DNA of 64,000 bases from Sulfitobacter sp. S190. Lineage in GTDB: Bacteria > Pseudomonadota > Alphaproteobacteria > Rhodobacterales > Rhodobacteraceae. Position numbers and translations under genes: made by a program. Positions within the stretch are counted from its first letter, which is position 1, and the number at the start of each line of letters is the position of its first letter. Of this stretch, positions 1 to 64,000 are shown piece after piece. The notes under the pieces were generated by a model. That model made no database searches. It was not told the origin of the DNA and was given only the letters and a program-made list of their open reading frames with translations. The stretch is from contig NZ_CP081120.1 of NCBI RefSeq assembly GCF_025141935.1, positions 1 to 64,000 of the forward strand, written 5' to 3'.

Positions 1-1368
1 ATGACAAAAGACGATTGGGGCAGTGTCAAAAAGCGGTTGCTCAAGACCGTGGGGCAGAACAACTACACAACGTGGATCGACCCGTTGATGTTGAAAAGTG
101 CGGACGACGGCATTGCGACGCTGAATGTGCCCACCACGTTTTTTGGCAACTATGTGAGCCAGAATTTCGCCGACCTTATCCTGCACGAAATGAAAGCGTT
201 CGATCAGACGTTGTCGCGTCTGAATTTCGCCGTTGCCAACAAGCCTGCCCCCGTCAGTGCACCGGCCACCCGCAAGACAGATGCGATCACGCCCGCGCAT
301 CCGGAGGTCAAACCGGCCAAGCGCAATCCCGTCTCGAGCCCATTCGAGGAACGGTTCAAATTCGACACCTTTGTTGTGGGCAAGCCCAACGAGCTGGCCC
401 ATGCCGCCGCGCGCCGTGTTGCCGAGGGTGGCCCCGTCACGTTCAACCCGTTGTTTTTGTACGGTGGCGTCGGTCTGGGTAAGACGCACCTGATGCACGC
501 CATCGGTCAGGAGCTGACCCGCCGCAAGCCGGAAATGAATGTGCTCTATCTGTCGGCCGAGCAGTTCATGTACCGCTTTGTCCAGGCGCTGCGCGACCGC
601 AAGATGATGGATTTCAAACAGATGTTCCGGTCGGTCGATGTCTTGATGGTTGATGACGTCCAGTTCATCGCCGGCAAGGACAGCACGCAGGAAGAATTCT
701 TTCACACGTTCAACGCGCTGGTGGACCAGAACAAGCAGATCATCATCTCCGCCGACCGCGCCCCGTCCGAGATCAAGGATCTGGAGGACCGCGTCAAATC
801 GCGTCTGCAATGTGGTCTGGTGGTCGATCTGCACCCGACCGATTACGAATTGCGGCTGGGTATTTTGCAAAACAAGGTCGAGAACCACCGCGAAAGCTAT
901 CCCGGTCTGGAGATGGACGACGGCGTGCTGGAGTTTCTGGCCCACCGGATTTCGACCAACGTGCGTGTGCTCGAGGGGGCGTTGACGCGTCTGTTTGCCT
1001 TTGCATCGCTGGTTGGCCGCAAGATCGATATGGAGTTGACGCAGGATTGTCTGGCCGATGTGCTGCGCGCGTCCGAACGCAAGATCACGGTCGAGGAAAT
1101 CCAGCGCAAGGTGTCGGACCATTACAACATCCGCCTGAGCGACATGATCGGCCCCAAGCGGCTGCGCAATTTTGCCCGGCCCCGCCAAGTGGCGATGTAT
1201 CTGTGCAAACACCTGACCAGCCGGTCGCTGCCCGAGATCGGGCGCCGCTTTGGCGGACGGGACCACACCACGGTCATGCACGGGGTCAAGCGGATCGAGG
1301 AATTGAAGGTTTCCGACGGCCAGATTGCCGAAGATCTGGAGCTGCTGCGCCGCGCGCTCGAAGGTTGA
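1..1368 (+). CDS. dnaA: Chromosomal replication initiator protein DnaA
   Basis: The 455-residue protein has the full DnaA architecture. An N-terminal interaction domain (about 1-80) and a short variable linker lead into the AAA+ domain. That domain has Walker A GGVGLGKTH at 155-163, Walker B VLMVDDVQF at 214-222 and a sensor-2 region near 320-331. The C-terminal DNA-binding domain carries the signature RDHTTVMHGVKRIE near 420-433. DnaA binds TTATCCACA boxes and melts oriC. The ATG is the first base of the window, so its promoter and any upstream boxes cannot be seen. It is followed by dnaN, recF and gyrB on the same strand. The likely origin is about 45 kb away rather than next to this gene. 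Confidence 0.98.
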   Translation: MTKDDWGSVKKRLLKTVGQNNYTTWIDPLMLKSADDGIATLNVPTTFFGNYVSQNFADLILHEMKAFDQTLSRLNFAVANKPAPVSAPATRKTDAITPAHPEVKPAKRNPVSSPFEERFKFDTFVVGKPNELAHAAARRVAEGGPVTFNPLFLYGGVGLGKTHLMHAIGQELTRRKPEMNVLYLSAEQFMYRFVQALRDRKMMDFKQMFRSVDVLMVDDVQFIAGKDSTQEEFFHTFNALVDQNKQIIISADRAPSEIKDLEDRVKSRLQCGLVVDLHPTDYELRLGILQNKVENHRESYPGLEMDDGVLEFLAHRISTNVRVLEGALTRLFAFASLVGRKIDMELTQDCLADVLRASERKITVEEIQRKVSDHYNIRLSDMIGPKRLRNFARPRQVAMYLCKHLTSRSLPEIGRRFGGRDHTTVMHGVKRIEELKVSDGQIAEDLELLRRALEG

Positions 1369-1398
1369 TCCGGCTGCCCGATGCAAGGGTGCCACAAC

Positions 1399-1423
1399 AC
1401 GCGGTCCTTGCGGGCCGCGTTTT
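1399..1423 (+). terminator. Rho-independent terminator after dnaA
   Basis: A 9-bp stem (ACGCGGTCC with GGGCCGCGT, one G-U pair) closes a 4-base loop and is followed by TTTT. It lies 31 bases past the dnaA stop and well before dnaN, so dnaN probably has its own promoter in 1424-1505. Confidence 0.7.
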
Positions 1424-1505
1424 GCGTTTGGCCGCCTTTATGGCTTGTGATTGCGCCAATTCAGGGTAACTTGCCGTTCCCGGACTGTTCCAGTGGAGTT
1501 GGCTC

Positions 1506-2624
1506 ATGAAATTCAGCATCGAACGCGCCGCCTTGCTCAAGGCGGTATCGCAGGCACAGTCCGTCGTCGAACGGCGCAATACCATACCGATCCTGGCGAA
1601 TGTTTTGATCGAGGCCGAGGGCAGCGATGTATCGTTCCGCGCCACCGATCTGGACATCGAAGTGGTCGACAAGGCCCCCGCGCAGGTCGAACGCGCAGGC
1701 GCAACGACAGTCGCGGCGACGACCCTGCACGAGATCGTGCGCAAGTTGCCCGACGGGGCGCTTGTATCGCTGACGGCTGACACGGCGGCGGGCCGGTTGA
1801 CGGTCGAGGCGGGCCGGTCGAATTTCTCGCTTGCCACGCTGCCGAAAGAAGATTTCCCGGTGATGGCGTCGTCGGAATACGCGTCCAACTTTTCGGCGGC
1901 GGCCCCCGCGCTGCGCCGTCTGTTCGACAAGTCGAAGTTTGCCATATCTACCGAAGAAACAAGGTATTACCTGAACGGCGTCTATATGCACATTTCGGAC
2001 AGCGAGGACGGTAAGATGCTGCGCTGTGTGGCGACCGATGGCCACCGTTTGGCCCGCATCGACAGCGAAATGCCCGACGGTGCCACCGACATGCCGGGCG
2101 TGATTGTCCCGCGCAAGACGGTGGGCGAGTTGCGCAAGCTGCTGGACGACGACGAGATGAAGATCGCGGTGTCGGTATCGGAGACGAAGATCCGCTTTGC
2201 CACGCCCCAGATCACGCTGACGTCCAAGGTGATCGACGGGACGTTCCCCGATTACACCCGCGTCATTCCGCAGGGCAACACCCGTAAGCTGGAAGTGGAC
2301 GCCGCCGATTTCGCGAAAGCGGTCGACCGTGTGGCGACGGTTTCGTCGGAGCGGTCGCGTGCGGTGAAACTGCAGCTGGACGAGGATCGGCTGGTGCTGT
2401 CGGTCAATGCGCCCGACAGCGGGGCCGCGGAAGAAGAGCTGGCGGTGGCCTACGGTGACGAACGGCTGGAAATCGGGTTCAACGCCAAATACCTTCTGGA
2501 AATCGCGAGCCAGGTGGACCGCGAGAATGCAGTGTTCCTGTTCAACTCGTCCGGCGATCCGACCCTGATGCGGGAAGGCAGTGACACGTCGGCGGTGTAT
2601 GTCGTCATGCCGATGCGTGTTTGA
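1506..2624 (+). CDS. dnaN: DNA polymerase III beta subunit (sliding clamp)
   Basis: The 372-residue protein has the size and three-domain pattern of the beta clamp. It starts MKFSIERAALLKAVSQAQ and ends with the PMRV-type tail typical of DnaN. The clamp encircles DNA and tethers polymerase III and repair proteins such as MutS. It sits in the order dnaA-dnaN-recF-gyrB common to many bacteria. A 137-base gap containing a terminator separates it from dnaA. Confidence 0.98.
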   Translation: MKFSIERAALLKAVSQAQSVVERRNTIPILANVLIEAEGSDVSFRATDLDIEVVDKAPAQVERAGATTVAATTLHEIVRKLPDGALVSLTADTAAGRLTVEAGRSNFSLATLPKEDFPVMASSEYASNFSAAAPALRRLFDKSKFAISTEETRYYLNGVYMHISDSEDGKMLRCVATDGHRLARIDSEMPDGATDMPGVIVPRKTVGELRKLLDDDEMKIAVSVSETKIRFATPQITLTSKVIDGTFPDYTRVIPQGNTRKLEVDAADFAKAVDRVATVSSERSRAVKLQLDEDRLVLSVNAPDSGAAEEELAVAYGDERLEIGFNAKYLLEIASQVDRENAVFLFNSSGDPTLMREGSDTSAVYVVMPMRV

Positions 2625-2666
2625 GCACGACCGCACCCGATTTGCCCATGACCGCCGGCATCTGAC

Positions 2667-3761
2667 ATGAGCGGTTTGCATCTGACACAACTGACGCTCA
2701 GCCACTTTCGGTCGCACAAACGCGCCGTGATGGAGCTGGATCCGCGGCCTGTGGCGATCCATGGCGACAACGGGGCGGGCAAGACCAATATCCTGGAGGC
2801 GGTTTCGCTATTGTCGCCGGGGCGGGGGTTGCGCCGCGCGAGTGCGCAGGACATGACCCGCCGGCCAGAGGCGCTGGGCTGGAAGCTTTCGGCGGTGGTG
2901 CAGTCGCAGGGGCGGTTTTCGGAGATCGACATAGTATCGGAGGCCGGTGCCGCGCGGCAGGTGCGCATTGACGGCAAACAGGCCGCGCAGACCCATCTGG
3001 CCCGGCTGACGCGTGTTCTGTGGCTGATCCCGTCGATGGACCGGCTGTGGATCGAGGGGGCCGAAGGGCGGCGGCGCTTTTTGGACCGGATGACGCTGAG
3101 TTTCCTGCCCGATCATGCGGAGCTTTCACTGACCTACGAAAAGGCGATGCGCGAGCGCAACCGGTTGCTCAAGGATATGGTGCGCGAGCCGTCGTGGTAT
3201 CTCGCGCTGGAGGCGCAACTGGCGGAGGCGGGCGTGGCGATCCACCACAACCGGCAGCATGCGCTGACTCTGCTGCGCGATGCACAGGCGGCTGCCGATA
3301 CGGCCTTTCCGACCGCGACGCTGGCGCTTTTGTGTGACATGCCGGAAACGGCGGAGGAGATGCGCGCGGCGCTGGCGGATAACCGCATGCGCGATTTGCA
3401 GGCAGGTCGCACGTTGATCGGGCCGCACCGTGCCGATTTGTACGGAACCTATGCGGCCAAGGATGTGCCGGCGCGCGATTGCAGCACCGGCGAGCAGAAA
3501 GCGCTGCTGGTGTCGTTGATCCTTGCCAATGCGCGGGCGCTGGCCGCGGATTTCGGGGCGCCACCGCTTTTGCTGCTGGACGAGGTCGCGGCGCATCTGG
3601 ATGCGGGCCGCCGCGCGGCGCTTTACGACGAAATTGTCGGGCTGGGGGCGCAGGCGTGGATGACCGCGACGGAAGACAATCTGTTCGAGGCACTGGGCGA
3701 TCGGGCGCAGTATCTGACGGTGCGCGAAGAGGGCGGCGTATCGCAGGTTTTGCAGGACTGA
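2667..3761 (+). CDS. recF: DNA replication and repair protein RecF
   Basis: This 364-residue SMC-like ABC ATPase has Walker A GDNGAGKTN at about 33-41, near the N-terminus as in RecF. A late signature/Walker B region reads STGEQKALLVSLIL followed by LLLLDEVAAHLD. RecF binds gap edges on single-stranded DNA and helps load RecA with RecO and RecR. It follows dnaN by 42 bases on the same strand. The length is normal for the family. Confidence 0.97.
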   Translation: MSGLHLTQLTLSHFRSHKRAVMELDPRPVAIHGDNGAGKTNILEAVSLLSPGRGLRRASAQDMTRRPEALGWKLSAVVQSQGRFSEIDIVSEAGAARQVRIDGKQAAQTHLARLTRVLWLIPSMDRLWIEGAEGRRRFLDRMTLSFLPDHAELSLTYEKAMRERNRLLKDMVREPSWYLALEAQLAEAGVAIHHNRQHALTLLRDAQAAADTAFPTATLALLCDMPETAEEMRAALADNRMRDLQAGRTLIGPHRADLYGTYAAKDVPARDCSTGEQKALLVSLILANARALAADFGAPPLLLLDEVAAHLDAGRRAALYDEIVGLGAQAWMTATEDNLFEALGDRAQYLTVREEGGVSQVLQD

Positions 3762-3799
3762 GCGGCCTTGGCCATGGCCCAAAATCTTGTGGTCGGGCC

Positions 3800-3828
3800 G
3801 TGACATTCCCACAAGAAAATCGTATATT
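3800..3828 (+). promoter_or_regulatory. Sigma-70-type promoter of gyrB
   Basis: A -35 box GTGACA (5 of 6) at 3800-3805, a 17-base spacer and a -10 box TATATT (5 of 6) at 3823-3828 lie 28 bases before the gyrB ATG. An inverted repeat, CTTGTGG at 3786-3792 and CCACAAG at 3809-3815, brackets the -35 box and could be an operator. Confidence 0.7.
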
Positions 3829-3838
3829 CCGGGGATAA

Positions 3839-6271
<2,433 letters not shown>

Positions 6272-6296
6272 AGCGATATTTTACGGAAGTAGAAAG

Positions 6297-6319
6297 GGCG
6301 GTCTTTGGGCCGCCTTTTT
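6297..6319 (+). terminator. Bidirectional terminator between gyrB and cueR
   Basis: A 7-bp stem (GGCGGTC with GGCCGCC, one G-U pair) with a 4-base loop is followed by TTTTT at 6315-6319. The reverse reading also ends in a CTTTCT tract, so it can serve the convergent copA-cueR operon. A second perfect hairpin (CATACG, loop CTCC, CGTATG) lies at 6346-6361, just past the cueR stop. Confidence 0.8.
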
Positions 6320-6362
6320 CGTCGGGTACAACAGGTTACCTATTACATACGCTCCCGTATGG

Positions 6363-6749
6363 TTACGCTTTACCCAGCGCACCGAGGATCGGACAGTCCG
6401 GGCGATCGTCGCCCGCGCAGGCGACCACTAGACGCGCCAGCGTGTTCCGCATGTCCTGCAGTTCCGCGATCTTGCGATCGATGTCTGACAGATGCGCTTG
6501 CGCCAGCGCCTTGACGTCGGCGCTGGCCCTGTCGCGGTCGTTGTATAGGGCGAGCAGGCTGCGGCATTCCTCGACCGAGAACCCGAGCGAACGGGCGCGG
6601 GCGATGAAGGTCAGCTGATGCACGTCCGACGGGCTAAAGGCGCGGTATCCGTTGCTTTGCCTGTGTGGCGTGACAAGTTCGATGTCTTCGTAATAGCGGA
6701 TGGTTTTGGCGGGCAGGCCCGTTTGCTGTTCGACTTCGGAGATGTTCAT
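6363..6749 (-). CDS. cueR: Copper-responsive MerR-family regulator CueR
   Basis: This 128-residue MerR-family protein has an N-terminal winged HTH (MNISEVEQQTGLPAKTIRYY), a dimerisation helix and a C-terminal metal loop. The loop has C111 and C119 separated by seven residues and followed by PIL, the CueR pattern for Cu(I)/Ag(I). Such regulators bend an over-long promoter to switch on copper efflux. Its ATG overlaps the copA stop (ATGA), so it is co-transcribed with copA, and the CueR-type promoter lies in front of copA. The regulator is therefore probably autoinduced along with its target. Confidence 0.93.
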   Translation of the reverse strand: MNISEVEQQTGLPAKTIRYYEDIELVTPHRQSNGYRAFSPSDVHQLTFIARARSLGFSVEECRSLLALYNDRDRASADVKALAQAHLSDIDRKIAELQDMRNTLARLVVACAGDDRPDCPILGALGKA

Positions 6750-8938
6750 GCTGTCCCTCCCAACCGGCGCAGTCGGAGCGCGTTGGTCACCACGAGAACC
6801 GACGACAGCGCCATTGCGCCCGCGGCCAGAGCGGGCGAGAGCAGCATCCCGAAAGCAGGGTAAAGCACGCCAGCGGCGACCGGAACGAGCGCGACGTTAT
6901 AGCCAAAGGCCCAGCCGAGGTTCTGCCGGATGTTGCGCAGCGTGGCGCCGGACACGATTATCGCCTGCGCGACAAGGGCGGGGTCGCCGCTGACCAGGAC
7001 CACATCTGCGGCGTCTTTGGCCACGTCGGTGCCCGTGCCAATGGCGATGCCAACGTCAGCCGCCGCAAGCACCGGCGCGTCGTTGATCCCGTCGCCCACA
7101 AAGGCCGTTTTGCCATGCGTGGCGCGCAGGGTTGCGAGCGCGGTTTGCTTGTCTTCGGGGGTGGCGCTGCCGAACACCTCGGTGATGCCGAGCGCGGCGC
7201 TGACCTGATCTGCCGCGGCAACGCTGTCACCGGTGATGAGCGCAACGGCAATGCCACGGTCATGCAGATCGCGGACGGCCCGCACGGCGGTTGGCTTGAG
7301 ACTGTCGGAAATGGTCATTCCGGCCAGCGCCTGCCCGTCTTGGGCGGCGTAGAAGTTGCAGGTGTCCGGCAGAGCGGAGAGATCGACGCCTTCGCGGCGC
7401 AACCAATCGGCTTTGCCGACGCGTATGGTGTGCCCGTCAACGCGCCCCTCTATGCCGCGGCCGGGCAGTGCGCGGGTGTCGGTGGCGCTGCGTTCGGGTG
7501 TGCCCTCGGCTGCGGCGAGAAGGGCGGTGGCGATGGGGTGTTCGGAGTGCCTTTCCACAGCGGCGATCAGGGACAGGGCGGTGTCGCGTTCGACGCCATC
7601 GGGCAGGTGCAGATCGGCGAGCACCGGTTTGCCCTGTGTCAGCGTGCCGGTTTTATCAAAGGCCACGACGCGCACATCCTGCAGCGTCTGCAATGCGGTG
7701 GCACCGCGGAACAGAATGCCCATTTCGGCCGCGCGCCCCGTGCCGACCATGATCGACATCGGCGTGGCGAGCCCCATGGCGCACGGACAGGCAATGATCA
7801 GCACCGAGACCCCCGCGACCAGCATATACGACAGGCGCGGATCGGGTCCGAAGATGGCCCAGACCAGTACCGTGAGCGCGCCGAGCGCGAGTATCACCGG
7901 CACGAAAAGCAGCGTGATCCGGTCCACGAGCGACTGGATCGGCAGCCGCGTGCCCTGTGCTGTTTCGACCAGCCGGATGATCTGCGCCAACTGGCTGTCG
8001 TCACCGACGCGGGTGACATCGCACATCAAGACGCCCGTGCCGTTGACCGTCCCGCCGACGATCGTGTCCCCCGGTGCGACGGCGACCGGCAGCGGCTCTC
8101 CGGTCATCATGGCAGCGTCGATTTCGCTTTGACCTTCGGCGACGGTGGCATCGGCGGGCACCCGGGCGCCGGGGCGCAGCATGATGCGGTCACCGATGGT
8201 CAGATCGCTGGCCGCGATGTCGTGCCAGCCCCCGTCACGGTACACATGGGCCCGGTCGGGTTGCAGGCGCATCAAGCGCCGGATCGCATCGCCCGTGCGC
8301 GATTTGGCGCGGTGTTCGAGCAGGTTGCCCAGCAGGATAAAGACAACGATCACGCAGGCGGATTCGAAATAGACAGCCCGCGCCGCAGGGGGCAGCGCAC
8401 CGGGCCAGACAAGCACCAGCATCGAATAGGCAAAGGCCGCCCCCGTACCGATGGCCACGAGCGTGTTCATATCGGGCTGTCGCCGCAACAACGCCGGAAT
8501 GCCGCGTTCGAAAAACACCCGGCCCGGCCCCGAAAGCACCAGCGCCGTGAGGATGGCCTGAAGGGTCCAGCTGCCGGTCTGGCCCAGAGATGCCTGAACG
8601 CTGTGGTGAAAGGCGGGGATCAGGTGACCGCCCATTTCGATGACGATCACGGGCAGCGCCAGCACCAGGGCGAGGATAAAGCGGCGCAGATGCGTGTCGC
8701 GGTCCGTGGCGGCGGTGTCATCGGCGGGCCGGGTCGTGGCCGGGTAGCCCGCCTTTGCGAGGGCGGCGAGGGCTGCGGCCAGCGCATCGGAGGACCGCGC
8801 GCGCAAGGTGGCGCTGTGGGTGGCGAAGTTCACGGCGGGGTCGTCGATGCCCTCGGCTGCATCAAGCGTGCGCTGGACCCGTGCAGCACAGCCGCCGCAG
8901 GTCATATTGCTGATGGAGATCTGCTGGGTCGCGGCCAT
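6746..8938 (-). CDS. copA: Cu(I)-exporting P1B-type ATPase
   Basis: A heavy-metal P-type ATPase of about 730 residues. It has one N-terminal HMA domain with MTCGGCAAR (cysteines 14 and 17), eight expected membrane segments, an actuator motif TGEP, the transmembrane CPC metal site (ACPCAMGLATP), the phosphorylation motif DKTGTLTQGK, HSEHPIATALL and GDGINDAPVL. It pumps Cu(I) out of the cytoplasm. I chose the ATG at 8938 because the recognisable promoter (8971-9001) lies immediately upstream. A longer reading frame starting at 9001 would begin upstream of that promoter. cueR follows with a 4-base overlap. Confidence 0.95.
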   Translation of the reverse strand: MAATQQISISNMTCGGCAARVQRTLDAAEGIDDPAVNFATHSATLRARSSDALAAALAALAKAGYPATTRPADDTAATDRDTHLRRFILALVLALPVIVIEMGGHLIPAFHHSVQASLGQTGSWTLQAILTALVLSGPGRVFFERGIPALLRRQPDMNTLVAIGTGAAFAYSMLVLVWPGALPPAARAVYFESACVIVVFILLGNLLEHRAKSRTGDAIRRLMRLQPDRAHVYRDGGWHDIAASDLTIGDRIMLRPGARVPADATVAEGQSEIDAAMMTGEPLPVAVAPGDTIVGGTVNGTGVLMCDVTRVGDDSQLAQIIRLVETAQGTRLPIQSLVDRITLLFVPVILALGALTVLVWAIFGPDPRLSYMLVAGVSVLIIACPCAMGLATPMSIMVGTGRAAEMGILFRGATALQTLQDVRVVAFDKTGTLTQGKPVLADLHLPDGVERDTALSLIAAVERHSEHPIATALLAAAEGTPERSATDTRALPGRGIEGRVDGHTIRVGKADWLRREGVDLSALPDTCNFYAAQDGQALAGMTISDSLKPTAVRAVRDLHDRGIAVALITGDSVAAADQVSAALGITEVFGSATPEDKQTALATLRATHGKTAFVGDGINDAPVLAAADVGIAIGTGTDVAKDAADVVLVSGDPALVAQAIIVSGATLRNIRQNLGWAFGYNVALVPVAAGVLYPAFGMLLSPALAAGAMALSSVLVVTNALRLRRLGGTA

Positions 8939-8970
8939 GGGGCTATCCGTCTGTGGGTTTTGATGCCTTG

Positions 8971-9001
8971 CAGATAAGGGTTCCAGCAACTGGAAGGTCA
9001 A
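8971..9001 (-). promoter_or_regulatory. CueR-type promoter/operator of copA-cueR
   Basis: On the minus strand a -35 box TTGACC (8996-9001) and a -10 box TATCTG (8971-8976) are separated by exactly 19 bases instead of 17. This is the hallmark of MerR-family promoters. The spacer contains the dyad TTCCAG-TTG-CTGGAA, which resembles known CueR operators. Confidence 0.85.
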
Positions 9002-9067
9002 GGGGGGACCGAAAAAAGGCGGCCCCGTCTGGCCGCCCTTTGGTGTCTTGTCCGTGCCGCGCGGGCG

Positions 9068-10576
9068 TCACGTCTGTTTGACGGTATCCTTGTCGGCGTC
9101 TGTATCCGTCTGCGGCGTATCATCCTCGATGATGTCGGCATCTTCGATCGTGACATCGGTATCGACGGGCGCGATGGCGTTGGCGCCGGACGCATCATCG
9201 TGGCCGCCCACGATCAATGGCAGCATCTGCGCACCGGCGGGCATGGCCATTTCCGATTCTGGCGGTGCCTTCCATTCGAGCGTGTCGAAGCTGGCGCAGT
9301 TTTCACAGACCGGTTTCCAGTCGGCGTGGATGTGTTGGCAATTGTTGCAGATCCACTGCGGCCCGCGCGATGCGGTCACCGCCCGCGCCAGCCAGCCCTT
9401 GACGATCGTGTCGGAGGCGCCTTCGCCGCGTTCGATCGCCGCCATCAGTGTGACAGAGCGGGTTGTCGGATCGGTTTCCACGAGATTTCCCAGCGCGCGG
9501 CGTGCTTCGGGGAAATCTTCGTTCGCGATGTGCAGTTCGGCCAGCAGCATCTTGGTTTCGGGGTGGTCCGATTTGATGCGCGTCAGGGTGGCGAAGCGTT
9601 TGACGCGTGCCTTGGCCGTTTCGTTGGGTTCGATTTCAGCAAAGGCCGCGGCGAGATCGGGGTGGGGCTGGGCCTCCCACGCCTTTTTCAGCACGCGGGT
9701 TGCGTAGCGCGGTTTGCCCTGTTCGATATAGCCGCGTGCCGCCATGGCAGCCGCCGGGATCAGGTCGGGCGACAGACGGTTCGCCTCGATCGCGGTTTCG
9801 CGGGCTTCGATGCTGTTGCCTTCGGCGACGATGTCGCGGGCCTCGGAGAGGGCGAGCACCGCATCGCGGCGCTTGTGCACGTCGCGGGGCAGCTGGCCGT
9901 TGCCCAGTTTGGCCGACAGCGTCTTGCGCGCGCCGACCCAATCGTGTTTCTGGGCCTGAAGTTGCAGCAGCGTATTGCCGGTTTCATCGTGCTTGGGCTT
10001 GAGCGCGAACGCCTTTTTCGCCAGTTCCAGCGCGGTGTCGGTGTCACCGTCGGCGAGCTTCTGTTTCATGATGCCACGCACCCCGACAAAGCGGGTCTGT
10101 TCATTCTCGACCAGCTTGCGGTAGGTTTCCTCGGCCTTGCGCCGGTCCCCTGCCAGTTCGGCCGCCTGTGCCGTCAGAAGGTTCGTGAGCGCGGGTTTGT
10201 TGAGGTATTTGTCGGCTTTGGCCGCCTTGGCCATCGCGACGCGGCCTTCGCCGCTTGCCAGAGCCATTAGCCCTTCGGACAGCGCCTCGAAGCCCTTGCG
10301 CTCGCGGTTTCTGTCGAAATAGCGCGACAGGGCGGTTTCATCGCCGTTGAGGAATTTCAAGGTGGCCACCAAAAGCGACAGCACCTTGAGCAGCAGCCAC
10401 ACGGCGATCAGAAGGACGATCACCAGCAGCACAACTTCGAGCGGGCCGAAGTTGTATTCCTGACCCATCACGTCGAGCCGCATGCCCCCTTGGGTTTCAA
10501 GCAACGCGCCCGCACCCCATGCCAACGCCATGATGGCACCGATGAACACAATGATTTTAATGAGTGACCACAACAT
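9068..10576 (-). CDS. HemY-like membrane TPR protein with C-terminal zinc ribbon
   Basis: The 502-residue protein has two N-terminal membrane segments (about 5-27 and 46-66) in the HemY_N arrangement. A long helical TPR-like region follows. Near the end is a rubredoxin/zinc-ribbon motif with CNNC at 410-413 and CENC at 424-427, then an acidic low-complexity tail. HemY proteins of this type sit with haem genes, but their biochemical role is not settled. The zinc ribbon after TPRs recalls LapB/YciM of E. coli. It is the last gene of hemD / mitofilin-like / hemY, 12 bases after the previous gene. Confidence 0.85.
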   Translation of the reverse strand: MLWSLIKIIVFIGAIMALAWGAGALLETQGGMRLDVMGQEYNFGPLEVVLLVIVLLIAVWLLLKVLSLLVATLKFLNGDETALSRYFDRNRERKGFEALSEGLMALASGEGRVAMAKAAKADKYLNKPALTNLLTAQAAELAGDRRKAEETYRKLVENEQTRFVGVRGIMKQKLADGDTDTALELAKKAFALKPKHDETGNTLLQLQAQKHDWVGARKTLSAKLGNGQLPRDVHKRRDAVLALSEARDIVAEGNSIEARETAIEANRLSPDLIPAAAMAARGYIEQGKPRYATRVLKKAWEAQPHPDLAAAFAEIEPNETAKARVKRFATLTRIKSDHPETKMLLAELHIANEDFPEARRALGNLVETDPTTRSVTLMAAIERGEGASDTIVKGWLARAVTASRGPQWICNNCQHIHADWKPVCENCASFDTLEWKAPPESEMAMPAGAQMLPLIVGGHDDASGANAIAPVDTDVTIEDADIIEDDTPQTDTDADKDTVKQT

Positions 10577-10588
10577 GTTGAGAGTTCC

Positions 10589-11938
10589 TTAGTCGGCCGT
10601 CAGGCGTTGGGACAGATCGGCGGCGGCGGAGCGCGCCGCAAGCCGGGCGTCTGCCGCGGCGCGCCATTCGGCGATGGTATCTTGGGCTGGGGCGGGCAGT
10701 GTTTCGAGCTCTGCCAGTGCCTCGTCCAGATCGCCCGAGCGTACGGCCGCTTCGGCGCGAGACAATACGGCGTCTGGATCGGTCCCCTCACGCGGGCGGG
10801 TCGAACGCACGCCGAGCTGACGCTTGAAAAAACCGCTGAAGCCCTGTGCGTCTTCGTCGGTGGGCACGGAACGGGCAGCAGCCAGCGCACCGCGGGCTTC
10901 GTCTGGGAACTCCGCTTGCAACGCCGCGAGCGTGCGCACCCCGTCGGGGGCCGCGGCATCGAGAGCGTCCGGCACTTCGCCGATGTCAAATGTCTTGAGC
11001 GCCTCAAGCTCGGTGGCAAAGGGCTGGCCTGCGTCAATGGCGGAAATGATCTTGGCGAGGCTGGCCTGTGCGTTGGCGACCTTGGCCGCCTCGGCGGTTG
11101 CTTCCTCGACACTGCGGGCGTTGTTCAGCAGATCGGCGATTTCGGCGCGCTGTTCCTCGACGGAGGATTTCAGCGCCGACAGCTCCTCTGCATAGGCGGC
11201 GGCGGCATCCGCATCGACACCTTCGGGCACGGTGACGATGGGCCGCTCTTCGAGGGTTACGATCCGGGCGTCGAGCGCGGCAAGCTGCTCTTCGAGCCCC
11301 GACAGATCAACCGGTTCGATGACGGGAGGCTCTGCTTCTTCCAGCGCGGTCAGGCGGTCCTGCTGGGCCGCAAGATCGCTGCGCAGTTGATTGGTGATGT
11401 CCGCACCCGCAGTGTTGCGGTTCAGCAGATCAAGTTCCGACACGGCAAAACCGATGATGCCCGCGACCAGCCCGCCAAGCACGAGCGGCCAGAACACGCT
11501 GCGCCGTTTTTCGGTCAGCGCGGGTACGGGTGCCGCCGGGGTGGTATTCTGGTCGTATGTTTGTGCGCTGTCACCGCTCGTGGTGTCGGCGGACACGGTA
11601 TCGTCGAAAGCGGCAACGGTATCTTCTGTTACGGTCCCTTCGATGATGGTGTCGGGATCGGCGGTGTCGTCAATTACCGTATCTTCGGGGCCAATGCCCA
11701 TGACCGTATCGTCAGGATCGGACGACTCCGCGCCAAGGGTATCCGCGGCATCGTCGGATTCTGCGACAACCGTGGGTTCGTCGGACGCCGGTGTGAGGCT
11801 GTTTTCGGCGTCTTCCGGGACAATCACATCGGATTCGACGGGATCGGCGGGCACGTTCGGCTTGACCTCTTCGTCATTCGATTTGTCCTTGGACGCTGAT
11901 TTCGCCTTGGACGCATTGGATTTTTTCGATGACGCCAC
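10589..11938 (-). CDS. Mitofilin-like inner-membrane protein
   Basis: The protein is about 449 residues. A lysine/serine-rich start is followed by a long acidic, threonine-rich stretch with recurring DTV/DTI units (about 60-130). One membrane segment (about 148-167) leads to a coiled-coil periplasmic part and an alpha-helical C-terminal domain. This is the plan of alphaproteobacterial mitofilin (Mic60) homologues, which are encoded between hemD and hemY and are proposed to shape the inner membrane. The GTG at 11938 has AGAAGG seven bases upstream. A GTG three codons earlier (11947) is the alternative start. Confidence 0.8.
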   Translation of the reverse strand: MASSKKSNASKAKSASKDKSNDEEVKPNVPADPVESDVIVPEDAENSLTPASDEPTVVAESDDAADTLGAESSDPDDTVMGIGPEDTVIDDTADPDTIIEGTVTEDTVAAFDDTVSADTTSGDSAQTYDQNTTPAAPVPALTEKRRSVFWPLVLGGLVAGIIGFAVSELDLLNRNTAGADITNQLRSDLAAQQDRLTALEEAEPPVIEPVDLSGLEEQLAALDARIVTLEERPIVTVPEGVDADAAAAYAEELSALKSSVEEQRAEIADLLNNARSVEEATAEAAKVANAQASLAKIISAIDAGQPFATELEALKTFDIGEVPDALDAAAPDGVRTLAALQAEFPDEARGALAAARSVPTDEDAQGFSGFFKRQLGVRSTRPREGTDPDAVLSRAEAAVRSGDLDEALAELETLPAPAQDTIAEWRAAADARLAARSAAADLSQRLTAD

Positions 11939-12011
11939 CGTAAACACCTTCTTCGATTCTGGTCCTCAACCCCGGACCACCCCGAGACCTTAGCCGCCTC
12001 GGCGGACCCTC

Positions 12012-12728
12012 TCAAGGCAACGTGATGCGAAGACACAGCTTTTCAACCGCTTTACGCATCATATCGGCGTCCGGCGTGGCCAAAATGTGCAGGGAATTGA
12101 CCGAATGGCCTGCCAGAGCCTCTGCCACCGCGGCGCTGAGGGCGACGACATGGGACCGGGCAAGGGTCGGGGCCTCGGCGCCGAGCTGCCGCGCGGTCCG
12201 TGGCGAAAAGAGCGGCACGATGTTGGGCGCATCCAGTGCCGCGCGCGCCGCAGCCGTCAGCGGCAACAGATGCTGGTCGTAAAGTGTATGTTCGCGTGTC
12301 GCGATGCCCGCGTGCGTGAGCCTTTGCGCGAGGTTGCCCCGTGTGTGGCGGCCAGCGAGATGCACGAGCGGTCCGGGAACCTGTGCCGCGACCAGCGCGT
12401 CCAACAGATGCGCCGCATCCGTGGCGTGGTGCCGGACATCCCAGCCCTGCACCGTGGCGGCATCTGTGGTAGTCCGCCCCACGCAATAGGCGGTGCGGCC
12501 CGCCCCCTGCGGCGCGAAACGCACCCCGTTGGCAGAGGTAAAGATGACACCCGCTTGACCGGCGAGATCGGGTTGGGTGCCTGTCGGGGCGATGCGGATC
12601 AGCGGTGCGTGGACGAGCCGCACCCGCGCCTGCGCATCCCCCGAAAGACGCGCGACAAAGCGGTCTGCGCTGGCCTTCGGCCGTGTCATCAGGAGGGCGG
12701 GACGGTCCAAGGTGCGTACGCTCGTCAT
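12012..12728 (-). CDS. hemD: Uroporphyrinogen-III synthase
   Basis: The 238-residue protein matches the weakly conserved HemD fold. An N-terminal LLMTRP motif is followed by [10 protein letters not shown] and [11 protein letters not shown], and later by [14 protein letters not shown] and [12 protein letters not shown]. It would close and invert ring D of hydroxymethylbilane to uroporphyrinogen III. It is the first gene of a leftward operon with the mitofilin-like and HemY genes and is divergent from tsaD. hemC, often upstream in other bacteria, is not in this window. An internal ATG at residue 14 is a possible alternative start. Confidence 0.88.
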
Positions 12729-12796
12729 TGTTCGGAACTCTATTGAGTGTTACCTGCCCCCTGACCCGCACGCAACGACCCCAAAGGCCGCGCCCC

Positions 12797-13885
12797 ATGT
12801 CCGACATCACCATCCTAGGCATCGAAAGCAGTTGTGACGATACCGCCGCCGCCGTGCTGCACGCGCAGGCGGGTGCGGCGCGGGTGCTGTCGTCGGTGGT
12901 GCAGGGGCAGACCGATCTGCACGCGGATTTCGGCGGCGTTGTGCCCGAAATCGCGGCGCGTGCGCATGCCGAAAAGCTGGATCTGGCGATTGTGCAGGCC
13001 CTGGCGGAGGCTGAAACCACGCTCGATGCCATTGACGCGGTGGCGGTGACGGCGGGGCCGGGGTTGATCGGGGGGGTCGTGTCGGGCGTGATGCATGCCA
13101 AGGGTATCGCGATGGCGCGCGGTATCGATATGTACGGGGTCAACCATCTGGCCGGTCACGCGCTGACCCCGCGCCTGACCGATGGCGTGCCGTTTCCCTA
13201 TTTGATGCTGCTGGTGTCGGGCGGCCATTGCCAGTTCCTGATCGTGAAGGGGCCCGATGCCTTCGAGCGTTTGGGTGGCACGATTGACGATGCCCCCGGT
13301 GAAGCGTTCGACAAGGTGGCGCGTCTGCTGGCCCTGTCCCAACCCGGTGGCCCCGCCATCGAGGCGCGCAGCCATGCGGGCGATGCCGGACGTTTTCGGC
13401 TGCCCCGCCCGTTGCTGGACCGCGCCGGGTGCGACATGTCCTTTTCGGGATTGAAGACGGCCGTGTTGCGCCAGCGCGATGCGCTGATGGATACCGGCAC
13501 CCTGACAGCTGCGGATCAGGCCGATCTGGCGGCGGGGTTTCAGGCGGCGGTCGTGGATGTGCTGGCCGAAAAGACGCGCCGCGCGCTGGCGGTATATTTG
13601 GCGCTTGCGCCCGATGACCCCTGTCTGTGTGTGGCGGGCGGCGTGGCTGCCAACATGGCGATCCGCACCGCGCTGACCGAGGTTGCTGCCGGCGCGGGCG
13701 CCCGTTTCGTCGCCCCCCCCTTGGCCCTGTGTACCGACAATGCCGCGATGATCGCATATGCGGGACTGGAGCAGATGGCAACGCGCGGGCCCGATGATCT
13801 GGGATTGTCCGCGCGGCCCCGCTGGCCACTGGACGGCCGCGCCCCTGCCATGCTGGGCAGCGGCAAAAAGGGCGCCAAGGCATGA
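12797..13885 (+). CDS. tsaD: tRNA threonylcarbamoyladenosine (t6A) synthase subunit TsaD
   Basis: The protein is 362 residues and starts at the ATG giving [20 protein letters not shown], the conserved ASKHA-family opening. It has the [13 protein letters not shown] metal-binding helix, [12 protein letters not shown], the [10 protein letters not shown] nucleotide loop and a C-terminal [13 protein letters not shown] block. TsaD transfers the threonylcarbamoyl group to A37 of ANN-decoding tRNAs with TsaB and TsaE. tsaE is at 24797 in this window. It overlaps gpsA by four bases and is divergent from hemD. Confidence 0.96.
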
Positions 13886-14835
13886 GCGTCGCGGTGATGG
13901 GGGCTGGCGCCTTCGGGACGGCGCTGGCGATCGCACTGGGGCAGAAGATGCCGGTGACCCTGTGGGCCCGTGACGTGGGCGATATGGCGCGGCTGCGCGA
14001 AAACCGCAAACGCCTGCCGGGTTGCGCATTTTCCCAAGGTGTGTCGGTCACCGATGACCGTGCCAAAGCCTGGGCCGCCGATGTGATCCTGCTGGCCGTT
14101 CCGATGCAGCAGTTGCGCGGGTTCTTGCAGGCCAGCGCACCGGCGTTCAAGAACAAGAAGCTGGTGGCCTGTTGCAAGGGGATCGAGATCGCCAGCGGCG
14201 TTGGCCCCGTGGGAGTCATCACGCAGGAAGCCCCGGATGCGACCGCCGCGATCCTGACCGGGCCGAGCTTTGCCGCCGACATCGCGCGTGGGTTGCCCAC
14301 GGCCCTGACGTTTGCCTGTACCCGGACAGAGGCCGCGAAACCGCTGCAGCATTTGCTGACGACGCCGACGCTGCGACTGTACCGGACCCATGATACGCTG
14401 GGGGCGGAGCTGGGTGGCGCGCTCAAGAACGTGATCGCCATTGCCTGCGGGGCCGCGATGGGTGCGGGGCTGGGCGAAAGCGCACGGGCGGCGCTGATGA
14501 CGCGCGGATATGCCGAAATGCAGCGGCTGGCGGCCCATTTGGGGGCGGAGCCTGACACATTGTCGGGGTTGTCGGGGTTCGGGGATCTGGCGCTGACCTG
14601 TACGTCGACGGGATCGCGCAACTACCGACTGGGCGCCGCGCTGGGCGCGGGAGAGACGTTTGACCAGAACACCACAGTTGAGGGCGCCGCGACTGCACGG
14701 GCGGTTCACGCGCTGGCGGTTGACGCGGCGCTGGATCTGCCGATCACCGCAGCGGTTGCGGCGGTCGTCGAGGGGCGCTTAGATGTGGCAACCGCGATGC
14801 GGCAGCTTTTGGATCGCCCCTTGAAGGAGGAATAG
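13882..14835 (+). CDS. gpsA: Glycerol-3-phosphate dehydrogenase [NAD(P)+]
   Basis: This 317-residue dehydrogenase has an N-terminal Rossmann motif GAGAFGTAL (7-15), a catalytic-region lysine in the [13 protein letters not shown] block and the [14 protein letters not shown] substrate-binding C-terminal region. It reduces dihydroxyacetone phosphate to sn-glycerol-3-phosphate for phospholipid synthesis. Its ATG overlaps the tsaD stop (ATGA), so the two are translationally coupled. Its last codons (LKEE) contain the strong ribosome site AAGGAGG for the next gene. Confidence 0.96.
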
Positions 14836-14837
14836 AG

Positions 14838-15110
14838 ATGCTTGTTTGCCTGATGGCCCATGACAAGGACGGAGGATTGCCGGTGCGGATGGAAAACCGC
14901 CCCGCCCATGTCGATTACCTCAAGAGCACGGATCACGTGCATATGGCGGGCCCGTTGATCGGGCCGGATGGCGAGATGAGCGGTTCAATGATCGTGCTGG
15001 ATGTGCCCGATATGTCCGCCGCGCAGCAGTGGGCCGACAATGACCCTTACGCCAGGGCGGGACTGTTCAAATCCGTGACCCTGACCGAATGGAAAAAGGT
15101 GATCGGCTGA
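14838..15110 (+). CDS. YciI-family protein
   Basis: This 90-residue ferredoxin-like alpha/beta barrel protein of the YCII family has HVHMAGPLIGPDGEMSGSMIVLD and a C-terminal DNDPYARAGLFKSVTLTEW block. The DPY motif and conserved histidine are usual for the family, whose biological function is largely unknown. It follows gpsA by two bases and overlaps the EVE-domain gene by one base (TGATG). This suggests a tsaD-gpsA-yciI-EVE transcription unit. Confidence 0.88.
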   Translation: MLVCLMAHDKDGGLPVRMENRPAHVDYLKSTDHVHMAGPLIGPDGEMSGSMIVLDVPDMSAAQQWADNDPYARAGLFKSVTLTEWKKVIG

Positions 15111-15529
15111 TGGCGTATTGGCTGTTCAAATCCGAACCTTCGGTCTGGGGGTGGGACGATCAGGTCGCCAAGGGGGATGCGGGCGAAGAATGGGACGGCG
15201 TGCGCAATTACCAGGCCCGCAATTTCATGCGCGACATGAAGCTGGGGGATCTGGGGTTCTTCTATCATTCGCAAAAGGAAAAGGCGGTGGTGGGCATCGT
15301 GGAGGTCTGCGCCGAGGCGCACCCCGACAGCACCACCGACGACGACAGGTGGGAATGCGTGGACATCAAGGCCGTACGCCCCTTCGAGGCACCCGTCACG
15401 CTGGACATGATCAAAGCCGATCCACGCCTCGAAGAGATGGTGCTGGTGCGCAATTCGCGTCTGTCGGTACAACCGGTGACAGAGGCCGAATGGCGGGCCG
15501 TTTGCGCGCTGGGGCAAACCCGCCCTTAG
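15110..15529 (+). CDS. EVE-domain protein
   Basis: A 139-residue PUA-like EVE-domain protein. It starts MAYWLFKSEPSVWGWDDQ, then has the canonical WDGVRNYQARNFMRDMKLGD and FYHSQKEKAVVGIVEV blocks. The aromatic pocket of EVE domains is thought to read modified nucleobases, but the role of this housekeeping type is not established. The ATG overlaps the previous stop by one base. An in-frame start seven codons upstream would lie inside yciI and is less likely. Confidence 0.9.
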   Translation: MAYWLFKSEPSVWGWDDQVAKGDAGEEWDGVRNYQARNFMRDMKLGDLGFFYHSQKEKAVVGIVEVCAEAHPDSTTDDDRWECVDIKAVRPFEAPVTLDMIKADPRLEEMVLVRNSRLSVQPVTEAEWRAVCALGQTRP

Positions 15530-15589
15530 ACAGACAGGACGATTTTCGGCTAGGATTGTCTCCTATCGAGGGAAAAGGGGGGATCTGCC

Positions 15590-15982
15590 ATGCCGTTCGT
15601 ATCAATCATTGTGGCCGCGATTGCGGGATTTGCGGTGGGCGCTGTGTGGTACATGAGCCTCGCCAATGCGTGGATGGACGCGGCCAACATAGCCCGCGGG
15701 CCGGATGGCAAACCCGAAAACGATGGGCCGCTGCCCTATGTCATGGCCTTTGTCGCGATGTTGCTGGTGGCGGGGATGATGCGGCACAGCTTTGCCTTGT
15801 CCGGCATTGATACGGCGGGGGCCGGTCTGGTGTCGGGTGTGGGGATCGGGCTGTTTTTCATCAGCCCGTGGATCATGATCAACAATGCCTACGCGGGGCG
15901 GCCTTTCCGGCTGACGGTGATCGACGGCGGATATGCGGTGTTGGGCTGCGCCGCGATCGGCTTGGTGCTGACCCTGTTCTGA
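15590..15982 (+). CDS. DUF1761-family membrane protein
   Basis: A 130-residue hydrophobic protein with four predicted membrane helices. The N-terminal segment has GFAVGAVWYMSLANAWM, and the last helix follows a short FRLTVIDGGYA loop, as in DUF1761 proteins. A purine-rich GGGAAAAGGGGGGATC stretch precedes the ATG. No function is known. It is followed by a 231-base gap holding two leftward terminator-like hairpins. Confidence 0.75.
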   Translation: MPFVSIIVAAIAGFAVGAVWYMSLANAWMDAANIARGPDGKPENDGPLPYVMAFVAMLLVAGMMRHSFALSGIDTAGAGLVSGVGIGLFFISPWIMINNAYAGRPFRLTVIDGGYAVLGCAAIGLVLTLF

Positions 15983-15997
15983 CGCGGGTGCGGAGCG

Positions 15998-16033
15998 CAA
16001 AAAAGGGGTTCCGACAACGATGCCGGAACCCCT
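15998..16033 (-). terminator. Strong leftward rho-independent terminator
   Basis: A perfect 9-bp stem (GGGGTTCCG at 16005-16013, CGGAACCCC at 16024-16032) with a 10-base loop is followed, on the minus strand, by T6 (A6 at 15999-16004). There is no T tract in the plus direction, so it ends a minus-strand transcript. It lies about 180 bases beyond the DUF2853 stop, after another terminator. Confidence 0.8.
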
Positions 16034-16110
16034 CTCACCCCATGTGCGCCACTCGGCCCCACACGTATTCCCCGGCCCGATGGGCCTGTGTAACACCAAG
16101 CAATGTAATC
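15998..16110 (-). ncRNA. Candidate small RNA between two leftward terminators
   Basis: Reading leftward after the DUF2853 terminator, a promoter-like pair TTGATA / TACATT with a 16-base spacer occurs near 16105-16132. About 110 bases follow and end at the T6 terminator. The segment can form GGCCC-ATC-GGGCC and CCCAT/ATGGG pairings, and I see no convincing reading frame. The 5' end is a guess, and I do not recognise a known RNA family. Read-through from DUF2853 is the alternative explanation. Confidence 0.35.
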
Positions 16111-16159
16111 GAATTTCGAAAATTATCAATAAAACAATGGGGTCAGTTTGCCTAAAACT

Positions 16160-16188
16160 GAAAACGCCCGCTGATTCACAACGGGCGC
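16160..16188 (-). terminator. Terminator after the DUF2853 gene
   Basis: Hairpin CGCCCG (16165-16170) with CGGGCG (16182-16187), followed on the minus strand by TTTTC. It lies 26 bases past the stop codon of the leftward gene that ends at 16214. Confidence 0.65.
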
Positions 16189-16213
16189 AAAGCAGTGAAT
16201 GTCGTGCAGCCCA

Positions 16214-16555
16214 TCAGCCGTAGACGGATTCCTTGCCGAAATGCTTGGTCAGCATGTAGTAGATCACGGCGCGGTATTTGTTGCGCTCGGACCGGCCATA
16301 GGTTTCGATGGCCTTTTGAATGCCGCCCATCAGGTGTTCATCGTCAGGCAGGCCCAACTTCTTGATAAGGAAGTTGTTTTTGACGGTGTTCAGCTCTTCG
16401 GTGTCGGAGCCCGCAACGGTCTGTGCGTCCGCGTTGTAAATCGACGGGCCGCAACCGATCGTCACCTTTGTCAGCAGATCCATATCCGGCTCCATGCCGC
16501 ATTTGTTGCGCAGATCTTCCGCGTATTTCTGAATCCATTCGTCACGCTTGCCCAT
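16214..16555 (-). CDS. DUF2853-family small protein
   Basis: A 113-residue soluble acidic protein starting MGKRDEWIQKYAEDLRNKCG and ending with a YYMLTKHFGKESVYG block, as in the DUF2853 family of marine alphaproteobacteria and other marine bacteria. No function is known. Its ribosome site AGGAGG lies just upstream on the minus strand. It stands alone between a terminator and the leftward extensin-like gene. Confidence 0.75.
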   Translation of the reverse strand: MGKRDEWIQKYAEDLRNKCGMEPDMDLLTKVTIGCGPSIYNADAQTVAGSDTEELNTVKNNFLIKKLGLPDDEHLMGGIQKAIETYGRSERNKYRAVIYYMLTKHFGKESVYG

Positions 16556-16690
16556 AGAAATTCCTCCTGATTGGGTCGTATTGACCAGCTTTTCCTGATC
16601 TTGAGCCGAAGCCTAAAGGCAATGGGGGCACCTCGAAAGGAAAAAATGCGCCGGCGATTCCCCGCGGGACATAAGGCCGGTCACATGGCG

Positions 16691-17431
16691 TCAGCTGCAC
16701 CGGCCCCAGCCGCGGTTTTGCAGGTGGAAATGATCGGCGTGCAGGCGGTTGTAGTCGGGGCCCAGAACCGTGCCGAACCACGTGCAGGCAGTGTCGCGGA
16801 TCGCGCGCAGAAATGCGCCCCTGGCGGGGTCGTTCCAGTCTGCGCGCAGGTCGATCCGCCGCCCGTCCGACAGGGTGACGCCGGAAATATCGATGGCATC
16901 GGCCGTGGCGTGCGTGCTCATCCGGCCGCCGCTGCCGGAGGTGGTGCGGATTTCACGGCAGCTGTAGCTCGAAAAGTGGTGGATGCGGGCGATATCGCTG
17001 CCCAGCAGGTCGCGGGCGGCAGGCGCGATCCCGTGCCGCGACCACATCGCCAGACGCAGCGCCGTCTGGCAGCGCGTGTTCAGCGGCGCGACATCCACGC
17101 CATCGACACCGCGCAGCGCCACGTTTGGCGAAATGCCACACCGCGGATTGTCGGCCACCAGATCGGCAACCGGCTGTGCTGTGGCTCCGGTCGACAGGGC
17201 CGCGAGGCATGTCTCGGGACTGGCGACCGCGCGGGCCAGTTTCCAGTCGGTCAAAGCTGTCACCGGGTCTGTCACGACAAGCGGTTTGGTGGGGTTCCAC
17301 GCGTCGGGCACGGGCGTTTGGGGATGCACCAGCAACTGCCAGCCGGCAAAAGCGAACCCCCCGAATATAAAAGACAAAAGCACCACCCAATGCAAGAAAG
17401 GGCGGTGCTTGTAAGGAGTTTCGTCGCTCAT
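16691..17431 (-). CDS. Extensin-like C-terminal domain protein, membrane anchored
   Basis: The 246-residue protein has one N-terminal membrane anchor (about 13-31) and then an extensin-like C-terminal domain. The domain has paired cysteines, a FSSYSCREIRTTSGS block and the metal-type motif STHATADAIDISG. A later WFGTVLGPDYNRLHADHFH block resembles the D-Ala-D-Ala peptidase/DUF882-like fold. This suggests a periplasmic zinc peptidase acting on the cell wall, which is inferred. It lies 31 bases after ahcY with an 8-bp hairpin (GGTGGGGC / GCCCCGCC) in the gap and no clear ribosome site. Confidence 0.75.
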   Translation of the reverse strand: MSDETPYKHRPFLHWVVLLSFIFGGFAFAGWQLLVHPQTPVPDAWNPTKPLVVTDPVTALTDWKLARAVASPETCLAALSTGATAQPVADLVADNPRCGISPNVALRGVDGVDVAPLNTRCQTALRLAMWSRHGIAPAARDLLGSDIARIHHFSSYSCREIRTTSGSGGRMSTHATADAIDISGVTLSDGRRIDLRADWNDPARGAFLRAIRDTACTWFGTVLGPDYNRLHADHFHLQNRGWGRCS

Positions 17432-17462
17432 GACGATAAGGTGGGGCGGTGCCCCGCCTGCG

Positions 17463-18851
17463 TCAATAGCGGTAGTGTTCGGGCTTGAACGGGCCCTCTG
17501 GTGTCACGCCGATATAGGCGGCCTGCTCAGGATCCAGTTTCGACAGTTTCACGCCGATCCGGTCGAGGTGCAGACGGGCGACTTTCTCGTCCAGATGCTT
17601 GGGCAGGATGTAGACTTCGTTCTTGTATTCGTCGCCGCGTGTCCACAGTTCGATTTGCGCCAGCACCTGATTGGTGAAGGACGCCGACATGACGAACGAA
17701 GGGTGGCCGGTGGCGTTACCGAGGTTCAGCAGACGGCCTTCGGACAGCAGGATGATCCGGTTGCCCGAGGGCATTTCGATCATGTCCACCTGTTCCTTGA
17801 TGTTGGTCCATTTGTGGTTTTTCAGGCTGGCCACCTGAATTTCGTTGTCGAAGTGGCCGATGTTGCCGACGATGGCCATGTCCTTCATCTCGCGCATGTG
17901 CTCGATGCGGATCACGTCCTTGTTGCCGGTGGTGGTGATGAAGATGTCGGAACTGGCGACCACGTCTTCGAGCAGCACCACTTCGAAGCCGTCCATCGCG
18001 GCCTGCAGCGCGCAGATCGGGTCGACTTCGGTAACTTTGACACGTGCACCGGCGCCGCGCAGGGAGGCGGCAGACCCTTTGCCCACGTCACCGTAACCCA
18101 TGACAACGGCCACTTTGCCCGCCATCATCGTGTCGGTGGCGCGGCGGATGCCGTCAACGAGCGATTCCTTACAGCCGTATTTGTTGTCGAATTTCGACTT
18201 GGTCACGCTGTCGTTCACGTTGATCGCGGGGAAGGGCAGCTGGCCCTGTTTGAACAGATCGTAGAGGCGGTGAACGCCTGTGGTGGTTTCCTCGGAGACA
18301 CCGACGATCTGGTCGCGCATTTTGGCGAACCAACCGGGGGTTTCGCCGATGCGTTTCTGGATCTGCTTTTTGATGACTTCCTCTTCCTCGGAGGTCGGTA
18401 CGGCGAGCACGTCTTCGCCCGCTTCCATGCGCGCACCCAAAAGGATGTAGAGGGTGGCATCGCCCCCGTCGTCGAGGATCAGGTTGGGGCCGTCGGGGAA
18501 CTGGAAAGATTTATCGAGGTAGTCCCAATGCTCTTCCAGCGACTGGCCCTTGATCGCGAACACGGGCGTGCCACCGGCGGCGATCGCTGCGGCGGCATGG
18601 TCTTGCGTGGAGAAGATATTGCACGAAGCCCAGCGCACGTCCGCGCCCAGCGCGGTCAGCGTTTCAATCAGAACGGCAGTCTGGATGGTCATGTGCAGCG
18701 AGCCGACGATCCGCGCGCCGGACAGCGGTTTGCTTTCGCCATACTCGTCGCGCAGGGCCATCAGGCCGGGCATTTCGGTTTCGGCGATGTCGAGTTCCTT
18801 GCGGCCGTAATCCGCAAGGTTGATGTCTTTCACGATGTAGTCGTCGGCCAT
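17463..18851 (-). CDS. ahcY: Adenosylhomocysteinase (S-adenosylhomocysteine hydrolase)
   Basis: The 462-residue enzyme starts at the ATG giving [20 protein letters not shown]. It has the NAD-binding motif [15 protein letters not shown], the preceding [18 protein letters not shown] block with catalytic lysine and cysteine, and the C-terminal tail ending EHYRY. It cleaves S-adenosylhomocysteine to adenosine and homocysteine, relieving inhibition of methyltransferases. The leader contains a perfect hairpin (CCTTCAA / TTGAAGG, 18862-18881) just before the ribosome site. A longer in-frame extension upstream looks random and was not used. Confidence 0.97.
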
Positions 18852-18925
18852 GGTGGGCTCTCCTTCAATCGAATTTGAAGGGCGCTTACCACCCGGCGCG
18901 GTCATGCGCAATCGGACCGCGTGTC

Positions 18926-19231
18926 TCAGCCTTCGATGCGGGCCTGAATCGTCGCGACCTTTTCGGTTGCGTCCATACCGGCGACCCAATCCATGCCGGT
19001 GCCCACCACGCAGGCGTTACCGTCCGACAGCGTCCGCACCAGCGTCCAAGATCCGTTGGCATCCGATACCCACAGGCGGGTGTTGTCGTTCGACGGGCCC
19101 TGCGTCGGGCGTTCGCCGTACCAATCGATCAACGATGACTGCATTTCGGCTGCCGTCATGCAGACCTGCTGCGCCGCTGCTGCGGTTGTCAGTGCAAGGG
19201 TCGCGCCAAGGGCAAAAACTACGGTCTTCAT
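18926..19231 (-). CDS. Small exported protein of unknown function
   Basis: A 101-residue protein with a clear signal peptide ([20 protein letters not shown], cleavage near AAA-QQ). The mature part is about 80 residues with two cysteines (VCMTAAE and NACVVG) that could pair, and a [18 protein letters not shown] block. I do not recognise a named family. A ribosome site AAAGGAG precedes the ATG. It lies upstream of ahcY on the same strand, with a 74-base gap. Confidence 0.7.
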
Positions 19232-19326
19232 TGTGTGTCTCCTTTGGTGTGATAACGGTAGACAGGCAGGGTTGTTCCAATTTTTATTTATGGAACAAAA
19301 TGATGTGATCGGCGTTTGGGGCGACT

Positions 19327-19923
19327 ATGGCGAAACAACCAAGAGCGTGGCAGCGCATGTTATCGGGCCGGCGGCTGGACCTTCTGGACCCGACGCCCGT
19401 AGACATCGAGATTGAAGATATTGCCCACGGTCTGGCGTTTGTCGCGCGATGGAACGGGCAGACGCAGGGTGATTTTGCCTATTCCGTCGCCGAACATTCG
19501 CTGCTGGTCGAATTGATCTTTGGCCGCATCGCCCCCAAGGCCCCGGTAAAATGGCATATGGCGGCGCTGCTGCACGACGCGCCGGAGTACGTCATCGGCG
19601 ATATGATTTCGCCGGTGAAGGCGGCGGTGGGTCCGGGCTATGGCGCATTGGACGAACGGCTGGAGGCGGCGATCCACATCCGGTTCGGACTGCCCGCAAA
19701 GGTGCCCGCCAGCATCAAGCGCCAGATCAAGAAAGCCGACCGCGTAAGCGCCTGGATGGAAGCCACGCAGATCGCGGGCTTTGCCGCGGCGGAGGCTGAC
19801 AAGTTCTTCGGCAAGCCTGACCCGGCGTTGATGGAGGGGCTGTCGATTGCCCTGCGCCCCCCGCGCGAGGTCCGTACCGATTTCACCCGCCGCCACGCGG
19901 CCTTGCTGGAGCAGATGGCATGA
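19327..19923 (+). CDS. HD-domain phosphohydrolase (YfbR-like)
   Basis: A 198-residue HD-superfamily protein. The first metal histidine is in AYSVAEHSLLVE, the HD pair is in MAALLHDAPEYVIGD, and a C-terminal helix carries KKADRVSAWMEA. The length and motif spacing match YfbR-like 5'-nucleotidase relatives, so a nucleotide monophosphate substrate is likely but inferred. The last four bases overlap the start of the GNAT gene (ATGA), indicating coupling. Confidence 0.85.
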   Translation: MAKQPRAWQRMLSGRRLDLLDPTPVDIEIEDIAHGLAFVARWNGQTQGDFAYSVAEHSLLVELIFGRIAPKAPVKWHMAALLHDAPEYVIGDMISPVKAAVGPGYGALDERLEAAIHIRFGLPAKVPASIKRQIKKADRVSAWMEATQIAGFAAAEADKFFGKPDPALMEGLSIALRPPREVRTDFTRRHAALLEQMA

Positions 19924-20405
19924 TAAACGTACGCCGCGCGATGACGCTGGACACGGGATCAATGGCGAAGCTGTTGAACGAGATTATCGAACGGGGCGGC
20001 ACCACGGCGCTGGTGCGAAAGGTGACCGCCACCGACCTGCAGGAATGGATCGCGGAGGGCGGCGCGCGGGCGGCGTGGCACGTGGCATTGGACGATACGG
20101 AAACGGTCGTCGGGTTCCAGTGGATTGCACCGCACCCGAAATTACCGCAGGACGCCTGCGACATCGCCACTTTCGTACAGGTCGGCCGCACCGGGCTTGG
20201 CATCGGATCGGCGCTTTTCTCGGCGAACGCGCAGGCCGCCAAAGCGCTCGGATACCGCTGGATCAATGCCACGATCCGCGCCGACAACGAAGGCGGGCTG
20301 ACGTATTATCAAAGCCGCGGGTTCCGCGATTGGGCCTTTGACGAGGGCGTCAAGCTCGACACCGGTCAGGTCGTCGACAAGATCAGCAAGCGTTACGACG
20401 TCTAG
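19920..20405 (+). CDS. GNAT-family N-acetyltransferase
   Basis: A 161-residue acetyltransferase with a GNAT core. A beta-strand FVQVGRTGLGIGSALF carries the acetyl-CoA pyrophosphate loop (GxGxGxA-like), followed by WINATIRADNEGGLTYYQSRGFRDW, the typical C-terminal motif. The substrate cannot be inferred. It is coupled to the upstream HD hydrolase and ends four bases into the convergent regA stop region. Confidence 0.85.
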   Translation: MINVRRAMTLDTGSMAKLLNEIIERGGTTALVRKVTATDLQEWIAEGGARAAWHVALDDTETVVGFQWIAPHPKLPQDACDIATFVQVGRTGLGIGSALFSANAQAAKALGYRWINATIRADNEGGLTYYQSRGFRDWAFDEGVKLDTGQVVDKISKRYDV

Positions 20406-20956
20406 CGCGGACTGCGTTTCGCGAGAATCCGTTGCAGGGTCCGGCGGTGCATGTTCAGCCGGCGCGCCGTTTCGGACACGTTGCGGTCACACAGTTCGTA
20501 CACCCGCTGGATGTGTTCCCACCGCACGCGGTCCGCGCTCATCGGGTTTTCGGGTGGCGGGGGCAGATCATCGCCCTTGGCCAGCAGCGCATTGGTGATG
20601 TCGGTGGCGTCGGCGGGTTTCGACAGATAGTCGGTCGCGCCGATCTTGACCGCGGCAACCGCCGTGGCAATCGCGCCGTAGCCCGTGAGCACGACAACGC
20701 GCGCATCGGGGCGTTTTTCGCGCAGCACTTCGACCACGTCGAGCCCGTTGCCATCCTCGAGCCGCAGGTCACAGACGGCATAGGCGGGGGGACGGGCCGT
20801 GGCGATGGCGCTGCCTGCCGCAACCGACCCTGCTGTTTCCACTTCGAAGCCGCGTTTTTCCATGGCCTTGGCCAGACGGCGCAGAAACGGTTCATCGTCA
20901 TCCAGCAACAAGAGGCTCTTGTCGGGGCCGATTTCGTTCAATTCCAGAGTTTGCAT
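20402..20956 (-). CDS. regA: Redox response regulator RegA (PrrA/ActR)
   Basis: A 184-residue two-domain regulator. The receiver has the acidic DDDE pocket at 19-22, phospho-acceptor D63 in VCDLRLEDGNG, LTGYG and the conserved lysine in LSKPAD. After a proline-rich linker (PPPPEN), a Fis-type HTH ends VSETARRLNMHRRTLQRILA, which is almost invariant in RegA/PrrA/ActR. RegA is activated by RegB under reducing conditions and controls respiration, carbon and nitrogen fixation and, in phototrophs, photosynthesis. It is downstream of senC, with regB divergent. Confidence 0.96.
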   Translation of the reverse strand: MQTLELNEIGPDKSLLLLDDDEPFLRRLAKAMEKRGFEVETAGSVAAGSAIATARPPAYAVCDLRLEDGNGLDVVEVLREKRPDARVVVLTGYGAIATAVAAVKIGATDYLSKPADATDITNALLAKGDDLPPPPENPMSADRVRWEHIQRVYELCDRNVSETARRLNMHRRTLQRILAKRSPR

Positions 20957-21022
20957 CTTCGGGTGCCTTTGATTTCGGTCTCTTTCGAGGTTACTCCGAA
21001 TATGGTGCGGCAGCCCCGCCGG

Positions 21023-21640
21023 TCAAATGCGCTCGACGTAGCAACCGATCTTGTCCGCCAGTTCTTCGGGGCCCAGTTCACGGCGGAAAAAGTCCAGAAA
21101 GCCGTGCTCGGGCGTGACGAGATAGCTGAAGGTCGAATGGTCCACGAGATATTCGCCGTCCACGGGCGGATGCGCCTTGTAGTAGGTTTTGTAGGCTTTG
21201 CTGGCCGCGCTGACCTGCGCGTCGGATCCGGTGAGCCCGATCATGCGCGGATGCATCGCGTCTGCAAAATCGCGCACCACTTCGGGCGTGTCGCGGGCGG
21301 GATCGACGGTGATGAACACCGGTGTGACAGATTGACCGCGTTCTTCGAGAATCTCAACAGCAGCGGCATTGCGGTCCACGTCGAGCGGGCAGACATCGGG
21401 GCAGAAGGTATAGCCGAAATAGATCAGCGTGGGTTCGGTGATGATCTGCTGCGATGTGACCGTGTCGCCCGCGCCGTTGACCAGTTCGAACGCCCCGCCG
21501 AGATCACCGCCCGCAATCTGGCTGCCGCGGCATTGGGCGAACTGGTCGGCGTCTGCGGTGTCCCGCTGGCTCAGCACTGTCATGGAGATCAGGGCGGCCC
21601 CTGCGACAAAGACGGCGACGATGGCGGCGATACGGATCAT
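21023..21640 (-). CDS. senC: SCO1/SenC copper chaperone for cytochrome oxidase assembly
   Basis: A 205-residue membrane-anchored thioredoxin-fold protein. An N-terminal helix (about 3-22) is followed by the copper motif CPDVCP in YFGYTFCPDVCPLD and the third ligand histidine in VDHSTFSYLV. SCO proteins deliver copper to the CuA centre of haem-copper oxidases. The ATG at 21640 was chosen because it begins the membrane anchor. A longer frame would run through the regB promoter. The regB / senC-regA arrangement is the classic Rhodobacter one. Confidence 0.93.
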   Translation of the reverse strand: MIRIAAIVAVFVAGAALISMTVLSQRDTADADQFAQCRGSQIAGGDLGGAFELVNGAGDTVTSQQIITEPTLIYFGYTFCPDVCPLDVDRNAAAVEILEERGQSVTPVFITVDPARDTPEVVRDFADAMHPRMIGLTGSDAQVSAASKAYKTYYKAHPPVDGEYLVDHSTFSYLVTPEHGFLDFFRRELGPEELADKIGCYVERI

Positions 21641-21655
21641 CTGCGGCTCCTTTGC

Positions 21656-21673
21656 GGTGCGGTCAATCGCACC
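21656..21673. promoter_or_regulatory. Inverted repeat in the senC-regB divergent promoter region
   Basis: GGTGCG-GTCAAT-CGCACC is a perfect 6-bp inverted repeat with a 6-base spacer, placed between the divergent senC and regB genes. RegA/PrrA sites are GC-rich inverted repeats with variable spacing, so this is a candidate RegA autoregulatory site. The exact consensus match is only partial. Confidence 0.4.
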
Positions 21674-21746
21674 CTTGCTGGTTGTTTTGCACAGACCTAC
21701 GCTAGCTAGACAAAGACGCAAGACACAAATTCGACAGGGCGCCCAG

Positions 21747-23135
21747 ATGACGCAGGCCACAATCAGACCGATGGGCGAACGCAAGCGGGCCAACTGGATC
21801 AGGCTGCGCACCATGATCCTGTTGCGGTGGGTCGCGATCACCGGCCAGTTCATTGCCGTCACGTTGACGCCCTTTGTGTTCGGGCTGCAGCTGGAGCTGG
21901 GGTGGTGTTATTTCGCCATTGGCGTGTCGGTGATTTTCAACCTCGTCTCGGGCGTGATCTTTCCCGAAAACAAACGCCTGTCGGAGCGTGAAAACCTGTC
22001 GATGGTGTTGTTTGACCTGCTGCAGCTGAGCTTCTTGCTGTTCCTGACGGGCGGGCTGAACAATCCTTTTGTGCTGCTGATGCTGGGGCCGGTGACGATT
22101 TCGGCGACCGCGTTCAGCCTGCGGGCGACATTGCAACTGTGCGCGGTGGCCATTGTGAGCGTGTCGATCCTCGCCTTGTATTACGTGCCTTTGCGCACCG
22201 GATCGGGCGATGTTCTGATGATCCCGCAGTTGTTCATCTTCGGCCACTGGATCGCGTTGATCATCGCGGTGGTATTTACCTCGGCCTATTCGCGGCGGGT
22301 CACGTCGGAAATTCATTCCATGTCGGACGCGCTGGCGGCGACGCAGATGGCGCTGGCCCGCGAACAGAAGCTGACCGATCTGGGGGGTGTGGTCGCTGCG
22401 GCGGCGCATGAGCTGGGCACACCGCTCGCGACGATCAAGCTGGCCAGTGCTGAGCTGGTGGAAGAGTTGAACGACTATCCCGAATTGCGCGAGGATGCGG
22501 CCCTGATCCGGGACCAGAGTGACCGGTGCCGTGACATCCTGCGCGATATGGGCCGGGCCGGCAAAGACGATCTGCACATGCGGCAGGCCCCGTTGATGAC
22601 CGTGGTGGAAAGCGCCGCAGAGCCGCATATGGACCGCGGCAAGCAGGTGTTTCTCAACCTCGACACGCGCGGCGCAGCGGAGGCCAGCCAGCCCGCGATC
22701 CTGCGGATGCCCGAGATCATCCACGGATTACGCAACCTTGTTCAGAACGCCGTCGATTTCGCCAAAACCGCCGTGTGGATCGAGGCGCGGTGGGACGCGG
22801 AGACGATAACGGTGCGTATTCTGGACGATGGCGACGGGTTTCCGCCGCAAATACTCGGGCGTATCGGCGATCCCTTCATGGGCAAGCGCCGCCGTCGCAG
22901 GGCCAGTGTACGGCGCCCGGGATACGAGGGCATGGGATTGGGCCTGTTTATCGCGAAAACCCTGCTGGAGCGGTCGGGCGCCACGCTGCGGTTTGCCAAT
23001 GGCGGGGATGAGGCAGGATACCACAGCAGACAGGTGGGCGCGGTCGTCGTTGTCAGCTGGCCCCGCGCCAAGATCGACGCGCTTGAGGGCGAAAATGCCG
23101 TACAGGTCGGACAGAACCAGCGCATCGAGGCATGA
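21747..23135 (+). CDS. regB: Redox sensor histidine kinase RegB (PrrB/ActS)
   Basis: A 462-residue sensor with six membrane helices in the first 185 residues. They include the quinone-binding heptad GGLNNPF at 102-108. The H-box AAAAHELGTPLATIKL has catalytic H221, followed by the redox-active cysteine C261 in DQSDRCRDILRDM and N and G boxes (NLVQNAVDFA, DDGDGF, GMGLGLFIAKTLL). It senses the quinone pool and thiol state and phosphorylates RegA. The ATG at 21747 is chosen because upstream sequence belongs to the senC promoter side. Confidence 0.96.
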   Translation: MTQATIRPMGERKRANWIRLRTMILLRWVAITGQFIAVTLTPFVFGLQLELGWCYFAIGVSVIFNLVSGVIFPENKRLSERENLSMVLFDLLQLSFLLFLTGGLNNPFVLLMLGPVTISATAFSLRATLQLCAVAIVSVSILALYYVPLRTGSGDVLMIPQLFIFGHWIALIIAVVFTSAYSRRVTSEIHSMSDALAATQMALAREQKLTDLGGVVAAAAHELGTPLATIKLASAELVEELNDYPELREDAALIRDQSDRCRDILRDMGRAGKDDLHMRQAPLMTVVESAAEPHMDRGKQVFLNLDTRGAAEASQPAILRMPEIIHGLRNLVQNAVDFAKTAVWIEARWDAETITVRILDDGDGFPPQILGRIGDPFMGKRRRRRASVRRPGYEGMGLGLFIAKTLLERSGATLRFANGGDEAGYHSRQVGAVVVVSWPRAKIDALEGENAVQVGQNQRIEA

Positions 23136-23172
23136 TGCGCCGTTGCACCGGTCGGCGGCGGCGATCCGCCGA

Positions 23173-23187
23173 TTAACGCTTCATTAA
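23173..23187. promoter_or_regulatory. CtrA-type binding site (TTAA-N7-TTAA)
   Basis: The sequence TTAACGCTTCATTAA is an exact full CtrA box with a 7-base spacer, followed by CC. It lies 48 bases upstream of the PAS-protein ATG. Two further TTAA half-sites occur at 23192-23195 and 23216-23219. TTAA is rare in this GC-rich sequence, so the cluster is unlikely to be chance. Confidence 0.65.
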
Positions 23188-23234
23188 CCTCTTAAGTTCA
23201 AAGGTAAATCAAAACTTAACCCTTTGCGGGAGGT

Positions 23235-24752
23235 ATGGCGTTGTTGGAGATTGCCGTAACTGTCCTTTGCGTTGTGCTGAGCGTTGCGCTGGCCGTGTGG
23301 TGGGTTACCCGCCCGGTCGAGGTGACCGAAACGGTCGACCCGGAAGACCCGACGGTCTTGCTGTTTCGCGGTGGTGTTCTGCATCATGCGTCTGCTGCTG
23401 CGTTGTCAAAGCTACCCTTGGCCATCGGCACCCATGACTGGGAAGACCTGCGCGATCTGCTGCTGCCCCGCTTTCCGAGCTTTCCGGCCCTGCCCGACGT
23501 CGACAGTACCGGCGACATGCGTCTGTCGTCGCTGGGCGGTGGCCCCGACAACCAGATCACGCTGGAATGGTCCGACGGTCACATCCGCGCGCATTTTGGC
23601 GAGGGTTTCAGCCTGCACCCCAGCGAAAACACGGCCGATACCGACGAGCTGAACACCCTGCGCCAGATCAACGCGCAGTCGCGCGATCCGGCGTGCAAAA
23701 CGGACATGGCGGGCAACGTCGTGTGGCGCAATACCGCCTTTGACCAGCTGATCAAGAACCTTGGCTATCCCGCCCAGCAGGCCCGTACGAACCCGTTTGT
23801 CACGGCCAAGGAAGTTACAGCTGCGAACGGGTCAAAGCGCGTGTCGCTGAAGCTGCCGGGGCGATCCGATCCGATCTTTTTCGATCTGACGGTGCGCAAT
23901 ACCACGGACGGGATGCTGTATTATGCGACCTGTCTGGAGGAAGTGGTAAAGGCCGAGCGCGCGCAGCAGAACTTTGTGCAGTCGCTGGCCAAGACCTTTG
24001 TGCATCTGTCCATCGGTTTGGCGGTGTTTGACCGCAAGGGGCAGTTGGTGGTGTTCAATCCCGCGATGGTCGATCTGACGGGATTGTCGGCGGAGTTTCT
24101 GGTCACGCGGCCCACGCTGATGTCGTTCTTTGACACGCTGCGCGAAAACCGCCGGATGCCGGAGCCGAAGAATTATACCGCGTGGCGCAGCGATATCACC
24201 GCCCTGATCGGCGCGCCGGATCATGCGCATTATCAAGATACCTGGACGCTGGAAAACGGGCAGACGTACCGCGTGATCGGGCGGCCCCATGCGGACGGGA
24301 CGACCGCGTTTCTGATCGAGGATATCAGTGCGGAGATCGCGTTGACGCGGACGTACCGCGCAGAATTGGAAATCGGGCAGAGTTTGCTGGATTCGTTCGA
24401 GGACGGGCTGGTCGTCTTTTCACAGTCAGGCATGATGACGTTTTCGAATGCGGCCTACGAAAGCCTCTGGCAGCACAATCACGACACCAGTTTTGCAGAT
24501 GTGTCGATCGCCGATGCGATCGGTATATGGAAGCGCGGATCGGCGCCCAACCCGCTGTGGCACGATATCGAGGACACGGTGCTGTCCTTCGGGGAGCGGA
24601 CCGCATGGGACATGCCGGTGCAGCTGTCGGACGGTCGGGCATTGGCGTGCCGGGTCGTGCCGATTGCATCCGGTGCCACGATGGTGCGCTTTGCCCCCGC
24701 CGCCGAACAGGCCGAACCGCATAAAATCGCGGGGCTCGCGTCCAAAAGCTGA
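23235..24752 (+). CDS. Membrane-anchored multi-PAS protein, possible DivL homologue
   Basis: The 505-residue protein has one N-terminal membrane helix (about 5-24), a linker, and three PAS-like regions. These lie at about 140-245, 250-360 (LSIGLAVFDRKGQLVVFNPAM) and 370-470 (FEDGLVVFSQSGMMTFSNAAY). No histidine-kinase core (H, N, G boxes) is present at the C-terminus. A CtrA box lies just upstream. From memory, a PAS-only DivL of the CtrA phosphorelay is encoded near regB in Rhodobacter, which would fit, but this is unverified. It is followed by tsaE after 44 bases. Confidence 0.8.
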   Translation: MALLEIAVTVLCVVLSVALAVWWVTRPVEVTETVDPEDPTVLLFRGGVLHHASAAALSKLPLAIGTHDWEDLRDLLLPRFPSFPALPDVDSTGDMRLSSLGGGPDNQITLEWSDGHIRAHFGEGFSLHPSENTADTDELNTLRQINAQSRDPACKTDMAGNVVWRNTAFDQLIKNLGYPAQQARTNPFVTAKEVTAANGSKRVSLKLPGRSDPIFFDLTVRNTTDGMLYYATCLEEVVKAERAQQNFVQSLAKTFVHLSIGLAVFDRKGQLVVFNPAMVDLTGLSAEFLVTRPTLMSFFDTLRENRRMPEPKNYTAWRSDITALIGAPDHAHYQDTWTLENGQTYRVIGRPHADGTTAFLIEDISAEIALTRTYRAELEIGQSLLDSFEDGLVVFSQSGMMTFSNAAYESLWQHNHDTSFADVSIADAIGIWKRGSAPNPLWHDIEDTVLSFGERTAWDMPVQLSDGRALACRVVPIASGATMVRFAPAAEQAEPHKIAGLASKS

Positions 24753-24796
24753 CGGCGCACCCTTGCGGCCCGCCCTGCGCAAGGTAGGGTGCGGCC

Positions 24797-25270
24797 ATGC
24801 CCGATATGTCCCTCTCACTCACGCTGGATGGCCCGGATGCCACGGCCCGCTGTGCCGCATGGCTGGGCGCGCGCCTGTCGGCAGGGGATACCGTTTTGCT
24901 GACCGGAGACGTGGGGGCGGGAAAGACCCACTTCGCCCGCGCCTTGATCCAGTCTCTGCTCGTCCACCACGAAGACGTGCCATCGCCCACTTTCACGTTG
25001 GTCCAGACCTATGACACACTCCGCGGCGAAATCTGGCACAGCGATCTGTACCGGCTGTCCGATCCCACCGAGATCGAGGAGTTGGGTCTGGTGGATGCGT
25101 TTGACGACGCGATCTGTCTGGTCGAATGGCCCGACCGTCTGGCTGGTCTGTGGCCGCGGCAGGCGCTTGAGCTGACACTTGCGGGCGCGGGCACGCCGGA
25201 GGGCCGACATTTGCAGGCGCGGTGGCAGGATCCGAAATGGCAAAAGATACTGGAAGGATGGAGCGCATGA
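24797..25270 (+). CDS. tsaE: tRNA t6A biosynthesis ATPase TsaE
   Basis: A 157-residue P-loop ATPase with Walker A GDVGAGKTH at 37-45, a SPTFTLVQTY block and HSDLYRLSDPTEIEELGL, all typical of TsaE (YjeE). It cycles the TsaB-TsaD complex during t6A formation on tRNA. The stop overlaps the start of the downstream kinase gene (ATGA). tsaD itself is 12 kb upstream. Confidence 0.95.
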   Translation: MPDMSLSLTLDGPDATARCAAWLGARLSAGDTVLLTGDVGAGKTHFARALIQSLLVHHEDVPSPTFTLVQTYDTLRGEIWHSDLYRLSDPTEIEELGLVDAFDDAICLVEWPDRLAGLWPRQALELTLAGAGTPEGRHLQARWQDPKWQKILEGWSA

Positions 25271-26289
25271 CCAACCGGGCGACTTTGCAGGACAGGTTTG
25301 TCGCGGCATCGGGGTGGGCGGATGCCCGGCGCACCACGGTAGCGGGCGATGCGTCCAACCGCCGGTACGACAGGCTGACCCACGCGGACGGGACCAGCGT
25401 GATATTGATGGACGCGCCGCCCGACAAGGGTGAGGACGTGCGCCCGTTCATCCGCATCGCAGAGCATTTGAGCGCCTGTGGCCTGAGCGCGCCGGGCATC
25501 ATCGCACGAGACACAGCGCAGGGGTTTTTGCTGATCGAGGATCTGGGCGATGATCTTTACAAGACCGTTATTGCCCGCGATCCGGCGATGGAGCGGTCCC
25601 TGTACGAAGCAGCGGTTGATGTCCTGACCCATTTGCACGCGGTTCCGGCACCGTCCTTGCCGACCTATGACAGCGCGGTGATGACCGATCTCGCGGCACT
25701 GACCTATGCGTGGTACGTGCCCGGCGCTGGCGCGGGTGATCCGCATGCGGCGGAAGAATTCAGATCGCTTTTCTCGCGGGCGATGGCGGTGTGTGATGCC
25801 GAGCCCGCCGTTCTGGTGCAGCGCGACTATCATGCGGAAAACCTGCTGTGGCTGCCGGAACGGGACGGCCCCGCGCGGGTGGGCTTGCTGGATTTTCAGG
25901 ACGCGATGGCCGGGCATCCGGCCTATGATCTGGTGTCGATCCTGCAGGACGCCCGGCGCGATGTTCTGGCAGAGATCGAGGCCGCGATGATCGACCGCTT
26001 TGTCGCGCAATCGGGGGCTGACCGCGATACGTTCAACGCGGCCTATGCCCTGCTCGGAGCCCAGCGCAATCTGCGGATACTGGGGGTGTTTGCCCGCCTG
26101 TGCATCAGGGACGGCAAGGCGCATTACGTTGATCTGATCCCGCGGGTGTGGGGCCATGTGCAGACCAATCTTGCCCACCCTGCCCTGCACGAGGTGGCGC
26201 AGCTTGTGACCCGAACGGTGCCTGCTCCCACTCCCGAAATTCTGGAAAGGCTGAAGTCGAAATGCGCCACTGCCCCTTCCCCGTCTTGA
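25267..26289 (+). CDS. amgK: Sugar kinase of the AmgK/APH family (probable anomeric MurNAc/GlcNAc kinase)
   Basis: A 340-residue aminoglycoside-phosphotransferase-fold kinase with the nucleotide region FLLIEDLGDDL, the catalytic loop QRDYHAENLLWL and the metal aspartate in GLLDFQDAMAGHPAYDL. Immediately downstream is a MurU-like nucleotidyltransferase, the same pairing as Pseudomonas amgK-murU. There the kinase phosphorylates MurNAc at C1 for peptidoglycan recycling. The function here is inferred from that pairing. The start ATG overlaps the tsaE stop. Confidence 0.82.
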   Translation: MTNRATLQDRFVAASGWADARRTTVAGDASNRRYDRLTHADGTSVILMDAPPDKGEDVRPFIRIAEHLSACGLSAPGIIARDTAQGFLLIEDLGDDLYKTVIARDPAMERSLYEAAVDVLTHLHAVPAPSLPTYDSAVMTDLAALTYAWYVPGAGAGDPHAAEEFRSLFSRAMAVCDAEPAVLVQRDYHAENLLWLPERDGPARVGLLDFQDAMAGHPAYDLVSILQDARRDVLAEIEAAMIDRFVAQSGADRDTFNAAYALLGAQRNLRILGVFARLCIRDGKAHYVDLIPRVWGHVQTNLAHPALHEVAQLVTRTVPAPTPEILERLKSKCATAPSPS

Positions 26290-26948
26290 TGTTTGCCGCC
26301 GGTTTCGGCACCCGGATGGGGACACTGACTGCCGACCGGCCAAAGCCGCTGATCGAGGTGGCGGGCCGTGCGTTGATCGATCACACGCTGGAGCTGGTGA
26401 CGCAGGTAAAACCGCCGCGCATTGCTGCCAATTTGCATTACCGTGCGCCGCAACTGGCGGCCCATCTCGCCCCCCGCGGGGTGACGCCGGTTGTGGAGGA
26501 TCCCGATATCCTCGAGACGGGTGGCGGATTGCGTAATGCGTTGCCGGTGCTGGGCGATGGTCCGGTGATCACGACCAATACCGATGCGATATGGACGGGA
26601 CCGAACCCGCTGGCCGCGCTGCTGGAGGCGTGGCGGCCCGATGTGATGGACGCGCTGCTGATGTGCGTTCCGGTGGCGCAGGCGCAAGAGCACAGCGGCG
26701 ACGGCGATTTCACATTGGCCGCTGATGGCCGCCTGCGCCGGGGGCCGGGTGTCGTCTATGGCGGGATACAGATCATGAAGACGGACCGGTTGCAGGCAGT
26801 TGCGGCGCGGGCGTTTTCGCTGAACGTGGTGTGGGACGAAATGCTGGCCGATGGTCGGCTGTACGGGGTCGCGCACGATGGCAAATGGTGTGATGTGGGC
26901 CATCCCGGCGGAATCGGGACGGCCGAAAGGATGATTGCCGATGTTTGA
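26262..26948 (+). CDS. murU: MurU-like sugar-phosphate nucleotidyltransferase
   Basis: A 228-residue Rossmann-like nucleotidyltransferase with the signature FAAGFGTRMGTLTADRPKPL and later ETGGGLRNALPVLG and the TNTDAIW metal site. MurU joins UMP to MurNAc-1-phosphate, bypassing de novo UDP-MurNAc synthesis. The start at 26262 overlaps the kinase gene by 28 bases. An ATG at 26289, exactly on the kinase stop, would cut into the first strand, so the upstream one is preferred. addB starts eight bases before its end. Confidence 0.82.
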   Translation: MRHCPFPVLMFAAGFGTRMGTLTADRPKPLIEVAGRALIDHTLELVTQVKPPRIAANLHYRAPQLAAHLAPRGVTPVVEDPDILETGGGLRNALPVLGDGPVITTNTDAIWTGPNPLAALLEAWRPDVMDALLMCVPVAQAQEHSGDGDFTLAADGRLRRGPGVVYGGIQIMKTDRLQAVAARAFSLNVVWDEMLADGRLYGVAHDGKWCDVGHPGGIGTAERMIADV

Positions 26949-29895
26949 CCCGAGCGAGACGCCACGTGTGTACGGGTTGGCCCCCGGTGTCGATTTCCCC
27001 AAGGCCCTGATGGACGGTCTGATCGCGCGGACTGCGGGCCAACCGCCCGAGGCGTTGGCGCGGGTCGAGTTGATTGTGAACACGCAGCGGATGCGGCGGC
27101 GGTTGCGACACCTTTTCGAAGCCGGACCCGCGCGGTTGCTGCCGCGTATCCGCCTGATCACCGATCTCGAGACGCTGGTGCCCGGCATCGGGACCCCACC
27201 GGGCGCCCCTGCCCTGCGGCGGCGGCTGGAATTGATCGGTCTGATCAGCGCGCTGTTGCGCGAAACGCCGACGCTGGCATCCCGCGCGTCTCTTTACGAT
27301 CTGGCAGACAGCCTTGCCGGTCTGATTGACGAAATGCAGGGCGAAGGCGTAGCGCCGGACGCCATTGCCGATCTGGATGTGACCGACCAATCCGGCCATT
27401 GGGACCGCGCAAAGCAGTTTCTGGCTATCGTGCAAACCTATCTGGATCACACTGCCAGCGCGCCGGACGCAGAAGCCCGCCGCCGCGCACATGTGACCGC
27501 GATTGCCGCGCATTGGGCGGAACATCCGCCAACCCATCCGGTCATCCTTGCCGGATCAACGGGATCACGCGGGACAACGATGCTGCTGATGCAGGCGGTT
27601 GCGGCATTGCCGCAGGGTGCGTTGGTGCTGCCGGGGTTTGATGATGCGCTGCCCAGCGCGGTTTGGGCGGCGCTGGACGATCCGATGATGTCGGAGGATC
27701 ATCCGCAATACCGGTTCTACCACCTGATGCGGCTTTTGGGTCAATCGCCCAACGCGGTACGCCCGTGGCACGCCACACCGCCGCCGTCGCCCGCGCGCAA
27801 TGCGTTGGTGTCCCTGTCGTTGCGCCCCGCACCCGTCACGGACGCTTGGCGCGTCGAGGGGCGCGAGCTGAGCCAACTGGATGCGGCGACGCGGGATTTG
27901 ACGCTGGTGCTGGCCGACACGCAGCGGGCCGAGGCGTTGGCGATTGCGCTGCGGTTGCGCAAGGCCGCGGAAGAGGGGCAGACAGCGGCGCTGATTACGC
28001 CGGACCGGATGCTGACACGGCGTGTCACCTCGGCGCTCAGCCGGTGGGATATCGTTCCCGACGACAGCGCGGGCCTGCCTTTGCACCTGGCCCCACCGGG
28101 GCGGTTTTTGCGCCATGTCGCGGACCTGCTGCGCCGCAAACTCGACGCGGGGGCGCTGCTGACGCTGCTGAAACATCCGCTGAGCCATAGTGTGGAAGGG
28201 CGTAACCTGCACCAGCTTTACACGCAGCGGATCGAGCTTCAGATCCGGCGCGACGGCCTGCCCTATCCCGATGAAGACGGCTTTGTCGCGCTCTGCGCCA
28301 AAGCGGCGGGGCGCGCGGACGATCCCGCGATGATGCGCTGGGCGGAGTGGGTCGCCACGACGGTGACGGGCCACTATGCCACCGCGGAACGGCCACTGGC
28401 ACAGTGGGTCGAGACGCATCTGCGCATTGCCGAAACGCTCGCCGCCGGGCCGGAGGGTTGCGACAGCCACGAGCTGTGGCGCCAGAACGCAGGCCAGAAG
28501 GCCCGCGCGGTGATGGAGGAATTGCGCAGCGAGGCCGGAGCGGGCACCGATCTGAGCGCGTCGGACTACGCCGATCTGGTCGGTGCGCTGTTGTCGAACG
28601 GTGAAGTACGCGACCGCGACGCGCCACACCCCGACATCATGATCTGGGGTACTCTGGAGGCCCGTGTGCAGGGCGCGGATCTGGTGATACTCGGCGGATT
28701 GAACGACGGCACATGGCCCGAAGCGCCGCCGCCCGATCCGTGGCTGAACCGCAAGATGCGCAATGACGCCGGTCTGTTGCTGCCCGAACGCCGGGTTGGG
28801 CTGTCGGCGCACGACTACCAGCAGGCGGTCTGCGCGCCCGAGGTCTGGATCACGCGGGCGATCCGGTCGGACGATGCGGAGACGGTGCCGTCGCGCTGGG
28901 TCAACCGGCTGGAAAACCTGATGAATGGTCTGCCCCGCGCCGATGGCCCTGCGGCGTGGGATGCGATGAAGCAGCGCGGCGCGCTGTGGCTGGATCAGGC
29001 CCGCGCGTTGGAGGCCGTACAATCCGTGGCCCCTGCGCCGCGACCCTCGCCGCGCCCACCGGTCGCCGCACGGCCCCGCAGATTGTCGGTGACCGAGATC
29101 AAGACACTGATCCGCGATCCTTACGCGATCTATGCCAAACATACGCTTGGCTTGCGGTCCCTGCGTCCGCTTGTGCAATCGCCCGATGCGCCGCTGCGGG
29201 GGGTGGTTGTCCACGAAGTGATGGAGCGGTTCGTCAAAGAGGTCTGCCACGATCCCGCGCTTTTGAACCGGGACCATCTGCTGCGTACGGCGCAGGCGGT
29301 GCTGGACGAAGTTGCCCCCTGGCCCGCCGCGCGCAGCATGTGGTTGGCCCGGATCGACCGGATTGCTGATTGGTTCATCGACGCCGAAGCGCTCCGACAG
29401 GCAAACGCGCAGCCTATCGCGTTCGAGGATGACGCACGCGGCACGTTGCAGCTGCCCGATATCGGGTTCACGCTGACGTGCGTGGCGGACCGCATTGATC
29501 GCGATCAGGCCGGAGACATACAGCTTTACGACTACAAGACCGGAACACCCCCGACGGCCAAGCAGCAGGCGCAGTTCGACAAGCAGCTGTTGATCGAGGC
29601 CGCGATGGTCGAGGAAGGCGCCTTTGCCGCCGTGGGTGCCGCGCCCGTGTCGCAGGCCGCGTTTATCGGGCTGGGCACCAACCCCAAGGAAGAGCTGGCC
29701 CCGCTGGAGGATGAACCGCCCAGCGCCGTGCTGGAAAACCTGCGCGATCTGCTGCGGACCTATCTGTCTGCAACGCAGGGGTTCACCGCCCGCCGCATGG
29801 TCGAGCGGACAAGCTTTGCCGGAGACTATGATCATCTGGCGCGGTTCGGGGAATGGGACGGGTCAGACCCTGCCCAGGCGGAGGATATCGCATGA
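26941..29895 (+). CDS. addB: Double-strand break repair protein AddB
   Basis: A 984-residue alphaproteobacterial-type AddB. The N-terminal part is a degenerate helicase-like region (GSTGSRGTTMLLMQAVAALP in the P-loop position). The C-terminal RecB-family nuclease has LYDYKTGTPP near residue 863 with upstream glutamates and a GVVVHEVMERF block. It pairs with AddA to resect double-strand ends for RecA loading. I see no CX2CX5C cysteine cluster near the C-terminus, so the iron-sulfur cluster known in Bacillus AddB appears absent. The ATG at 26941 overlaps the murU stop. Confidence 0.93.
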   Translation: MFDPSETPRVYGLAPGVDFPKALMDGLIARTAGQPPEALARVELIVNTQRMRRRLRHLFEAGPARLLPRIRLITDLETLVPGIGTPPGAPALRRRLELIGLISALLRETPTLASRASLYDLADSLAGLIDEMQGEGVAPDAIADLDVTDQSGHWDRAKQFLAIVQTYLDHTASAPDAEARRRAHVTAIAAHWAEHPPTHPVILAGSTGSRGTTMLLMQAVAALPQGALVLPGFDDALPSAVWAALDDPMMSEDHPQYRFYHLMRLLGQSPNAVRPWHATPPPSPARNALVSLSLRPAPVTDAWRVEGRELSQLDAATRDLTLVLADTQRAEALAIALRLRKAAEEGQTAALITPDRMLTRRVTSALSRWDIVPDDSAGLPLHLAPPGRFLRHVADLLRRKLDAGALLTLLKHPLSHSVEGRNLHQLYTQRIELQIRRDGLPYPDEDGFVALCAKAAGRADDPAMMRWAEWVATTVTGHYATAERPLAQWVETHLRIAETLAAGPEGCDSHELWRQNAGQKARAVMEELRSEAGAGTDLSASDYADLVGALLSNGEVRDRDAPHPDIMIWGTLEARVQGADLVILGGLNDGTWPEAPPPDPWLNRKMRNDAGLLLPERRVGLSAHDYQQAVCAPEVWITRAIRSDDAETVPSRWVNRLENLMNGLPRADGPAAWDAMKQRGALWLDQARALEAVQSVAPAPRPSPRPPVAARPRRLSVTEIKTLIRDPYAIYAKHTLGLRSLRPLVQSPDAPLRGVVVHEVMERFVKEVCHDPALLNRDHLLRTAQAVLDEVAPWPAARSMWLARIDRIADWFIDAEALRQANAQPIAFEDDARGTLQLPDIGFTLTCVADRIDRDQAGDIQLYDYKTGTPPTAKQQAQFDKQLLIEAAMVEEGAFAAVGAAPVSQAAFIGLGTNPKEELAPLEDEPPSAVLENLRDLLRTYLSATQGFTARRMVERTSFAGDYDHLARFGEWDGSDPAQAEDIA

Positions 29896-32800
29896 AGGCG
29901 CCCGACTGGAACGACGCCACGCGCGCACAGGTCACGGCGGCAAGCCCGGACACATCGACATGGTTGTCGGCCAACGCGGGGTCGGGCAAGACCCGTGTCC
30001 TGACCGACCGGGTGGCGCGGTTGCTGCTGAACCGGGTCGAGCCGCAGCATATCCTGTGCCTGACCTATACCAAGGCCGCCGCCTCGGAGATGCAGAACCG
30101 CCTGTTCCGCCGCTTGGGCGACTGGGCCATGATGGACGATGACGATCTACGGCCCACCCTCCTTGAGATGGGCGTGCTGCAGGATCTGGACGCGGAGGAC
30201 TTGCGCCGCGCACGCACGCTGTTTGCCCAAGCGATTGAAACGCCCGGCGGGTTGAAGATCCAGACGATCCACTCGTTTTGTGCCGCCTTGCTGCGCCGCT
30301 TTCCGCTGGAGGCCGGTGTCAGCCCGCAGTTCAAGGAAATCGAGGACCGTGCCGCCGAATTGCTGCGTGCAGAGATTGTCGACGCGATGGCCGACGGGCC
30401 GGATGCGCCGCTGGTGGCGGGTATCGCGAAATTCTATACGGGCGAAAGCTTTGGCAAGTTGACGCAATCCATCGCGTCACAGCGCGAGGCTTTCGACGCC
30501 GCCGGTCAGGGCGTTGATCTGAATGCCCTGTTCGATCTGCCACCGCATTTTGACGCCGCCGATCTGCCGGCGTGGGTCATCGACAAATCCGTCGCGTCAT
30601 GGCTGCCGACTGCGATCGGGGTGCTGCGCGGGCAGTCGGCGACGATGGTCAAACTGGCCGATACGCTCGACACAATCGACGTTCAGGCGCCGGATGCCGA
30701 TATGCTGCAACTGCTCAAGGAGCTGTTCTTGTACCGCGACAAGAGTGTCCTGAAGCCAGAAGCAAAGACAAAATCCGTGCCGACCAAGAAGGCGCAGGAA
30801 GCATTGGGCCCGACGCTTATCGCGTTTCACGACCTGATGGAGCGGACCGCACAGGCGCATGACATGGAACTGCGGGCGCGCAATGTCGCGCGAACCGGTG
30901 CGCTGCATGCTTTTGCGCGGTCCTTTATCGACCGCTACGAGGCGAAGAAGGTTGAACGCGGCCTGCTGGATTTTGACGATCTGATCCTGCGGGCGCGGAC
31001 TTTGCTGACCGATCCGAAGGTCGCCGCGTGGGTGTTGTATCGGATCGATGGCGGGATCGACCATATTCTGGTGGACGAGGCGCAGGACACATCGCCGCGC
31101 CAATGGGACGTGATCGAGCGGTTGACCGATGAATTCACCAGCGGCGCGGGCGCACGGGCCAAAGAGGACCGGACGCTTTTCGTTGTCGGTGACAAGAAGC
31201 AGTCGATCTATTCCTTTCAGGGTGCCGATCCGCGCGAATTCGATGCCAAGCGCGAGAGTTTCGCAAACCGCTTTGGCGCGGTTGATCTGCCGTTCAGCGC
31301 GGAGACCCTGGACTATTCGTTCCGGTCGTCCGATGCCATTCTCACGGCGGTCGACCAGACGTTGAACCCCCGGATCGATGAGCGCATGCACCACCTTGCC
31401 TTCAAGGACAGATTGCCGGGACGGGTGGATTTGTGGCCCCTTGTCGAGCCGCAGGGCGATGAGGAGGAGGGCGCGTGGTACGAGCCGCTGGACCGTAAAA
31501 GCCCGCAACACCATAGCGTTGTTCTGGGTCAGCAGGTCGCCGACCAGATCAAATATCTTGTGGAGGGGGATCACTATATCCCGGCGGACGGACCGGACAA
31601 AACCACCGTGCGCAGACGCATCACGCCCGGCGATTTTCTGATCCTTGTGCAGGGGCGCAGTGATCTTTTTGCCGAGATCATCCGGGCCTGCAAGGCCGCC
31701 GATTTGCCGATTGCGGGGGCGGACCGGTTGAAAGTGGCTGCGGAGCTGGCGGTGCGCGATATCGGGGCATTGTTGGCATTTCTGGCCACGCCGGAGGACA
31801 GTCTTTCGCTGGCAACCACGCTGCGCTCACCCCTTTTTGGGTGGAGCGAACAGCAGTTGTTCACTCTGGCGCACGGGCGATCGGAAAAACACCTCTGGCA
31901 AGCGCTGCGGACGCAGACGGACATACACCCCGAAACAGTCTCTGTTCTGCAGGATTTGCGCGGTCAGATCGATTTCTTGCGGCCCTATGACCTGATCGAA
32001 CGGCTGTTGACGCGGCACGGCGGGCGGGCGCGGCTGCTGGCCCGTTTGGGAACCGAGGCGGAGGACGGTATTGATGCGCTCTTGGCGCAGGCGCTGGCCT
32101 ATGAGCAGAGCGACATTCCGAGCCTGACCAGATTTCTGGAGTGGATGGAGACCGACGATTTGGAAATCAAACGCCAGATCGACAGCGCGTCGGACCAGAT
32201 CCGCGTGATGACGGTACACGGAGCCAAAGGGCTCGAAGCGCCGATCGTGATTTTGCCCGACACAGCCCTGCGCGCGGATACTGTCAAGGACGAGATCATC
32301 ACGATGGAAGGCGTGCCGATCTGGAAACCCGGCGCGGCCGAAATCACCCAGCGGGTCAGCACGCGGCTCACCGAGATAAAGGAGGCGCAGCGGCAAGAAC
32401 GCCTGCGGTTGCTGTATGTGGCGATGACGCGTGCGGAAAAATGGCTGATCGTGGCCGCCGCCGGGCGGCTGAACAAGGAGCCGGACAGCTGGTACCAGAT
32501 GATCGAACAGGCGCTGGGCCACCTGAACGCGGTGCCGTTTTCGGAAGGCCCGTCGCACGGTCTGCGCTATCAAACCCACGACTGGGACGGCCTGCCGGTG
32601 AAAGCGGTTCAGCGGCAGACACGGAAAACCCCCGAATTAGACCCGCTTTTCATCCGAAAGATCGGGCAATTGCCGGATCGCCAAGAGACCATCACGCCCT
32701 CTTCGTTCGAGGGTGCCAAGGCGCTGGCCGGTGACACCGGTCAGGACGAGGAGGCGGCGAAGGCTTATGGCACATTGGTGCATTTACTGCTGGAGCATCT

Positions 32801-33272
32801 GGCCCCCCTGCCCGCCGGTGACAGGTACGATGTTGCGGTCCGGTTGACAGCGACTCGCCCCGCCGAGGTTGCATCGCGCGCCATTGCGGAGGCGATGGAT
32901 GTGCTGGCCGCGCCGGCGTTGGCCCCGATTTTTGCGCCGGATGCGCTCGCGGAAGTCGCGGTTACCGCAGATTTGGGCGGCACGCCGATGTACGGTATCA
33001 TCGACCGGTTGATCATCGGCGAGCGGGACGTTCTGGCCGTGGATTTCAAGACAAATCGCACGGTTCCCGAGCATGCCGCCGACACGCCAGAGGGGTTGTT
33101 GCGCCAGATGGGGGCATACGGCCACGCGCTGCAGCAGGTGTATCCCGATAAAAACATCCGCTGCGCGATCCTGTGGACACAGGCGCAAACGTTGATGGAA
33201 CTGGGTCCCGACGCGATCAAGGGCGCATTGTTCCGCAGTGGTCATCTTGACGCAGGTCAGCCGCGTTCATAG
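29892..33272 (+). CDS. addA: Double-strand break repair helicase/nuclease AddA
   Basis: A 1126-residue UvrD-like helicase fused to a RecB nuclease. Helicase motifs in order are ANAGSGKT (27-34), LTYTKAAASEM, VDEAQDTSPRQWD, GDKKQSIYSFQGA, the VMTVHGAKGLEAPIV block and LLYVAMTRAEKWL. The nuclease motif AVDFKTNRT lies near residue 1050. With AddB it degrades and processes DNA ends. The start ATG overlaps the addB stop by four bases, so the two subunits are coupled. Confidence 0.96.
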   Translation: MKAPDWNDATRAQVTAASPDTSTWLSANAGSGKTRVLTDRVARLLLNRVEPQHILCLTYTKAAASEMQNRLFRRLGDWAMMDDDDLRPTLLEMGVLQDLDAEDLRRARTLFAQAIETPGGLKIQTIHSFCAALLRRFPLEAGVSPQFKEIEDRAAELLRAEIVDAMADGPDAPLVAGIAKFYTGESFGKLTQSIASQREAFDAAGQGVDLNALFDLPPHFDAADLPAWVIDKSVASWLPTAIGVLRGQSATMVKLADTLDTIDVQAPDADMLQLLKELFLYRDKSVLKPEAKTKSVPTKKAQEALGPTLIAFHDLMERTAQAHDMELRARNVARTGALHAFARSFIDRYEAKKVERGLLDFDDLILRARTLLTDPKVAAWVLYRIDGGIDHILVDEAQDTSPRQWDVIERLTDEFTSGAGARAKEDRTLFVVGDKKQSIYSFQGADPREFDAKRESFANRFGAVDLPFSAETLDYSFRSSDAILTAVDQTLNPRIDERMHHLAFKDRLPGRVDLWPLVEPQGDEEEGAWYEPLDRKSPQHHSVVLGQQVADQIKYLVEGDHYIPADGPDKTTVRRRITPGDFLILVQGRSDLFAEIIRACKAADLPIAGADRLKVAAELAVRDIGALLAFLATPEDSLSLATTLRSPLFGWSEQQLFTLAHGRSEKHLWQALRTQTDIHPETVSVLQDLRGQIDFLRPYDLIERLLTRHGGRARLLARLGTEAEDGIDALLAQALAYEQSDIPSLTRFLEWMETDDLEIKRQIDSASDQIRVMTVHGAKGLEAPIVILPDTALRADTVKDEIITMEGVPIWKPGAAEITQRVSTRLTEIKEAQRQERLRLLYVAMTRAEKWLIVAAAGRLNKEPDSWYQMIEQALGHLNAVPFSEGPSHGLRYQTHDWDGLPVKAVQRQTRKTPELDPLFIRKIGQLPDRQETITPSSFEGAKALAGDTGQDEEAAKAYGTLVHLLLEHLAPLPAGDRYDVAVRLTATRPAEVASRAIAEAMDVLAAPALAPIFAPDALAEVAVTADLGGTPMYGIIDRLIIGERDVLAVDFKTNRTVPEHAADTPEGLLRQMGAYGHALQQVYPDKNIRCAILWTQAQTLMELGPDAIKGALFRSGHLDAGQPRS

Positions 33273-33308
33273 GTTCCATTCGAACGCGCAATTCCTTTGG
33301 AGAGCATT

Positions 33309-33629
33309 ATGGCCACCCTCGCAGTAACAGACGATACCTTCGACGCCGAAGTGAAGAATTCCGACATCCCCGTCGTGGTGGATTTCTGGGCAGAGTGGTG
33401 CGGCCCGTGCAAACAGATCGGCCCGTCGCTCGAAGAGCTGTCTTCGGAAATGGACGGTAAGGTGAAGATCGTCAAAGTGAACGTGGACGAGAACCCGAAC
33501 TCACCCGCACAGATGGGCGTGCGCGGCATCCCTGCCCTGTTCATCTTCAAGGACGGTCAGGTTGTTTCCAACATGGCCGGCGCCCGCCCCAAAGCGGCCC
33601 TGCAAAGCTGGATCGAAGAATCCATCTAA
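33309..33629 (+). CDS. trxA: Thioredoxin 1
   Basis: A 106-residue thioredoxin with active site WCGPC in [17 protein letters not shown] and the conserved cis-proline in [14 protein letters not shown]. It is a general cytoplasmic disulfide reductant. It follows addA by 36 bases with a ribosome site (GGAG) at about 33300. The ATG at 33309 is chosen because an in-frame start at 33297 overlaps that ribosome site. Confidence 0.96.
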
Positions 33630-33636
33630 ATCACAG

Positions 33637-33664
33637 CGCGCGTCAGCCGAAAGCCTGACGCGCG
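33637..33664. terminator. Hairpin between convergent trxA and phosphotransferase genes
   Basis: A perfect 10-bp stem (CGCGCGTCAG / CTGACGCGCG) with an 8-base loop overlaps the last codons of the leftward gene and lies eight bases past trxA. Only a weak ATTTGT tract follows on the plus strand, so termination strength is uncertain. Confidence 0.55.
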
Positions 33665-34653
33665 ATTTGTCTGATCCGTTCGTACCGCAACAGTCCGCGC
33701 AGGCGTGATTTGTCCTGCATGCGGTTCCAGTCGGTCAGCACCTGCACTTTCAGCAAGAAATGAACCGTTGGATCGTCGGCTTCGACAAAGCTGTAGCCAT
33801 CGAAAAACGCGGCGAACGCGTCGGGCGGCACAACGTGTCCGCGCGGCAGCGTGTCGATGTCGCCCACCATCTGGACATAGCTGAGCAACAGCCGCGCGAT
33901 GTCATAGGCAACGGGCGCATTCTGAGGCTCCAGAAAGTCGAGCGCAGCTACGGTGCCATCGCCAATCAGGATGTTGTGGGCGTTCAGGTCACCGTGTTTC
34001 GCCGATATCTTTCCCAGATACCCCTCGGCGGGTTTTGCATGATCGACAAGTGTGGCAGCAAGTTTTCGAAAATCGTTCTGCCCCCTGATTTTGCGTTCTC
34101 CGCGGGCCATTTGATCGGACAGATGCGCCATGTGGCGCACCATGAATTTGGGCTGGAACGCCCGGGTCTGGGTAAATGTGCCCGCGTGAAAAGCCGCGAG
34201 CCACGTACCGGCCGCCCGCAGATGCGCCGTGTGATCGCGCGAGGTGCGGCAAAGGTCGAGCAATGTTTCACCGGGGAAATAGGTCATCAGGCAGGCCTGC
34301 GCTGTGCGGTCCTGCGCCAGAATGTGCGGCACGTGGGCCACGGGGCTGTCTGCCACTGCATCATGCGCCTGCTGCGTCGCGTCGAGGATGCGCCCGAAGG
34401 CGGCAGGATCAGCGGGGCGCATGGCGTATTTCAACACGACCTTTCGACCGGCGCTGTCGTACCGCCTTACGATATGCAGGCGATTTGTGTCGTCTTTGAT
34501 CCACTCCGCCCCACATTTAAACGCATCCGGGTCCAGACCGGCGCGGACGGCCAGATTTTCAAAAGCGATTTGCGCGGATTTTCGAAGCAGCTTGAGCTCT
34601 CGCATCGGGGCTTTCCGGGTTTTGGCCTTGCGAAAGGCAGCCTGCGTTTTCAT
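33643..34653 (-). CDS. Phosphotransferase of the APH/choline-kinase fold, substrate unknown
   Basis: A 336-residue kinase-like protein with the catalytic loop SAKHGDLNAHNILIG and metal motif VAALDFLEPQNAPVAYDIA. An upstream nucleotide region reads CLMTYFPGETLLDL. The N-terminus is basic. The motifs are complete, so it is likely active, but the substrate cannot be inferred from neighbours. The ATG has AGGA six bases upstream. It is divergent from hslV with only 27 bases between, so the hslV promoter may lie inside this gene. Confidence 0.75.
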   Translation of the reverse strand: MKTQAAFRKAKTRKAPMRELKLLRKSAQIAFENLAVRAGLDPDAFKCGAEWIKDDTNRLHIVRRYDSAGRKVVLKYAMRPADPAAFGRILDATQQAHDAVADSPVAHVPHILAQDRTAQACLMTYFPGETLLDLCRTSRDHTAHLRAAGTWLAAFHAGTFTQTRAFQPKFMVRHMAHLSDQMARGERKIRGQNDFRKLAATLVDHAKPAEGYLGKISAKHGDLNAHNILIGDGTVAALDFLEPQNAPVAYDIARLLLSYVQMVGDIDTLPRGHVVPPDAFAAFFDGYSFVEADDPTVHFLLKVQVLTDWNRMQDKSRLRGLLRYERIRQIARQAFG

Positions 34654-34680
34654 ATATCATCCTAACCAAGAGGGGGCTAC

Positions 34681-35238
34681 ATGACCAAAAACGAATTTCC
34701 CGGCTGGCACGGCACGACGATCATCGGCGTACGTAAAGGCGATGAAGTGGTGGTCGCCGGTGATGGACAGGTGAGCCTGGGCCAAACGGTCATCAAGGGA
34801 ACCGCCCGAAAGGTGCGCCGTCTGTCTCCCGGGGGCTATGATGTGGTTGCGGGCTTTGCCGGATCGACGGCGGACGCCTTTACCCTGTTGGAACGGCTGG
34901 AGGCGAAGCTGGAAGCAACACCGGGGCAGTTGGCGCGCGCGAGCGTCGAGTTGGCCAAGGACTGGCGTACGGACAAGTACCTGCAAAAGCTCGAAGCGAT
35001 GCTGATCGTGACGGACGGGACGGATTTGTTCGTGATTACCGGTGCGGGCGATGTTCTGGAGCCCGAGCACGATATTGCGGCAATCGGATCGGGCGGTAAT
35101 TTCGCGCTGGCGGCCGCACGGGGGCTTTTTGACAGCGACCGCGATGCCGAAGCAGTGGCCCGTGACGCCATGCAGATTGCGGCGGATATCTGCGTTTATA
35201 CCAACGGGAACCTGACCGTGGAAAAGATTGGCAAATGA
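34681..35238 (+). CDS. hslV: ATP-dependent protease peptidase subunit HslV
   Basis: A 185-residue Ntn-hydrolase related to proteasome beta subunits. The catalytic threonine is T12, in [11 protein letters not shown], preceded by an 11-residue stretch [11 protein letters not shown] that must be removed. [22 protein letters not shown] and the [15 protein letters not shown] block are typical. It forms a double hexamer capped by HslU. It is coupled through ATGA overlaps to an aldo/keto reductase and then hslU, rather than directly to hslU. Confidence 0.95.
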
Positions 35239-36272
35239 GCGATATGCAGTACACCCGTCTGGGAAATTCCGGCCTGTTGGTGAGCCGGCTGTGCTTTGGC
35301 ACGATGACATTCAATTCCGGTGCCGAATGGATCCCCGGAGTTGGCAAGGTTGATCAAAAGCCCGCCACGGAAATGGTCAGCGCGGCGCTGGATGCCGGTG
35401 TGAATTTCTTCGATACCGCCGACGGATATTCCCACGGTGAGAGCGAAATCATTCTGGGCAAGGCGCTGGGCGAATGCCGCACGGATGCGGTGATTTGTAC
35501 CAAGCTGGGGTTTCGCCAGTCGGACGGTATTCTGGATGCCGGATTGAACCGGCGGCATGTGCTGCACCAGATTGACGGGTGTCTGGCGCGGTTAGGCACG
35601 GATTACATCGATGTACTTGTGCTGCATAAGACCGATTTCGCGACCCCGATGGAAGAAACGCTTGCGGCGCTGCAAACTGCGGTGGAGCACGGCAAGGTGC
35701 GGTATATCGGGGTGTCGAACTGGCCCGCTTGGCAGGTTGCCCGCGCCATTCAGTACCAGCGCGACAACCGGATGACGCCGTTCACCTGCGGGCAGTATCT
35801 GTATAATGCGGTGGTCCGAGATATCGAATTGGCGGAGTTGCCGATGCTGGATGCGATGGGCGGCAGTCTGATGGCGTGGTCACCGCTTGCGGGTGGGCTG
35901 CTGTCGGGCAAATACGATCCAGACGATCTGGGCAAGACAGCGGATGGCCGTCTGGCCGAAGGCGAGTTTCTTGATATTGCGTCGACGCAGGCCAAGGCGA
36001 TGATCAAAACGCTGCAAGGCATCGCGGAGAGCCGCGGCGTTCATATGGCCTCGGTCGCTTTGGCATGGGTTCTGGCGAAAAACCGGACGCATACCGCGAT
36101 CTTCGGGGCCTCGAAGATGAGCCATCTGGACGCGGCGCTTGCCGCTGACAGTTTGGCGCTGGAGGATGACGATATTGCCGCGATCGACGCCGTCGCCGCA
36201 CCGGCAAAACGGTATCCGCAATGGTTTGACACGATGATGACCGACGAACAAACGACAAAGGCGCTTTCATGA
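35235..36272 (+). CDS. Aldo/keto reductase
   Basis: A 345-residue NADPH-dependent oxidoreductase of the AKR fold. The catalytic aspartate and tyrosine are in [14 protein letters not shown], the lysine is near ICTKLGFR and the histidine is in DVLVLHKTD. The cofactor region is a C-terminal [12 protein letters not shown]. The substrate is unknown. It sits between hslV and hslU with four-base ATGA overlaps on both sides, an unusual insertion into a two-gene protease operon. Confidence 0.9.
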
Positions 36273-37579
36273 CTGATCTGACCCCCCGCGAAATCGTGTC
36301 CGAGCTGGACAGGTTCATCATCGGCCAGAATGACGCCAAACGTGCCGTCGCCGTCGCCCTGCGCAACCGGTGGCGTCGCAAACAGCTGTCTGATGATCTG
36401 CGTGACGAGGTGTATCCGAAGAATATCCTGATGATCGGACCGACCGGCGTTGGCAAAACCGAGATCAGCAGGCGGTTGGCCAAGCTGGCGCGGGCGCCGT
36501 TTCTGAAGGTCGAGGCGACCAAGTTTACCGAGGTCGGGTATGTCGGCCGCGATGTGGAGCAGATCATCCGTGATCTGGTAGACAACGCGATCGCCATGAC
36601 CCGCGACCACATGCGCGAAGATGTCAAAGCCAATGCGCAATCCGCCGCGGAAGAACGTGTCATCGATGCGATTGCCGGACCGGATGCCCGTTCAGGCACC
36701 CGCGACATGTTCCGCAAAAAGCTCAAGGACGGGCAGCTGGACGATACGATGATCGAACTGGAGGTGGCGGACACGTCGAACCCATTCTCCGCGATGGAAA
36801 TCCCCGGCCAGCCCGGTGCGGGCGGTATGGGTATGATGAACATCGGAGACCTGTTCGGCAAAGCCATGGGCGGACGTACCACCAAGAAACGGCTAAGTGT
36901 GGCCGAAAGCTACGATGTTCTGATCGGTGAGGAGGCAGACAAGCTGCTGGACGATGAAACGGTGACCCGCAATGCGATCGAAGCGGTCGAGCAGAACGGT
37001 ATCGTGTTTCTCGACGAGATCGACAAAGTGTGCGCGCGGTCCGATGCACGGGGCGGGGACGTGAGCCGCGAAGGTGTGCAGCGCGACCTGTTGCCGTTGA
37101 TCGAGGGCACGACCGTCAGCACAAAGCACGGACCGGTCAAGACCGATCATGTGCTGTTCATTGCGTCGGGTGCGTTCCATATCGCCAAGCCGTCCGATCT
37201 GCTGCCGGAACTGCAGGGCCGTTTGCCCATTCGGGTGGAACTGCGGGCGCTGACCGAAGAGGATTTTGTCCGCATCCTGACCGAAACAGACAATGCGCTG
37301 ACCCTGCAATACACGGCCTTGATGGGGACCGAAGATGTCACCGTCAGCTTTACGCCCGAAGGGATTGCCGCGCTGGCCAAGATTGCGGCGGATGTGAACC
37401 AGTCGATCGAGAATATCGGAGCGCGGCGGCTTTATACCGTGATGGAACGGGTGTTCGAGGAACTGAGCTTTACCGCGCCGGACCGGTCGGGCGACGAAAT
37501 CGTCGTGGATCAGGCATTTGTCGACACCAATCTTGGTGCGCTGACCCAATCGACGGACCTGAGCCGCTACGTGCTTTAG
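36269..37579 (+). CDS. hslU: ATP-dependent protease ATPase subunit HslU
   Basis: A 436-residue AAA+ unfoldase. It starts [21 protein letters not shown] and has Walker A GPTGVGKT at 57-64, an inserted I domain rich in glycine/methionine ([18 protein letters not shown]), Walker [13 protein letters not shown] and the C-terminal LSRYVL tail that docks into HslV. It unfolds substrates for HslV. It is translationally coupled to the preceding aldo/keto reductase. Confidence 0.97.
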
Positions 37580-37589
37580 GCTGGTAAAA

Positions 37590-37620
37590 AACCCGTGCGC
37601 CTGTAACCAAGGCGCATGGG
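37590..37620 (-). terminator. Leftward terminator-like hairpin over the MFS start codon
   Basis: Stem TGCGCCT (37596-37602) with AGGCGCA (37610-37616), optionally extended by CCC/GGG, is followed on the minus strand by T6 (A6 at 37586-37591). On the plus strand the same hairpin buries the weak ribosome site and reaches the A of the MFS ATG. It could stop antisense transcription or limit translation. Confidence 0.45.
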
Positions 37621-38842
37621 GTATTTGCGTTTTCTCATCGACAACCGCCTGTTTCTGCTGGCCGGATTCCTGCTGACGTTCACGTCGTCTTTCGGCCAGA
37701 CGTATTTCATCTCGCTTTTTGCCGGTGACATCAAAGCGGCGTTTGCCCTGAGTGACGGGGCGTGGGGCGGCATCTATTCGCTGGGCACGACCCTGTCGGC
37801 GATCACGATGGTCTGGGCGGGCGTGCTGACGGACCGGTTTCGCATCAGGCAATTGTCACTTTGGGTGATGGTTCTGCTGGCTGCGGCCTGTCTGTCGATG
37901 GCTGTGGTGCCGAACGCGATTTTTTTGGTGCTTGTGATCTATGCGCTGCGGCTGACCGGACAGGGCATGATGTCACAACTGGGGGCCGTGGCCATGTCAC
38001 GGTGGTTTGTTGCGGCGCGCGGGCGGGCGATTTCGCTGGCGTCCATGGGGTTCGCGGCGGGGCAGGCGTTGCTGCCCGTGATTTTCGTGGCACTTTTCGC
38101 GGTGCTGAACTGGCGCGCCCTGTGGGTGGTCGCCGCGGTGTGCACGCTGGTGCTGATCCCCGTCATGCAGATTTTGCTGCGCCGCGAACGCACGCCGCAA
38201 TCCATGGCCGAGGATGTTCAGACATTCGGGATGCAGGGCCGCCACTGGACCCGCCGCGATTTGCTGCGCCATCCGCTGTTTTATTTGATGATACCGCTGA
38301 TCCTCGGACCGGGAGCATGGGGGACGGCGCTGTTTTTCCAGCAGGTGCATCTGACGGAAGTGAAGGGATGGAGCCTCGTTTCGTTTGTCGCGCTGATGCC
38401 GCTTTATACGGTGGCGTCGATCGCCACGACGTTTCTATCGGGCTGGGCGGTGGACCGGTTCGGGGTGAGCCGCGTGTTGCCGCTGCAGCTTTTGCCTTTC
38501 GGGGTGTCGTTCGTGGTGCTCGCCTATGCCGATACGATTTTCATGGCCGGTGTGGGGATGGTCATTTTCGGCATTGGCCAAGGGTTGCACGGGACAGGGG
38601 CGACGGCGTTCTGGGCCGTTTATTACGGGACGCGGCATCTGGGCGCGATCAAGGCGGTGGCCGCAGCGTTAATGGTATTCGGATCGGCGATCGGACCCGG
38701 AATTACCGGCGTTCTCATCGACTTCGGTGTGGATTTCCCACAGCAGATGCTGCCGATCGCCCTGTTCTATTTTGGCGGGGCGATGCTCGCGCTGGTCGGC
38801 GTGCGCCGGTACGGTCGGCACCTGCCTAGCGATGGCGCCTGA
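37616..38842 (+). CDS. Major facilitator superfamily transporter
   Basis: A 408-residue protein with about 12 hydrophobic helices and the MFS loop motif after helix 2 (GVLTDRFRIRQLS). The second half repeats it as SGWAVDRFGVSRVLP. The N-terminal TFTSSFGQTYFISLFAGDIKAAF block resembles monocarboxylate/oxalate-formate type carriers. The substrate is unknown. The start codon lies at the foot of a hairpin. Its 3' end overlaps the convergent smr gene by 17 bases, with no terminator between. Confidence 0.85.
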   Translation: MGYLRFLIDNRLFLLAGFLLTFTSSFGQTYFISLFAGDIKAAFALSDGAWGGIYSLGTTLSAITMVWAGVLTDRFRIRQLSLWVMVLLAAACLSMAVVPNAIFLVLVIYALRLTGQGMMSQLGAVAMSRWFVAARGRAISLASMGFAAGQALLPVIFVALFAVLNWRALWVVAAVCTLVLIPVMQILLRRERTPQSMAEDVQTFGMQGRHWTRRDLLRHPLFYLMIPLILGPGAWGTALFFQQVHLTEVKGWSLVSFVALMPLYTVASIATTFLSGWAVDRFGVSRVLPLQLLPFGVSFVVLAYADTIFMAGVGMVIFGIGQGLHGTGATAFWAVYYGTRHLGAIKAVAAALMVFGSAIGPGITGVLIDFGVDFPQQMLPIALFYFGGAMLALVGVRRYGRHLPSDGA

Positions 38843-39419
38843 GATAGACGTAGTAGGCGCCTCCACCACCGTGGCTGATGTGAGCCTGCGCAACCTGCAG
38901 AACCACTGACGACATCGGCTGCATCTTGAGCCACTGGGGAACCTGATGGCGCAGCACGCCCATACGTGTGGGGATCGGGCCGCCCTCGTCGCGGTGTTTG
39001 CCCTTGCCGGTGATGACGAGGACCAGCCGTTTGCCCTGAGCATGGGCGTTCATGACAAAACTGGTCAACGCGGGGTGCGCGCGATCCAGTGTCATACCGT
39101 GCAGATCGATCCGGCCCTCGGGGCGTAATTTGCCGCGCTTCATCTTGCCAAAAGACTTGTTATCCATTTGGACGGGGGTGCGGGCAATTTGTTCGTCTAT
39201 CGCGGGGGCGAGACTGTGCGGGCGGGCGGGCGACTTGCCTTTCGGCTTGCCAAGGATCGTCGCCTGCGCCTTGCGCACCGTTGCGGGCGTGGTTTCGGGC
39301 TGCGGCATATCCACCACAAACCGTGCTTTGGCGAGGCTGGTTTTGGTCAGCCTGTCGGTACGCGCGGCGACCTGATTCCACAGATCAAGCTCATCCTGAC
39401 GCAGTTTGCGCCGGGTCAT
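38826..39419 (-). CDS. Smr (small MutS-related) domain protein
   Basis: A 197-residue protein with a basic N-terminal half and a C-terminal Smr domain. The domain has RIDLHGMTLDRAHPALTSF, LVLVITGKGKH and QAHISHGGGGAYYVYLRR. Smr domains are endonucleases acting on nucleic acids, and the LDLHG and GKG motifs are intact apart from an I for L. The gene is coupled to mltA upstream (ATGA overlap), an arrangement common in alphaproteobacteria. Confidence 0.88.
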   Translation of the reverse strand: MTRRKLRQDELDLWNQVAARTDRLTKTSLAKARFVVDMPQPETTPATVRKAQATILGKPKGKSPARPHSLAPAIDEQIARTPVQMDNKSFGKMKRGKLRPEGRIDLHGMTLDRAHPALTSFVMNAHAQGKRLVLVITGKGKHRDEGGPIPTRMGVLRHQVPQWLKMQPMSSVVLQVAQAHISHGGGGAYYVYLRRHR

Positions 39420-40516
39420 ATCGCACTTTCCGGCAGCAGGGCATAAGCACGCTGGATCGGCATCAAGACCAACAGCCGACCGGGATCGCGCAGGCGGCCG
39501 GCAGCACGGCCCGCGTCATCGCCGGTGCCAAAGAACACGTCGGCGCGTTGTGCCCCCTTGATGGCGGAGCCGGTATCCTGGGCGACCATGAGGCGGCGCA
39601 GGGGGTCGGCCCCGTCTTTCTCGATCCAGACGGGTGCTCCCAGCGGGACAAAGGCAGGGTCAACGGCCACGGTGCGCATCGTGGTGATTGACCGGTTCAT
39701 CGCGCCCAGCGGTCCTTTGTCAGCGGGGACTTTGCTGACCTCGCGGAAAAAGACGTAGGACGGATTGTGGTAGAGCAATTCCTGACCGTCGACGGGGTTA
39801 CGACGCACCCAGTTCTTGATCACCTGTGCGCTGACCTGATGGGCCTCGTAAATGCCGCGGCGGACCAGTTCTTTACCGATGGAGCGGTAATCATGGCCGT
39901 TCGATCCGCGGTAGCCAACACGGATGGACCGCCCGTCGGGCAAACGAATACGGCCAGAGCCCTGAATCTGCAGAAAGAAAAGCTCAACCGGATCGTCGAC
40001 ATAGGCGATGGTCAGCCCACGGCCATCCATGATGCCGCTTTCGAGAATGGCACGGCGGGTCAACCACGGGCGCTTTTCGCGCGCTTCGGGAGGCATCTTG
40101 TAAACGGGGTAGCGGTAGCGGGCGGAGCGGTAGAGCGATCCTGTCAGCTCCGGTTCGAAATAGCCGGTGAAAAGCGCATCATTGCCGTCCTCCATCAACA
40201 CAGGCCGGAACAGCAGTTCGAAAAATTCGCGTGGATCGGGGCCGGTGCGGGCGTAGGCACACAGCGTTTGCCAATCGGGTTCTTTCAGATCCTGACAGGT
40301 GTTGAGGAAAGTCTGGAACGCGTCGGCGTGGTTGTCGCTTTCCCAGCCATCCAATTGATCGAAGGACAGCACGTCATAGCGTATTTCAGCCGTGACCGGC
40401 CCCGCGAGAAGCAGGGCCAGCACAACGGCAAAGCTGCGCAGCGCGCAGTTTACCCATCTGTGGAAACGAGGAACCAATTTGGATCTTCCGAACCCATGTT
40501 GCGGGCAAATACCCAC
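39416..40516 (-). CDS. mltA: Membrane-bound lytic murein transglycosylase A
   Basis: The protein is about 350-366 residues. After a basic start and a signal peptide (SFAVVLALLLAGPVTA) comes the MltA domain with FTGYFEPELTGS, then a 3D domain with MRTVAVDPAFVPLG, VAQDTGSAIKGAQRADVFFGTG. It cleaves glycan strands to 1,6-anhydro-MurNAc products. The start is uncertain. The frame opens with GTG at 40516, and a TTG at 40477 would also keep the signal peptide. Either way it overlaps the tim44-like gene. Confidence 0.9.
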   Translation of the reverse strand: MGICPQHGFGRSKLVPRFHRWVNCALRSFAVVLALLLAGPVTAEIRYDVLSFDQLDGWESDNHADAFQTFLNTCQDLKEPDWQTLCAYARTGPDPREFFELLFRPVLMEDGNDALFTGYFEPELTGSLYRSARYRYPVYKMPPEAREKRPWLTRRAILESGIMDGRGLTIAYVDDPVELFFLQIQGSGRIRLPDGRSIRVGYRGSNGHDYRSIGKELVRRGIYEAHQVSAQVIKNWVRRNPVDGQELLYHNPSYVFFREVSKVPADKGPLGAMNRSITTMRTVAVDPAFVPLGAPVWIEKDGADPLRRLMVAQDTGSAIKGAQRADVFFGTGDDAGRAAGRLRDPGRLLVLMPIQRAYALLPESAI

Positions 40517-41109
40517 GTGTCTTTTTGCTTTTTAGCCTCGGTCAGGCTGCCCTCGACAATCTGGCCCTCGCGGTCGCGGACGGCCTGCGTCAGTTCGGCC
40601 ACGAAGCGGATGGTCATTTCGGCCTCGTTGGTATCGGGATCAAGCGTGACGTTCTCAAGCTCGACTTCGCGCACACCGATGAAATCCGCCTCGATGGTGA
40701 GGCCCTGATCTTCGCGGGCCGCCACACCGTCGACAAAGCTTTCGTAGATGTCTTCGGACAGGAACGGCTTGATATCATCCAGATTGCCCCGCTCGTAGCC
40801 CATCACGATCATCTCGTAGGCGCCACGTGCGCCGCCGAGGAAATCCGCAACATTGAAGGACGGCTCAATGCGTTTCATCTGCGCCAGCGCTTTCGCCTGC
40901 GGTGTGCCTTCGTCGAAGTGATCGGTGATGTCGAGATCGGGACCGCCTTCGATGACCTCGAATGCCGGACCGGACCGTTCGGCCGTCTTTTGCTGAGGCA
41001 GTGGCGGCTTTTCAAAACCCTCGCGTGTTCCCAGCACGTTGCGTAGGCGCAGGATCAGGAAAACGGCGATACCGGCCAGCACCAGAATCTGGATAAGCTG
41101 CGAATTCAT
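40450..41109 (-). CDS. Tim44-domain membrane protein
   Basis: A 219-residue protein with one N-terminal membrane helix (about 3-20), a charged linker and a C-terminal Tim44-like/NTF2-fold domain (about 75-215). The domain has DIYESFVDGVAAREDQGL and WVFARNMGSEDPNWFL. Mitochondrial Tim44 recruits Hsp70 at the import channel. The bacterial homologues are inner-membrane proteins of unclear role. It heads the leftward tim44-mltA-smr operon and is divergent from fxsA and secB. Confidence 0.88.
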   Translation of the reverse strand: MNSQLIQILVLAGIAVFLILRLRNVLGTREGFEKPPLPQQKTAERSGPAFEVIEGGPDLDITDHFDEGTPQAKALAQMKRIEPSFNVADFLGGARGAYEMIVMGYERGNLDDIKPFLSEDIYESFVDGVAAREDQGLTIEADFIGVREVELENVTLDPDTNEAEMTIRFVAELTQAVRDREGQIVEGSLTEAKKQKDTWVFARNMGSEDPNWFLVSTDG

Positions 41110-41214
41110 AGTGACCTCATTCGGGGTAGACGTGGAAACAATATGTCAGGGACCTTATGTAGGGGCAGTAGGGGTCCGAGTCCACTGTCGGGCCCGAGGA
41201 AAGGATTGTTCTGC

Positions 41215-41715
41215 ATGTGGCTTTTAATCGCATTCATCGCGGTACCGCTGATTGAAATCGCCCTGTTCATTCAGGTTGGCGGCCTTATCGGGCTTTGGCC
41301 GACGCTGTTGATCGTTCTGATCACGGCTGTTCTGGGCACATATCTGGTGCGCAGTCAGGGCAAAATGGCGTTGGGGCAGGTCCAGTCGTCGTTCAACGAG
41401 TTGCGCGATCCGACCGAGCCGCTGGTGCATGGCGCGATGATCCTTTTTTCCGGCGCATTGTTGCTGACCCCCGGTTTTTTCACAGATGCGCTGGGGTTCG
41501 CGCTTCTGGTGCCCGCATTCCGGCATGCCGCGTATAAATACATCCGCGCCCGCGTGACGGTACAGGGCTTCGGCACACCGGGTCAGGGTGCCGACCCCCG
41601 CAGGCAGCCCCCGAGACGAGACGGCAGAGATGACGTGATCGACGGTGAATTTGTCGAATTGTCCGAAACCGACGACACAACGCCGCGCGGAAATTCGGGG
41701 TGGACCAAACACTAG
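41215..41715 (+). CDS. fxsA: FxsA-family membrane protein
   Basis: The protein is 166 residues and starts MWLLIAFIAVPLIEIALFIQVG with the FxsA pattern. It has three to four membrane helices, including PTLLIVLITAVLGTYLVRSQG and LLTPGFFTDALGFALLVP, and a hydrophilic tail. In E. coli FxsA (YtzA-like) sequesters the phage T7 exclusion factor PifA. The normal role is unknown. The ATG at 41215 is chosen at the start of the first helix. Confidence 0.9.
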   Translation: MWLLIAFIAVPLIEIALFIQVGGLIGLWPTLLIVLITAVLGTYLVRSQGKMALGQVQSSFNELRDPTEPLVHGAMILFSGALLLTPGFFTDALGFALLVPAFRHAAYKYIRARVTVQGFGTPGQGADPRRQPPRRDGRDDVIDGEFVELSETDDTTPRGNSGWTKH

Positions 41716-41781
41716 TTGAGGGCCGTAGGGGGGTCTGATAAGCCTCCTTCGATGAAATCAGACTCCAAAGGGAGAACCGAC

Positions 41782-42273
41782 ATGGCAGAAGAAGAAGCAA
41801 AACCGGCAGAAAAGCCAAAATCACCGGATATGCGTGTTTTGGGGCAGTTCATTCGTGACATGTCCTTCGAGAACATCATGGCCCAGAAAGGCGCGCCATC
41901 CGATGTGCAGCCCGACGTGCAGGTGCAGGTCAATCTGGATGCCAAGAAGCGCAGCACCGAAAACCAGTACGAGGTTTCGATCAAGCTGAACGTGACATCC
42001 AAGGCCAAGACGGGCGACTCGACGCTTTTCGTTCTGGAACTGGATTATGTCGGCATCTTCCACATCGAGAATGTGCCCGATGACCAGATGCACCCGTTCT
42101 TGTTGATCGAATGCCCGCGCATGATCTTCCCGTTCCTGCGCCGCATCGTGTCGGACGTAACGCGCGACGGTGGCTTCCCGCCGCTGAACCTCGAGAACAT
42201 CGATTTCGTATCGCTTTACCGCAACGAGATCGCGCGTCGTCAGGCGGAAAGCAAGAAAACCGCCGACGCCTGA
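41782..42273 (+). CDS. secB: Protein-export chaperone SecB
   Basis: A 163-residue SecB with the DMSFEN block near the N-terminus, VQVQVNLDAKKRSTENQYEVSIKLNV strands (cited in part) and the CPRMIFPFLRRIVSDVTRDGGFPPL block. It keeps preproteins unfolded and hands them to SecA. The ATG at 41782 follows GGGAGAAC. It lies 66 bases after fxsA and is convergent with dnaQ, with four bases between the stops. Confidence 0.96.
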   Translation: MAEEEAKPAEKPKSPDMRVLGQFIRDMSFENIMAQKGAPSDVQPDVQVQVNLDAKKRSTENQYEVSIKLNVTSKAKTGDSTLFVLELDYVGIFHIENVPDDQMHPFLLIECPRMIFPFLRRIVSDVTRDGGFPPLNLENIDFVSLYRNEIARRQAESKKTADA

Positions 42274-42277
42274 TGCG

Positions 42278-42964
42278 TCAGGCCTTGAGCCAAAGAGCAT
42301 CGCCGCCCATTTTGCCGACAAATTCGGCATGGGCGGCTTTTTCTTTGTCCGATATCCGCGCAGGCAGCGGCATTGGCCGTGGGCGTGGTGTCCATTCGGA
42401 TGTGGGTTCGCCTGATTTGCGTTCCGGCTGTGCGGACAGGGCGAAATCGGGCTGCTTGCCGCCAATCAGCTCCAAATAGACCTCTGCAAGGATTTCGCTG
42501 TCGAGCAAGGCGCCGTGCAGGGTACGCGACGAGTTATCGATACCGAACCGGCGGCACAACGCATCCAGCGACGAAGGCGAACCGGGGAATTTCTTGCGGG
42601 CGATGGCGAGCGTGTCGATGGCCTGTTCCCACGGGATTTGCGGCAACCCCATCCAGCCCAGTTCGGCATTGAGAAATTTGATGTCGAACGCCGCGTTGTG
42701 GATGACCAGCTTGCTGTCTTTGATAAAGTCGAGGAAAGCCTGACCGACGGCGGCGAATTTTGGTTTATCGCGCAGGAATTCATCACCGAGACCGTGCACT
42801 TCGAACGCTTCTTGCGGCATGCCGCGCTCGGGATTGATGTACTGGTGATAGGTCCGGCCCGTCGGCATGTGCCCCATCAGTTCGACAGCGCCGATTTCAA
42901 CAATCCGGTCGCCGGTTTGCGGGTCAAAACCGGTGGTTTCAGTGTCTAGAACGATCTCACGCAT
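42278..42964 (-). CDS. dnaQ: DNA polymerase III epsilon subunit (3'-5' exonuclease)
   Basis: A 228-residue DEDDh exonuclease with motif [12 protein letters not shown], motif [16 protein letters not shown] and motif [20 protein letters not shown]. It proofreads during replication. The ATG at 42964 gives [12 protein letters not shown]. The start overlaps the end of coaE by eight bases, so aroE, coaE and dnaQ are co-transcribed leftward, away from the probable origin. Confidence 0.96.
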
Positions 42965-43547
42965 TGGGCAGTCTGCTCCTGATATCGGCCAGCATATTTT
43001 GCACCTGCTGGCGCGCGTGTTCAAGCGTATCCGTCTCGATCACATAGTCGGAGCGCGCGCATTTCTCTTGCGCAGGCATCTGCTTGGCGCGGATCGTTTC
43101 AAACTGTTCTTTGGTCATGGTGCCCCGCGCCATCACGCGGCGTTCCTGTTCGGCATCTGATATGAATACGCAGGCAATTGCGTCGACGCGGGTTTCGCCG
43201 CCGGTTTCAAACAGCAATGGTATATCGAGCACAACAATATCGGCCTGTGCCTGCGCGATAAAGGTCTGGCGGTCTGCGGCGACCAGTGGGTGCACGATGC
43301 GTTCGATACGAGAAAGAGCGCCGGCATCGGACGCGATGATCTGTTTGAGACGCGCGCGCGAAACTCCGTCCGCATCAACGGCTTCGGGAAAGGCCTGCGC
43401 CAAGGGCGCGACCGCCGCCCCGTTGGGCCCATAGAGGCGGTGAACGGCAGCATCGGCATCCCAAAGCGCACACCCCTCATCGACGAGCATTTGAGCCGTC
43501 GTCGATTTACCCATTCCGATCGATCCGGTGAGACCCAGCAGGAACAT
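42957..43547 (-). CDS. coaE: Dephospho-CoA kinase
   Basis: A 196-residue P-loop kinase with Walker [24 protein letters not shown] and a lid with [14 protein letters not shown]. It phosphorylates dephospho-CoA, the last step of coenzyme A synthesis. The ATG at 43547 shares one base with the aroE stop (TGATG). It belongs to the leftward maf-aroE-coaE-dnaQ operon. Confidence 0.96.
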
Positions 43548-44386
43548 CAGCGCAAAGCCGCGGCCCGGGTCGCGCTGTCGACCGTCGGCCGCTTGCCGAA
43601 CCACCGCTCGAACGCGGGCACGGCCTGATGGAGCAACATCCCGAGCCCGTCGACCGTCACGCAGCCGACCTGTTCTGCGGTGGCCAGAAGGTTCGTTTTA
43701 AGCGGTGCGTACACCAGATCAGTGACTGTCATGCCCTTGCGCAGCCCGTCTAGCGGTACGCGCAATTCGCCTTTTCCCACCATACCGAGCGACGTGGTGT
43801 TCACCACAAGTGCGGCGTCGTCGATCATGTTGCCCGCCTGAACCCAGTCATAAACGTGCAGTCTTTGGCCGAAATCGGACTGCAATTTTTCGGCGCGCAC
43901 ACGGGTACGGTTGGCAATCCGGATTTCGGGCACACCAGCATCCAGCAGCGAGGCAACGACCGCGCGTGCGGCGCCGCCCGCACCCAGAACCGCGGCGGGA
44001 CCCGAGCGGGGATCCCACATCGGCGCACCGGCCTTCAGGTTTTCCAAGAAACCGTACCCGTCCGTGTTATCGGCGTGAATCATTCCGTCCTTGCGGAAAA
44101 TCAATGTGTTGGCGGCCCCGATCAGAATGGCCCGGTCGGTGACAAGATCGGCAATTTCCATCACCGCCTCTTTATGTGGAATAGTGACGTTGCACCCCAC
44201 AAAGCCCATTGCCGGCATGGTACGCAGCACCCGTTCGAGATCATCGCCCGCGATGTCCATCGGGATGTAATGGCCGGAAATGCCGTAGGTTTTCAGCCAA
44301 TGGCGGTGAAGCTGGGGCGATTTCGAGTGGGCAATGGGTGAACCGATCACCCCGGCGAGGGGTATACGCGCAAGTGTATTGGTCAT
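43547..44386 (-). CDS. aroE: Shikimate dehydrogenase (NADP+)
   Basis: A 279-residue enzyme. The N-terminal substrate region has GVIGSPIAHSKSPQLH and CNVTIPHKEAVM with the catalytic lysine. The NADP domain has VLGAGGAARAVVASLLDAG followed by RIANRTRVRAEKL. It reduces 3-dehydroshikimate in aromatic amino acid synthesis. It overlaps maf upstream by four bases and coaE downstream by one. Confidence 0.97.
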   Translation of the reverse strand: MTNTLARIPLAGVIGSPIAHSKSPQLHRHWLKTYGISGHYIPMDIAGDDLERVLRTMPAMGFVGCNVTIPHKEAVMEIADLVTDRAILIGAANTLIFRKDGMIHADNTDGYGFLENLKAGAPMWDPRSGPAAVLGAGGAARAVVASLLDAGVPEIRIANRTRVRAEKLQSDFGQRLHVYDWVQAGNMIDDAALVVNTTSLGMVGKGELRVPLDGLRKGMTVTDLVYAPLKTNLLATAEQVGCVTVDGLGMLLHQAVPAFERWFGKRPTVDSATRAAALR

Positions 44387-44982
44387 GTGTCGATGTCTCC
44401 GCGCAGGGCAAGATAGCTTAGCATTTCCAGCAGTGGCATACCGAGAACGTGAAAGTAATCCCCCTCGATCCGGGTGAAGAGCCGCACACCTTCCTCCTCG
44501 AGCTTATAGCTGCCGACGCTGTGCTGAATGCTGTCCCAGTTGCGATCCACGTAGCCGGAAAGATAGCTGTCGCTTGCATCGCGCATGCGCAGCCTGACCT
44601 GCCCGATATGCCGCCACAGGGGTTTGCCGTCCTGGGCGATCACGGCGGCCGACAAAAGGGTGTGGCGATCGCCGTTCAACGCATGCAGTTGGGTCAGCGC
44701 GTTTTCGGCGCTGGTCGGTTTGCCGAGCAGTGTTCCGCGATGTTCCAGAACCTGATCGCACCCGATCACGAGCGCGCCGGGATGTTTGTCCGATACCTTC
44801 AACGCTTTCAGCTCGGCAAGTTTATCGGCGATGTCACGCGGGGGGGCATCCTCCGCCAAAAGGGACCTCTTAATCGTTTCTTCATCGATGCGGGCCACGA
44901 TAACCTCATGGGCGACACCCGCCTGACGCAAAAGCTGCGCGCGGATCTGTGACCCGGAAGCAAGAATGATGGGGACACTCAT
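44383..44982 (-). CDS. maf: Maf-like nucleoside triphosphate pyrophosphatase
   Basis: A 199-residue Maf-family protein with the opening IILASGSQIRAQLLRQAG, the catalytic GCDQVLEHRGTLLGKP region and a C-terminal EGDYFHVLGMPLLEML block. Maf proteins hydrolyse modified or canonical nucleoside triphosphates. The exact specificity is not clear here. It is the first gene of the leftward maf-aroE-coaE-dnaQ operon. A perfect DnaA box overlaps its start codon, so its promoter lies inside the probable origin. Confidence 0.94.
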   Translation of the reverse strand: MSVPIILASGSQIRAQLLRQAGVAHEVIVARIDEETIKRSLLAEDAPPRDIADKLAELKALKVSDKHPGALVIGCDQVLEHRGTLLGKPTSAENALTQLHALNGDRHTLLSAAVIAQDGKPLWRHIGQVRLRMRDASDSYLSGYVDRNWDSIQHSVGSYKLEEEGVRLFTRIEGDYFHVLGMPLLEMLSYLALRGDIDT

Positions 44983-45388
44983 GTGGATAACCCTCTGCGT
45001 AACAGCGTGAACGGTGCGGGGGCTTTTGTCGGAAATTTGGGATCACGGCGCAAGGGCACCGTTTTCACGGCATTCCGGGATTCAATGCCAGAGTTTTACG
45101 GGGATGGAGAAGGATAAAAGGATGCCTGTGCGTTTCACGTTTCCGCAACCTGTTTCCCCAAGTCTATCCACAGAAAATATGCAAAGTGATAATTTATAAA
45201 GCACTGAAAATATTGTGAAAATATTAGAAATCGGTAATTATCCAGACCACTTATCCTGCTGGCGGGGGATGGCGGATAAGGCTGAGGATAAACATTTAAT
45301 CCACAGAAAATCGCTTCCCTACACAAAACATCAATCTTTCTTTCTTTCTATATTATATTAAGGAAGGCTCAGAACCGGAGAGATACCT
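44982..45388. other. Probable chromosomal replication origin (oriC)
   Basis: This 400-base gap without a gene holds a cluster of DnaA boxes. The box at 44982-44990 is exact (TTATCCACA, minus strand). Boxes with one mismatch lie at 45164-45172, 45238-45246, 45283-45291 and 45297-45305. TTATCC cores lie at 45109-45117, 45251-45259 and 45271-45279. Positions 45171-45240 have only 16 G/C in 70 bases and contain an 11-bp tandem repeat, a likely unwinding element. Genes diverge from it (maf-aroE-coaE-dnaQ left; hemJ-rho-mnmE-mnmG-rsmG-parAB right), and two parS sites lie 3-5 kb away. The neighbourhood resembles the Caulobacter origin. Confidence 0.82.
45205..45226 (+). repeat. 11-bp tandem repeat in the AT-rich part of oriC
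   Basis: TGAAAATATTG is followed directly by TGAAAATATTA. The core GAAAATAT occurs a third time at 45173-45180. Repeats of about one helical turn in an AT-rich block next to DnaA boxes fit a DNA unwinding element. Confidence 0.7.
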
Positions 45389-45838
45389 TTGACCGATTTT
45401 CTGAGCATTGCTTACCCATGGATCAAAGCGGTCCATATCATGGCCGTCATCTCGTGGATGGCCGCGTTGTTCTACTTGCCGCGTTTGATGGTGCACCACA
45501 CCGAAAAGGTCGGGTTGAGCGGCGAAACGCACGACTTGTTCGCCATGATGGAATACAAGCTTGCCAAGGTGATCATGTCACCAGCGATGATGGCCACATG
45601 GGTGTTCGGGCTGTTGTTGGTCCTAACCCCCGGGATTGTCGATTGGGGCGCTGTGTGGCCCTACCTGAAGGGTGCAGGGGTCATCGCTATGACAGTGTTT
45701 CATGTGTGGCTGATGCGCCGGATGCGGGGCTTTCAACGTGCAGAGAATACGCTGACAGGGCGGCAGTACCGGTTGATGAACGAAGTGCCCACGGTGCTGA
45801 TGATCCTGATCGTCGTGTCTGTGTCCGTCAAATTCTGA
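45389..45838 (+). CDS. hemJ: Protoporphyrinogen IX oxidase HemJ
   Basis: A 149-residue membrane protein with four helices and the HemJ/UPF0093 features. The conserved histidine is in WIKAVHIMAVISWMAALFYLPRL (quoted in part), then HVWLMRRMRGF and a C-terminal RLMNEVPTVLMILIVVSVSVKF region. It oxidises protoporphyrinogen to protoporphyrin in haem synthesis. The start is TTG with CCGGAG about nine bases upstream. It is the first gene to the right of the probable origin. Confidence 0.9.
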   Translation: MTDFLSIAYPWIKAVHIMAVISWMAALFYLPRLMVHHTEKVGLSGETHDLFAMMEYKLAKVIMSPAMMATWVFGLLLVLTPGIVDWGAVWPYLKGAGVIAMTVFHVWLMRRMRGFQRAENTLTGRQYRLMNEVPTVLMILIVVSVSVKF

Positions 45839-45969
45839 GGCCGGATTGACAGACGGGCCACAAATGCCTAACTACGCGGGACCGCCCCGTCCTGGGACCG
45901 GAGTATTCTGACCTACTGCTGGAACACATCGCGCGCACCCGAGAGGGGCAGGGCGCTAAAGGTATATCG

Positions 45970-47241
45970 ATGACAATTGAAAAACTGAACCTTGCTGATC
46001 TCAAGGCGAAATCCCCAAAAAGCCTTCTGGCGATGGCCGAAGAGCTGGAGATCGAGAACGCATCGACGATGCGCAAAGGCGAGATGATGTTCCAAATCTT
46101 GCGCGAACGCGCGGATGAAGGTTGGGAAATCTCCGGTGATGGTGTTCTCGAGGTGCTCCAGGACGGTTTCGGCTTCCTGCGCTCGCCCGAGGCGAACTAT
46201 CTGGCCGGACCTGACGATATCTACGTGTCGCCCGACATGATCCGCCAGTGGTCCCTGCGGACCGGTGACACGATCGAAGGGCATATCAAGGCGCCTGACG
46301 ACAGCGAGCGTTATTTCGCGCTGACCGAAGTGACCCAGATCAATTTTGAATCGCCCGAGCAGGCGCGACACAAGGTTGCGTTTGAAAACCTCACACCGCT
46401 GTATCCGGATGAGCGTTTGCAGATGGAAGTGGACGATCCAACGGTCAAGGATCGTTCGGCGCGGATCATCGATCTGGTGTCGCCAATCGGTAAGGGGCAG
46501 CGGTCACTGATCGTGGCGCCGCCGCGGACGGGTAAAACCGTGCTGCTGCAAAACATCGCCAATTCGATCGAGAAGAACCACCCGGAATGCTATCTGATCG
46601 TTCTGCTGATTGATGAACGTCCCGAAGAGGTGACGGATATGCAAAGGTCGGTGAAGGGGGAAGTCGTTTCGTCCACCTTTGACGAACCCGCGACGCGGCA
46701 CGTAGCAGTGTCCGATATGGTGATCGAAAAAGCGAAGCGGCTTGTCGAACATAAGCGCGACGTTGTGATCCTCCTCGATTCCGTGACCCGACTGGGCCGC
46801 GCGTTCAACACCGTGGTTCCGTCGTCGGGCAAGGTTCTGACCGGTGGTGTCGACGCGAACGCATTGCAACGTCCCAAGCGTTTCTTCGGTGCGGCGCGGA
46901 ATATCGAAGAGGGGGGTTCGTTGACGATCATCGCGACCGCCCTGATTGATACGGGCAGCCGGATGGACGAGGTGATCTTTGAGGAATTCAAAGGCACCGG
47001 TAACTCTGAAATCGTTCTGGATCGCAAAATTGCCGACAAACGCGTGTTCCCTGCGATCGATATTCTCAAGTCCGGTACCCGGAAAGAAGACCTGCTTGTC
47101 GACAAGGTCGATCTGCAGAAGACGTTTGTCCTGCGCCGCATTCTGAATCCTATGGGGACAACAGACGCGATCGAGTTCCTGATTTCGAAATTGAAGCAGA
47201 CCAAGACCAATTCCGACTTTTTCGACTCGATGAATACGTAA
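45970..47241 (+). CDS. rho: Transcription termination factor Rho
   Basis: A 423-residue hexameric RNA helicase. The N-terminal helix bundle and cold-shock RNA-binding domain include [22 protein letters not shown] (quoted in part), followed by the ATPase domain with PPRTGKT at 184-190 and [13 protein letters not shown]. The Q- and R-loops are present, and a C-terminal [11 protein letters not shown] block ends the domain. A TTGACA box at 45846-45851 in the 131-base leader may be its -35, but the -10 is poor. Confidence 0.97.
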
Positions 47242-47269
47242 ATACGTTTTAATTCAGAGGCTTAGGTCA

Positions 47270-48553
47270 ATGGATACGATTTTTGCCCAAGCGACTGCTG
47301 TGGGGCGGGCCGGCGTGTCCGTCGTTCGGATTTCCGGTCCGCATGCCAGGGAAATTTCAGGGCAGATGGTCGGCGGGTTGCCGGAACACCGGCAAACAGC
47401 ACTACGGATGGTTCGGGGAACTGACGGCGGGTACATCGATCAGGCGCTGGTCATCAGGTTCGATGGCCCCAACAGCTTTACTGGCGAGGATGTCGTTGAG
47501 CTTCACTTGCACGGCAGTATCGCAATTCTCAAACGTGTCCTTCTGGAGCTAGGGTCGAAGCCCCACGCCCGTTTGGCCGAACCCGGTGAATTTACACGCC
47601 GCGCGCTCGAGAACGGGAGGCTTGATCTTGTCCAGGTCGAAGGCCTTTCGGACCTTATTGAGGCGGAAACTGAAGCGCAGAGGAAACAGGCGCTGAAGGT
47701 ATTGTCCGGGATGCTTGGCAATAAGGTCGAGAGTTGGCGGGCCGCGTTGATCCGTGCGGCCGCTTTGCTGGAAGCGACAATCGATTTTGCGGATGAAGAT
47801 GTGCCGGTGGACGTGACTGGTGAAGTGCGTGAGCTGCTGGATGGCGTGCGGGCGGATGTTCAGATTGAAATTGATGGCACAGAGTCGGCCGAGCGCATAC
47901 GCACCGGATTCGAAGTTGCGATTGTTGGTGCGCCGAATGTCGGAAAATCCACCCTCCTGAACCGCTTGGCAGGTCGTGACGCGGCGATAACATCGGAAAT
48001 TGCGGGTACGACGCGGGATGTGATTGAAGTACGCATGGATCTTGGCGGTTTGCCTGTTACGCTCCTTGATACGGCCGGAATTCGCGAGAGTGACGACACG
48101 ATTGAAAATCTTGGCGTGCAGCGCGCGCTGTCACGCGCGTCGGACGCGGATGTCAGGATTTTCCTTTTGGACGGTGATGACCCCAAATTGGATCCACTGG
48201 AGTCCGATATCGTCTTGACGGCGAAAGCGGATCGATTAAACGCGGGGTATCCAGCGATTTCCGGACAGACCGGCGCGGGCGTCGAGGAGTTGCTAAACGA
48301 CCTTCAGGAAAAACTCGGCGTTTTGGCTGCGGATGCTGGACTTGCCACGCACGCGCGGCATGCAGTGGCGATGCAAAGTGGCATTGATGGCATTGATGCT
48401 GCGACGAATATCTTGGATCAGGGCCCCGACCTCTATGATCTTGCGGCGGAGGAATTGCGTGTGGCAATTCGCTCATTTGAGGCGTTGGTTGGTCGCATTG
48501 ACGCAGAGAATCTGTTAGATGAGATATTCGCCAGCTTCTGTCTTGGAAAATGA
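47270..48553 (+). CDS. mnmE: tRNA modification GTPase MnmE
   Basis: A 427-residue GTPase. The N-terminal tetrahydrofolate-binding domain starts MDTIFAQATAVGRAGVSVVR, a helical domain follows, and the G domain has GAPNVGKST at 220-228 with DTAGIRES. The C-terminal motif CLGK (424-427) is intact. With MnmG it installs carboxymethylaminomethyl groups at U34 of tRNA. mnmG follows with 12 bases between, across a parS site. The G/C content here is visibly lower than in the left half of the window. Confidence 0.96.
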   Translation: MDTIFAQATAVGRAGVSVVRISGPHAREISGQMVGGLPEHRQTALRMVRGTDGGYIDQALVIRFDGPNSFTGEDVVELHLHGSIAILKRVLLELGSKPHARLAEPGEFTRRALENGRLDLVQVEGLSDLIEAETEAQRKQALKVLSGMLGNKVESWRAALIRAAALLEATIDFADEDVPVDVTGEVRELLDGVRADVQIEIDGTESAERIRTGFEVAIVGAPNVGKSTLLNRLAGRDAAITSEIAGTTRDVIEVRMDLGGLPVTLLDTAGIRESDDTIENLGVQRALSRASDADVRIFLLDGDDPKLDPLESDIVLTAKADRLNAGYPAISGQTGAGVEELLNDLQEKLGVLAADAGLATHARHAVAMQSGIDGIDAATNILDQGPDLYDLAAEELRVAIRSFEALVGRIDAENLLDEIFASFCLGK

Positions 48554-48557
48554 GGAT

Positions 48558-48573
48558 TGTTTCACGTGAAACA
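48558..48573. promoter_or_regulatory. parS site 1, exact ParB palindrome at the mnmG start
   Basis: TGTTTCACGTGAAACA is a perfect 16-bp palindrome matching the parS consensus for chromosomal ParB. It spans the mnmG translation start. The GTG start codon is the right half of the central CACGTG. parA and parB lie 2.5-3.3 kb downstream. Confidence 0.95.
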
Positions 48574-50428
48574 TTTTGATGTCGTTGTAATTGGGGGAGG
48601 GCATGCCGGGACGGAAGCCGCGCATGCTGCCGCCCGTCTGGGCGCAAACACAGCGCTTGTTACGATGTCTCGGGATACAATTGGTGTCATGTCCTGCAAT
48701 CCGGCGATCGGTGGGCTAGGCAAAGGGCACCTAGTGCGAGAGATTGACGCCTTCGACGGTGTCATGGGGCGCGTTGCGGATAAAGCCGGCATCCAGTTCC
48801 GTCTTCTGAATCGTCGCAAAGGTCCAGCCGTTCAGGGACCGCGTACGCAGGCGGATCGCGAAATCTATCGGTCGGCGATGTCGTCGGAAATGGAATCTCA
48901 CCCCTGTATTACGATTATTGAGGGAGAGGTCGTTGACCTTTCGATGGAAGGCGGCTCCGTTACCGGTATTGTCTTGGCTGATGGCTCGTCTTTGGAAAGC
49001 CAGGCCGTTATTTTGACCACCGGGACATTCCTGCGTGGCGTTATCCATATCGGAGACGAGCAGCATAGTGGTGGGCGAATGGGCGATAAGCCGTCTATCC
49101 GCCTCGCTGAACGGATTGATGACTTTGGCGTCGCCTTGGGGCGGTTGAAGACAGGCACACCGCCGCGTCTCGATAACCGGACAATTGATTGGTCAGGCCT
49201 CGCGCTGCAAGAGGCGGATGCCGATCCCGCCCTTTTCTCGTTCATGTCAGACAAGGCGCAAGCCCGTCAGATCGCGTGCGGCATCACGCATACTAACGAG
49301 AAAACACACGATATTATCCGCGAGAACCTCGAAAGATCAGCGATGTACGGGGGCCATATTGACGGTGTTGGGCCGCGATATTGTCCGTCGATTGAGGATA
49401 AGGTCGTAAGGTTCGCCGATAAAACCTCTCATCAGGTCTTTTTGGAGCCCGAAGGTCTTGATGACCCAACGATTTATCCCAACGGTATTTCGACATCCCT
49501 TCCGATATCGGTCCAGGAGCAATACGTTCGCTCTATCGACGGTTTGGAAAACGTCCAGATTATGCAGCCCGGGTACGCCATTGAGTACGATTACGTTGAT
49601 CCTCGCGCTTTGCGTCAAACTCTGGAGCTAAAGGACGTGTGTGGTTTGTACTTGTCGGGTCAGATCAATGGTACAACCGGGTATGAGGAAGCGGCCGCGC
49701 AAGGGATGGTCGCCGGGCTGAACGCTGCGCTGGCTGTGCAGAACCGTGATCCGATCCATTTCAGCCGGACCGACAGCTATATTGGTGTGATGATCGATGA
49801 TCTAACATCGAAAGGCGTAAGTGAGCCTTATCGGATGTTCACGTCTCGCGCCGAATTCCGGCTATCTTTGCGCGCCGATAATGCGGACCAGCGGTTGACG
49901 CCGGTAGCGATCGAGTTGGGCTGTGTTTCCGAAACCCGCCAGCGAACGTTCAACGAAAAACGCGACGCGCTAGCGGACGCGCGCAATTTGCTGGAAAACA
50001 CAAGCTTTACACCCAAAGCAGCGGCTGAAGTCGGCATAAAGATCAATCAGGATGGTCAAAGACGCACCGCTTTTCAGTTGCTCGCATTTCCTGAAGTCGA
50101 TTTCTCTACAATTAGCAAGCTGTCGGATAAATTCACTTCAATTGCTCCCAAGATCGCGGAGCAGGTGGAGAAGGATGCATTGTACGCGAATTATATTAAG
50201 CGGCAGCAGAATGATGTTGCTTTGCTCAAGAAAGACGAGCAGGAGCGGATACCGTCTGACTTCGATTATGTCGCAATCGATGGCTTGTCGAATGAACTGA
50301 CAGCAAAGCTCAACGCGTCACGCCCGGAAACGCTTGCGCAAGCAGCGAAGGTCGATGGTATGACGCCCGCGGCGCTTACCTTGATCCTTGCTATTCTGAG
50401 GAAGCGTGCGAAGAGAAAATCGGCATGA
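48566..50428 (+). CDS. mnmG: tRNA uridine 5-carboxymethylaminomethyl modification enzyme MnmG
   Basis: A 620-residue FAD enzyme with [10 protein letters not shown] near the N-terminus, the conserved [21 protein letters not shown] and GGRMGDKPS regions, and a C-terminal helical domain. It works with MnmE on U34 of tRNA. The GTG at 48566 is preferred because GAGG lies 10 bases upstream. A TTG at 48557 would add MFH-type residues but has no usable ribosome site. The start lies inside parS. The stop overlaps rsmG (ATGA). Confidence 0.96.
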
Positions 50429-51033
50429 GCGAGAAAAGCGCCGCAAATGTTTCACGTGAAACATTCGACAGATTAAAAGCGTTTGAAGCGCTTGCGGTGA
50501 AGTGGACCAAGAAGATCAACTTGGTCTCCTCTAATGACAGTCAGCACATTTGGGACCGGCATATCGTTGATTCACTACAGGTGTACCAACTGGCACCAAC
50601 CGAAGGCGATTGGCTCGACCTCGGCAGCGGTGGTGGGTTCCCCGGTCTGGTAGCCGCGATATTGGCGAAAGAAGCGCAGCCTGCGCGGCGTTTTACGCTC
50701 GTCGACAGTGATCAGCGCAAGTGTACGTTCCTTCGAACGGTAGCGCGGGAGCTGGAATTAAACGTATCAGTACTAAGCGAGCGGATAAACGATGTGCCAC
50801 CGCAAGATGCGTCAGTCGTCTCCGCGCGTGCTCTTGCAGAATTATCAACGCTTCTCGAATTTGCCGACCGCCATATGCGCGCGGATGGTATCGCTTTATT
50901 CTTGAAGGGTGCGCGTTGGCGCGAAGAAAGTGCTGACGCAAAACGCAAATGGCAGTACGTTGAAGAGGCGGTTCAGAGCGAAACCAATCCCGACGCTGTT
51001 ATTTTGAAGATCAAGGAGCCTGTACGTGTCTGA
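50425..51033 (+). CDS. rsmG: 16S rRNA (guanine-N7) methyltransferase RsmG
   Basis: A 202-residue SAM-dependent methyltransferase with [20 protein letters not shown], the SAM loop [17 protein letters not shown] and [13 protein letters not shown]. It methylates G527 of 16S rRNA. Residues NVSRETF near the N-terminus are encoded by a parS palindrome. The ATG overlaps the mnmG stop, and the end overlaps the parA GTG start by eight bases, so mnmG-rsmG-parA-parB form one coupled block. Confidence 0.95.
50448..50463. promoter_or_regulatory. parS site 2, exact ParB palindrome inside rsmG
   Basis: A second exact copy of TGTTTCACGTGAAACA lies within the rsmG coding sequence, encoding VSRET, 1.89 kb from the first copy and about 0.6 kb before parA. 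Confidence 0.95.
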
Positions 51034-51853
51034 TCTTTCTCGTCCTCAAGGACCGAAAATTGTGGCAGTTGCGAACCAGAAGGGTGGTGTGGGCAAGACC
51101 ACGACCACAATTAACCTTGCCGCGGCTTTGGCGGAGGAGGGGCTTCAGGTTCTGGTTATCGATCTGGACCCACAGGGCAATGCATCGACAGGGCTGGGCA
51201 TTGATTTGGATGACCGGGAATTCACGACCTACGAGCTGCTGCTCGAGGACATTGATTTGAAGAATGTGATCCTGCCCACGGAGACCCGTGGACTGTCCAT
51301 CGTGCCTGCGACTGTAGATCTGAGCTCGGCGGATCTTGAGCTTCTTACCAATGAGAAGCGCAGCTTTCTCCTGCATGATGCCCTGCGGCAAACGCAAATG
51401 GATCAATTCGCCTTCGACTATATCCTGATCGACTGCCCCCCGTCGCTTAATCTTCTGACAGTGAACGCAATGATTGCATCCCATTCGGTGCTCGTGCCGC
51501 TGCAGAGCGAGTTTTTCGCGCTTGAGGGTTTGTCCCAGCTGATGCTGACGATCCGCGAGGTCCGGCAAGCAGGCAACAAGGATCTGCGTATTGAGGGGGT
51601 TGTCCTCACGATGTACGATCGTCGGAATAATCTATCGCAACAGGTTGAGGCAGATGCGCGTCAGAACCTTGGCGACCTGGTCTTTCGGACGATGATCCCG
51701 AGAAACGTCAGGGTGAGCGAGGCGCCAAGTTTTGCGATGCCGGTATTGAGCTACGACAGCCAATCGAAGGGCGCAATCGCCTATCGTGAGTTGGCCCGCG
51801 AGCTTTTGAAAAATAACAAGATTGAAGCCAAAGAGGTGCAGCATGTCGAATAG
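51026..51853 (+). CDS. parA: Chromosome partitioning ATPase ParA (Soj)
   Basis: A 275-residue deviant-Walker ATPase with KGGVGKTT at 19-26, LVIDLDPQGNASTGLG and ILIDCPPSLNLLTVNAM. The short N-terminus marks it as chromosomal type Ib/Soj rather than plasmid ParA with an HTH. It forms the gradient that moves ParB-parS complexes. The start is GTG and overlaps rsmG by eight bases. parB begins inside its last codons. Confidence 0.96.
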   Translation: MSDLSRPQGPKIVAVANQKGGVGKTTTTINLAAALAEEGLQVLVIDLDPQGNASTGLGIDLDDREFTTYELLLEDIDLKNVILPTETRGLSIVPATVDLSSADLELLTNEKRSFLLHDALRQTQMDQFAFDYILIDCPPSLNLLTVNAMIASHSVLVPLQSEFFALEGLSQLMLTIREVRQAGNKDLRIEGVVLTMYDRRNNLSQQVEADARQNLGDLVFRTMIPRNVRVSEAPSFAMPVLSYDSQSKGAIAYRELARELLKNNKIEAKEVQHVE

Positions 51854-52736
51854 TCAGGAGCGAAAGCGGGGCTTGGGCCGGGGGCTTTCCGCGTTGATGG
51901 CTGATGTTACTGAAACAGAGACCATCGTTGCAAAGGGTCCTGCCGCTGCAGATCAAATGGTGCCGATCGAGCGGGTTTCGCCGAATCCGGATCAGCCGCG
52001 CAAACAGTTTGTTCAGGGCGATCTGGATGATTTGGCGGCGTCGATTAAGGAAAAAGGCGTTCTGCAGCCGTTGATCGTGCGCAAGCGCGCTGATGATACG
52101 TTTGAGATTGTAGCGGGAGAGCGGCGGTGGCGGGCGTCGCAGATGGCGCAGCTGCACGAGTTGCCCGTTATCGTGCGGGAATATAGCGACATCGAAGTTC
52201 TCGAAGTCGCGATCATCGAAAATATTCAGCGGGCTGATCTGAATGCCGTGGAAGAGGCGGCCGGATACCGCCAGCTGATGGACAAATTCGGTCATACGCA
52301 GGAAAAAATGGCCGAAGCACTTGGCAAGAGCCGGAGCCACATCGCGAATTTGCTGCGGCTACTCAATCTGCCGATGCCAGTTCTTGATTTGCTGCGGCAA
52401 GGGGATCTGAGCGCGGGTCATGCACGCGCGCTTATCCCAGCGCAAGATCCGATGAAGCTGGCGCAGCAGGTTGTAAAGGGTGGATTGTCCGTCCGTGCGA
52501 CGGAGGCTTTGGTCAAGAAAGAGCAGTCGGCACAGGATGGAACCAAAGCGCCAAAACGGCCACCGTCGGACGAGAAAGACGCCGATACGCGGGCTTTGGA
52601 GGGCGATTTGTCCGCCGGTCTTGGCATGAAAGTTACGCTGAACCATAAGGCCGGCGCGGAGAAGGGCCAGGTAATCGTGCACTACGCTTCAATGGACCAG
52701 TTGGATGAGATTTGCCGTATCTTGGGCGGAAATTAA
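51843..52736 (+). CDS. parB: Chromosome partitioning CTPase/DNA-binding protein ParB (Spo0J)
   Basis: A 297-residue ParB with the KRGLGRGLSALM opening and the CTP-binding N domain (SPNPDQPRKQF, GERRWRAS, IENIQRADLNAVEEA). The HTH domain has KMAEALGKSRSHIANLLRLLNLP and LSAGHARALI, and a C-terminal dimerisation domain follows. It loads at parS and spreads along DNA. It overlaps parA by 11 bases and is convergent with hemW, overlapping by four. Confidence 0.96.
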   Translation: MSNSQERKRGLGRGLSALMADVTETETIVAKGPAAADQMVPIERVSPNPDQPRKQFVQGDLDDLAASIKEKGVLQPLIVRKRADDTFEIVAGERRWRASQMAQLHELPVIVREYSDIEVLEVAIIENIQRADLNAVEEAAGYRQLMDKFGHTQEKMAEALGKSRSHIANLLRLLNLPMPVLDLLRQGDLSAGHARALIPAQDPMKLAQQVVKGGLSVRATEALVKKEQSAQDGTKAPKRPPSDEKDADTRALEGDLSAGLGMKVTLNHKAGAEKGQVIVHYASMDQLDEICRILGGN

Positions 52737-53890
52737 GCGTCAATTAGGTCGGAAATGACAGAGTTTAGGACCCTAAAACCCTGATCTGAAACGATAATTC
52801 TCGATTCCGTTTCAGACAGCATCCCGATTTCGTGCAGGTGTGAAAGGGTGTCGATGCTAAGAGGTTTCCCGGCCAGCCTTTCATAGCGCTTTGCGTCGAT
52901 GCCTTCACGCAGACGAAGGCCCATCAGCAGGAATTCAATGGCTTCATCAGACCGCGTGAGGCGCTCTCTTGGTTTTTCTGCAGAGCCTGTTTCGACAGCT
53001 TTGAGCCACATTTGCGGGTTTGAGTGACACAGCGTCGCGTTGCGCCGACCGTTCGATGTAATCCGACCATGCGCGCCCGGGCCGATGCCGATATAATCGC
53101 CGTACCGCCAGTAAATCAAATTGTGCCGTGATTGCGCGCCGTCGCGGGCGTGGTTTGATACCTCGTAGGCAGGCATCCCGGCATCCGCGCAAATCTGTTG
53201 CGTCATATCGAACATGTCGGCCCCCAGATCGTCAGTTGGTAGGCCGCGCAGCTTGCCGCGGGCGTAACGGTCACCGAAAGCTGTGCCGTCCTCGATTGTG
53301 AGCTGGTAGAGCGAAAGGTGGTCTATTGCCATGCTCAGGGCCTGTTTGAGCTCTGTTTCCCAGTCTGCAAGCGATTGATTCTGACGGGCATAGATGAGAT
53401 CGAAACTGACACGGTCAAATGTTTTGCGGGCAATATCAAAGGCCGCAATGGCTTCTTTTGCACTGTGCAGGCGACCAAGCTGTCTCAGGTCATCGTCGTT
53501 CAGCGCCTGAATGCCCATCGAGATACGATTGACGCCGCCGTCTCGATAGGCCGCGAAGCGACCGGCCTCGACCGAGCCGGGGTTCGCCTCGAGTGTGATT
53601 TCGGGATCGTTGCTGGTAGGCCAAAGCGTGCGGATTGTTGCAATTATCTCGGCCACGGTGTCCGGTTGCATCAGGCTGGGTGTGCCTCCGCCAAAGAAGA
53701 CGGACTGCACAATGCGCCCTTGGGTCTCTTCAGCGACCCGTCTGAGTTCGCTGAGGTACGCGGCCTTCCACGCATCCTGATCGATAAAACGCGTGACGTG
53801 GCTGTTGAAGTCGCAGTAAGGGCATTTGGCTTCGCAGAACGGCCAATGGATGTATATTCCGAATCCACCGTTGTGCCAGTCGTCAGTCAA
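52733..53890 (-). CDS. hemW: Haem chaperone / radical SAM protein HemW
   Basis: The protein is about 385 residues. The N-terminal radical-SAM site CEAKCPYC (CX3CX2C) lies in YIHWPFCEAKCPYCDFNSHV, followed by FFGGGTPSLM and VNRISMGIQAL, and a HemN C-terminal domain ends the protein. The spacing and length fit HemW, a haem-trafficking protein, rather than coproporphyrinogen dehydrogenase HemN. The proposed start is a TTG at 53890 overlapping the rdgB stop. No in-frame ATG lies closer. It is the last gene of rph-rdgB-hemW. Confidence 0.88.
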   Translation of the reverse strand: MTDDWHNGGFGIYIHWPFCEAKCPYCDFNSHVTRFIDQDAWKAAYLSELRRVAEETQGRIVQSVFFGGGTPSLMQPDTVAEIIATIRTLWPTSNDPEITLEANPGSVEAGRFAAYRDGGVNRISMGIQALNDDDLRQLGRLHSAKEAIAAFDIARKTFDRVSFDLIYARQNQSLADWETELKQALSMAIDHLSLYQLTIEDGTAFGDRYARGKLRGLPTDDLGADMFDMTQQICADAGMPAYEVSNHARDGAQSRHNLIYWRYGDYIGIGPGAHGRITSNGRRNATLCHSNPQMWLKAVETGSAEKPRERLTRSDEAIEFLLMGLRLREGIDAKRYERLAGKPLSIDTLSHLHEIGMLSETESRIIVSDQGFRVLNSVISDLIDA

Positions 53891-54494
53891 AACACTTGGC
53901 CAGCAGCTTTTTGAAGGCGTCCGCCCGATGGCTGATCGCGTTCTTTTCGTCATGGGTCATTTCCGCAAACGTGCGGGTTTCGCCGATGGGTTGGAAGATA
54001 GGATCATAGCCGTGTCCCGTTTCACCGCGCATCGGCCATTGGAACGTGCCGTCCACGAAGCCCTCGACCACCTCGTCATGTCCATCGGGCCACGCAAGCA
54101 CGAGCGTTGCGCAGAAGCGGCAGTTCCAAGGCTGTGGCGCGCCGGACTTTTCCAGCAAAGCGTGGGTCTTTTCCATCGCCATGAGAAAATCGCGCCCGTC
54201 CGGCGTTTCGGCCCAATCAGCGGTATAGACGCCTGGCGCATTGTCCAATGCAGCCACCTGTATGCCGCTGTCATCGGCGAGCGCGGGAAGACCGGTGGCC
54301 CGGGATGCCGCGTGCGCTTTGATCCGGGCGTTGCCGATGAACGTGTCTTCGGTTTCGTCCGGTTCTTCGAGATTCAGTTCCTTGGCGCCGACCACGGCGA
54401 TGCCCAAGGGGCCGAACAGCTCCTGCATTTCTTCCAGTTTTCCGGCGTTGTGGGTCGCGACAAGAATGCGGTCGCCGTCGAACTTTCGGCTCAT
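53883..54494 (-). CDS. rdgB: XTP/dITP diphosphatase (RdgB/HAM1)
   Basis: A 203-residue house-cleaning pyrophosphatase with [18 protein letters not shown] at the N-terminus, [27 protein letters not shown] and the C-terminal [10 protein letters not shown] block. It hydrolyses deaminated purine triphosphates to keep them out of DNA. It is coupled to rph by a four-base overlap, and hemW starts over its stop codon. Confidence 0.95.
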
Positions 54495-55204
54495 GCGCAG
54501 GCCGCTTTCTGGATTTGCGCCAGCTCGGCAACGCCTTTCTCGGCAAGATCCAGCAGCTCGTTCATCTGATCACGCGTGTAGGTGGCGCCCTCTGCGCTCA
54601 TCTGTGTTTCGATCATCTGCCCGCTTTCGGTCATGATGAAATTACCGTCGACGCCCGCCTCGGAATCTTCGGGGTAATCGAGATCAAGCACCGGTTGACC
54701 CGCGTAGATGCCGCAGCTGACGGCAGAGACGGGATCCACGAGTGGATCGGTTGTCACGTCACCCGCTTTCATAAGTTTGTTGACCGCCAGCCGCAGTGCG
54801 ATCCAGCCGCCGGTGATGGAAGCGCACCGGGTCCCGCCATCGGCCTGCAGGACATCGCAATCGACCGTAATCTGCCGTTCGCCCAGCGCTGAGCGATCGA
54901 CACCTGCCCGCAAGGATCTGCCGATGAGCCGTTGAATTTCGACGGTGCGGCCACCCTGTTTGCCCGCGGAGGCTTCGCGGCGCATTCGCGTATTGGTGGC
55001 ACGGGGCAGCATGCCGTATTCGGCGGTGACCCAGCCCAGCCCCGATCCCTTGATGAACGGCGGCACGCGGTCCTCGATGGTCGCAGTGCACAGCACGTGC
55101 GTATCGCCCACTTTGATCAATGCGGAGCCTTCGGCGTGTTTCGTGAAACCGACCTCGACAGATACGGCGCGCATTTCGTCAAGTTTCCGACCGGATGGAC
55201 GCAT
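54491..55204 (-). CDS. rph: Ribonuclease PH
   Basis: A 237-residue phosphorolytic 3'-5' exoribonuclease with [24 protein letters not shown]-like [26 protein letters not shown] and [13 protein letters not shown]. It trims tRNA 3' ends. It heads the leftward rph-rdgB-hemW operon and is divergent from hrcA. The ATG at 55204 gives the canonical N-terminus. Confidence 0.96.
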
Positions 55205-55300
55205 GGTGATGTTCCTTTGTGTGATTTGCCTTCGGGGATAGCCCCCCCTCCCTTGCGGATGCAACCCCTGCGCCCTTAATGTAGTGCGAAGGAAGCCCGC

Positions 55301-56365
55301 ATGACTGATACATCCACTCTATTGCAGGAAATGAACGACCGCTCGCGCGAAGTGTTTCAGCGCGTCGTCGAAGGGTATCTTGCCAATGGCGAGCCGATGG
55401 GGTCGCGCACGTTGACGCGTGATTTCAGCGAAAAAGTGAGCGCGGCGACAATCCGCAACGTGATGCAGGATCTGGAGTATCTGGGATTGCTCGACAGCCC
55501 GCATGTCAGCGCCGGGCGTATTCCGACGCAACTGGGGCTGCGGATGTTCGTCGACGGGTTGCTGGAAGTCGGCAACCCCGATGATCAGGATCGCGAACGC
55601 ATCGACGCAACTTTCGGGCGCGATATGGACGACGTTGGCGGTGTGCTTGACCGTGTCGGGTCTGCGTTGTCAGGCGTGACACAGGGTGCATCGCTCGTGC
55701 TGGCGCCCAAACACGAAGCGCCGATCCGTCATATCGAGTTTGTGTCCCTTGCTCCCGATCGCGCGTTGGCTGTTCTTGTTTTTTCCGACGGCCATGTGGA
55801 GAACCGCCTGTTCAGCCCGTCACCCGGCCAGACGCCAAGCTCGATGCGGGAGGCCGCGAATTTCCTGAACTCTCTTGTCGAGGGCAAAACGCTGTCGGAG
55901 CTTCAGGGAACGATCCAAAAGGAGATGGCGACACGGCGTCAGGAAATAGATGCGCTTGCTGCCGAGCTTGTGGAAACCGGAACGGTGATCTGGGATGACA
56001 ATGGCGACCATCCTGAACGGCTTATCGTGCGGGGGCGGGCGAATCTGCTGAAAAACAGCGGAGAGGCCGAGGACATCGACCGCATTCGGACGCTGTTTGA
56101 CGACCTTGAACGCAAACGGGACATCGCCGATTTTCTCGAACTCGCCGAAGACGGCGACGGTGTGCGCATTTTTATCGGTTCGGAGAACAAACTTTTCTCA
56201 CTTTCGGGTTCCTCTTTGGTGGTTTCCCCATATATGAACTCGGACCGTAGGATTATTGGCGCCGTTGGGGTGATTGGTCCGACGCGGCTGAATTACGGAC
56301 GCATCGTGCCCATCGTGAACTATACGGCACAACTGGTTGGAAAGCTGATTTCCGACCGGAGTTAG
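55301..56365 (+). CDS. hrcA: Heat-inducible transcription repressor HrcA
   Basis: A 354-residue repressor. The N-terminal winged HTH has [31 protein letters not shown] (quoted in part), followed by the GAF-like dimerisation domain and the [21 protein letters not shown] tail. HrcA binds CIRCE inverted repeats and needs GroEL for activity. I see no CIRCE repeat in the 96-base rph-hrcA gap, so its targets are probably elsewhere (groESL). grpE follows by nine bases. Confidence 0.94.
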
Positions 56366-56374
56366 AGGTGGAAA

Positions 56375-56935
56375 ATGGCTGACCCGAAACACGAAGATTT
56401 TCTTGATGACCCCGAAGCGGCAGAGGCGGAAGCCTATGCCAACGAGATGGAAGAAATCGACGAGGGCGAATTGGCGCTCGAAGAACTGATGGCAGAGCGG
56501 GACAAGTACAAGGACCGCTTCATGCGCGCCTTGGCCGACGCAGAGAATGCACGCAAGCGCTCCGAGAAGGACCGTCGTGAAGCCGAGAACTACGGTGGCT
56601 CCAAACTTGCCCGCGACATGCTGTCGGTCCATGACAATATGAAACGCGCGCTGGAAGCGGCGACCGAAGAGCAGCGCACCATTTCCGGACCGCTGCTTGA
56701 GGGTATCGAACTGACCATGCGCGAATTGCGCAGCGTGTTCAAAAAGCACGGTATCGAAGTGATCGCGCCCGAAGTGGGCGATCGGTTTGATCCCAAGCTG
56801 CATCAGGCGATGTTCGAGGCACCCGTGCCGGAAACCAAAGCGGGCGACATTATTCAGGTCGCGGCCGAGGGTTTCATGCTGCACGACCGTTTGCTGCGCC
56901 CAGCTCAGGTTGGTGTTTCGTCCAATCCGGGCTGA
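56375..56935 (+). CDS. grpE: Nucleotide exchange factor GrpE
   Basis: A 186-residue GrpE. An acidic N-terminus and long coiled coil are followed by RFMRALADAENARKRSEKD, NYGGSKLARDMLSVHDNMKRAL and the beta domain with GDRFDPKLHQAMFE and GFMLHDRLLRPAQVGVS (each quoted in part). It exchanges ADP on DnaK, which is encoded elsewhere. A ribosome site GAGGTGG precedes the ATG. Confidence 0.95.
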   Translation: MADPKHEDFLDDPEAAEAEAYANEMEEIDEGELALEELMAERDKYKDRFMRALADAENARKRSEKDRREAENYGGSKLARDMLSVHDNMKRALEAATEEQRTISGPLLEGIELTMRELRSVFKKHGIEVIAPEVGDRFDPKLHQAMFEAPVPETKAGDIIQVAAEGFMLHDRLLRPAQVGVSSNPG

Positions 56936-56954
56936 TTATTGCGCTATTAGATTT

Positions 56955-56987
56955 GAAAGGGGCGGTCAGGTTTTGGCCGCCTCTTTC
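56955..56987. terminator. Bidirectional terminator between grpE and mutS
   Basis: An 11-bp stem GAAAGGGGCGG / CCGCCTCTTTC (one G-U pair) with an 11-base loop lies between the convergent genes and overlaps the mutS stop. The stem itself supplies U-rich ends on both strands. Confidence 0.6.
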
Positions 56988-59608
56988 AGTTTGTAGATCA
57001 GGTCGAGCGCATCGCGCGGGCTCAGCTCATCTGGCAAAATCGCCTCGATCATCGTTTCGACCTGCGACGTCTTTGGCGCAGGTGTGGGCGGCGTAGGCGT
57101 GGCTGCGAACAGCGGCAAATCGTCGATCAGTGTCTTTTGGGTGGCCCCGCCTTCGCGCTCGCCTTGCTCCAGCGCGTCAAGAACAACGCGGGCACGTGCG
57201 ATCACCGCATCCGGCAGCCCCGCAAGCTGTGCCACCTGAACGCCATAAGACCGGTCTGCCGCGCCTTTCTTCACCTCGTGAAGAAAGATGACTTCGCCTT
57301 CCCATTCCTTGACAGACACGGTGGCGTTGTCGACCCCGTCGAGCTTTCCGGCAAGGGCGGTCATTTCATGGTAATGGGTGGCAAAAAGGGCGCGGGCACG
57401 ATTCACGTCATGCAGGTGTTCCAGTGTGGCCCAGGCAATGGAAAGCCCGTCATAGGTTGCCGTCCCGCGACCGATTTCATCGAGGATAACGAGCGCGCGG
57501 TCGTCGGCCTGATTGAGGATCGCGGCGGTTTCAACCATTTCCACCATGAAGGTCGAACGCCCCCGCGCCAGATCATCGGACGCACCGACGCGGCTGAACA
57601 GCTGGCTGACCACACCGATGTGCGCGCGCGTCGCCGGAACATAGCTGCCCATTTGGGCGATCAGCGCGATCAGGGCGTTTTGCCTTAGAAACGTCGATTT
57701 ACCGGCCATGTTCGGACCGGTCAGCAGCCAGATCGCAGCGGATGTTTCGGCGCTCAGATCGCAGTCGTTCGCGACAAAAGGTGTGCCCGATTGTTTGGAC
57801 AGCGCATGTTCGACGACAGGATGGCGCCCGCCTGTAATGTCAAAGGCCCTGCTTTCATCGACGACGGGGCGCACCCAGTTTTCTGACTGTGCCAGTGCGG
57901 CAAGCGACGTTGCCAAATCGATCTCGGCCAGTGCGGCGGACGCATTTGCCACCTCCGCCGCCTTTTCAAGGATAGAGCCTCTGAGCGTTTCATAGAGCCG
58001 CTTTTCCAGTTCTACCGCGCGATTACCGGCGTTGAGGATCTTTGTCTCCAGCTCGCTCAATTCGACGGTGGTGAACCGGACCTGATTTGCGGTTGTCTGG
58101 CGATGGATGAATTTTTCCGACAGCGGAGCGGAAAGCATTTTTTCGGCATGGGTAGCGGTGGTTTCGATGAAGTAACCCAGCACGTTGTTATGCTTGATTT
58201 TGAGAGACGAAATACCGGTTTCAGTGACGAATTCGGCCTGCATGCCTGCAACCACGCCGCGGCCCTCGTCACGCAGGGTGCGGGCTTCATCAAGTTCCGC
58301 GTGGTATCCGGCTGCGATAAATCCACCATCGCGGACCAGCAGCGGCGGCTCGGCAATCAACGCGTCATCAAGCAGGTCAATCAGCGTGTCGTGACCGACC
58401 AGATCGTCGGCAGATTGCGTGATCAGATCAGGCAGGGAGTCGTCCTGCAACATGCGTGCGATATGCTCTGCTTCGGTCAGGCCATTGCGAATTGCAGTCA
58501 GATCGCGCGGGCCACCCCGGTCCATGGACAGGCGCGACAGGGCGCGCTCAAGATCGGGAACATTGCGCAAGCGTGTCCGGATATCTTCGCTCAGGCGGGT
58601 GTTGTCCATGGCAAAGCTGACGGCATCCTGCCGCGCATGAATTGTCTCTAATACGCGCGAAGGGCTCGAAAGGCGCCGTTCGAGCAAGCGCGCACCACTG
58701 GCAGTCACCGTGCGGTCCATAACCGACAGAAGCGAGCCGGAGCGGCCGCCGGTCAACGCATGTGTCAGTTCAAGATTGCGGCGGGTCGCGGCGTCAATCT
58801 GCACAGTGCGCGCTTCTGCCTCTTTCACCGGTTTTCTCAAGAGCGGCAAGTTACCCTTTTGCGTGATTTCCAGATAGTCGATCAGCGCACCCATCGCAGA
58901 CACTTCAGCCCGTTCAAAGTTGCCAAAAGACTCCAGCGACGACACGGCAAACAACGTGCAAATGCGGTTTTCGGCCCCCGTACTGTCAAAGCTCGCACGT
59001 GACAGGGTGGTAAGCGACAGGTCGAAGTCATCCTCGAGATGCCGGTAGTCGCTCTCCCGTCCATCCGCGATCAGCAGCTCCGATGGCGCGAGGCGGGCAA
59101 GTTCGGGGCCAAGCCGTACTTTGGGCAGGGTCATGGCATGGAATGCGCCCGTCGATATGTCGACCCACGCCAACGCAGCGTCGTCACGAACCTCGGCGAA
59201 GGCCGCCAGAAAGTTATGCCGCCGCGCTTCAAGCAGTGAATCCTCGGTGAGCGTACCCGGTGTCACGAGCCGCACAACATCGCGCTTAACAACCGACTTA
59301 GAGCCTCGTTTTTTCGCCTCTGCCGGGCTTTCGAGCTGTTCACCCACCGCCACGCGAAACCCTTTACGGATTAAGGTCAGCAGATAACCTTCGGCGGCAT
59401 GGACAGGGACTCCGCACATGGGAATATCCTTGTCCTCATGTTTGCCGCGTTTGGTCAGCGCGATGTCCAATGCCTCAGACGCCGCGACGGCATCGTCAAA
59501 AAACATCTCGTAGAAATCACCCATGCGATAGAACAGGAGCGCGTCCGGATAGCCGGATTTGATCTCCAGATATTGGGCCATCATCGGTGTGGTTGTGCCG
59601 GTGCTCAT
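56966..59608 (-). CDS. mutS: DNA mismatch repair protein MutS
   Basis: An 880-residue MutS with the mismatch-reading Phe-X-Glu in FYEMFFDDA near the N-terminus, connector, lever and clamp domains. The ATPase domain has TGPNMAGKSTFLRQ around residues 630-640, LVILDEIGRGTATYDG and FATHYHEM. The C-terminal SPRDALDLIYKLKE tail is typical. It detects mismatches and recruits MutL. It is a single-gene leftward unit between grpE and the GT61 gene. Confidence 0.97.
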   Translation of the reverse strand: MSTGTTTPMMAQYLEIKSGYPDALLFYRMGDFYEMFFDDAVAASEALDIALTKRGKHEDKDIPMCGVPVHAAEGYLLTLIRKGFRVAVGEQLESPAEAKKRGSKSVVKRDVVRLVTPGTLTEDSLLEARRHNFLAAFAEVRDDAALAWVDISTGAFHAMTLPKVRLGPELARLAPSELLIADGRESDYRHLEDDFDLSLTTLSRASFDSTGAENRICTLFAVSSLESFGNFERAEVSAMGALIDYLEITQKGNLPLLRKPVKEAEARTVQIDAATRRNLELTHALTGGRSGSLLSVMDRTVTASGARLLERRLSSPSRVLETIHARQDAVSFAMDNTRLSEDIRTRLRNVPDLERALSRLSMDRGGPRDLTAIRNGLTEAEHIARMLQDDSLPDLITQSADDLVGHDTLIDLLDDALIAEPPLLVRDGGFIAAGYHAELDEARTLRDEGRGVVAGMQAEFVTETGISSLKIKHNNVLGYFIETTATHAEKMLSAPLSEKFIHRQTTANQVRFTTVELSELETKILNAGNRAVELEKRLYETLRGSILEKAAEVANASAALAEIDLATSLAALAQSENWVRPVVDESRAFDITGGRHPVVEHALSKQSGTPFVANDCDLSAETSAAIWLLTGPNMAGKSTFLRQNALIALIAQMGSYVPATRAHIGVVSQLFSRVGASDDLARGRSTFMVEMVETAAILNQADDRALVILDEIGRGTATYDGLSIAWATLEHLHDVNRARALFATHYHEMTALAGKLDGVDNATVSVKEWEGEVIFLHEVKKGAADRSYGVQVAQLAGLPDAVIARARVVLDALEQGEREGGATQKTLIDDLPLFAATPTPPTPAPKTSQVETMIEAILPDELSPRDALDLIYKLKEAAKT

Positions 59609-59738
59609 CTGCGTCCCCCTTGGCGTGCCGCTTGTCTACAAAACACCGCCGCGCAGGGGAAGGGCAGGGGCCAAACAATAGACGTGCGGCCGCATTGTGC
59701 TAAACCTGAGTTTGCGCGAACCGGAGAGCCCCACCGCA

Positions 59739-61466
59739 GTGACCAACAAGACCGATCTGACCCTGCCTCCCGAAGATCTGTTTTTCGACCCGTGGTCGGA
59801 TGCCGGCATGTCGCTGCTGCGCGCTCCGGAGTATCTATGGCGCCCCATTACCGGCGGTATCATTGAAGGGTTCGCGGTCAGCGAGCACGACACGGTCAAC
59901 GCCAAAATCCGGTCGCATGTGGCCGCGGCGGGCCGCAATCGAACATTCACGACGCCCGTTGAATATGCATCGGTGCCTGTGGTTCTGGATCAGGCGGATT
60001 ATCGCAAGTCCTACGTCATGGCCGGTGGGAAGTACCTGCTGCAGGGTGCAACGGCTACACGGGTAATCAACAGTTTCCGGTGGGATAGCCTGCGCGGGAG
60101 CGACGATGCCATTGCCCGACTGGAGGTGTTTTTTGCACAGCGCCGGAATACCCGATTGCCGACGGATCTTCCCAAATCGCTTGCATTAGAGCCTGAATTG
60201 AACGTTGCGTTCGAATGTCGCAACACCTTCAACTACTTTCACTTCATCACCGAAGCTTTGGCGCGGCTTTGTTTGCTGGATGACATTGCGTTCACCGGTG
60301 ACATCTATTTCCATTACCCGCACCCCGATGACAAACACCGTGCTTTCTGTGCTGCTTTTGTCGATGCGTTGTTTCCCGAATACGCCGGCCGGGTGTTCTT
60401 TGAACGAGTGCCAAAGACCTATGCAAAGGTTCTCAGCGGGTTTGATCTTGTCGGCAGTCACCTTTTTGCACCGCCCGAAGAGACCGCTCCGCTCGCAGCA
60501 CTTCTACCACGTGCCCGCGCCGAGATGACGGATGTATTCTCGCTCGCCTTTCACCAGATTTTGGAGCGAAATGCTGTTAATTCGTCTCTGATTGCCTTGC
60601 GCAAACGGGCGTTGGCCGCGATCGAGGGGCAAGATTTCAGTCACTTGCCAACGCGCTTTTTTGTCGGTCGTGACGATCGCCAGAGCCGTGCGCGCCATAT
60701 GGCCGGTGAGGACCTGCTCATCGAGCACTTGCAGCTTTTCGGCTTTGACTACGTCGTCTTCGAGAACCTTTCGCCCCTGGAGCAGATCGCGCTGATGGCG
60801 CAGGCGGAAATGATGGTGTCGTACCACGGGGCCGCGTTCACAAATATGCTCTTCGCGAATCCGCAGGCCACTGTCATCGAATTGGGCACGCTTCAGACAG
60901 CGCAATGGCGGTGGGCGGATTTTTGGCCACTGGCAAACGCGGCGCGCTGCCGGTACGTGACATTCTTCGCAGATTTTCAGCAAGACGATCCTTTGAAAGA
61001 ACCGGCGTTCGGTCAGGACGGGATCGTGCCCACCTCCCTTTCGGAAAGCGGGACTGCACAGGTGATGGCGTTTATCGTCAGCCTCTTCGGGTTTCCCCCT
61101 GACATGCCCAGCGCAGGGAGCGTTCTCAAGCTGGGGCAGCGGTTGTTCAAGGTGGGCGCACCCGACCGGGCGCTTGCGCTTCTGGAGGTCCATGACGCAA
61201 TGCTGGAGGGCCACGCCGGATTGTGTTTGCTGAAAGCCGATTGCCACAAGGCGCTGGATGAACCGAAATCGGAGCTTGTCGCGCTCGATCTCGCGTTCAA
61301 AGCAAAGCCGGACCGTTGGCAGACACTGATCCGGCTGATCTGGTGTGCCAACAGATGCGAACGCACACAGGTTATCCGGTGGGCCCTGACCCGTCTGGAG
61401 CGCGATTTCCCCGAACGGCACGCAGCGTTTACGGCGAAACACGCATGGCTGCGGTACGTCGTATGA
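59739..61466 (+). CDS. Glycosyltransferase family 61 protein with C-terminal repeat region
   Basis: The protein is about 575 residues. A central DUF563/GT61 domain has FECRNTFNYFHFITEALARL and YHGAAFTNMLFANPQATVIELG. An EXD/HGA-type arrangement is typical of this family. The last 120 residues look like a TPR-type helical region (LKLGQRLFKVGAPDRALALLE, quoted in part). The acceptor is unknown. A cell-surface polysaccharide is a guess. The GTG at 59739 has GGAGAG 10 bases upstream. An upstream GTG at 59697 lacks one. No other polysaccharide genes lie nearby. Confidence 0.8.
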   Translation: MTNKTDLTLPPEDLFFDPWSDAGMSLLRAPEYLWRPITGGIIEGFAVSEHDTVNAKIRSHVAAAGRNRTFTTPVEYASVPVVLDQADYRKSYVMAGGKYLLQGATATRVINSFRWDSLRGSDDAIARLEVFFAQRRNTRLPTDLPKSLALEPELNVAFECRNTFNYFHFITEALARLCLLDDIAFTGDIYFHYPHPDDKHRAFCAAFVDALFPEYAGRVFFERVPKTYAKVLSGFDLVGSHLFAPPEETAPLAALLPRARAEMTDVFSLAFHQILERNAVNSSLIALRKRALAAIEGQDFSHLPTRFFVGRDDRQSRARHMAGEDLLIEHLQLFGFDYVVFENLSPLEQIALMAQAEMMVSYHGAAFTNMLFANPQATVIELGTLQTAQWRWADFWPLANAARCRYVTFFADFQQDDPLKEPAFGQDGIVPTSLSESGTAQVMAFIVSLFGFPPDMPSAGSVLKLGQRLFKVGAPDRALALLEVHDAMLEGHAGLCLLKADCHKALDEPKSELVALDLAFKAKPDRWQTLIRLIWCANRCERTQVIRWALTRLERDFPERHAAFTAKHAWLRYVV

Positions 61467-61524
61467 TTGTCTGATGGGCTGCGGGCGGCTATGACTTGGG
61501 CAAACAACAGAGAGTGCCACCCAA

Positions 61525-63783
61525 GTGACAAAGAACAAAGTGACCTCGGAGGAGGCGCTCGCCTTCCATCTGGAACCGACACCCGGCAAGTTCGAGATCA
61601 GCGCCACAGTGCCGATGACAACGCAGCGCGACCTGTCGCTGGCCTATTCTCCGGGGGTTGCTGTCCCGTGTGAGGCAATCGCGGCGACTCCTGAAACCGC
61701 ATATGACTACACCAACAAAGGAAACCTTGTTGCTGTCATTTCCAACGGAACGGCCGTTCTGGGCTTGGGCAATCTGGGTGCACTGGCATCGAAACCGGTG
61801 ATGGAGGGCAAGGCCGTCCTGTTCAAACGTTTTGCCGACGTCAATTCCATCGATATCGAGCTGGATACCGAAGACCCCGACGAGTTCTGCCGGGCCGTGC
61901 GTCTGATGGGCCCGACCTTCGGCGGTATTAACCTTGAAGATATCAAAGCACCCGAATGTTTCATCATCGAGCAGCGGCTCAAGGAAGAGATGGACATCCC
62001 TGTCTTTCACGACGACCAGCACGGGACAGCGGTGATTTGTGCAGCGGGGCTTTTGAATGCGCTGCAGTTGTCGGGCAAGAAAATCGAAGATGTGCGCATC
62101 GTGTTGAACGGCGCAGGGGCAGCGGGCATTGCCTGTCTAGAACTGCTCAAGGCGATGGGTGCGCGCCATGACAACTGTATCATGTGCGACACCAAGGGCG
62201 TGATTTATCAGGGCCGGACCGAAGGCATGAACCAGTGGAAATCGGCCCACGCGGCAAATACCGATACCCGGACACTTGCCGATGCCATGCGCGGTGCGGA
62301 TGTCTTTCTGGGTGTTTCCGTCAAGGGCGCGGTGACGCCCGATATGGTCGCCAGCATGGCCGAAGATCCGGTCATCTTTGCAATGGCGAACCCTGATCCC
62401 GAAATCACGCCGGAGGAAGCGCACGCTGTGCGGGCGGACGCGATCGTGGCAACAGGGCGCAGCGATTACCCCAATCAGGTCAATAACGTACTTGGCTTTC
62501 CCTACCTGTTCCGCGGCGCGTTGGATATCAACGCCCGCGCGATCAATGACGAGATGAAGATCGCCTGCGCACATGCTCTTGCCAATCTCGCACGCGAAGA
62601 TGTGCCAGACGAGGTGGCGCTTGCTTACGGAAAGAACCTCAGCTTTGGACGGGATTATATCATACCCACGCCTTTTGACCCGCGGCTTATCCATCGCATT
62701 CCTCCCGCCGTGGCCAAGGCGGGGATGGACACAGGCGCTGCACGGCGCCCGATTATCGACATGGAGGCATACGAGCTGAGCCTGAAATCACGGATGGATC
62801 CGACAGCGAACATCCTGCGGGGCATCAATGCCCGTGCGCGTGCGGCGCAGGCGCGGATGATCTTTGCCGAAGGTGACGATCCGAAAGTGCTGCGCGCAGC
62901 GGTGATGTATCAACGCTCCGGTCTCGGCAAAGCGCTTGTCGTGGGGCGCCGTGAGGATGTGCGCGAAAAGCTGCAAGCCTCTGGCCTCGAGGATGCGGTG
63001 CGCGAAATCGAAGTGGTGAATGCCGCGAACACGCCGCATCTGGAGATGTACAAGGAATATCTCTACCGGCGTCTGCAGCGGCGCGGGTTTGATACCAAGG
63101 ATGTGCACAGGCTTGCCGCGCGGGACCGCCATGTTTTCGGCTCGTTGATGTTGGCGCATGGGCATGGCGACGGTCTGGTGACGGGGGCGACCCGCAAATC
63201 GGCGCATGTGCTTGACCGGCTGAACCATGTGTTTGACGCCAACGCCGAAGGGGGCGCTACGGGCATCACGGCTGTTTTGCACAAGGGGCGTATCGTTTTG
63301 ATCGGTGATACGCTTGTCCACGAGTGGCCCGACGACAATGATCTGGCCAACATCGCGGAAAGCGGGGCGCGTGTTGCGCGCGCGCTGGGCCTGGAGCCTC
63401 GGGTGGCTTTTGTCAGCTTTTCGACCTTCGGGTATCCTGTGTCGGAGCGGGCGGAGAAAATGCATCTCGCACCGGAGGTGTTGGACAGCCGCGGTGCAGA
63501 TTTCGAATACGAGGGCGAGATGACCGTCGACGTGGCGCTGAATGCCGCCAGTCAGGCCAATTATCCGTTCTCGCGCCTTACAGGGCCCGCGAATATTCTG
63601 GTTGTACCGGCCCGCCATTCGGCCAGCATTTCTGTCAAATTGATGCAGGAAATGGCAGGGGCCACGATCATCGGGCCGATCCTGACGGGCGTGGACAAGT
63701 CTATCCAGATTGCGTCCTCGACTTCTACGGCAAATGATATTCTGAACATGGCCATCCTCGCGGCGTGCAAGGTGGGCGGATGA
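61525..63783 (+). CDS. maeB: NADP-dependent malic enzyme (MaeB type) with phosphotransacetylase-like domain
   Basis: The protein is 752 residues. The malic-enzyme half (about 1-430) has LAYSPGVAVPCEAI, TNKGNLVAVISNGTAVLGLG, FHDDQHGTA and the NADP loop LNGAGAAGIACLELL. The C-terminal half (about 430-752) is a phosphate acetyltransferase-like domain, as in proteobacterial MaeB, usually regulatory. It decarboxylates malate to pyruvate, giving NADPH. The start is GTG at 61525. Its stop overlaps the next gene (ATGA). Confidence 0.95.
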   Translation: MTKNKVTSEEALAFHLEPTPGKFEISATVPMTTQRDLSLAYSPGVAVPCEAIAATPETAYDYTNKGNLVAVISNGTAVLGLGNLGALASKPVMEGKAVLFKRFADVNSIDIELDTEDPDEFCRAVRLMGPTFGGINLEDIKAPECFIIEQRLKEEMDIPVFHDDQHGTAVICAAGLLNALQLSGKKIEDVRIVLNGAGAAGIACLELLKAMGARHDNCIMCDTKGVIYQGRTEGMNQWKSAHAANTDTRTLADAMRGADVFLGVSVKGAVTPDMVASMAEDPVIFAMANPDPEITPEEAHAVRADAIVATGRSDYPNQVNNVLGFPYLFRGALDINARAINDEMKIACAHALANLAREDVPDEVALAYGKNLSFGRDYIIPTPFDPRLIHRIPPAVAKAGMDTGAARRPIIDMEAYELSLKSRMDPTANILRGINARARAAQARMIFAEGDDPKVLRAAVMYQRSGLGKALVVGRREDVREKLQASGLEDAVREIEVVNAANTPHLEMYKEYLYRRLQRRGFDTKDVHRLAARDRHVFGSLMLAHGHGDGLVTGATRKSAHVLDRLNHVFDANAEGGATGITAVLHKGRIVLIGDTLVHEWPDDNDLANIAESGARVARALGLEPRVAFVSFSTFGYPVSERAEKMHLAPEVLDSRGADFEYEGEMTVDVALNAASQANYPFSRLTGPANILVVPARHSASISVKLMQEMAGATIIGPILTGVDKSIQIASSTSTANDILNMAILAACKVGG

Positions 63784-64000
63784 TCTGGAATCTCGGCTCG
63801 ATCAACATCGATAATTTCTACGAGGTGCCGCATCTACCGGCCCCCGGAGAGACATTGGCCGCACATAGTTTTCGGCAGGGGCTGGGCGGCAAGGGTGCAA
63901 ATATGTCTGTGGCTGTGGCGCGTGCCGCCGCACCGATTTCACATATCGGTGCGGTTGGCCCCGACGGGCGCTGGACCGTCGAGCGGTTGATGGAATACGG
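63780..64000 (+). CDS. PfkB-family carbohydrate kinase, start only (runs off the window)
   Basis: The first 73 codons of a ribokinase-like protein are present. It starts MIWNLGSINIDNFYEVPHLP, with PGETL and GLGGKGANMSVAVARA, the PfkB sugar-binding signature, then IGAVGPDGRW. This favours a ribokinase-type sugar kinase, but the substrate is undetermined and the C-terminal catalytic GxGD motif is outside the window. The ATG overlaps the maeB stop by four bases. Confidence 0.85.
   Translation, partial: MIWNLGSINIDNFYEVPHLPAPGETLAAHSFRQGLGGKGANMSVAVARAAAPISHIGAVGPDGRWTVERLMEY

What the first reader, a model, noticed from the sequence alone, without database searches (positions are those of the whole stretch)
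44982..45388. Probable chromosomal oriC lies about 45 kb from dnaA, between maf and hemJ
Seen: one exact DnaA box, four boxes with one mismatch and three TTATCC cores in about 320 bases. They flank a 70-base block with 16 G/C, in an otherwise GC-rich window. Genes on both sides are transcribed away from it, and two parS sites plus parAB lie within 8 kb. Established: alphaproteobacterial origins, such as that of Caulobacter, lie near hem genes and maf-aroE-coaE-dnaQ and not at dnaA. Inference: window coordinate 1 is a numbering convention.
Basis: partly seen in the sequence, partly recalled or inferred. Interest (0 to 1): 0.75.

Follow-up and report, generated by a model that had tools for sequence, protein, structure and literature searches.

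The report
Chromosome replication origin between maf and hemJ
The 400-base gap between maf and hemJ is very probably where this marine bacterium (genus Sulfitobacter) starts copying its chromosome, as in its relatives; the one surprise is that local strand composition points about 53,000 bases to the left.

Summary
Observation confirmed; interpretation very probably right. The maf–hemJ gap (44,983–45,388) and its maf edge hold five DnaA boxes in 324 bp, the only such cluster in 824 kb sampled (23% of the chromosome), and the window's most AT-rich 70-mer. In 30 Sulfitobacter loci the gap keeps a length near 400 bp and its two edge boxes; it was found in 78 of 80 named family loci, 62 with three or more boxes. 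The only two exact parS sites lie 3.3 and 5.2 kb to the right. The polar octamer GGGCAGGG switches strand between 33.5 and 45.9 kb. Skew is higher right than left of the gap in 71 of 73 named loci.

From about −7 to 40 kb, fourfold and intergenic sites have right-arm composition, unlike orthologues in nine relatives. No DnaA-box cluster was found at the tract's left end, its octamers keep left-arm polarity, and the last 5 kb before the gap are shifted less than half as much. I read it as a rearrangement scar, not a second origin; unproven. Verdict: ordinary alphaproteobacterial oriC beside an unexplained skew tract.

The parts
44982..45388 (.). oriC: maf–hemJ intergenic region including the DnaA box that overlaps the maf start
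44982..44990 (-). DnaA box TTATCCACA (exact), overlapping the maf start codon; at the same columns 0 or 1 mismatch in 28 of 29 other Sulfitobacter
45164..45172 (+). DnaA box CTATCCACA; at the same columns 0 or 1 mismatch in 13 of 29 others
45172..45241 (.). most AT-rich 70-mer of the window (15 G/C); holds a one-mismatch IHF-type site at the place where some relatives have the full site
45238..45246 (+). DnaA box TTATCCAGA; at the same columns 1 mismatch in 10 of 29 others
45283..45291 (-). DnaA box TTATCCTCA; at the same columns 0 or 1 mismatch in 10 of 29 others
45297..45305 (+). right-edge DnaA box TAATCCACA; exact in 27 of 30 and within one mismatch of TTATCCACA in all 29 others
45306..45360 (+). 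conserved right edge (CCCTAC..., TCTTTCTT, AT-rich), proposed unwinding element
   Evidence: function inferred
44383..44982 (-). maf, left boundary gene
45389..45838 (+). hemJ (TIGR00701, 126.5 bits, below its cut-off of 138.05), right boundary gene
48558..48573 (.). parS, exact 16-mer at the start of mnmG/gidA
50448..50463. parS, exact 16-mer near the start of the next gene (rsmG; that name is recalled, no model passed)
51026..52736 (+). parA-type ATPase (Pfam AAA_31, CbiA; no NCBIfam cut-off passed) and parB (TIGR00180 passed)
1..1368 (+). dnaA, 44 kb left of oriC and pointing towards it
1..40500 (.). part inside the window of the tract with right-arm skew (it begins near −7 kb, on the far side of base 1; the right end, near 40 kb, is approximate)

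Best explanation
The maf–hemJ gap is the chromosomal oriC. DnaA loads on the boxes from the maf start codon to the right-edge box TAATCCACA. DNA bending at an IHF-type site in the AT-rich middle helps the complex form. The T-rich and AT-rich strip next to hemJ opens, and two forks leave, one over maf–aroE–coaE–dnaQ and one over hemJ–rho–mnmE–gidA. ParB on the two parS sites then segregates the copies. Shown here: the boxes, their rarity, their conservation, the gene order, parS, the octamer polarity switch and the skew step in relatives. Inferred: DnaA and IHF binding, where the DNA opens, and origin activity. The displaced skew minimum of this genome is most likely a compositional scar of the tract from −52 to about −5 kb (relative to the gap) and not another start.
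For: Only cluster of three or more boxes per 400 bp in 824 kb; P about 4e-10. Top box cluster in the fetched stretch of each of 11 genomes. Gap length 389–415 bp in 30 of 30 Sulfitobacter loci. In 80 named loci, which include some of the same Sulfitobacter genomes, the gap was found in 78, median 406 bp, three or more boxes in 62 of 78, ATCCACA within 125 bp of hemJ in 54 of 78. Skew higher right than left of the gap in 71 of 73 named loci with enough sequence; by fourfold sites in 60 of 69. The pooled profile of nine relatives steps at the gap. GGGCAGGG runs 77 leading to 2 lagging in 30 arm samples that exclude the origin region; within −80 to 124 kb all 10 exact sites up to 33,530 are on − and all 3 from 45,946 are on +. 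The only two exact parS sites are 3.3 and 5.2 kb away. An IHF alpha gene is present.
Against: In this genome the local cumulative skew minimum is near −8 kb. From −52 to −5 kb, orthologous fourfold sites are shifted by +0.18 to +0.27 against nine relatives, and the tract matches the right arm at fourfold sites (R +0.155 against +0.130) and between genes (+0.041 against +0.051). Its dnaA-block shift is the highest of 51 genomes, z 3.6. The last 5 kb before the gap still lean the same way (+0.073±0.051 fourfold, +0.100±0.038 all third positions). With the looser pattern GGGNAGGG one site at 18,229 has right-arm polarity. In five relatives the octamer switch lies between −14.9 and −5.9 kb, left of the gap, and in four of them strands are mixed further out. 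In relatives too the left side is not a mirror of the right (R −0.015 against +0.110). No exact CtrA or IHF site here.
Confidence: 0.89

Rival explanations
1. Replication in this lineage starts about 52 kb to the left, upstream of dnaA, and the maf–hemJ cluster is an old or minor origin.
For: Local cumulative skew minimum near −8 kb. Fourfold and intergenic skew in the tract equal the right arm, with no sign of decay. dnaA, dnaN, recF and gyrB would be co-directional with replication. The octamer polarity switch far from the origin lies between the samples ending at 1.62 and starting at 1.70 Mb, so by my arithmetic a start near −7 kb gives slightly more equal arms. The last 5 kb before the gap lean the same way.
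Against: No box cluster between −62 and −46 kb; the best score there is 5, against 17 at the gap. The supposed switch falls among ordinary metabolic genes. The last 5 kb are shifted by +0.073±0.051 where about 0.2 is expected. All six exact GGGCAGGG sites in the tract have left-arm polarity, and four have no counterpart at a similar codon in relatives. The gap is not decayed: 8 of 94 conserved columns differ, with five of 30 genomes worse.
Confidence: 0.07
2. The box cluster is a DnaA reservoir or a regulatory site for maf and hemJ, and no origin.
For: Boxes sit at both gene starts, and one overlaps the maf start codon.
Against: The skew step at this gap in 71 of 73 named loci, the polarity switch and parS are not expected of a reservoir.
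Confidence: 0.03
3. Chance cluster in an AT-rich gap.
For: The gap has 44% G+C in a 61% G+C window, which raises chance matches.
Against: The two edge boxes stand at the same columns in nearly all relatives; gap length is held near 400 bp across a family.
Confidence: 0.005

Closest known systems
Caulobacter crescentus Cori (between hemE and COG1806; five DnaA boxes, five CtrA sites, one IHF site; from passages of PMC1914354)
   Same: A haem gene beside it, several DnaA boxes, an AT-rich stretch, an IHF-type site; length of the same order. The maf–aroE–coaE–dnaQ neighbourhood in Caulobacter is recalled, not tested.
   Different: Boundary genes are maf and hemJ. No TTAA-N7-TTAA site in this genome (10 of 30 Sulfitobacter have one).
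Rhodobacteraceae oriCs predicted with Ori-Finder in 101 strains (PMC6699656, passages seen)
   Same: DnaA boxes, a local G+C minimum and closeness to parAB were criteria there, and all three hold here.
   Different: That work also used closeness to the GC-disparity minimum, which here lies about 53 kb away locally. The passages I saw give no boundary genes and no motif map.
Basal unwinding system with DnaA-trios (PMC8287927, passages seen)
   Same: A DnaA box followed by a strip that can be read as trinucleotides; some Sulfitobacter have 8–12 NAN trios in a row.

Membership tests
Alphaproteobacterial chromosomal oriC | cluster of DnaA boxes well above chance | tested here: met
   5 in 324 bp; only cluster in 824 kb
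Alphaproteobacterial chromosomal oriC | AT-rich stretch inside the cluster | tested here: met
   15 of 70 G/C, lowest in the window
Alphaproteobacterial chromosomal oriC | conserved intergenic element beside a hem gene | tested here: met
   30 of 30 genus loci, 78 of 80 named loci; the hem gene is hemJ, not hemE
Alphaproteobacterial chromosomal oriC | parS and parAB nearby | tested here: met
Alphaproteobacterial chromosomal oriC | polar octamers change strand at the origin | tested here: met
   switch between 33,530 and 45,946; in five relatives between −14.9 and −5.9 kb from the gap, so a coarse marker
Alphaproteobacterial chromosomal oriC | GC-skew minimum at the site | tested here: not met
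   local minimum near −8 kb in this genome. The step is at the gap in G010, G045, G061 and G041 but not clearly in G002, and in nine relatives pooled. Skew is a usual sign, not part of the definition
Alphaproteobacterial chromosomal oriC | IHF site | tested here: inconclusive
   one mismatch, at the conserved place
Alphaproteobacterial chromosomal oriC | start of replication in living cells, DnaA binding, autonomous replication | not testable with these tools
   needs cells or DNA in hand
Caulobacter-type CtrA-controlled Cori | TTAA-N7-TTAA sites in the origin | tested here: not met
   none in the window; 10 of 30 Sulfitobacter, 17 of 78 named loci
Basal unwinding system (DnaA-trios) | at least three NAN trios within 16 bases of a box | tested here: not met
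   run of one after the right-edge box of the window; other boxes not tried

The most novel reading that the evidence does not exclude
In this lineage, forks have for a long time run rightward through about 47–52 kb on the left of the classical oriC. That would mean an active start, without a DnaA-box cluster, upstream of dnaA, coexisting with a conserved maf–hemJ origin: an origin shift caught in progress. The weak left-side skew seen across Rhodobacteraceae would be a milder form of the same thing.
Probability: 0.08. Interest if true: 0.75.

Novelty: new member of a known kind. Interest (0 to 1): 0.35.

Why it matters
It places the chromosome start about 45 kb from dnaA, so tools and records that set base 1 at dnaA misplace the origin here. 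It gives a motif map for Rhodobacteraceae origins (DnaA boxes at both edges, an IHF-type site in the middle, CtrA-type sites in some species) that can be tested in culturable strains. It also gives a clear case where local GC skew alone would name the wrong place.

Tried and rejected
Simple inversion of the dnaA block: rejected as the whole story, because the order of the genes with orthologues from −52 kb to the gap matches G052, G057 and G006 and exact-octamer polarity is left-arm. Foreign DNA: not supported; G000 groups with G041, next to G013 and G002, both in a tree of block genes and in one of genes right of the gap (11 genomes). With 51 genomes and dnaA-block proteins G041 falls elsewhere, so that pairing is not a firm relationship. 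Transcription bias: rejected, as + and − genes shift the same way. Flip by inverted repeats at the tract ends: no shared 16-mer in either orientation between −62..−46 and −8..20 kb; the best blastn match there is a 25-base, 92%, inverted one (E 0.02) near −51.2 and −1.3 kb, too weak to count but near both ends. A second box cluster upstream of dnaA: none found. dif by an E. coli-like pattern with up to 3 mismatches: no match. G002 has the second-highest dnaA-block shift but is rearranged there; I did not build on it. A bug in my gap finder left all gap lengths blank and the script ended with an error; its skew values were printed before that and stand, and the gaps were redone. GC3 for −7..0 kb (+0.139) first suggested that the shift reaches the gap; split by gene, −7..−5 kb carries most of it and the last 5 kb less. 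GANTC is not enriched in the gap, nor is the IHF motif in the other orientation. The gene calls behind all codon-site counts come from a simple caller of my own, which missed coaE; standard errors treat sites as independent.

Full report
What is there. The gap between maf and hemJ, with the edge of maf, holds one exact DnaA box and four with one mismatch between 44,982 and 45,305, plus three bare TTATCC cores. Across 824 kb of this chromosome (window plus 38 samples) there are 87 such boxes, and no other 400-bp stretch has three. The chance of five in 324 bp is about 4e-10. The most AT-rich 70-mer of the window, 15 G/C, is inside. Genes over a curated NCBIfam cut-off: dnaA, dnaQ, coaE, aroE, maf, rho, mnmE, parB, dnaN, recF, gyrB, mnmG/gidA. 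HemJ scores 126.5 bits, just under its cut-off. ParA is a ParA/MinD-type ATPase by Pfam. rsmG is named by recall and place.

Conservation. HemJ was sought in 62 Sulfitobacter genomes and found in 59. The genus name comes from record titles. In the 30 loci kept, the gap from maf to my hemJ anchor is 389–415 bp. The box over the maf start codon has at most one mismatch in 28 of the other 29. The right-edge box TAATCCACA is exact in 27 of 30 and within one mismatch of TTATCCACA in all 29 others. The three inner boxes are less regular: 13, 10 and 10 of 29. In 80 named Rhodobacteraceae loci, some of them the same Sulfitobacter genomes, the gap was found in 78, median 406 bp, range 330–442, with three or more boxes in 62; ATCCACA stands within 125 bp of hemJ in 54 of 78. 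TTAA-N7-TTAA occurs in 17 of 78 named gaps (shuffles 1.6) and 10 of 30 genus gaps (0.6); in the named set 16 of the 17 lie 21–24 or 191–228 bases from maf. An IHF-type motif in one orientation occurs in 21 of 78 (shuffles 2.0), 16 of them 189–208 bases before hemJ; the other orientation is not enriched (3, shuffles 2.5). The window has neither exactly, but has a one-mismatch IHF-type site at the same place. A conserved strip follows the right-edge box. Ten or more species could read it as 8–12 DnaA-trios, but at a spacer of 21–24, beyond the published limit, and the window does not.

Chromosome polarity. GGGCAGGG was found as the most polar octamer by comparing 13 right-arm and 17 left-arm samples that exclude the origin region: 77 on the leading and 2 on the lagging strand. 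It resembles KOPS, a name I recall. From −80 to 124 kb, ten sites up to 33,530 are on − and three from 45,946 are on +. The looser GGGNAGGG has one contrary site, at 18,229. The forward-strand sites that one search listed begin at 45,946; the list was cut before the end. The far switch lies between samples ending at 1.62 and starting at 1.70 Mb. Both exact parS sites of the genome are at 48.6 and 50.4 kb. In 43 genus genomes with both genes on one contig (my tally by hand; a 44th, G003, left out because its contig length was not known) dnaA points towards maf–hemJ in 40, from the left in 23 and from the right in 17; it points away in 3. Distances run from about 40 to 406 kb.

The result against. 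Cumulative GC skew over −80 to 124 kb is lowest near −8 kb, and nearly the whole window has right-arm skew. This holds for + and − genes. R below is the mean of the skew of + genes and of − genes, both read on the + strand. Compared with orthologues in nine relatives, fourfold sites are shifted by +0.18 to +0.27 in every group of genes from −52 to −5 kb before the gap. Just left of the tract the shift is −0.014±0.059. In the last 5 kb before the gap it is +0.073±0.051 (all third positions +0.100±0.038). Right of the gap it is +0.019±0.042 at 0–5 kb and +0.069±0.051 at 5–10 kb. The tract equals the right arm at fourfold sites and between genes. Its flank from −125 to −53 kb is near zero (R +0.023), and left-arm samples average only −0.031 against +0.080 on the right, so the left arm is weakly skewed in general; but no left-arm sample beyond −60 kb reaches the tract's +0.12 to +0.15. 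Among 51 genomes its dnaA block is the most shifted. Gene order is unchanged against close relatives. No phylogenetic break was seen and no long repeats at the ends, only one weak 25-base inverted match.

Weighing. A working start at −52 kb predicts a shift of full size up to the gap, probably a box cluster there, and rightward octamers. The last 5 kb are shifted by less than half, no cluster is found, and all six exact octamers in the tract are of left-arm type; four have no counterpart at a similar codon in the orthologues (positions compared without a codon alignment). A tract with its own two ends suggests that the segment once lay the other way round and came back. That needs two inversions with close to the same ends and no good repeat to explain them, and the fourfold sites show no decay, so it is only the lesser difficulty. 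I leave it unexplained. In four of five relatives profiled singly the step is at the gap; G002 has its lowest points near −30 and +70 kb and is rearranged. Nine relatives pooled step at the gap. Of 80 named loci, 73 have enough sequence; skew is higher right than left in 71, and in the window too (+0.104 against +0.046). On re-checking, the third-position value for the last 5 kb weakened one argument against a left start; I therefore moved the rival from 0.06 to 0.07, the novel case from 0.07 to 0.08 and the main reading from 0.90 to 0.89.

What is known. Ori-Finder, with curation by GC-disparity minimum, local G+C minimum and parAB, placed oriC in 101 Rhodobacteraceae; eight strains stayed unresolved (PMC6699656, passages). 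parAB is advised as an anchor for ori, and dnaA lies close to ori in Rhodobacterales (PMC8116508, passages). Alphaproteobacterial origins were defined by hemE boundary genes and DnaA, CtrA and IHF sites, and skew was found insufficient in several species (PMC1914354, passages). Of PMC6315104, PMC7901474, PMC6473078, PMC2877005 and PMC8287927 I saw passages only; those passages give no Sulfitobacter origin map. The rows shown by my five paper searches (14 of 14, 20 of 84, 20 of 33, 20 of 168 and 12 of 32 hits) include no title on a Sulfitobacter origin; that speaks of those rows, not of print.

Noticed in passing
window −7 kb to about 40 kb (L020 from about 13,700, and window 1–40,500): Tract with right-arm skew at fourfold and intergenic sites but left-arm octamer polarity and unchanged gene order; no explanation fits all of it.
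   Followed up: partly
L129–L208, 10 kb on each side of hemJ: Strand asymmetry at oriC is one-sided across Rhodobacteraceae: pooled fourfold R is −0.015 on the left and +0.110 on the right, where mirror values are expected.
   Followed up: partly
G010, G045, G061, G041, G002 stretches: GGGCAGGG polarity switches between −14.9 and −5.9 kb, left of maf–hemJ, in these five relatives, not at the box cluster; strands are mixed further out in all but G041.
   Followed up: no
maf–hemJ gaps of 78 named loci: TTAA-N7-TTAA (CtrA-type) sites are about ten times over chance and sit at two preferred places, in an order where CtrA control of origins is, as far as I recall, not established.
   Followed up: partly
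window 48,775–49,401, inside mnmG/gidA: A weaker group of DnaA-box-like sites about 3.8–4.1 kb right of oriC is among the five best clusters in 5 of 11 genomes (G000, G002, G052, G006, G047).
   Followed up: no
L020:9690-13715: APP1-type phosphatase, tdh, kbl and a helix-turn-helix regulator between serA and a thiolase gene; no orthologue found in several relatives, partly shared with G013 and G002; they lie at the left end of the skew tract.
   Followed up: no
window 45389: hemJ starts with TTG here, with ATG or GTG in the other 29 aligned Sulfitobacter.
   Followed up: no
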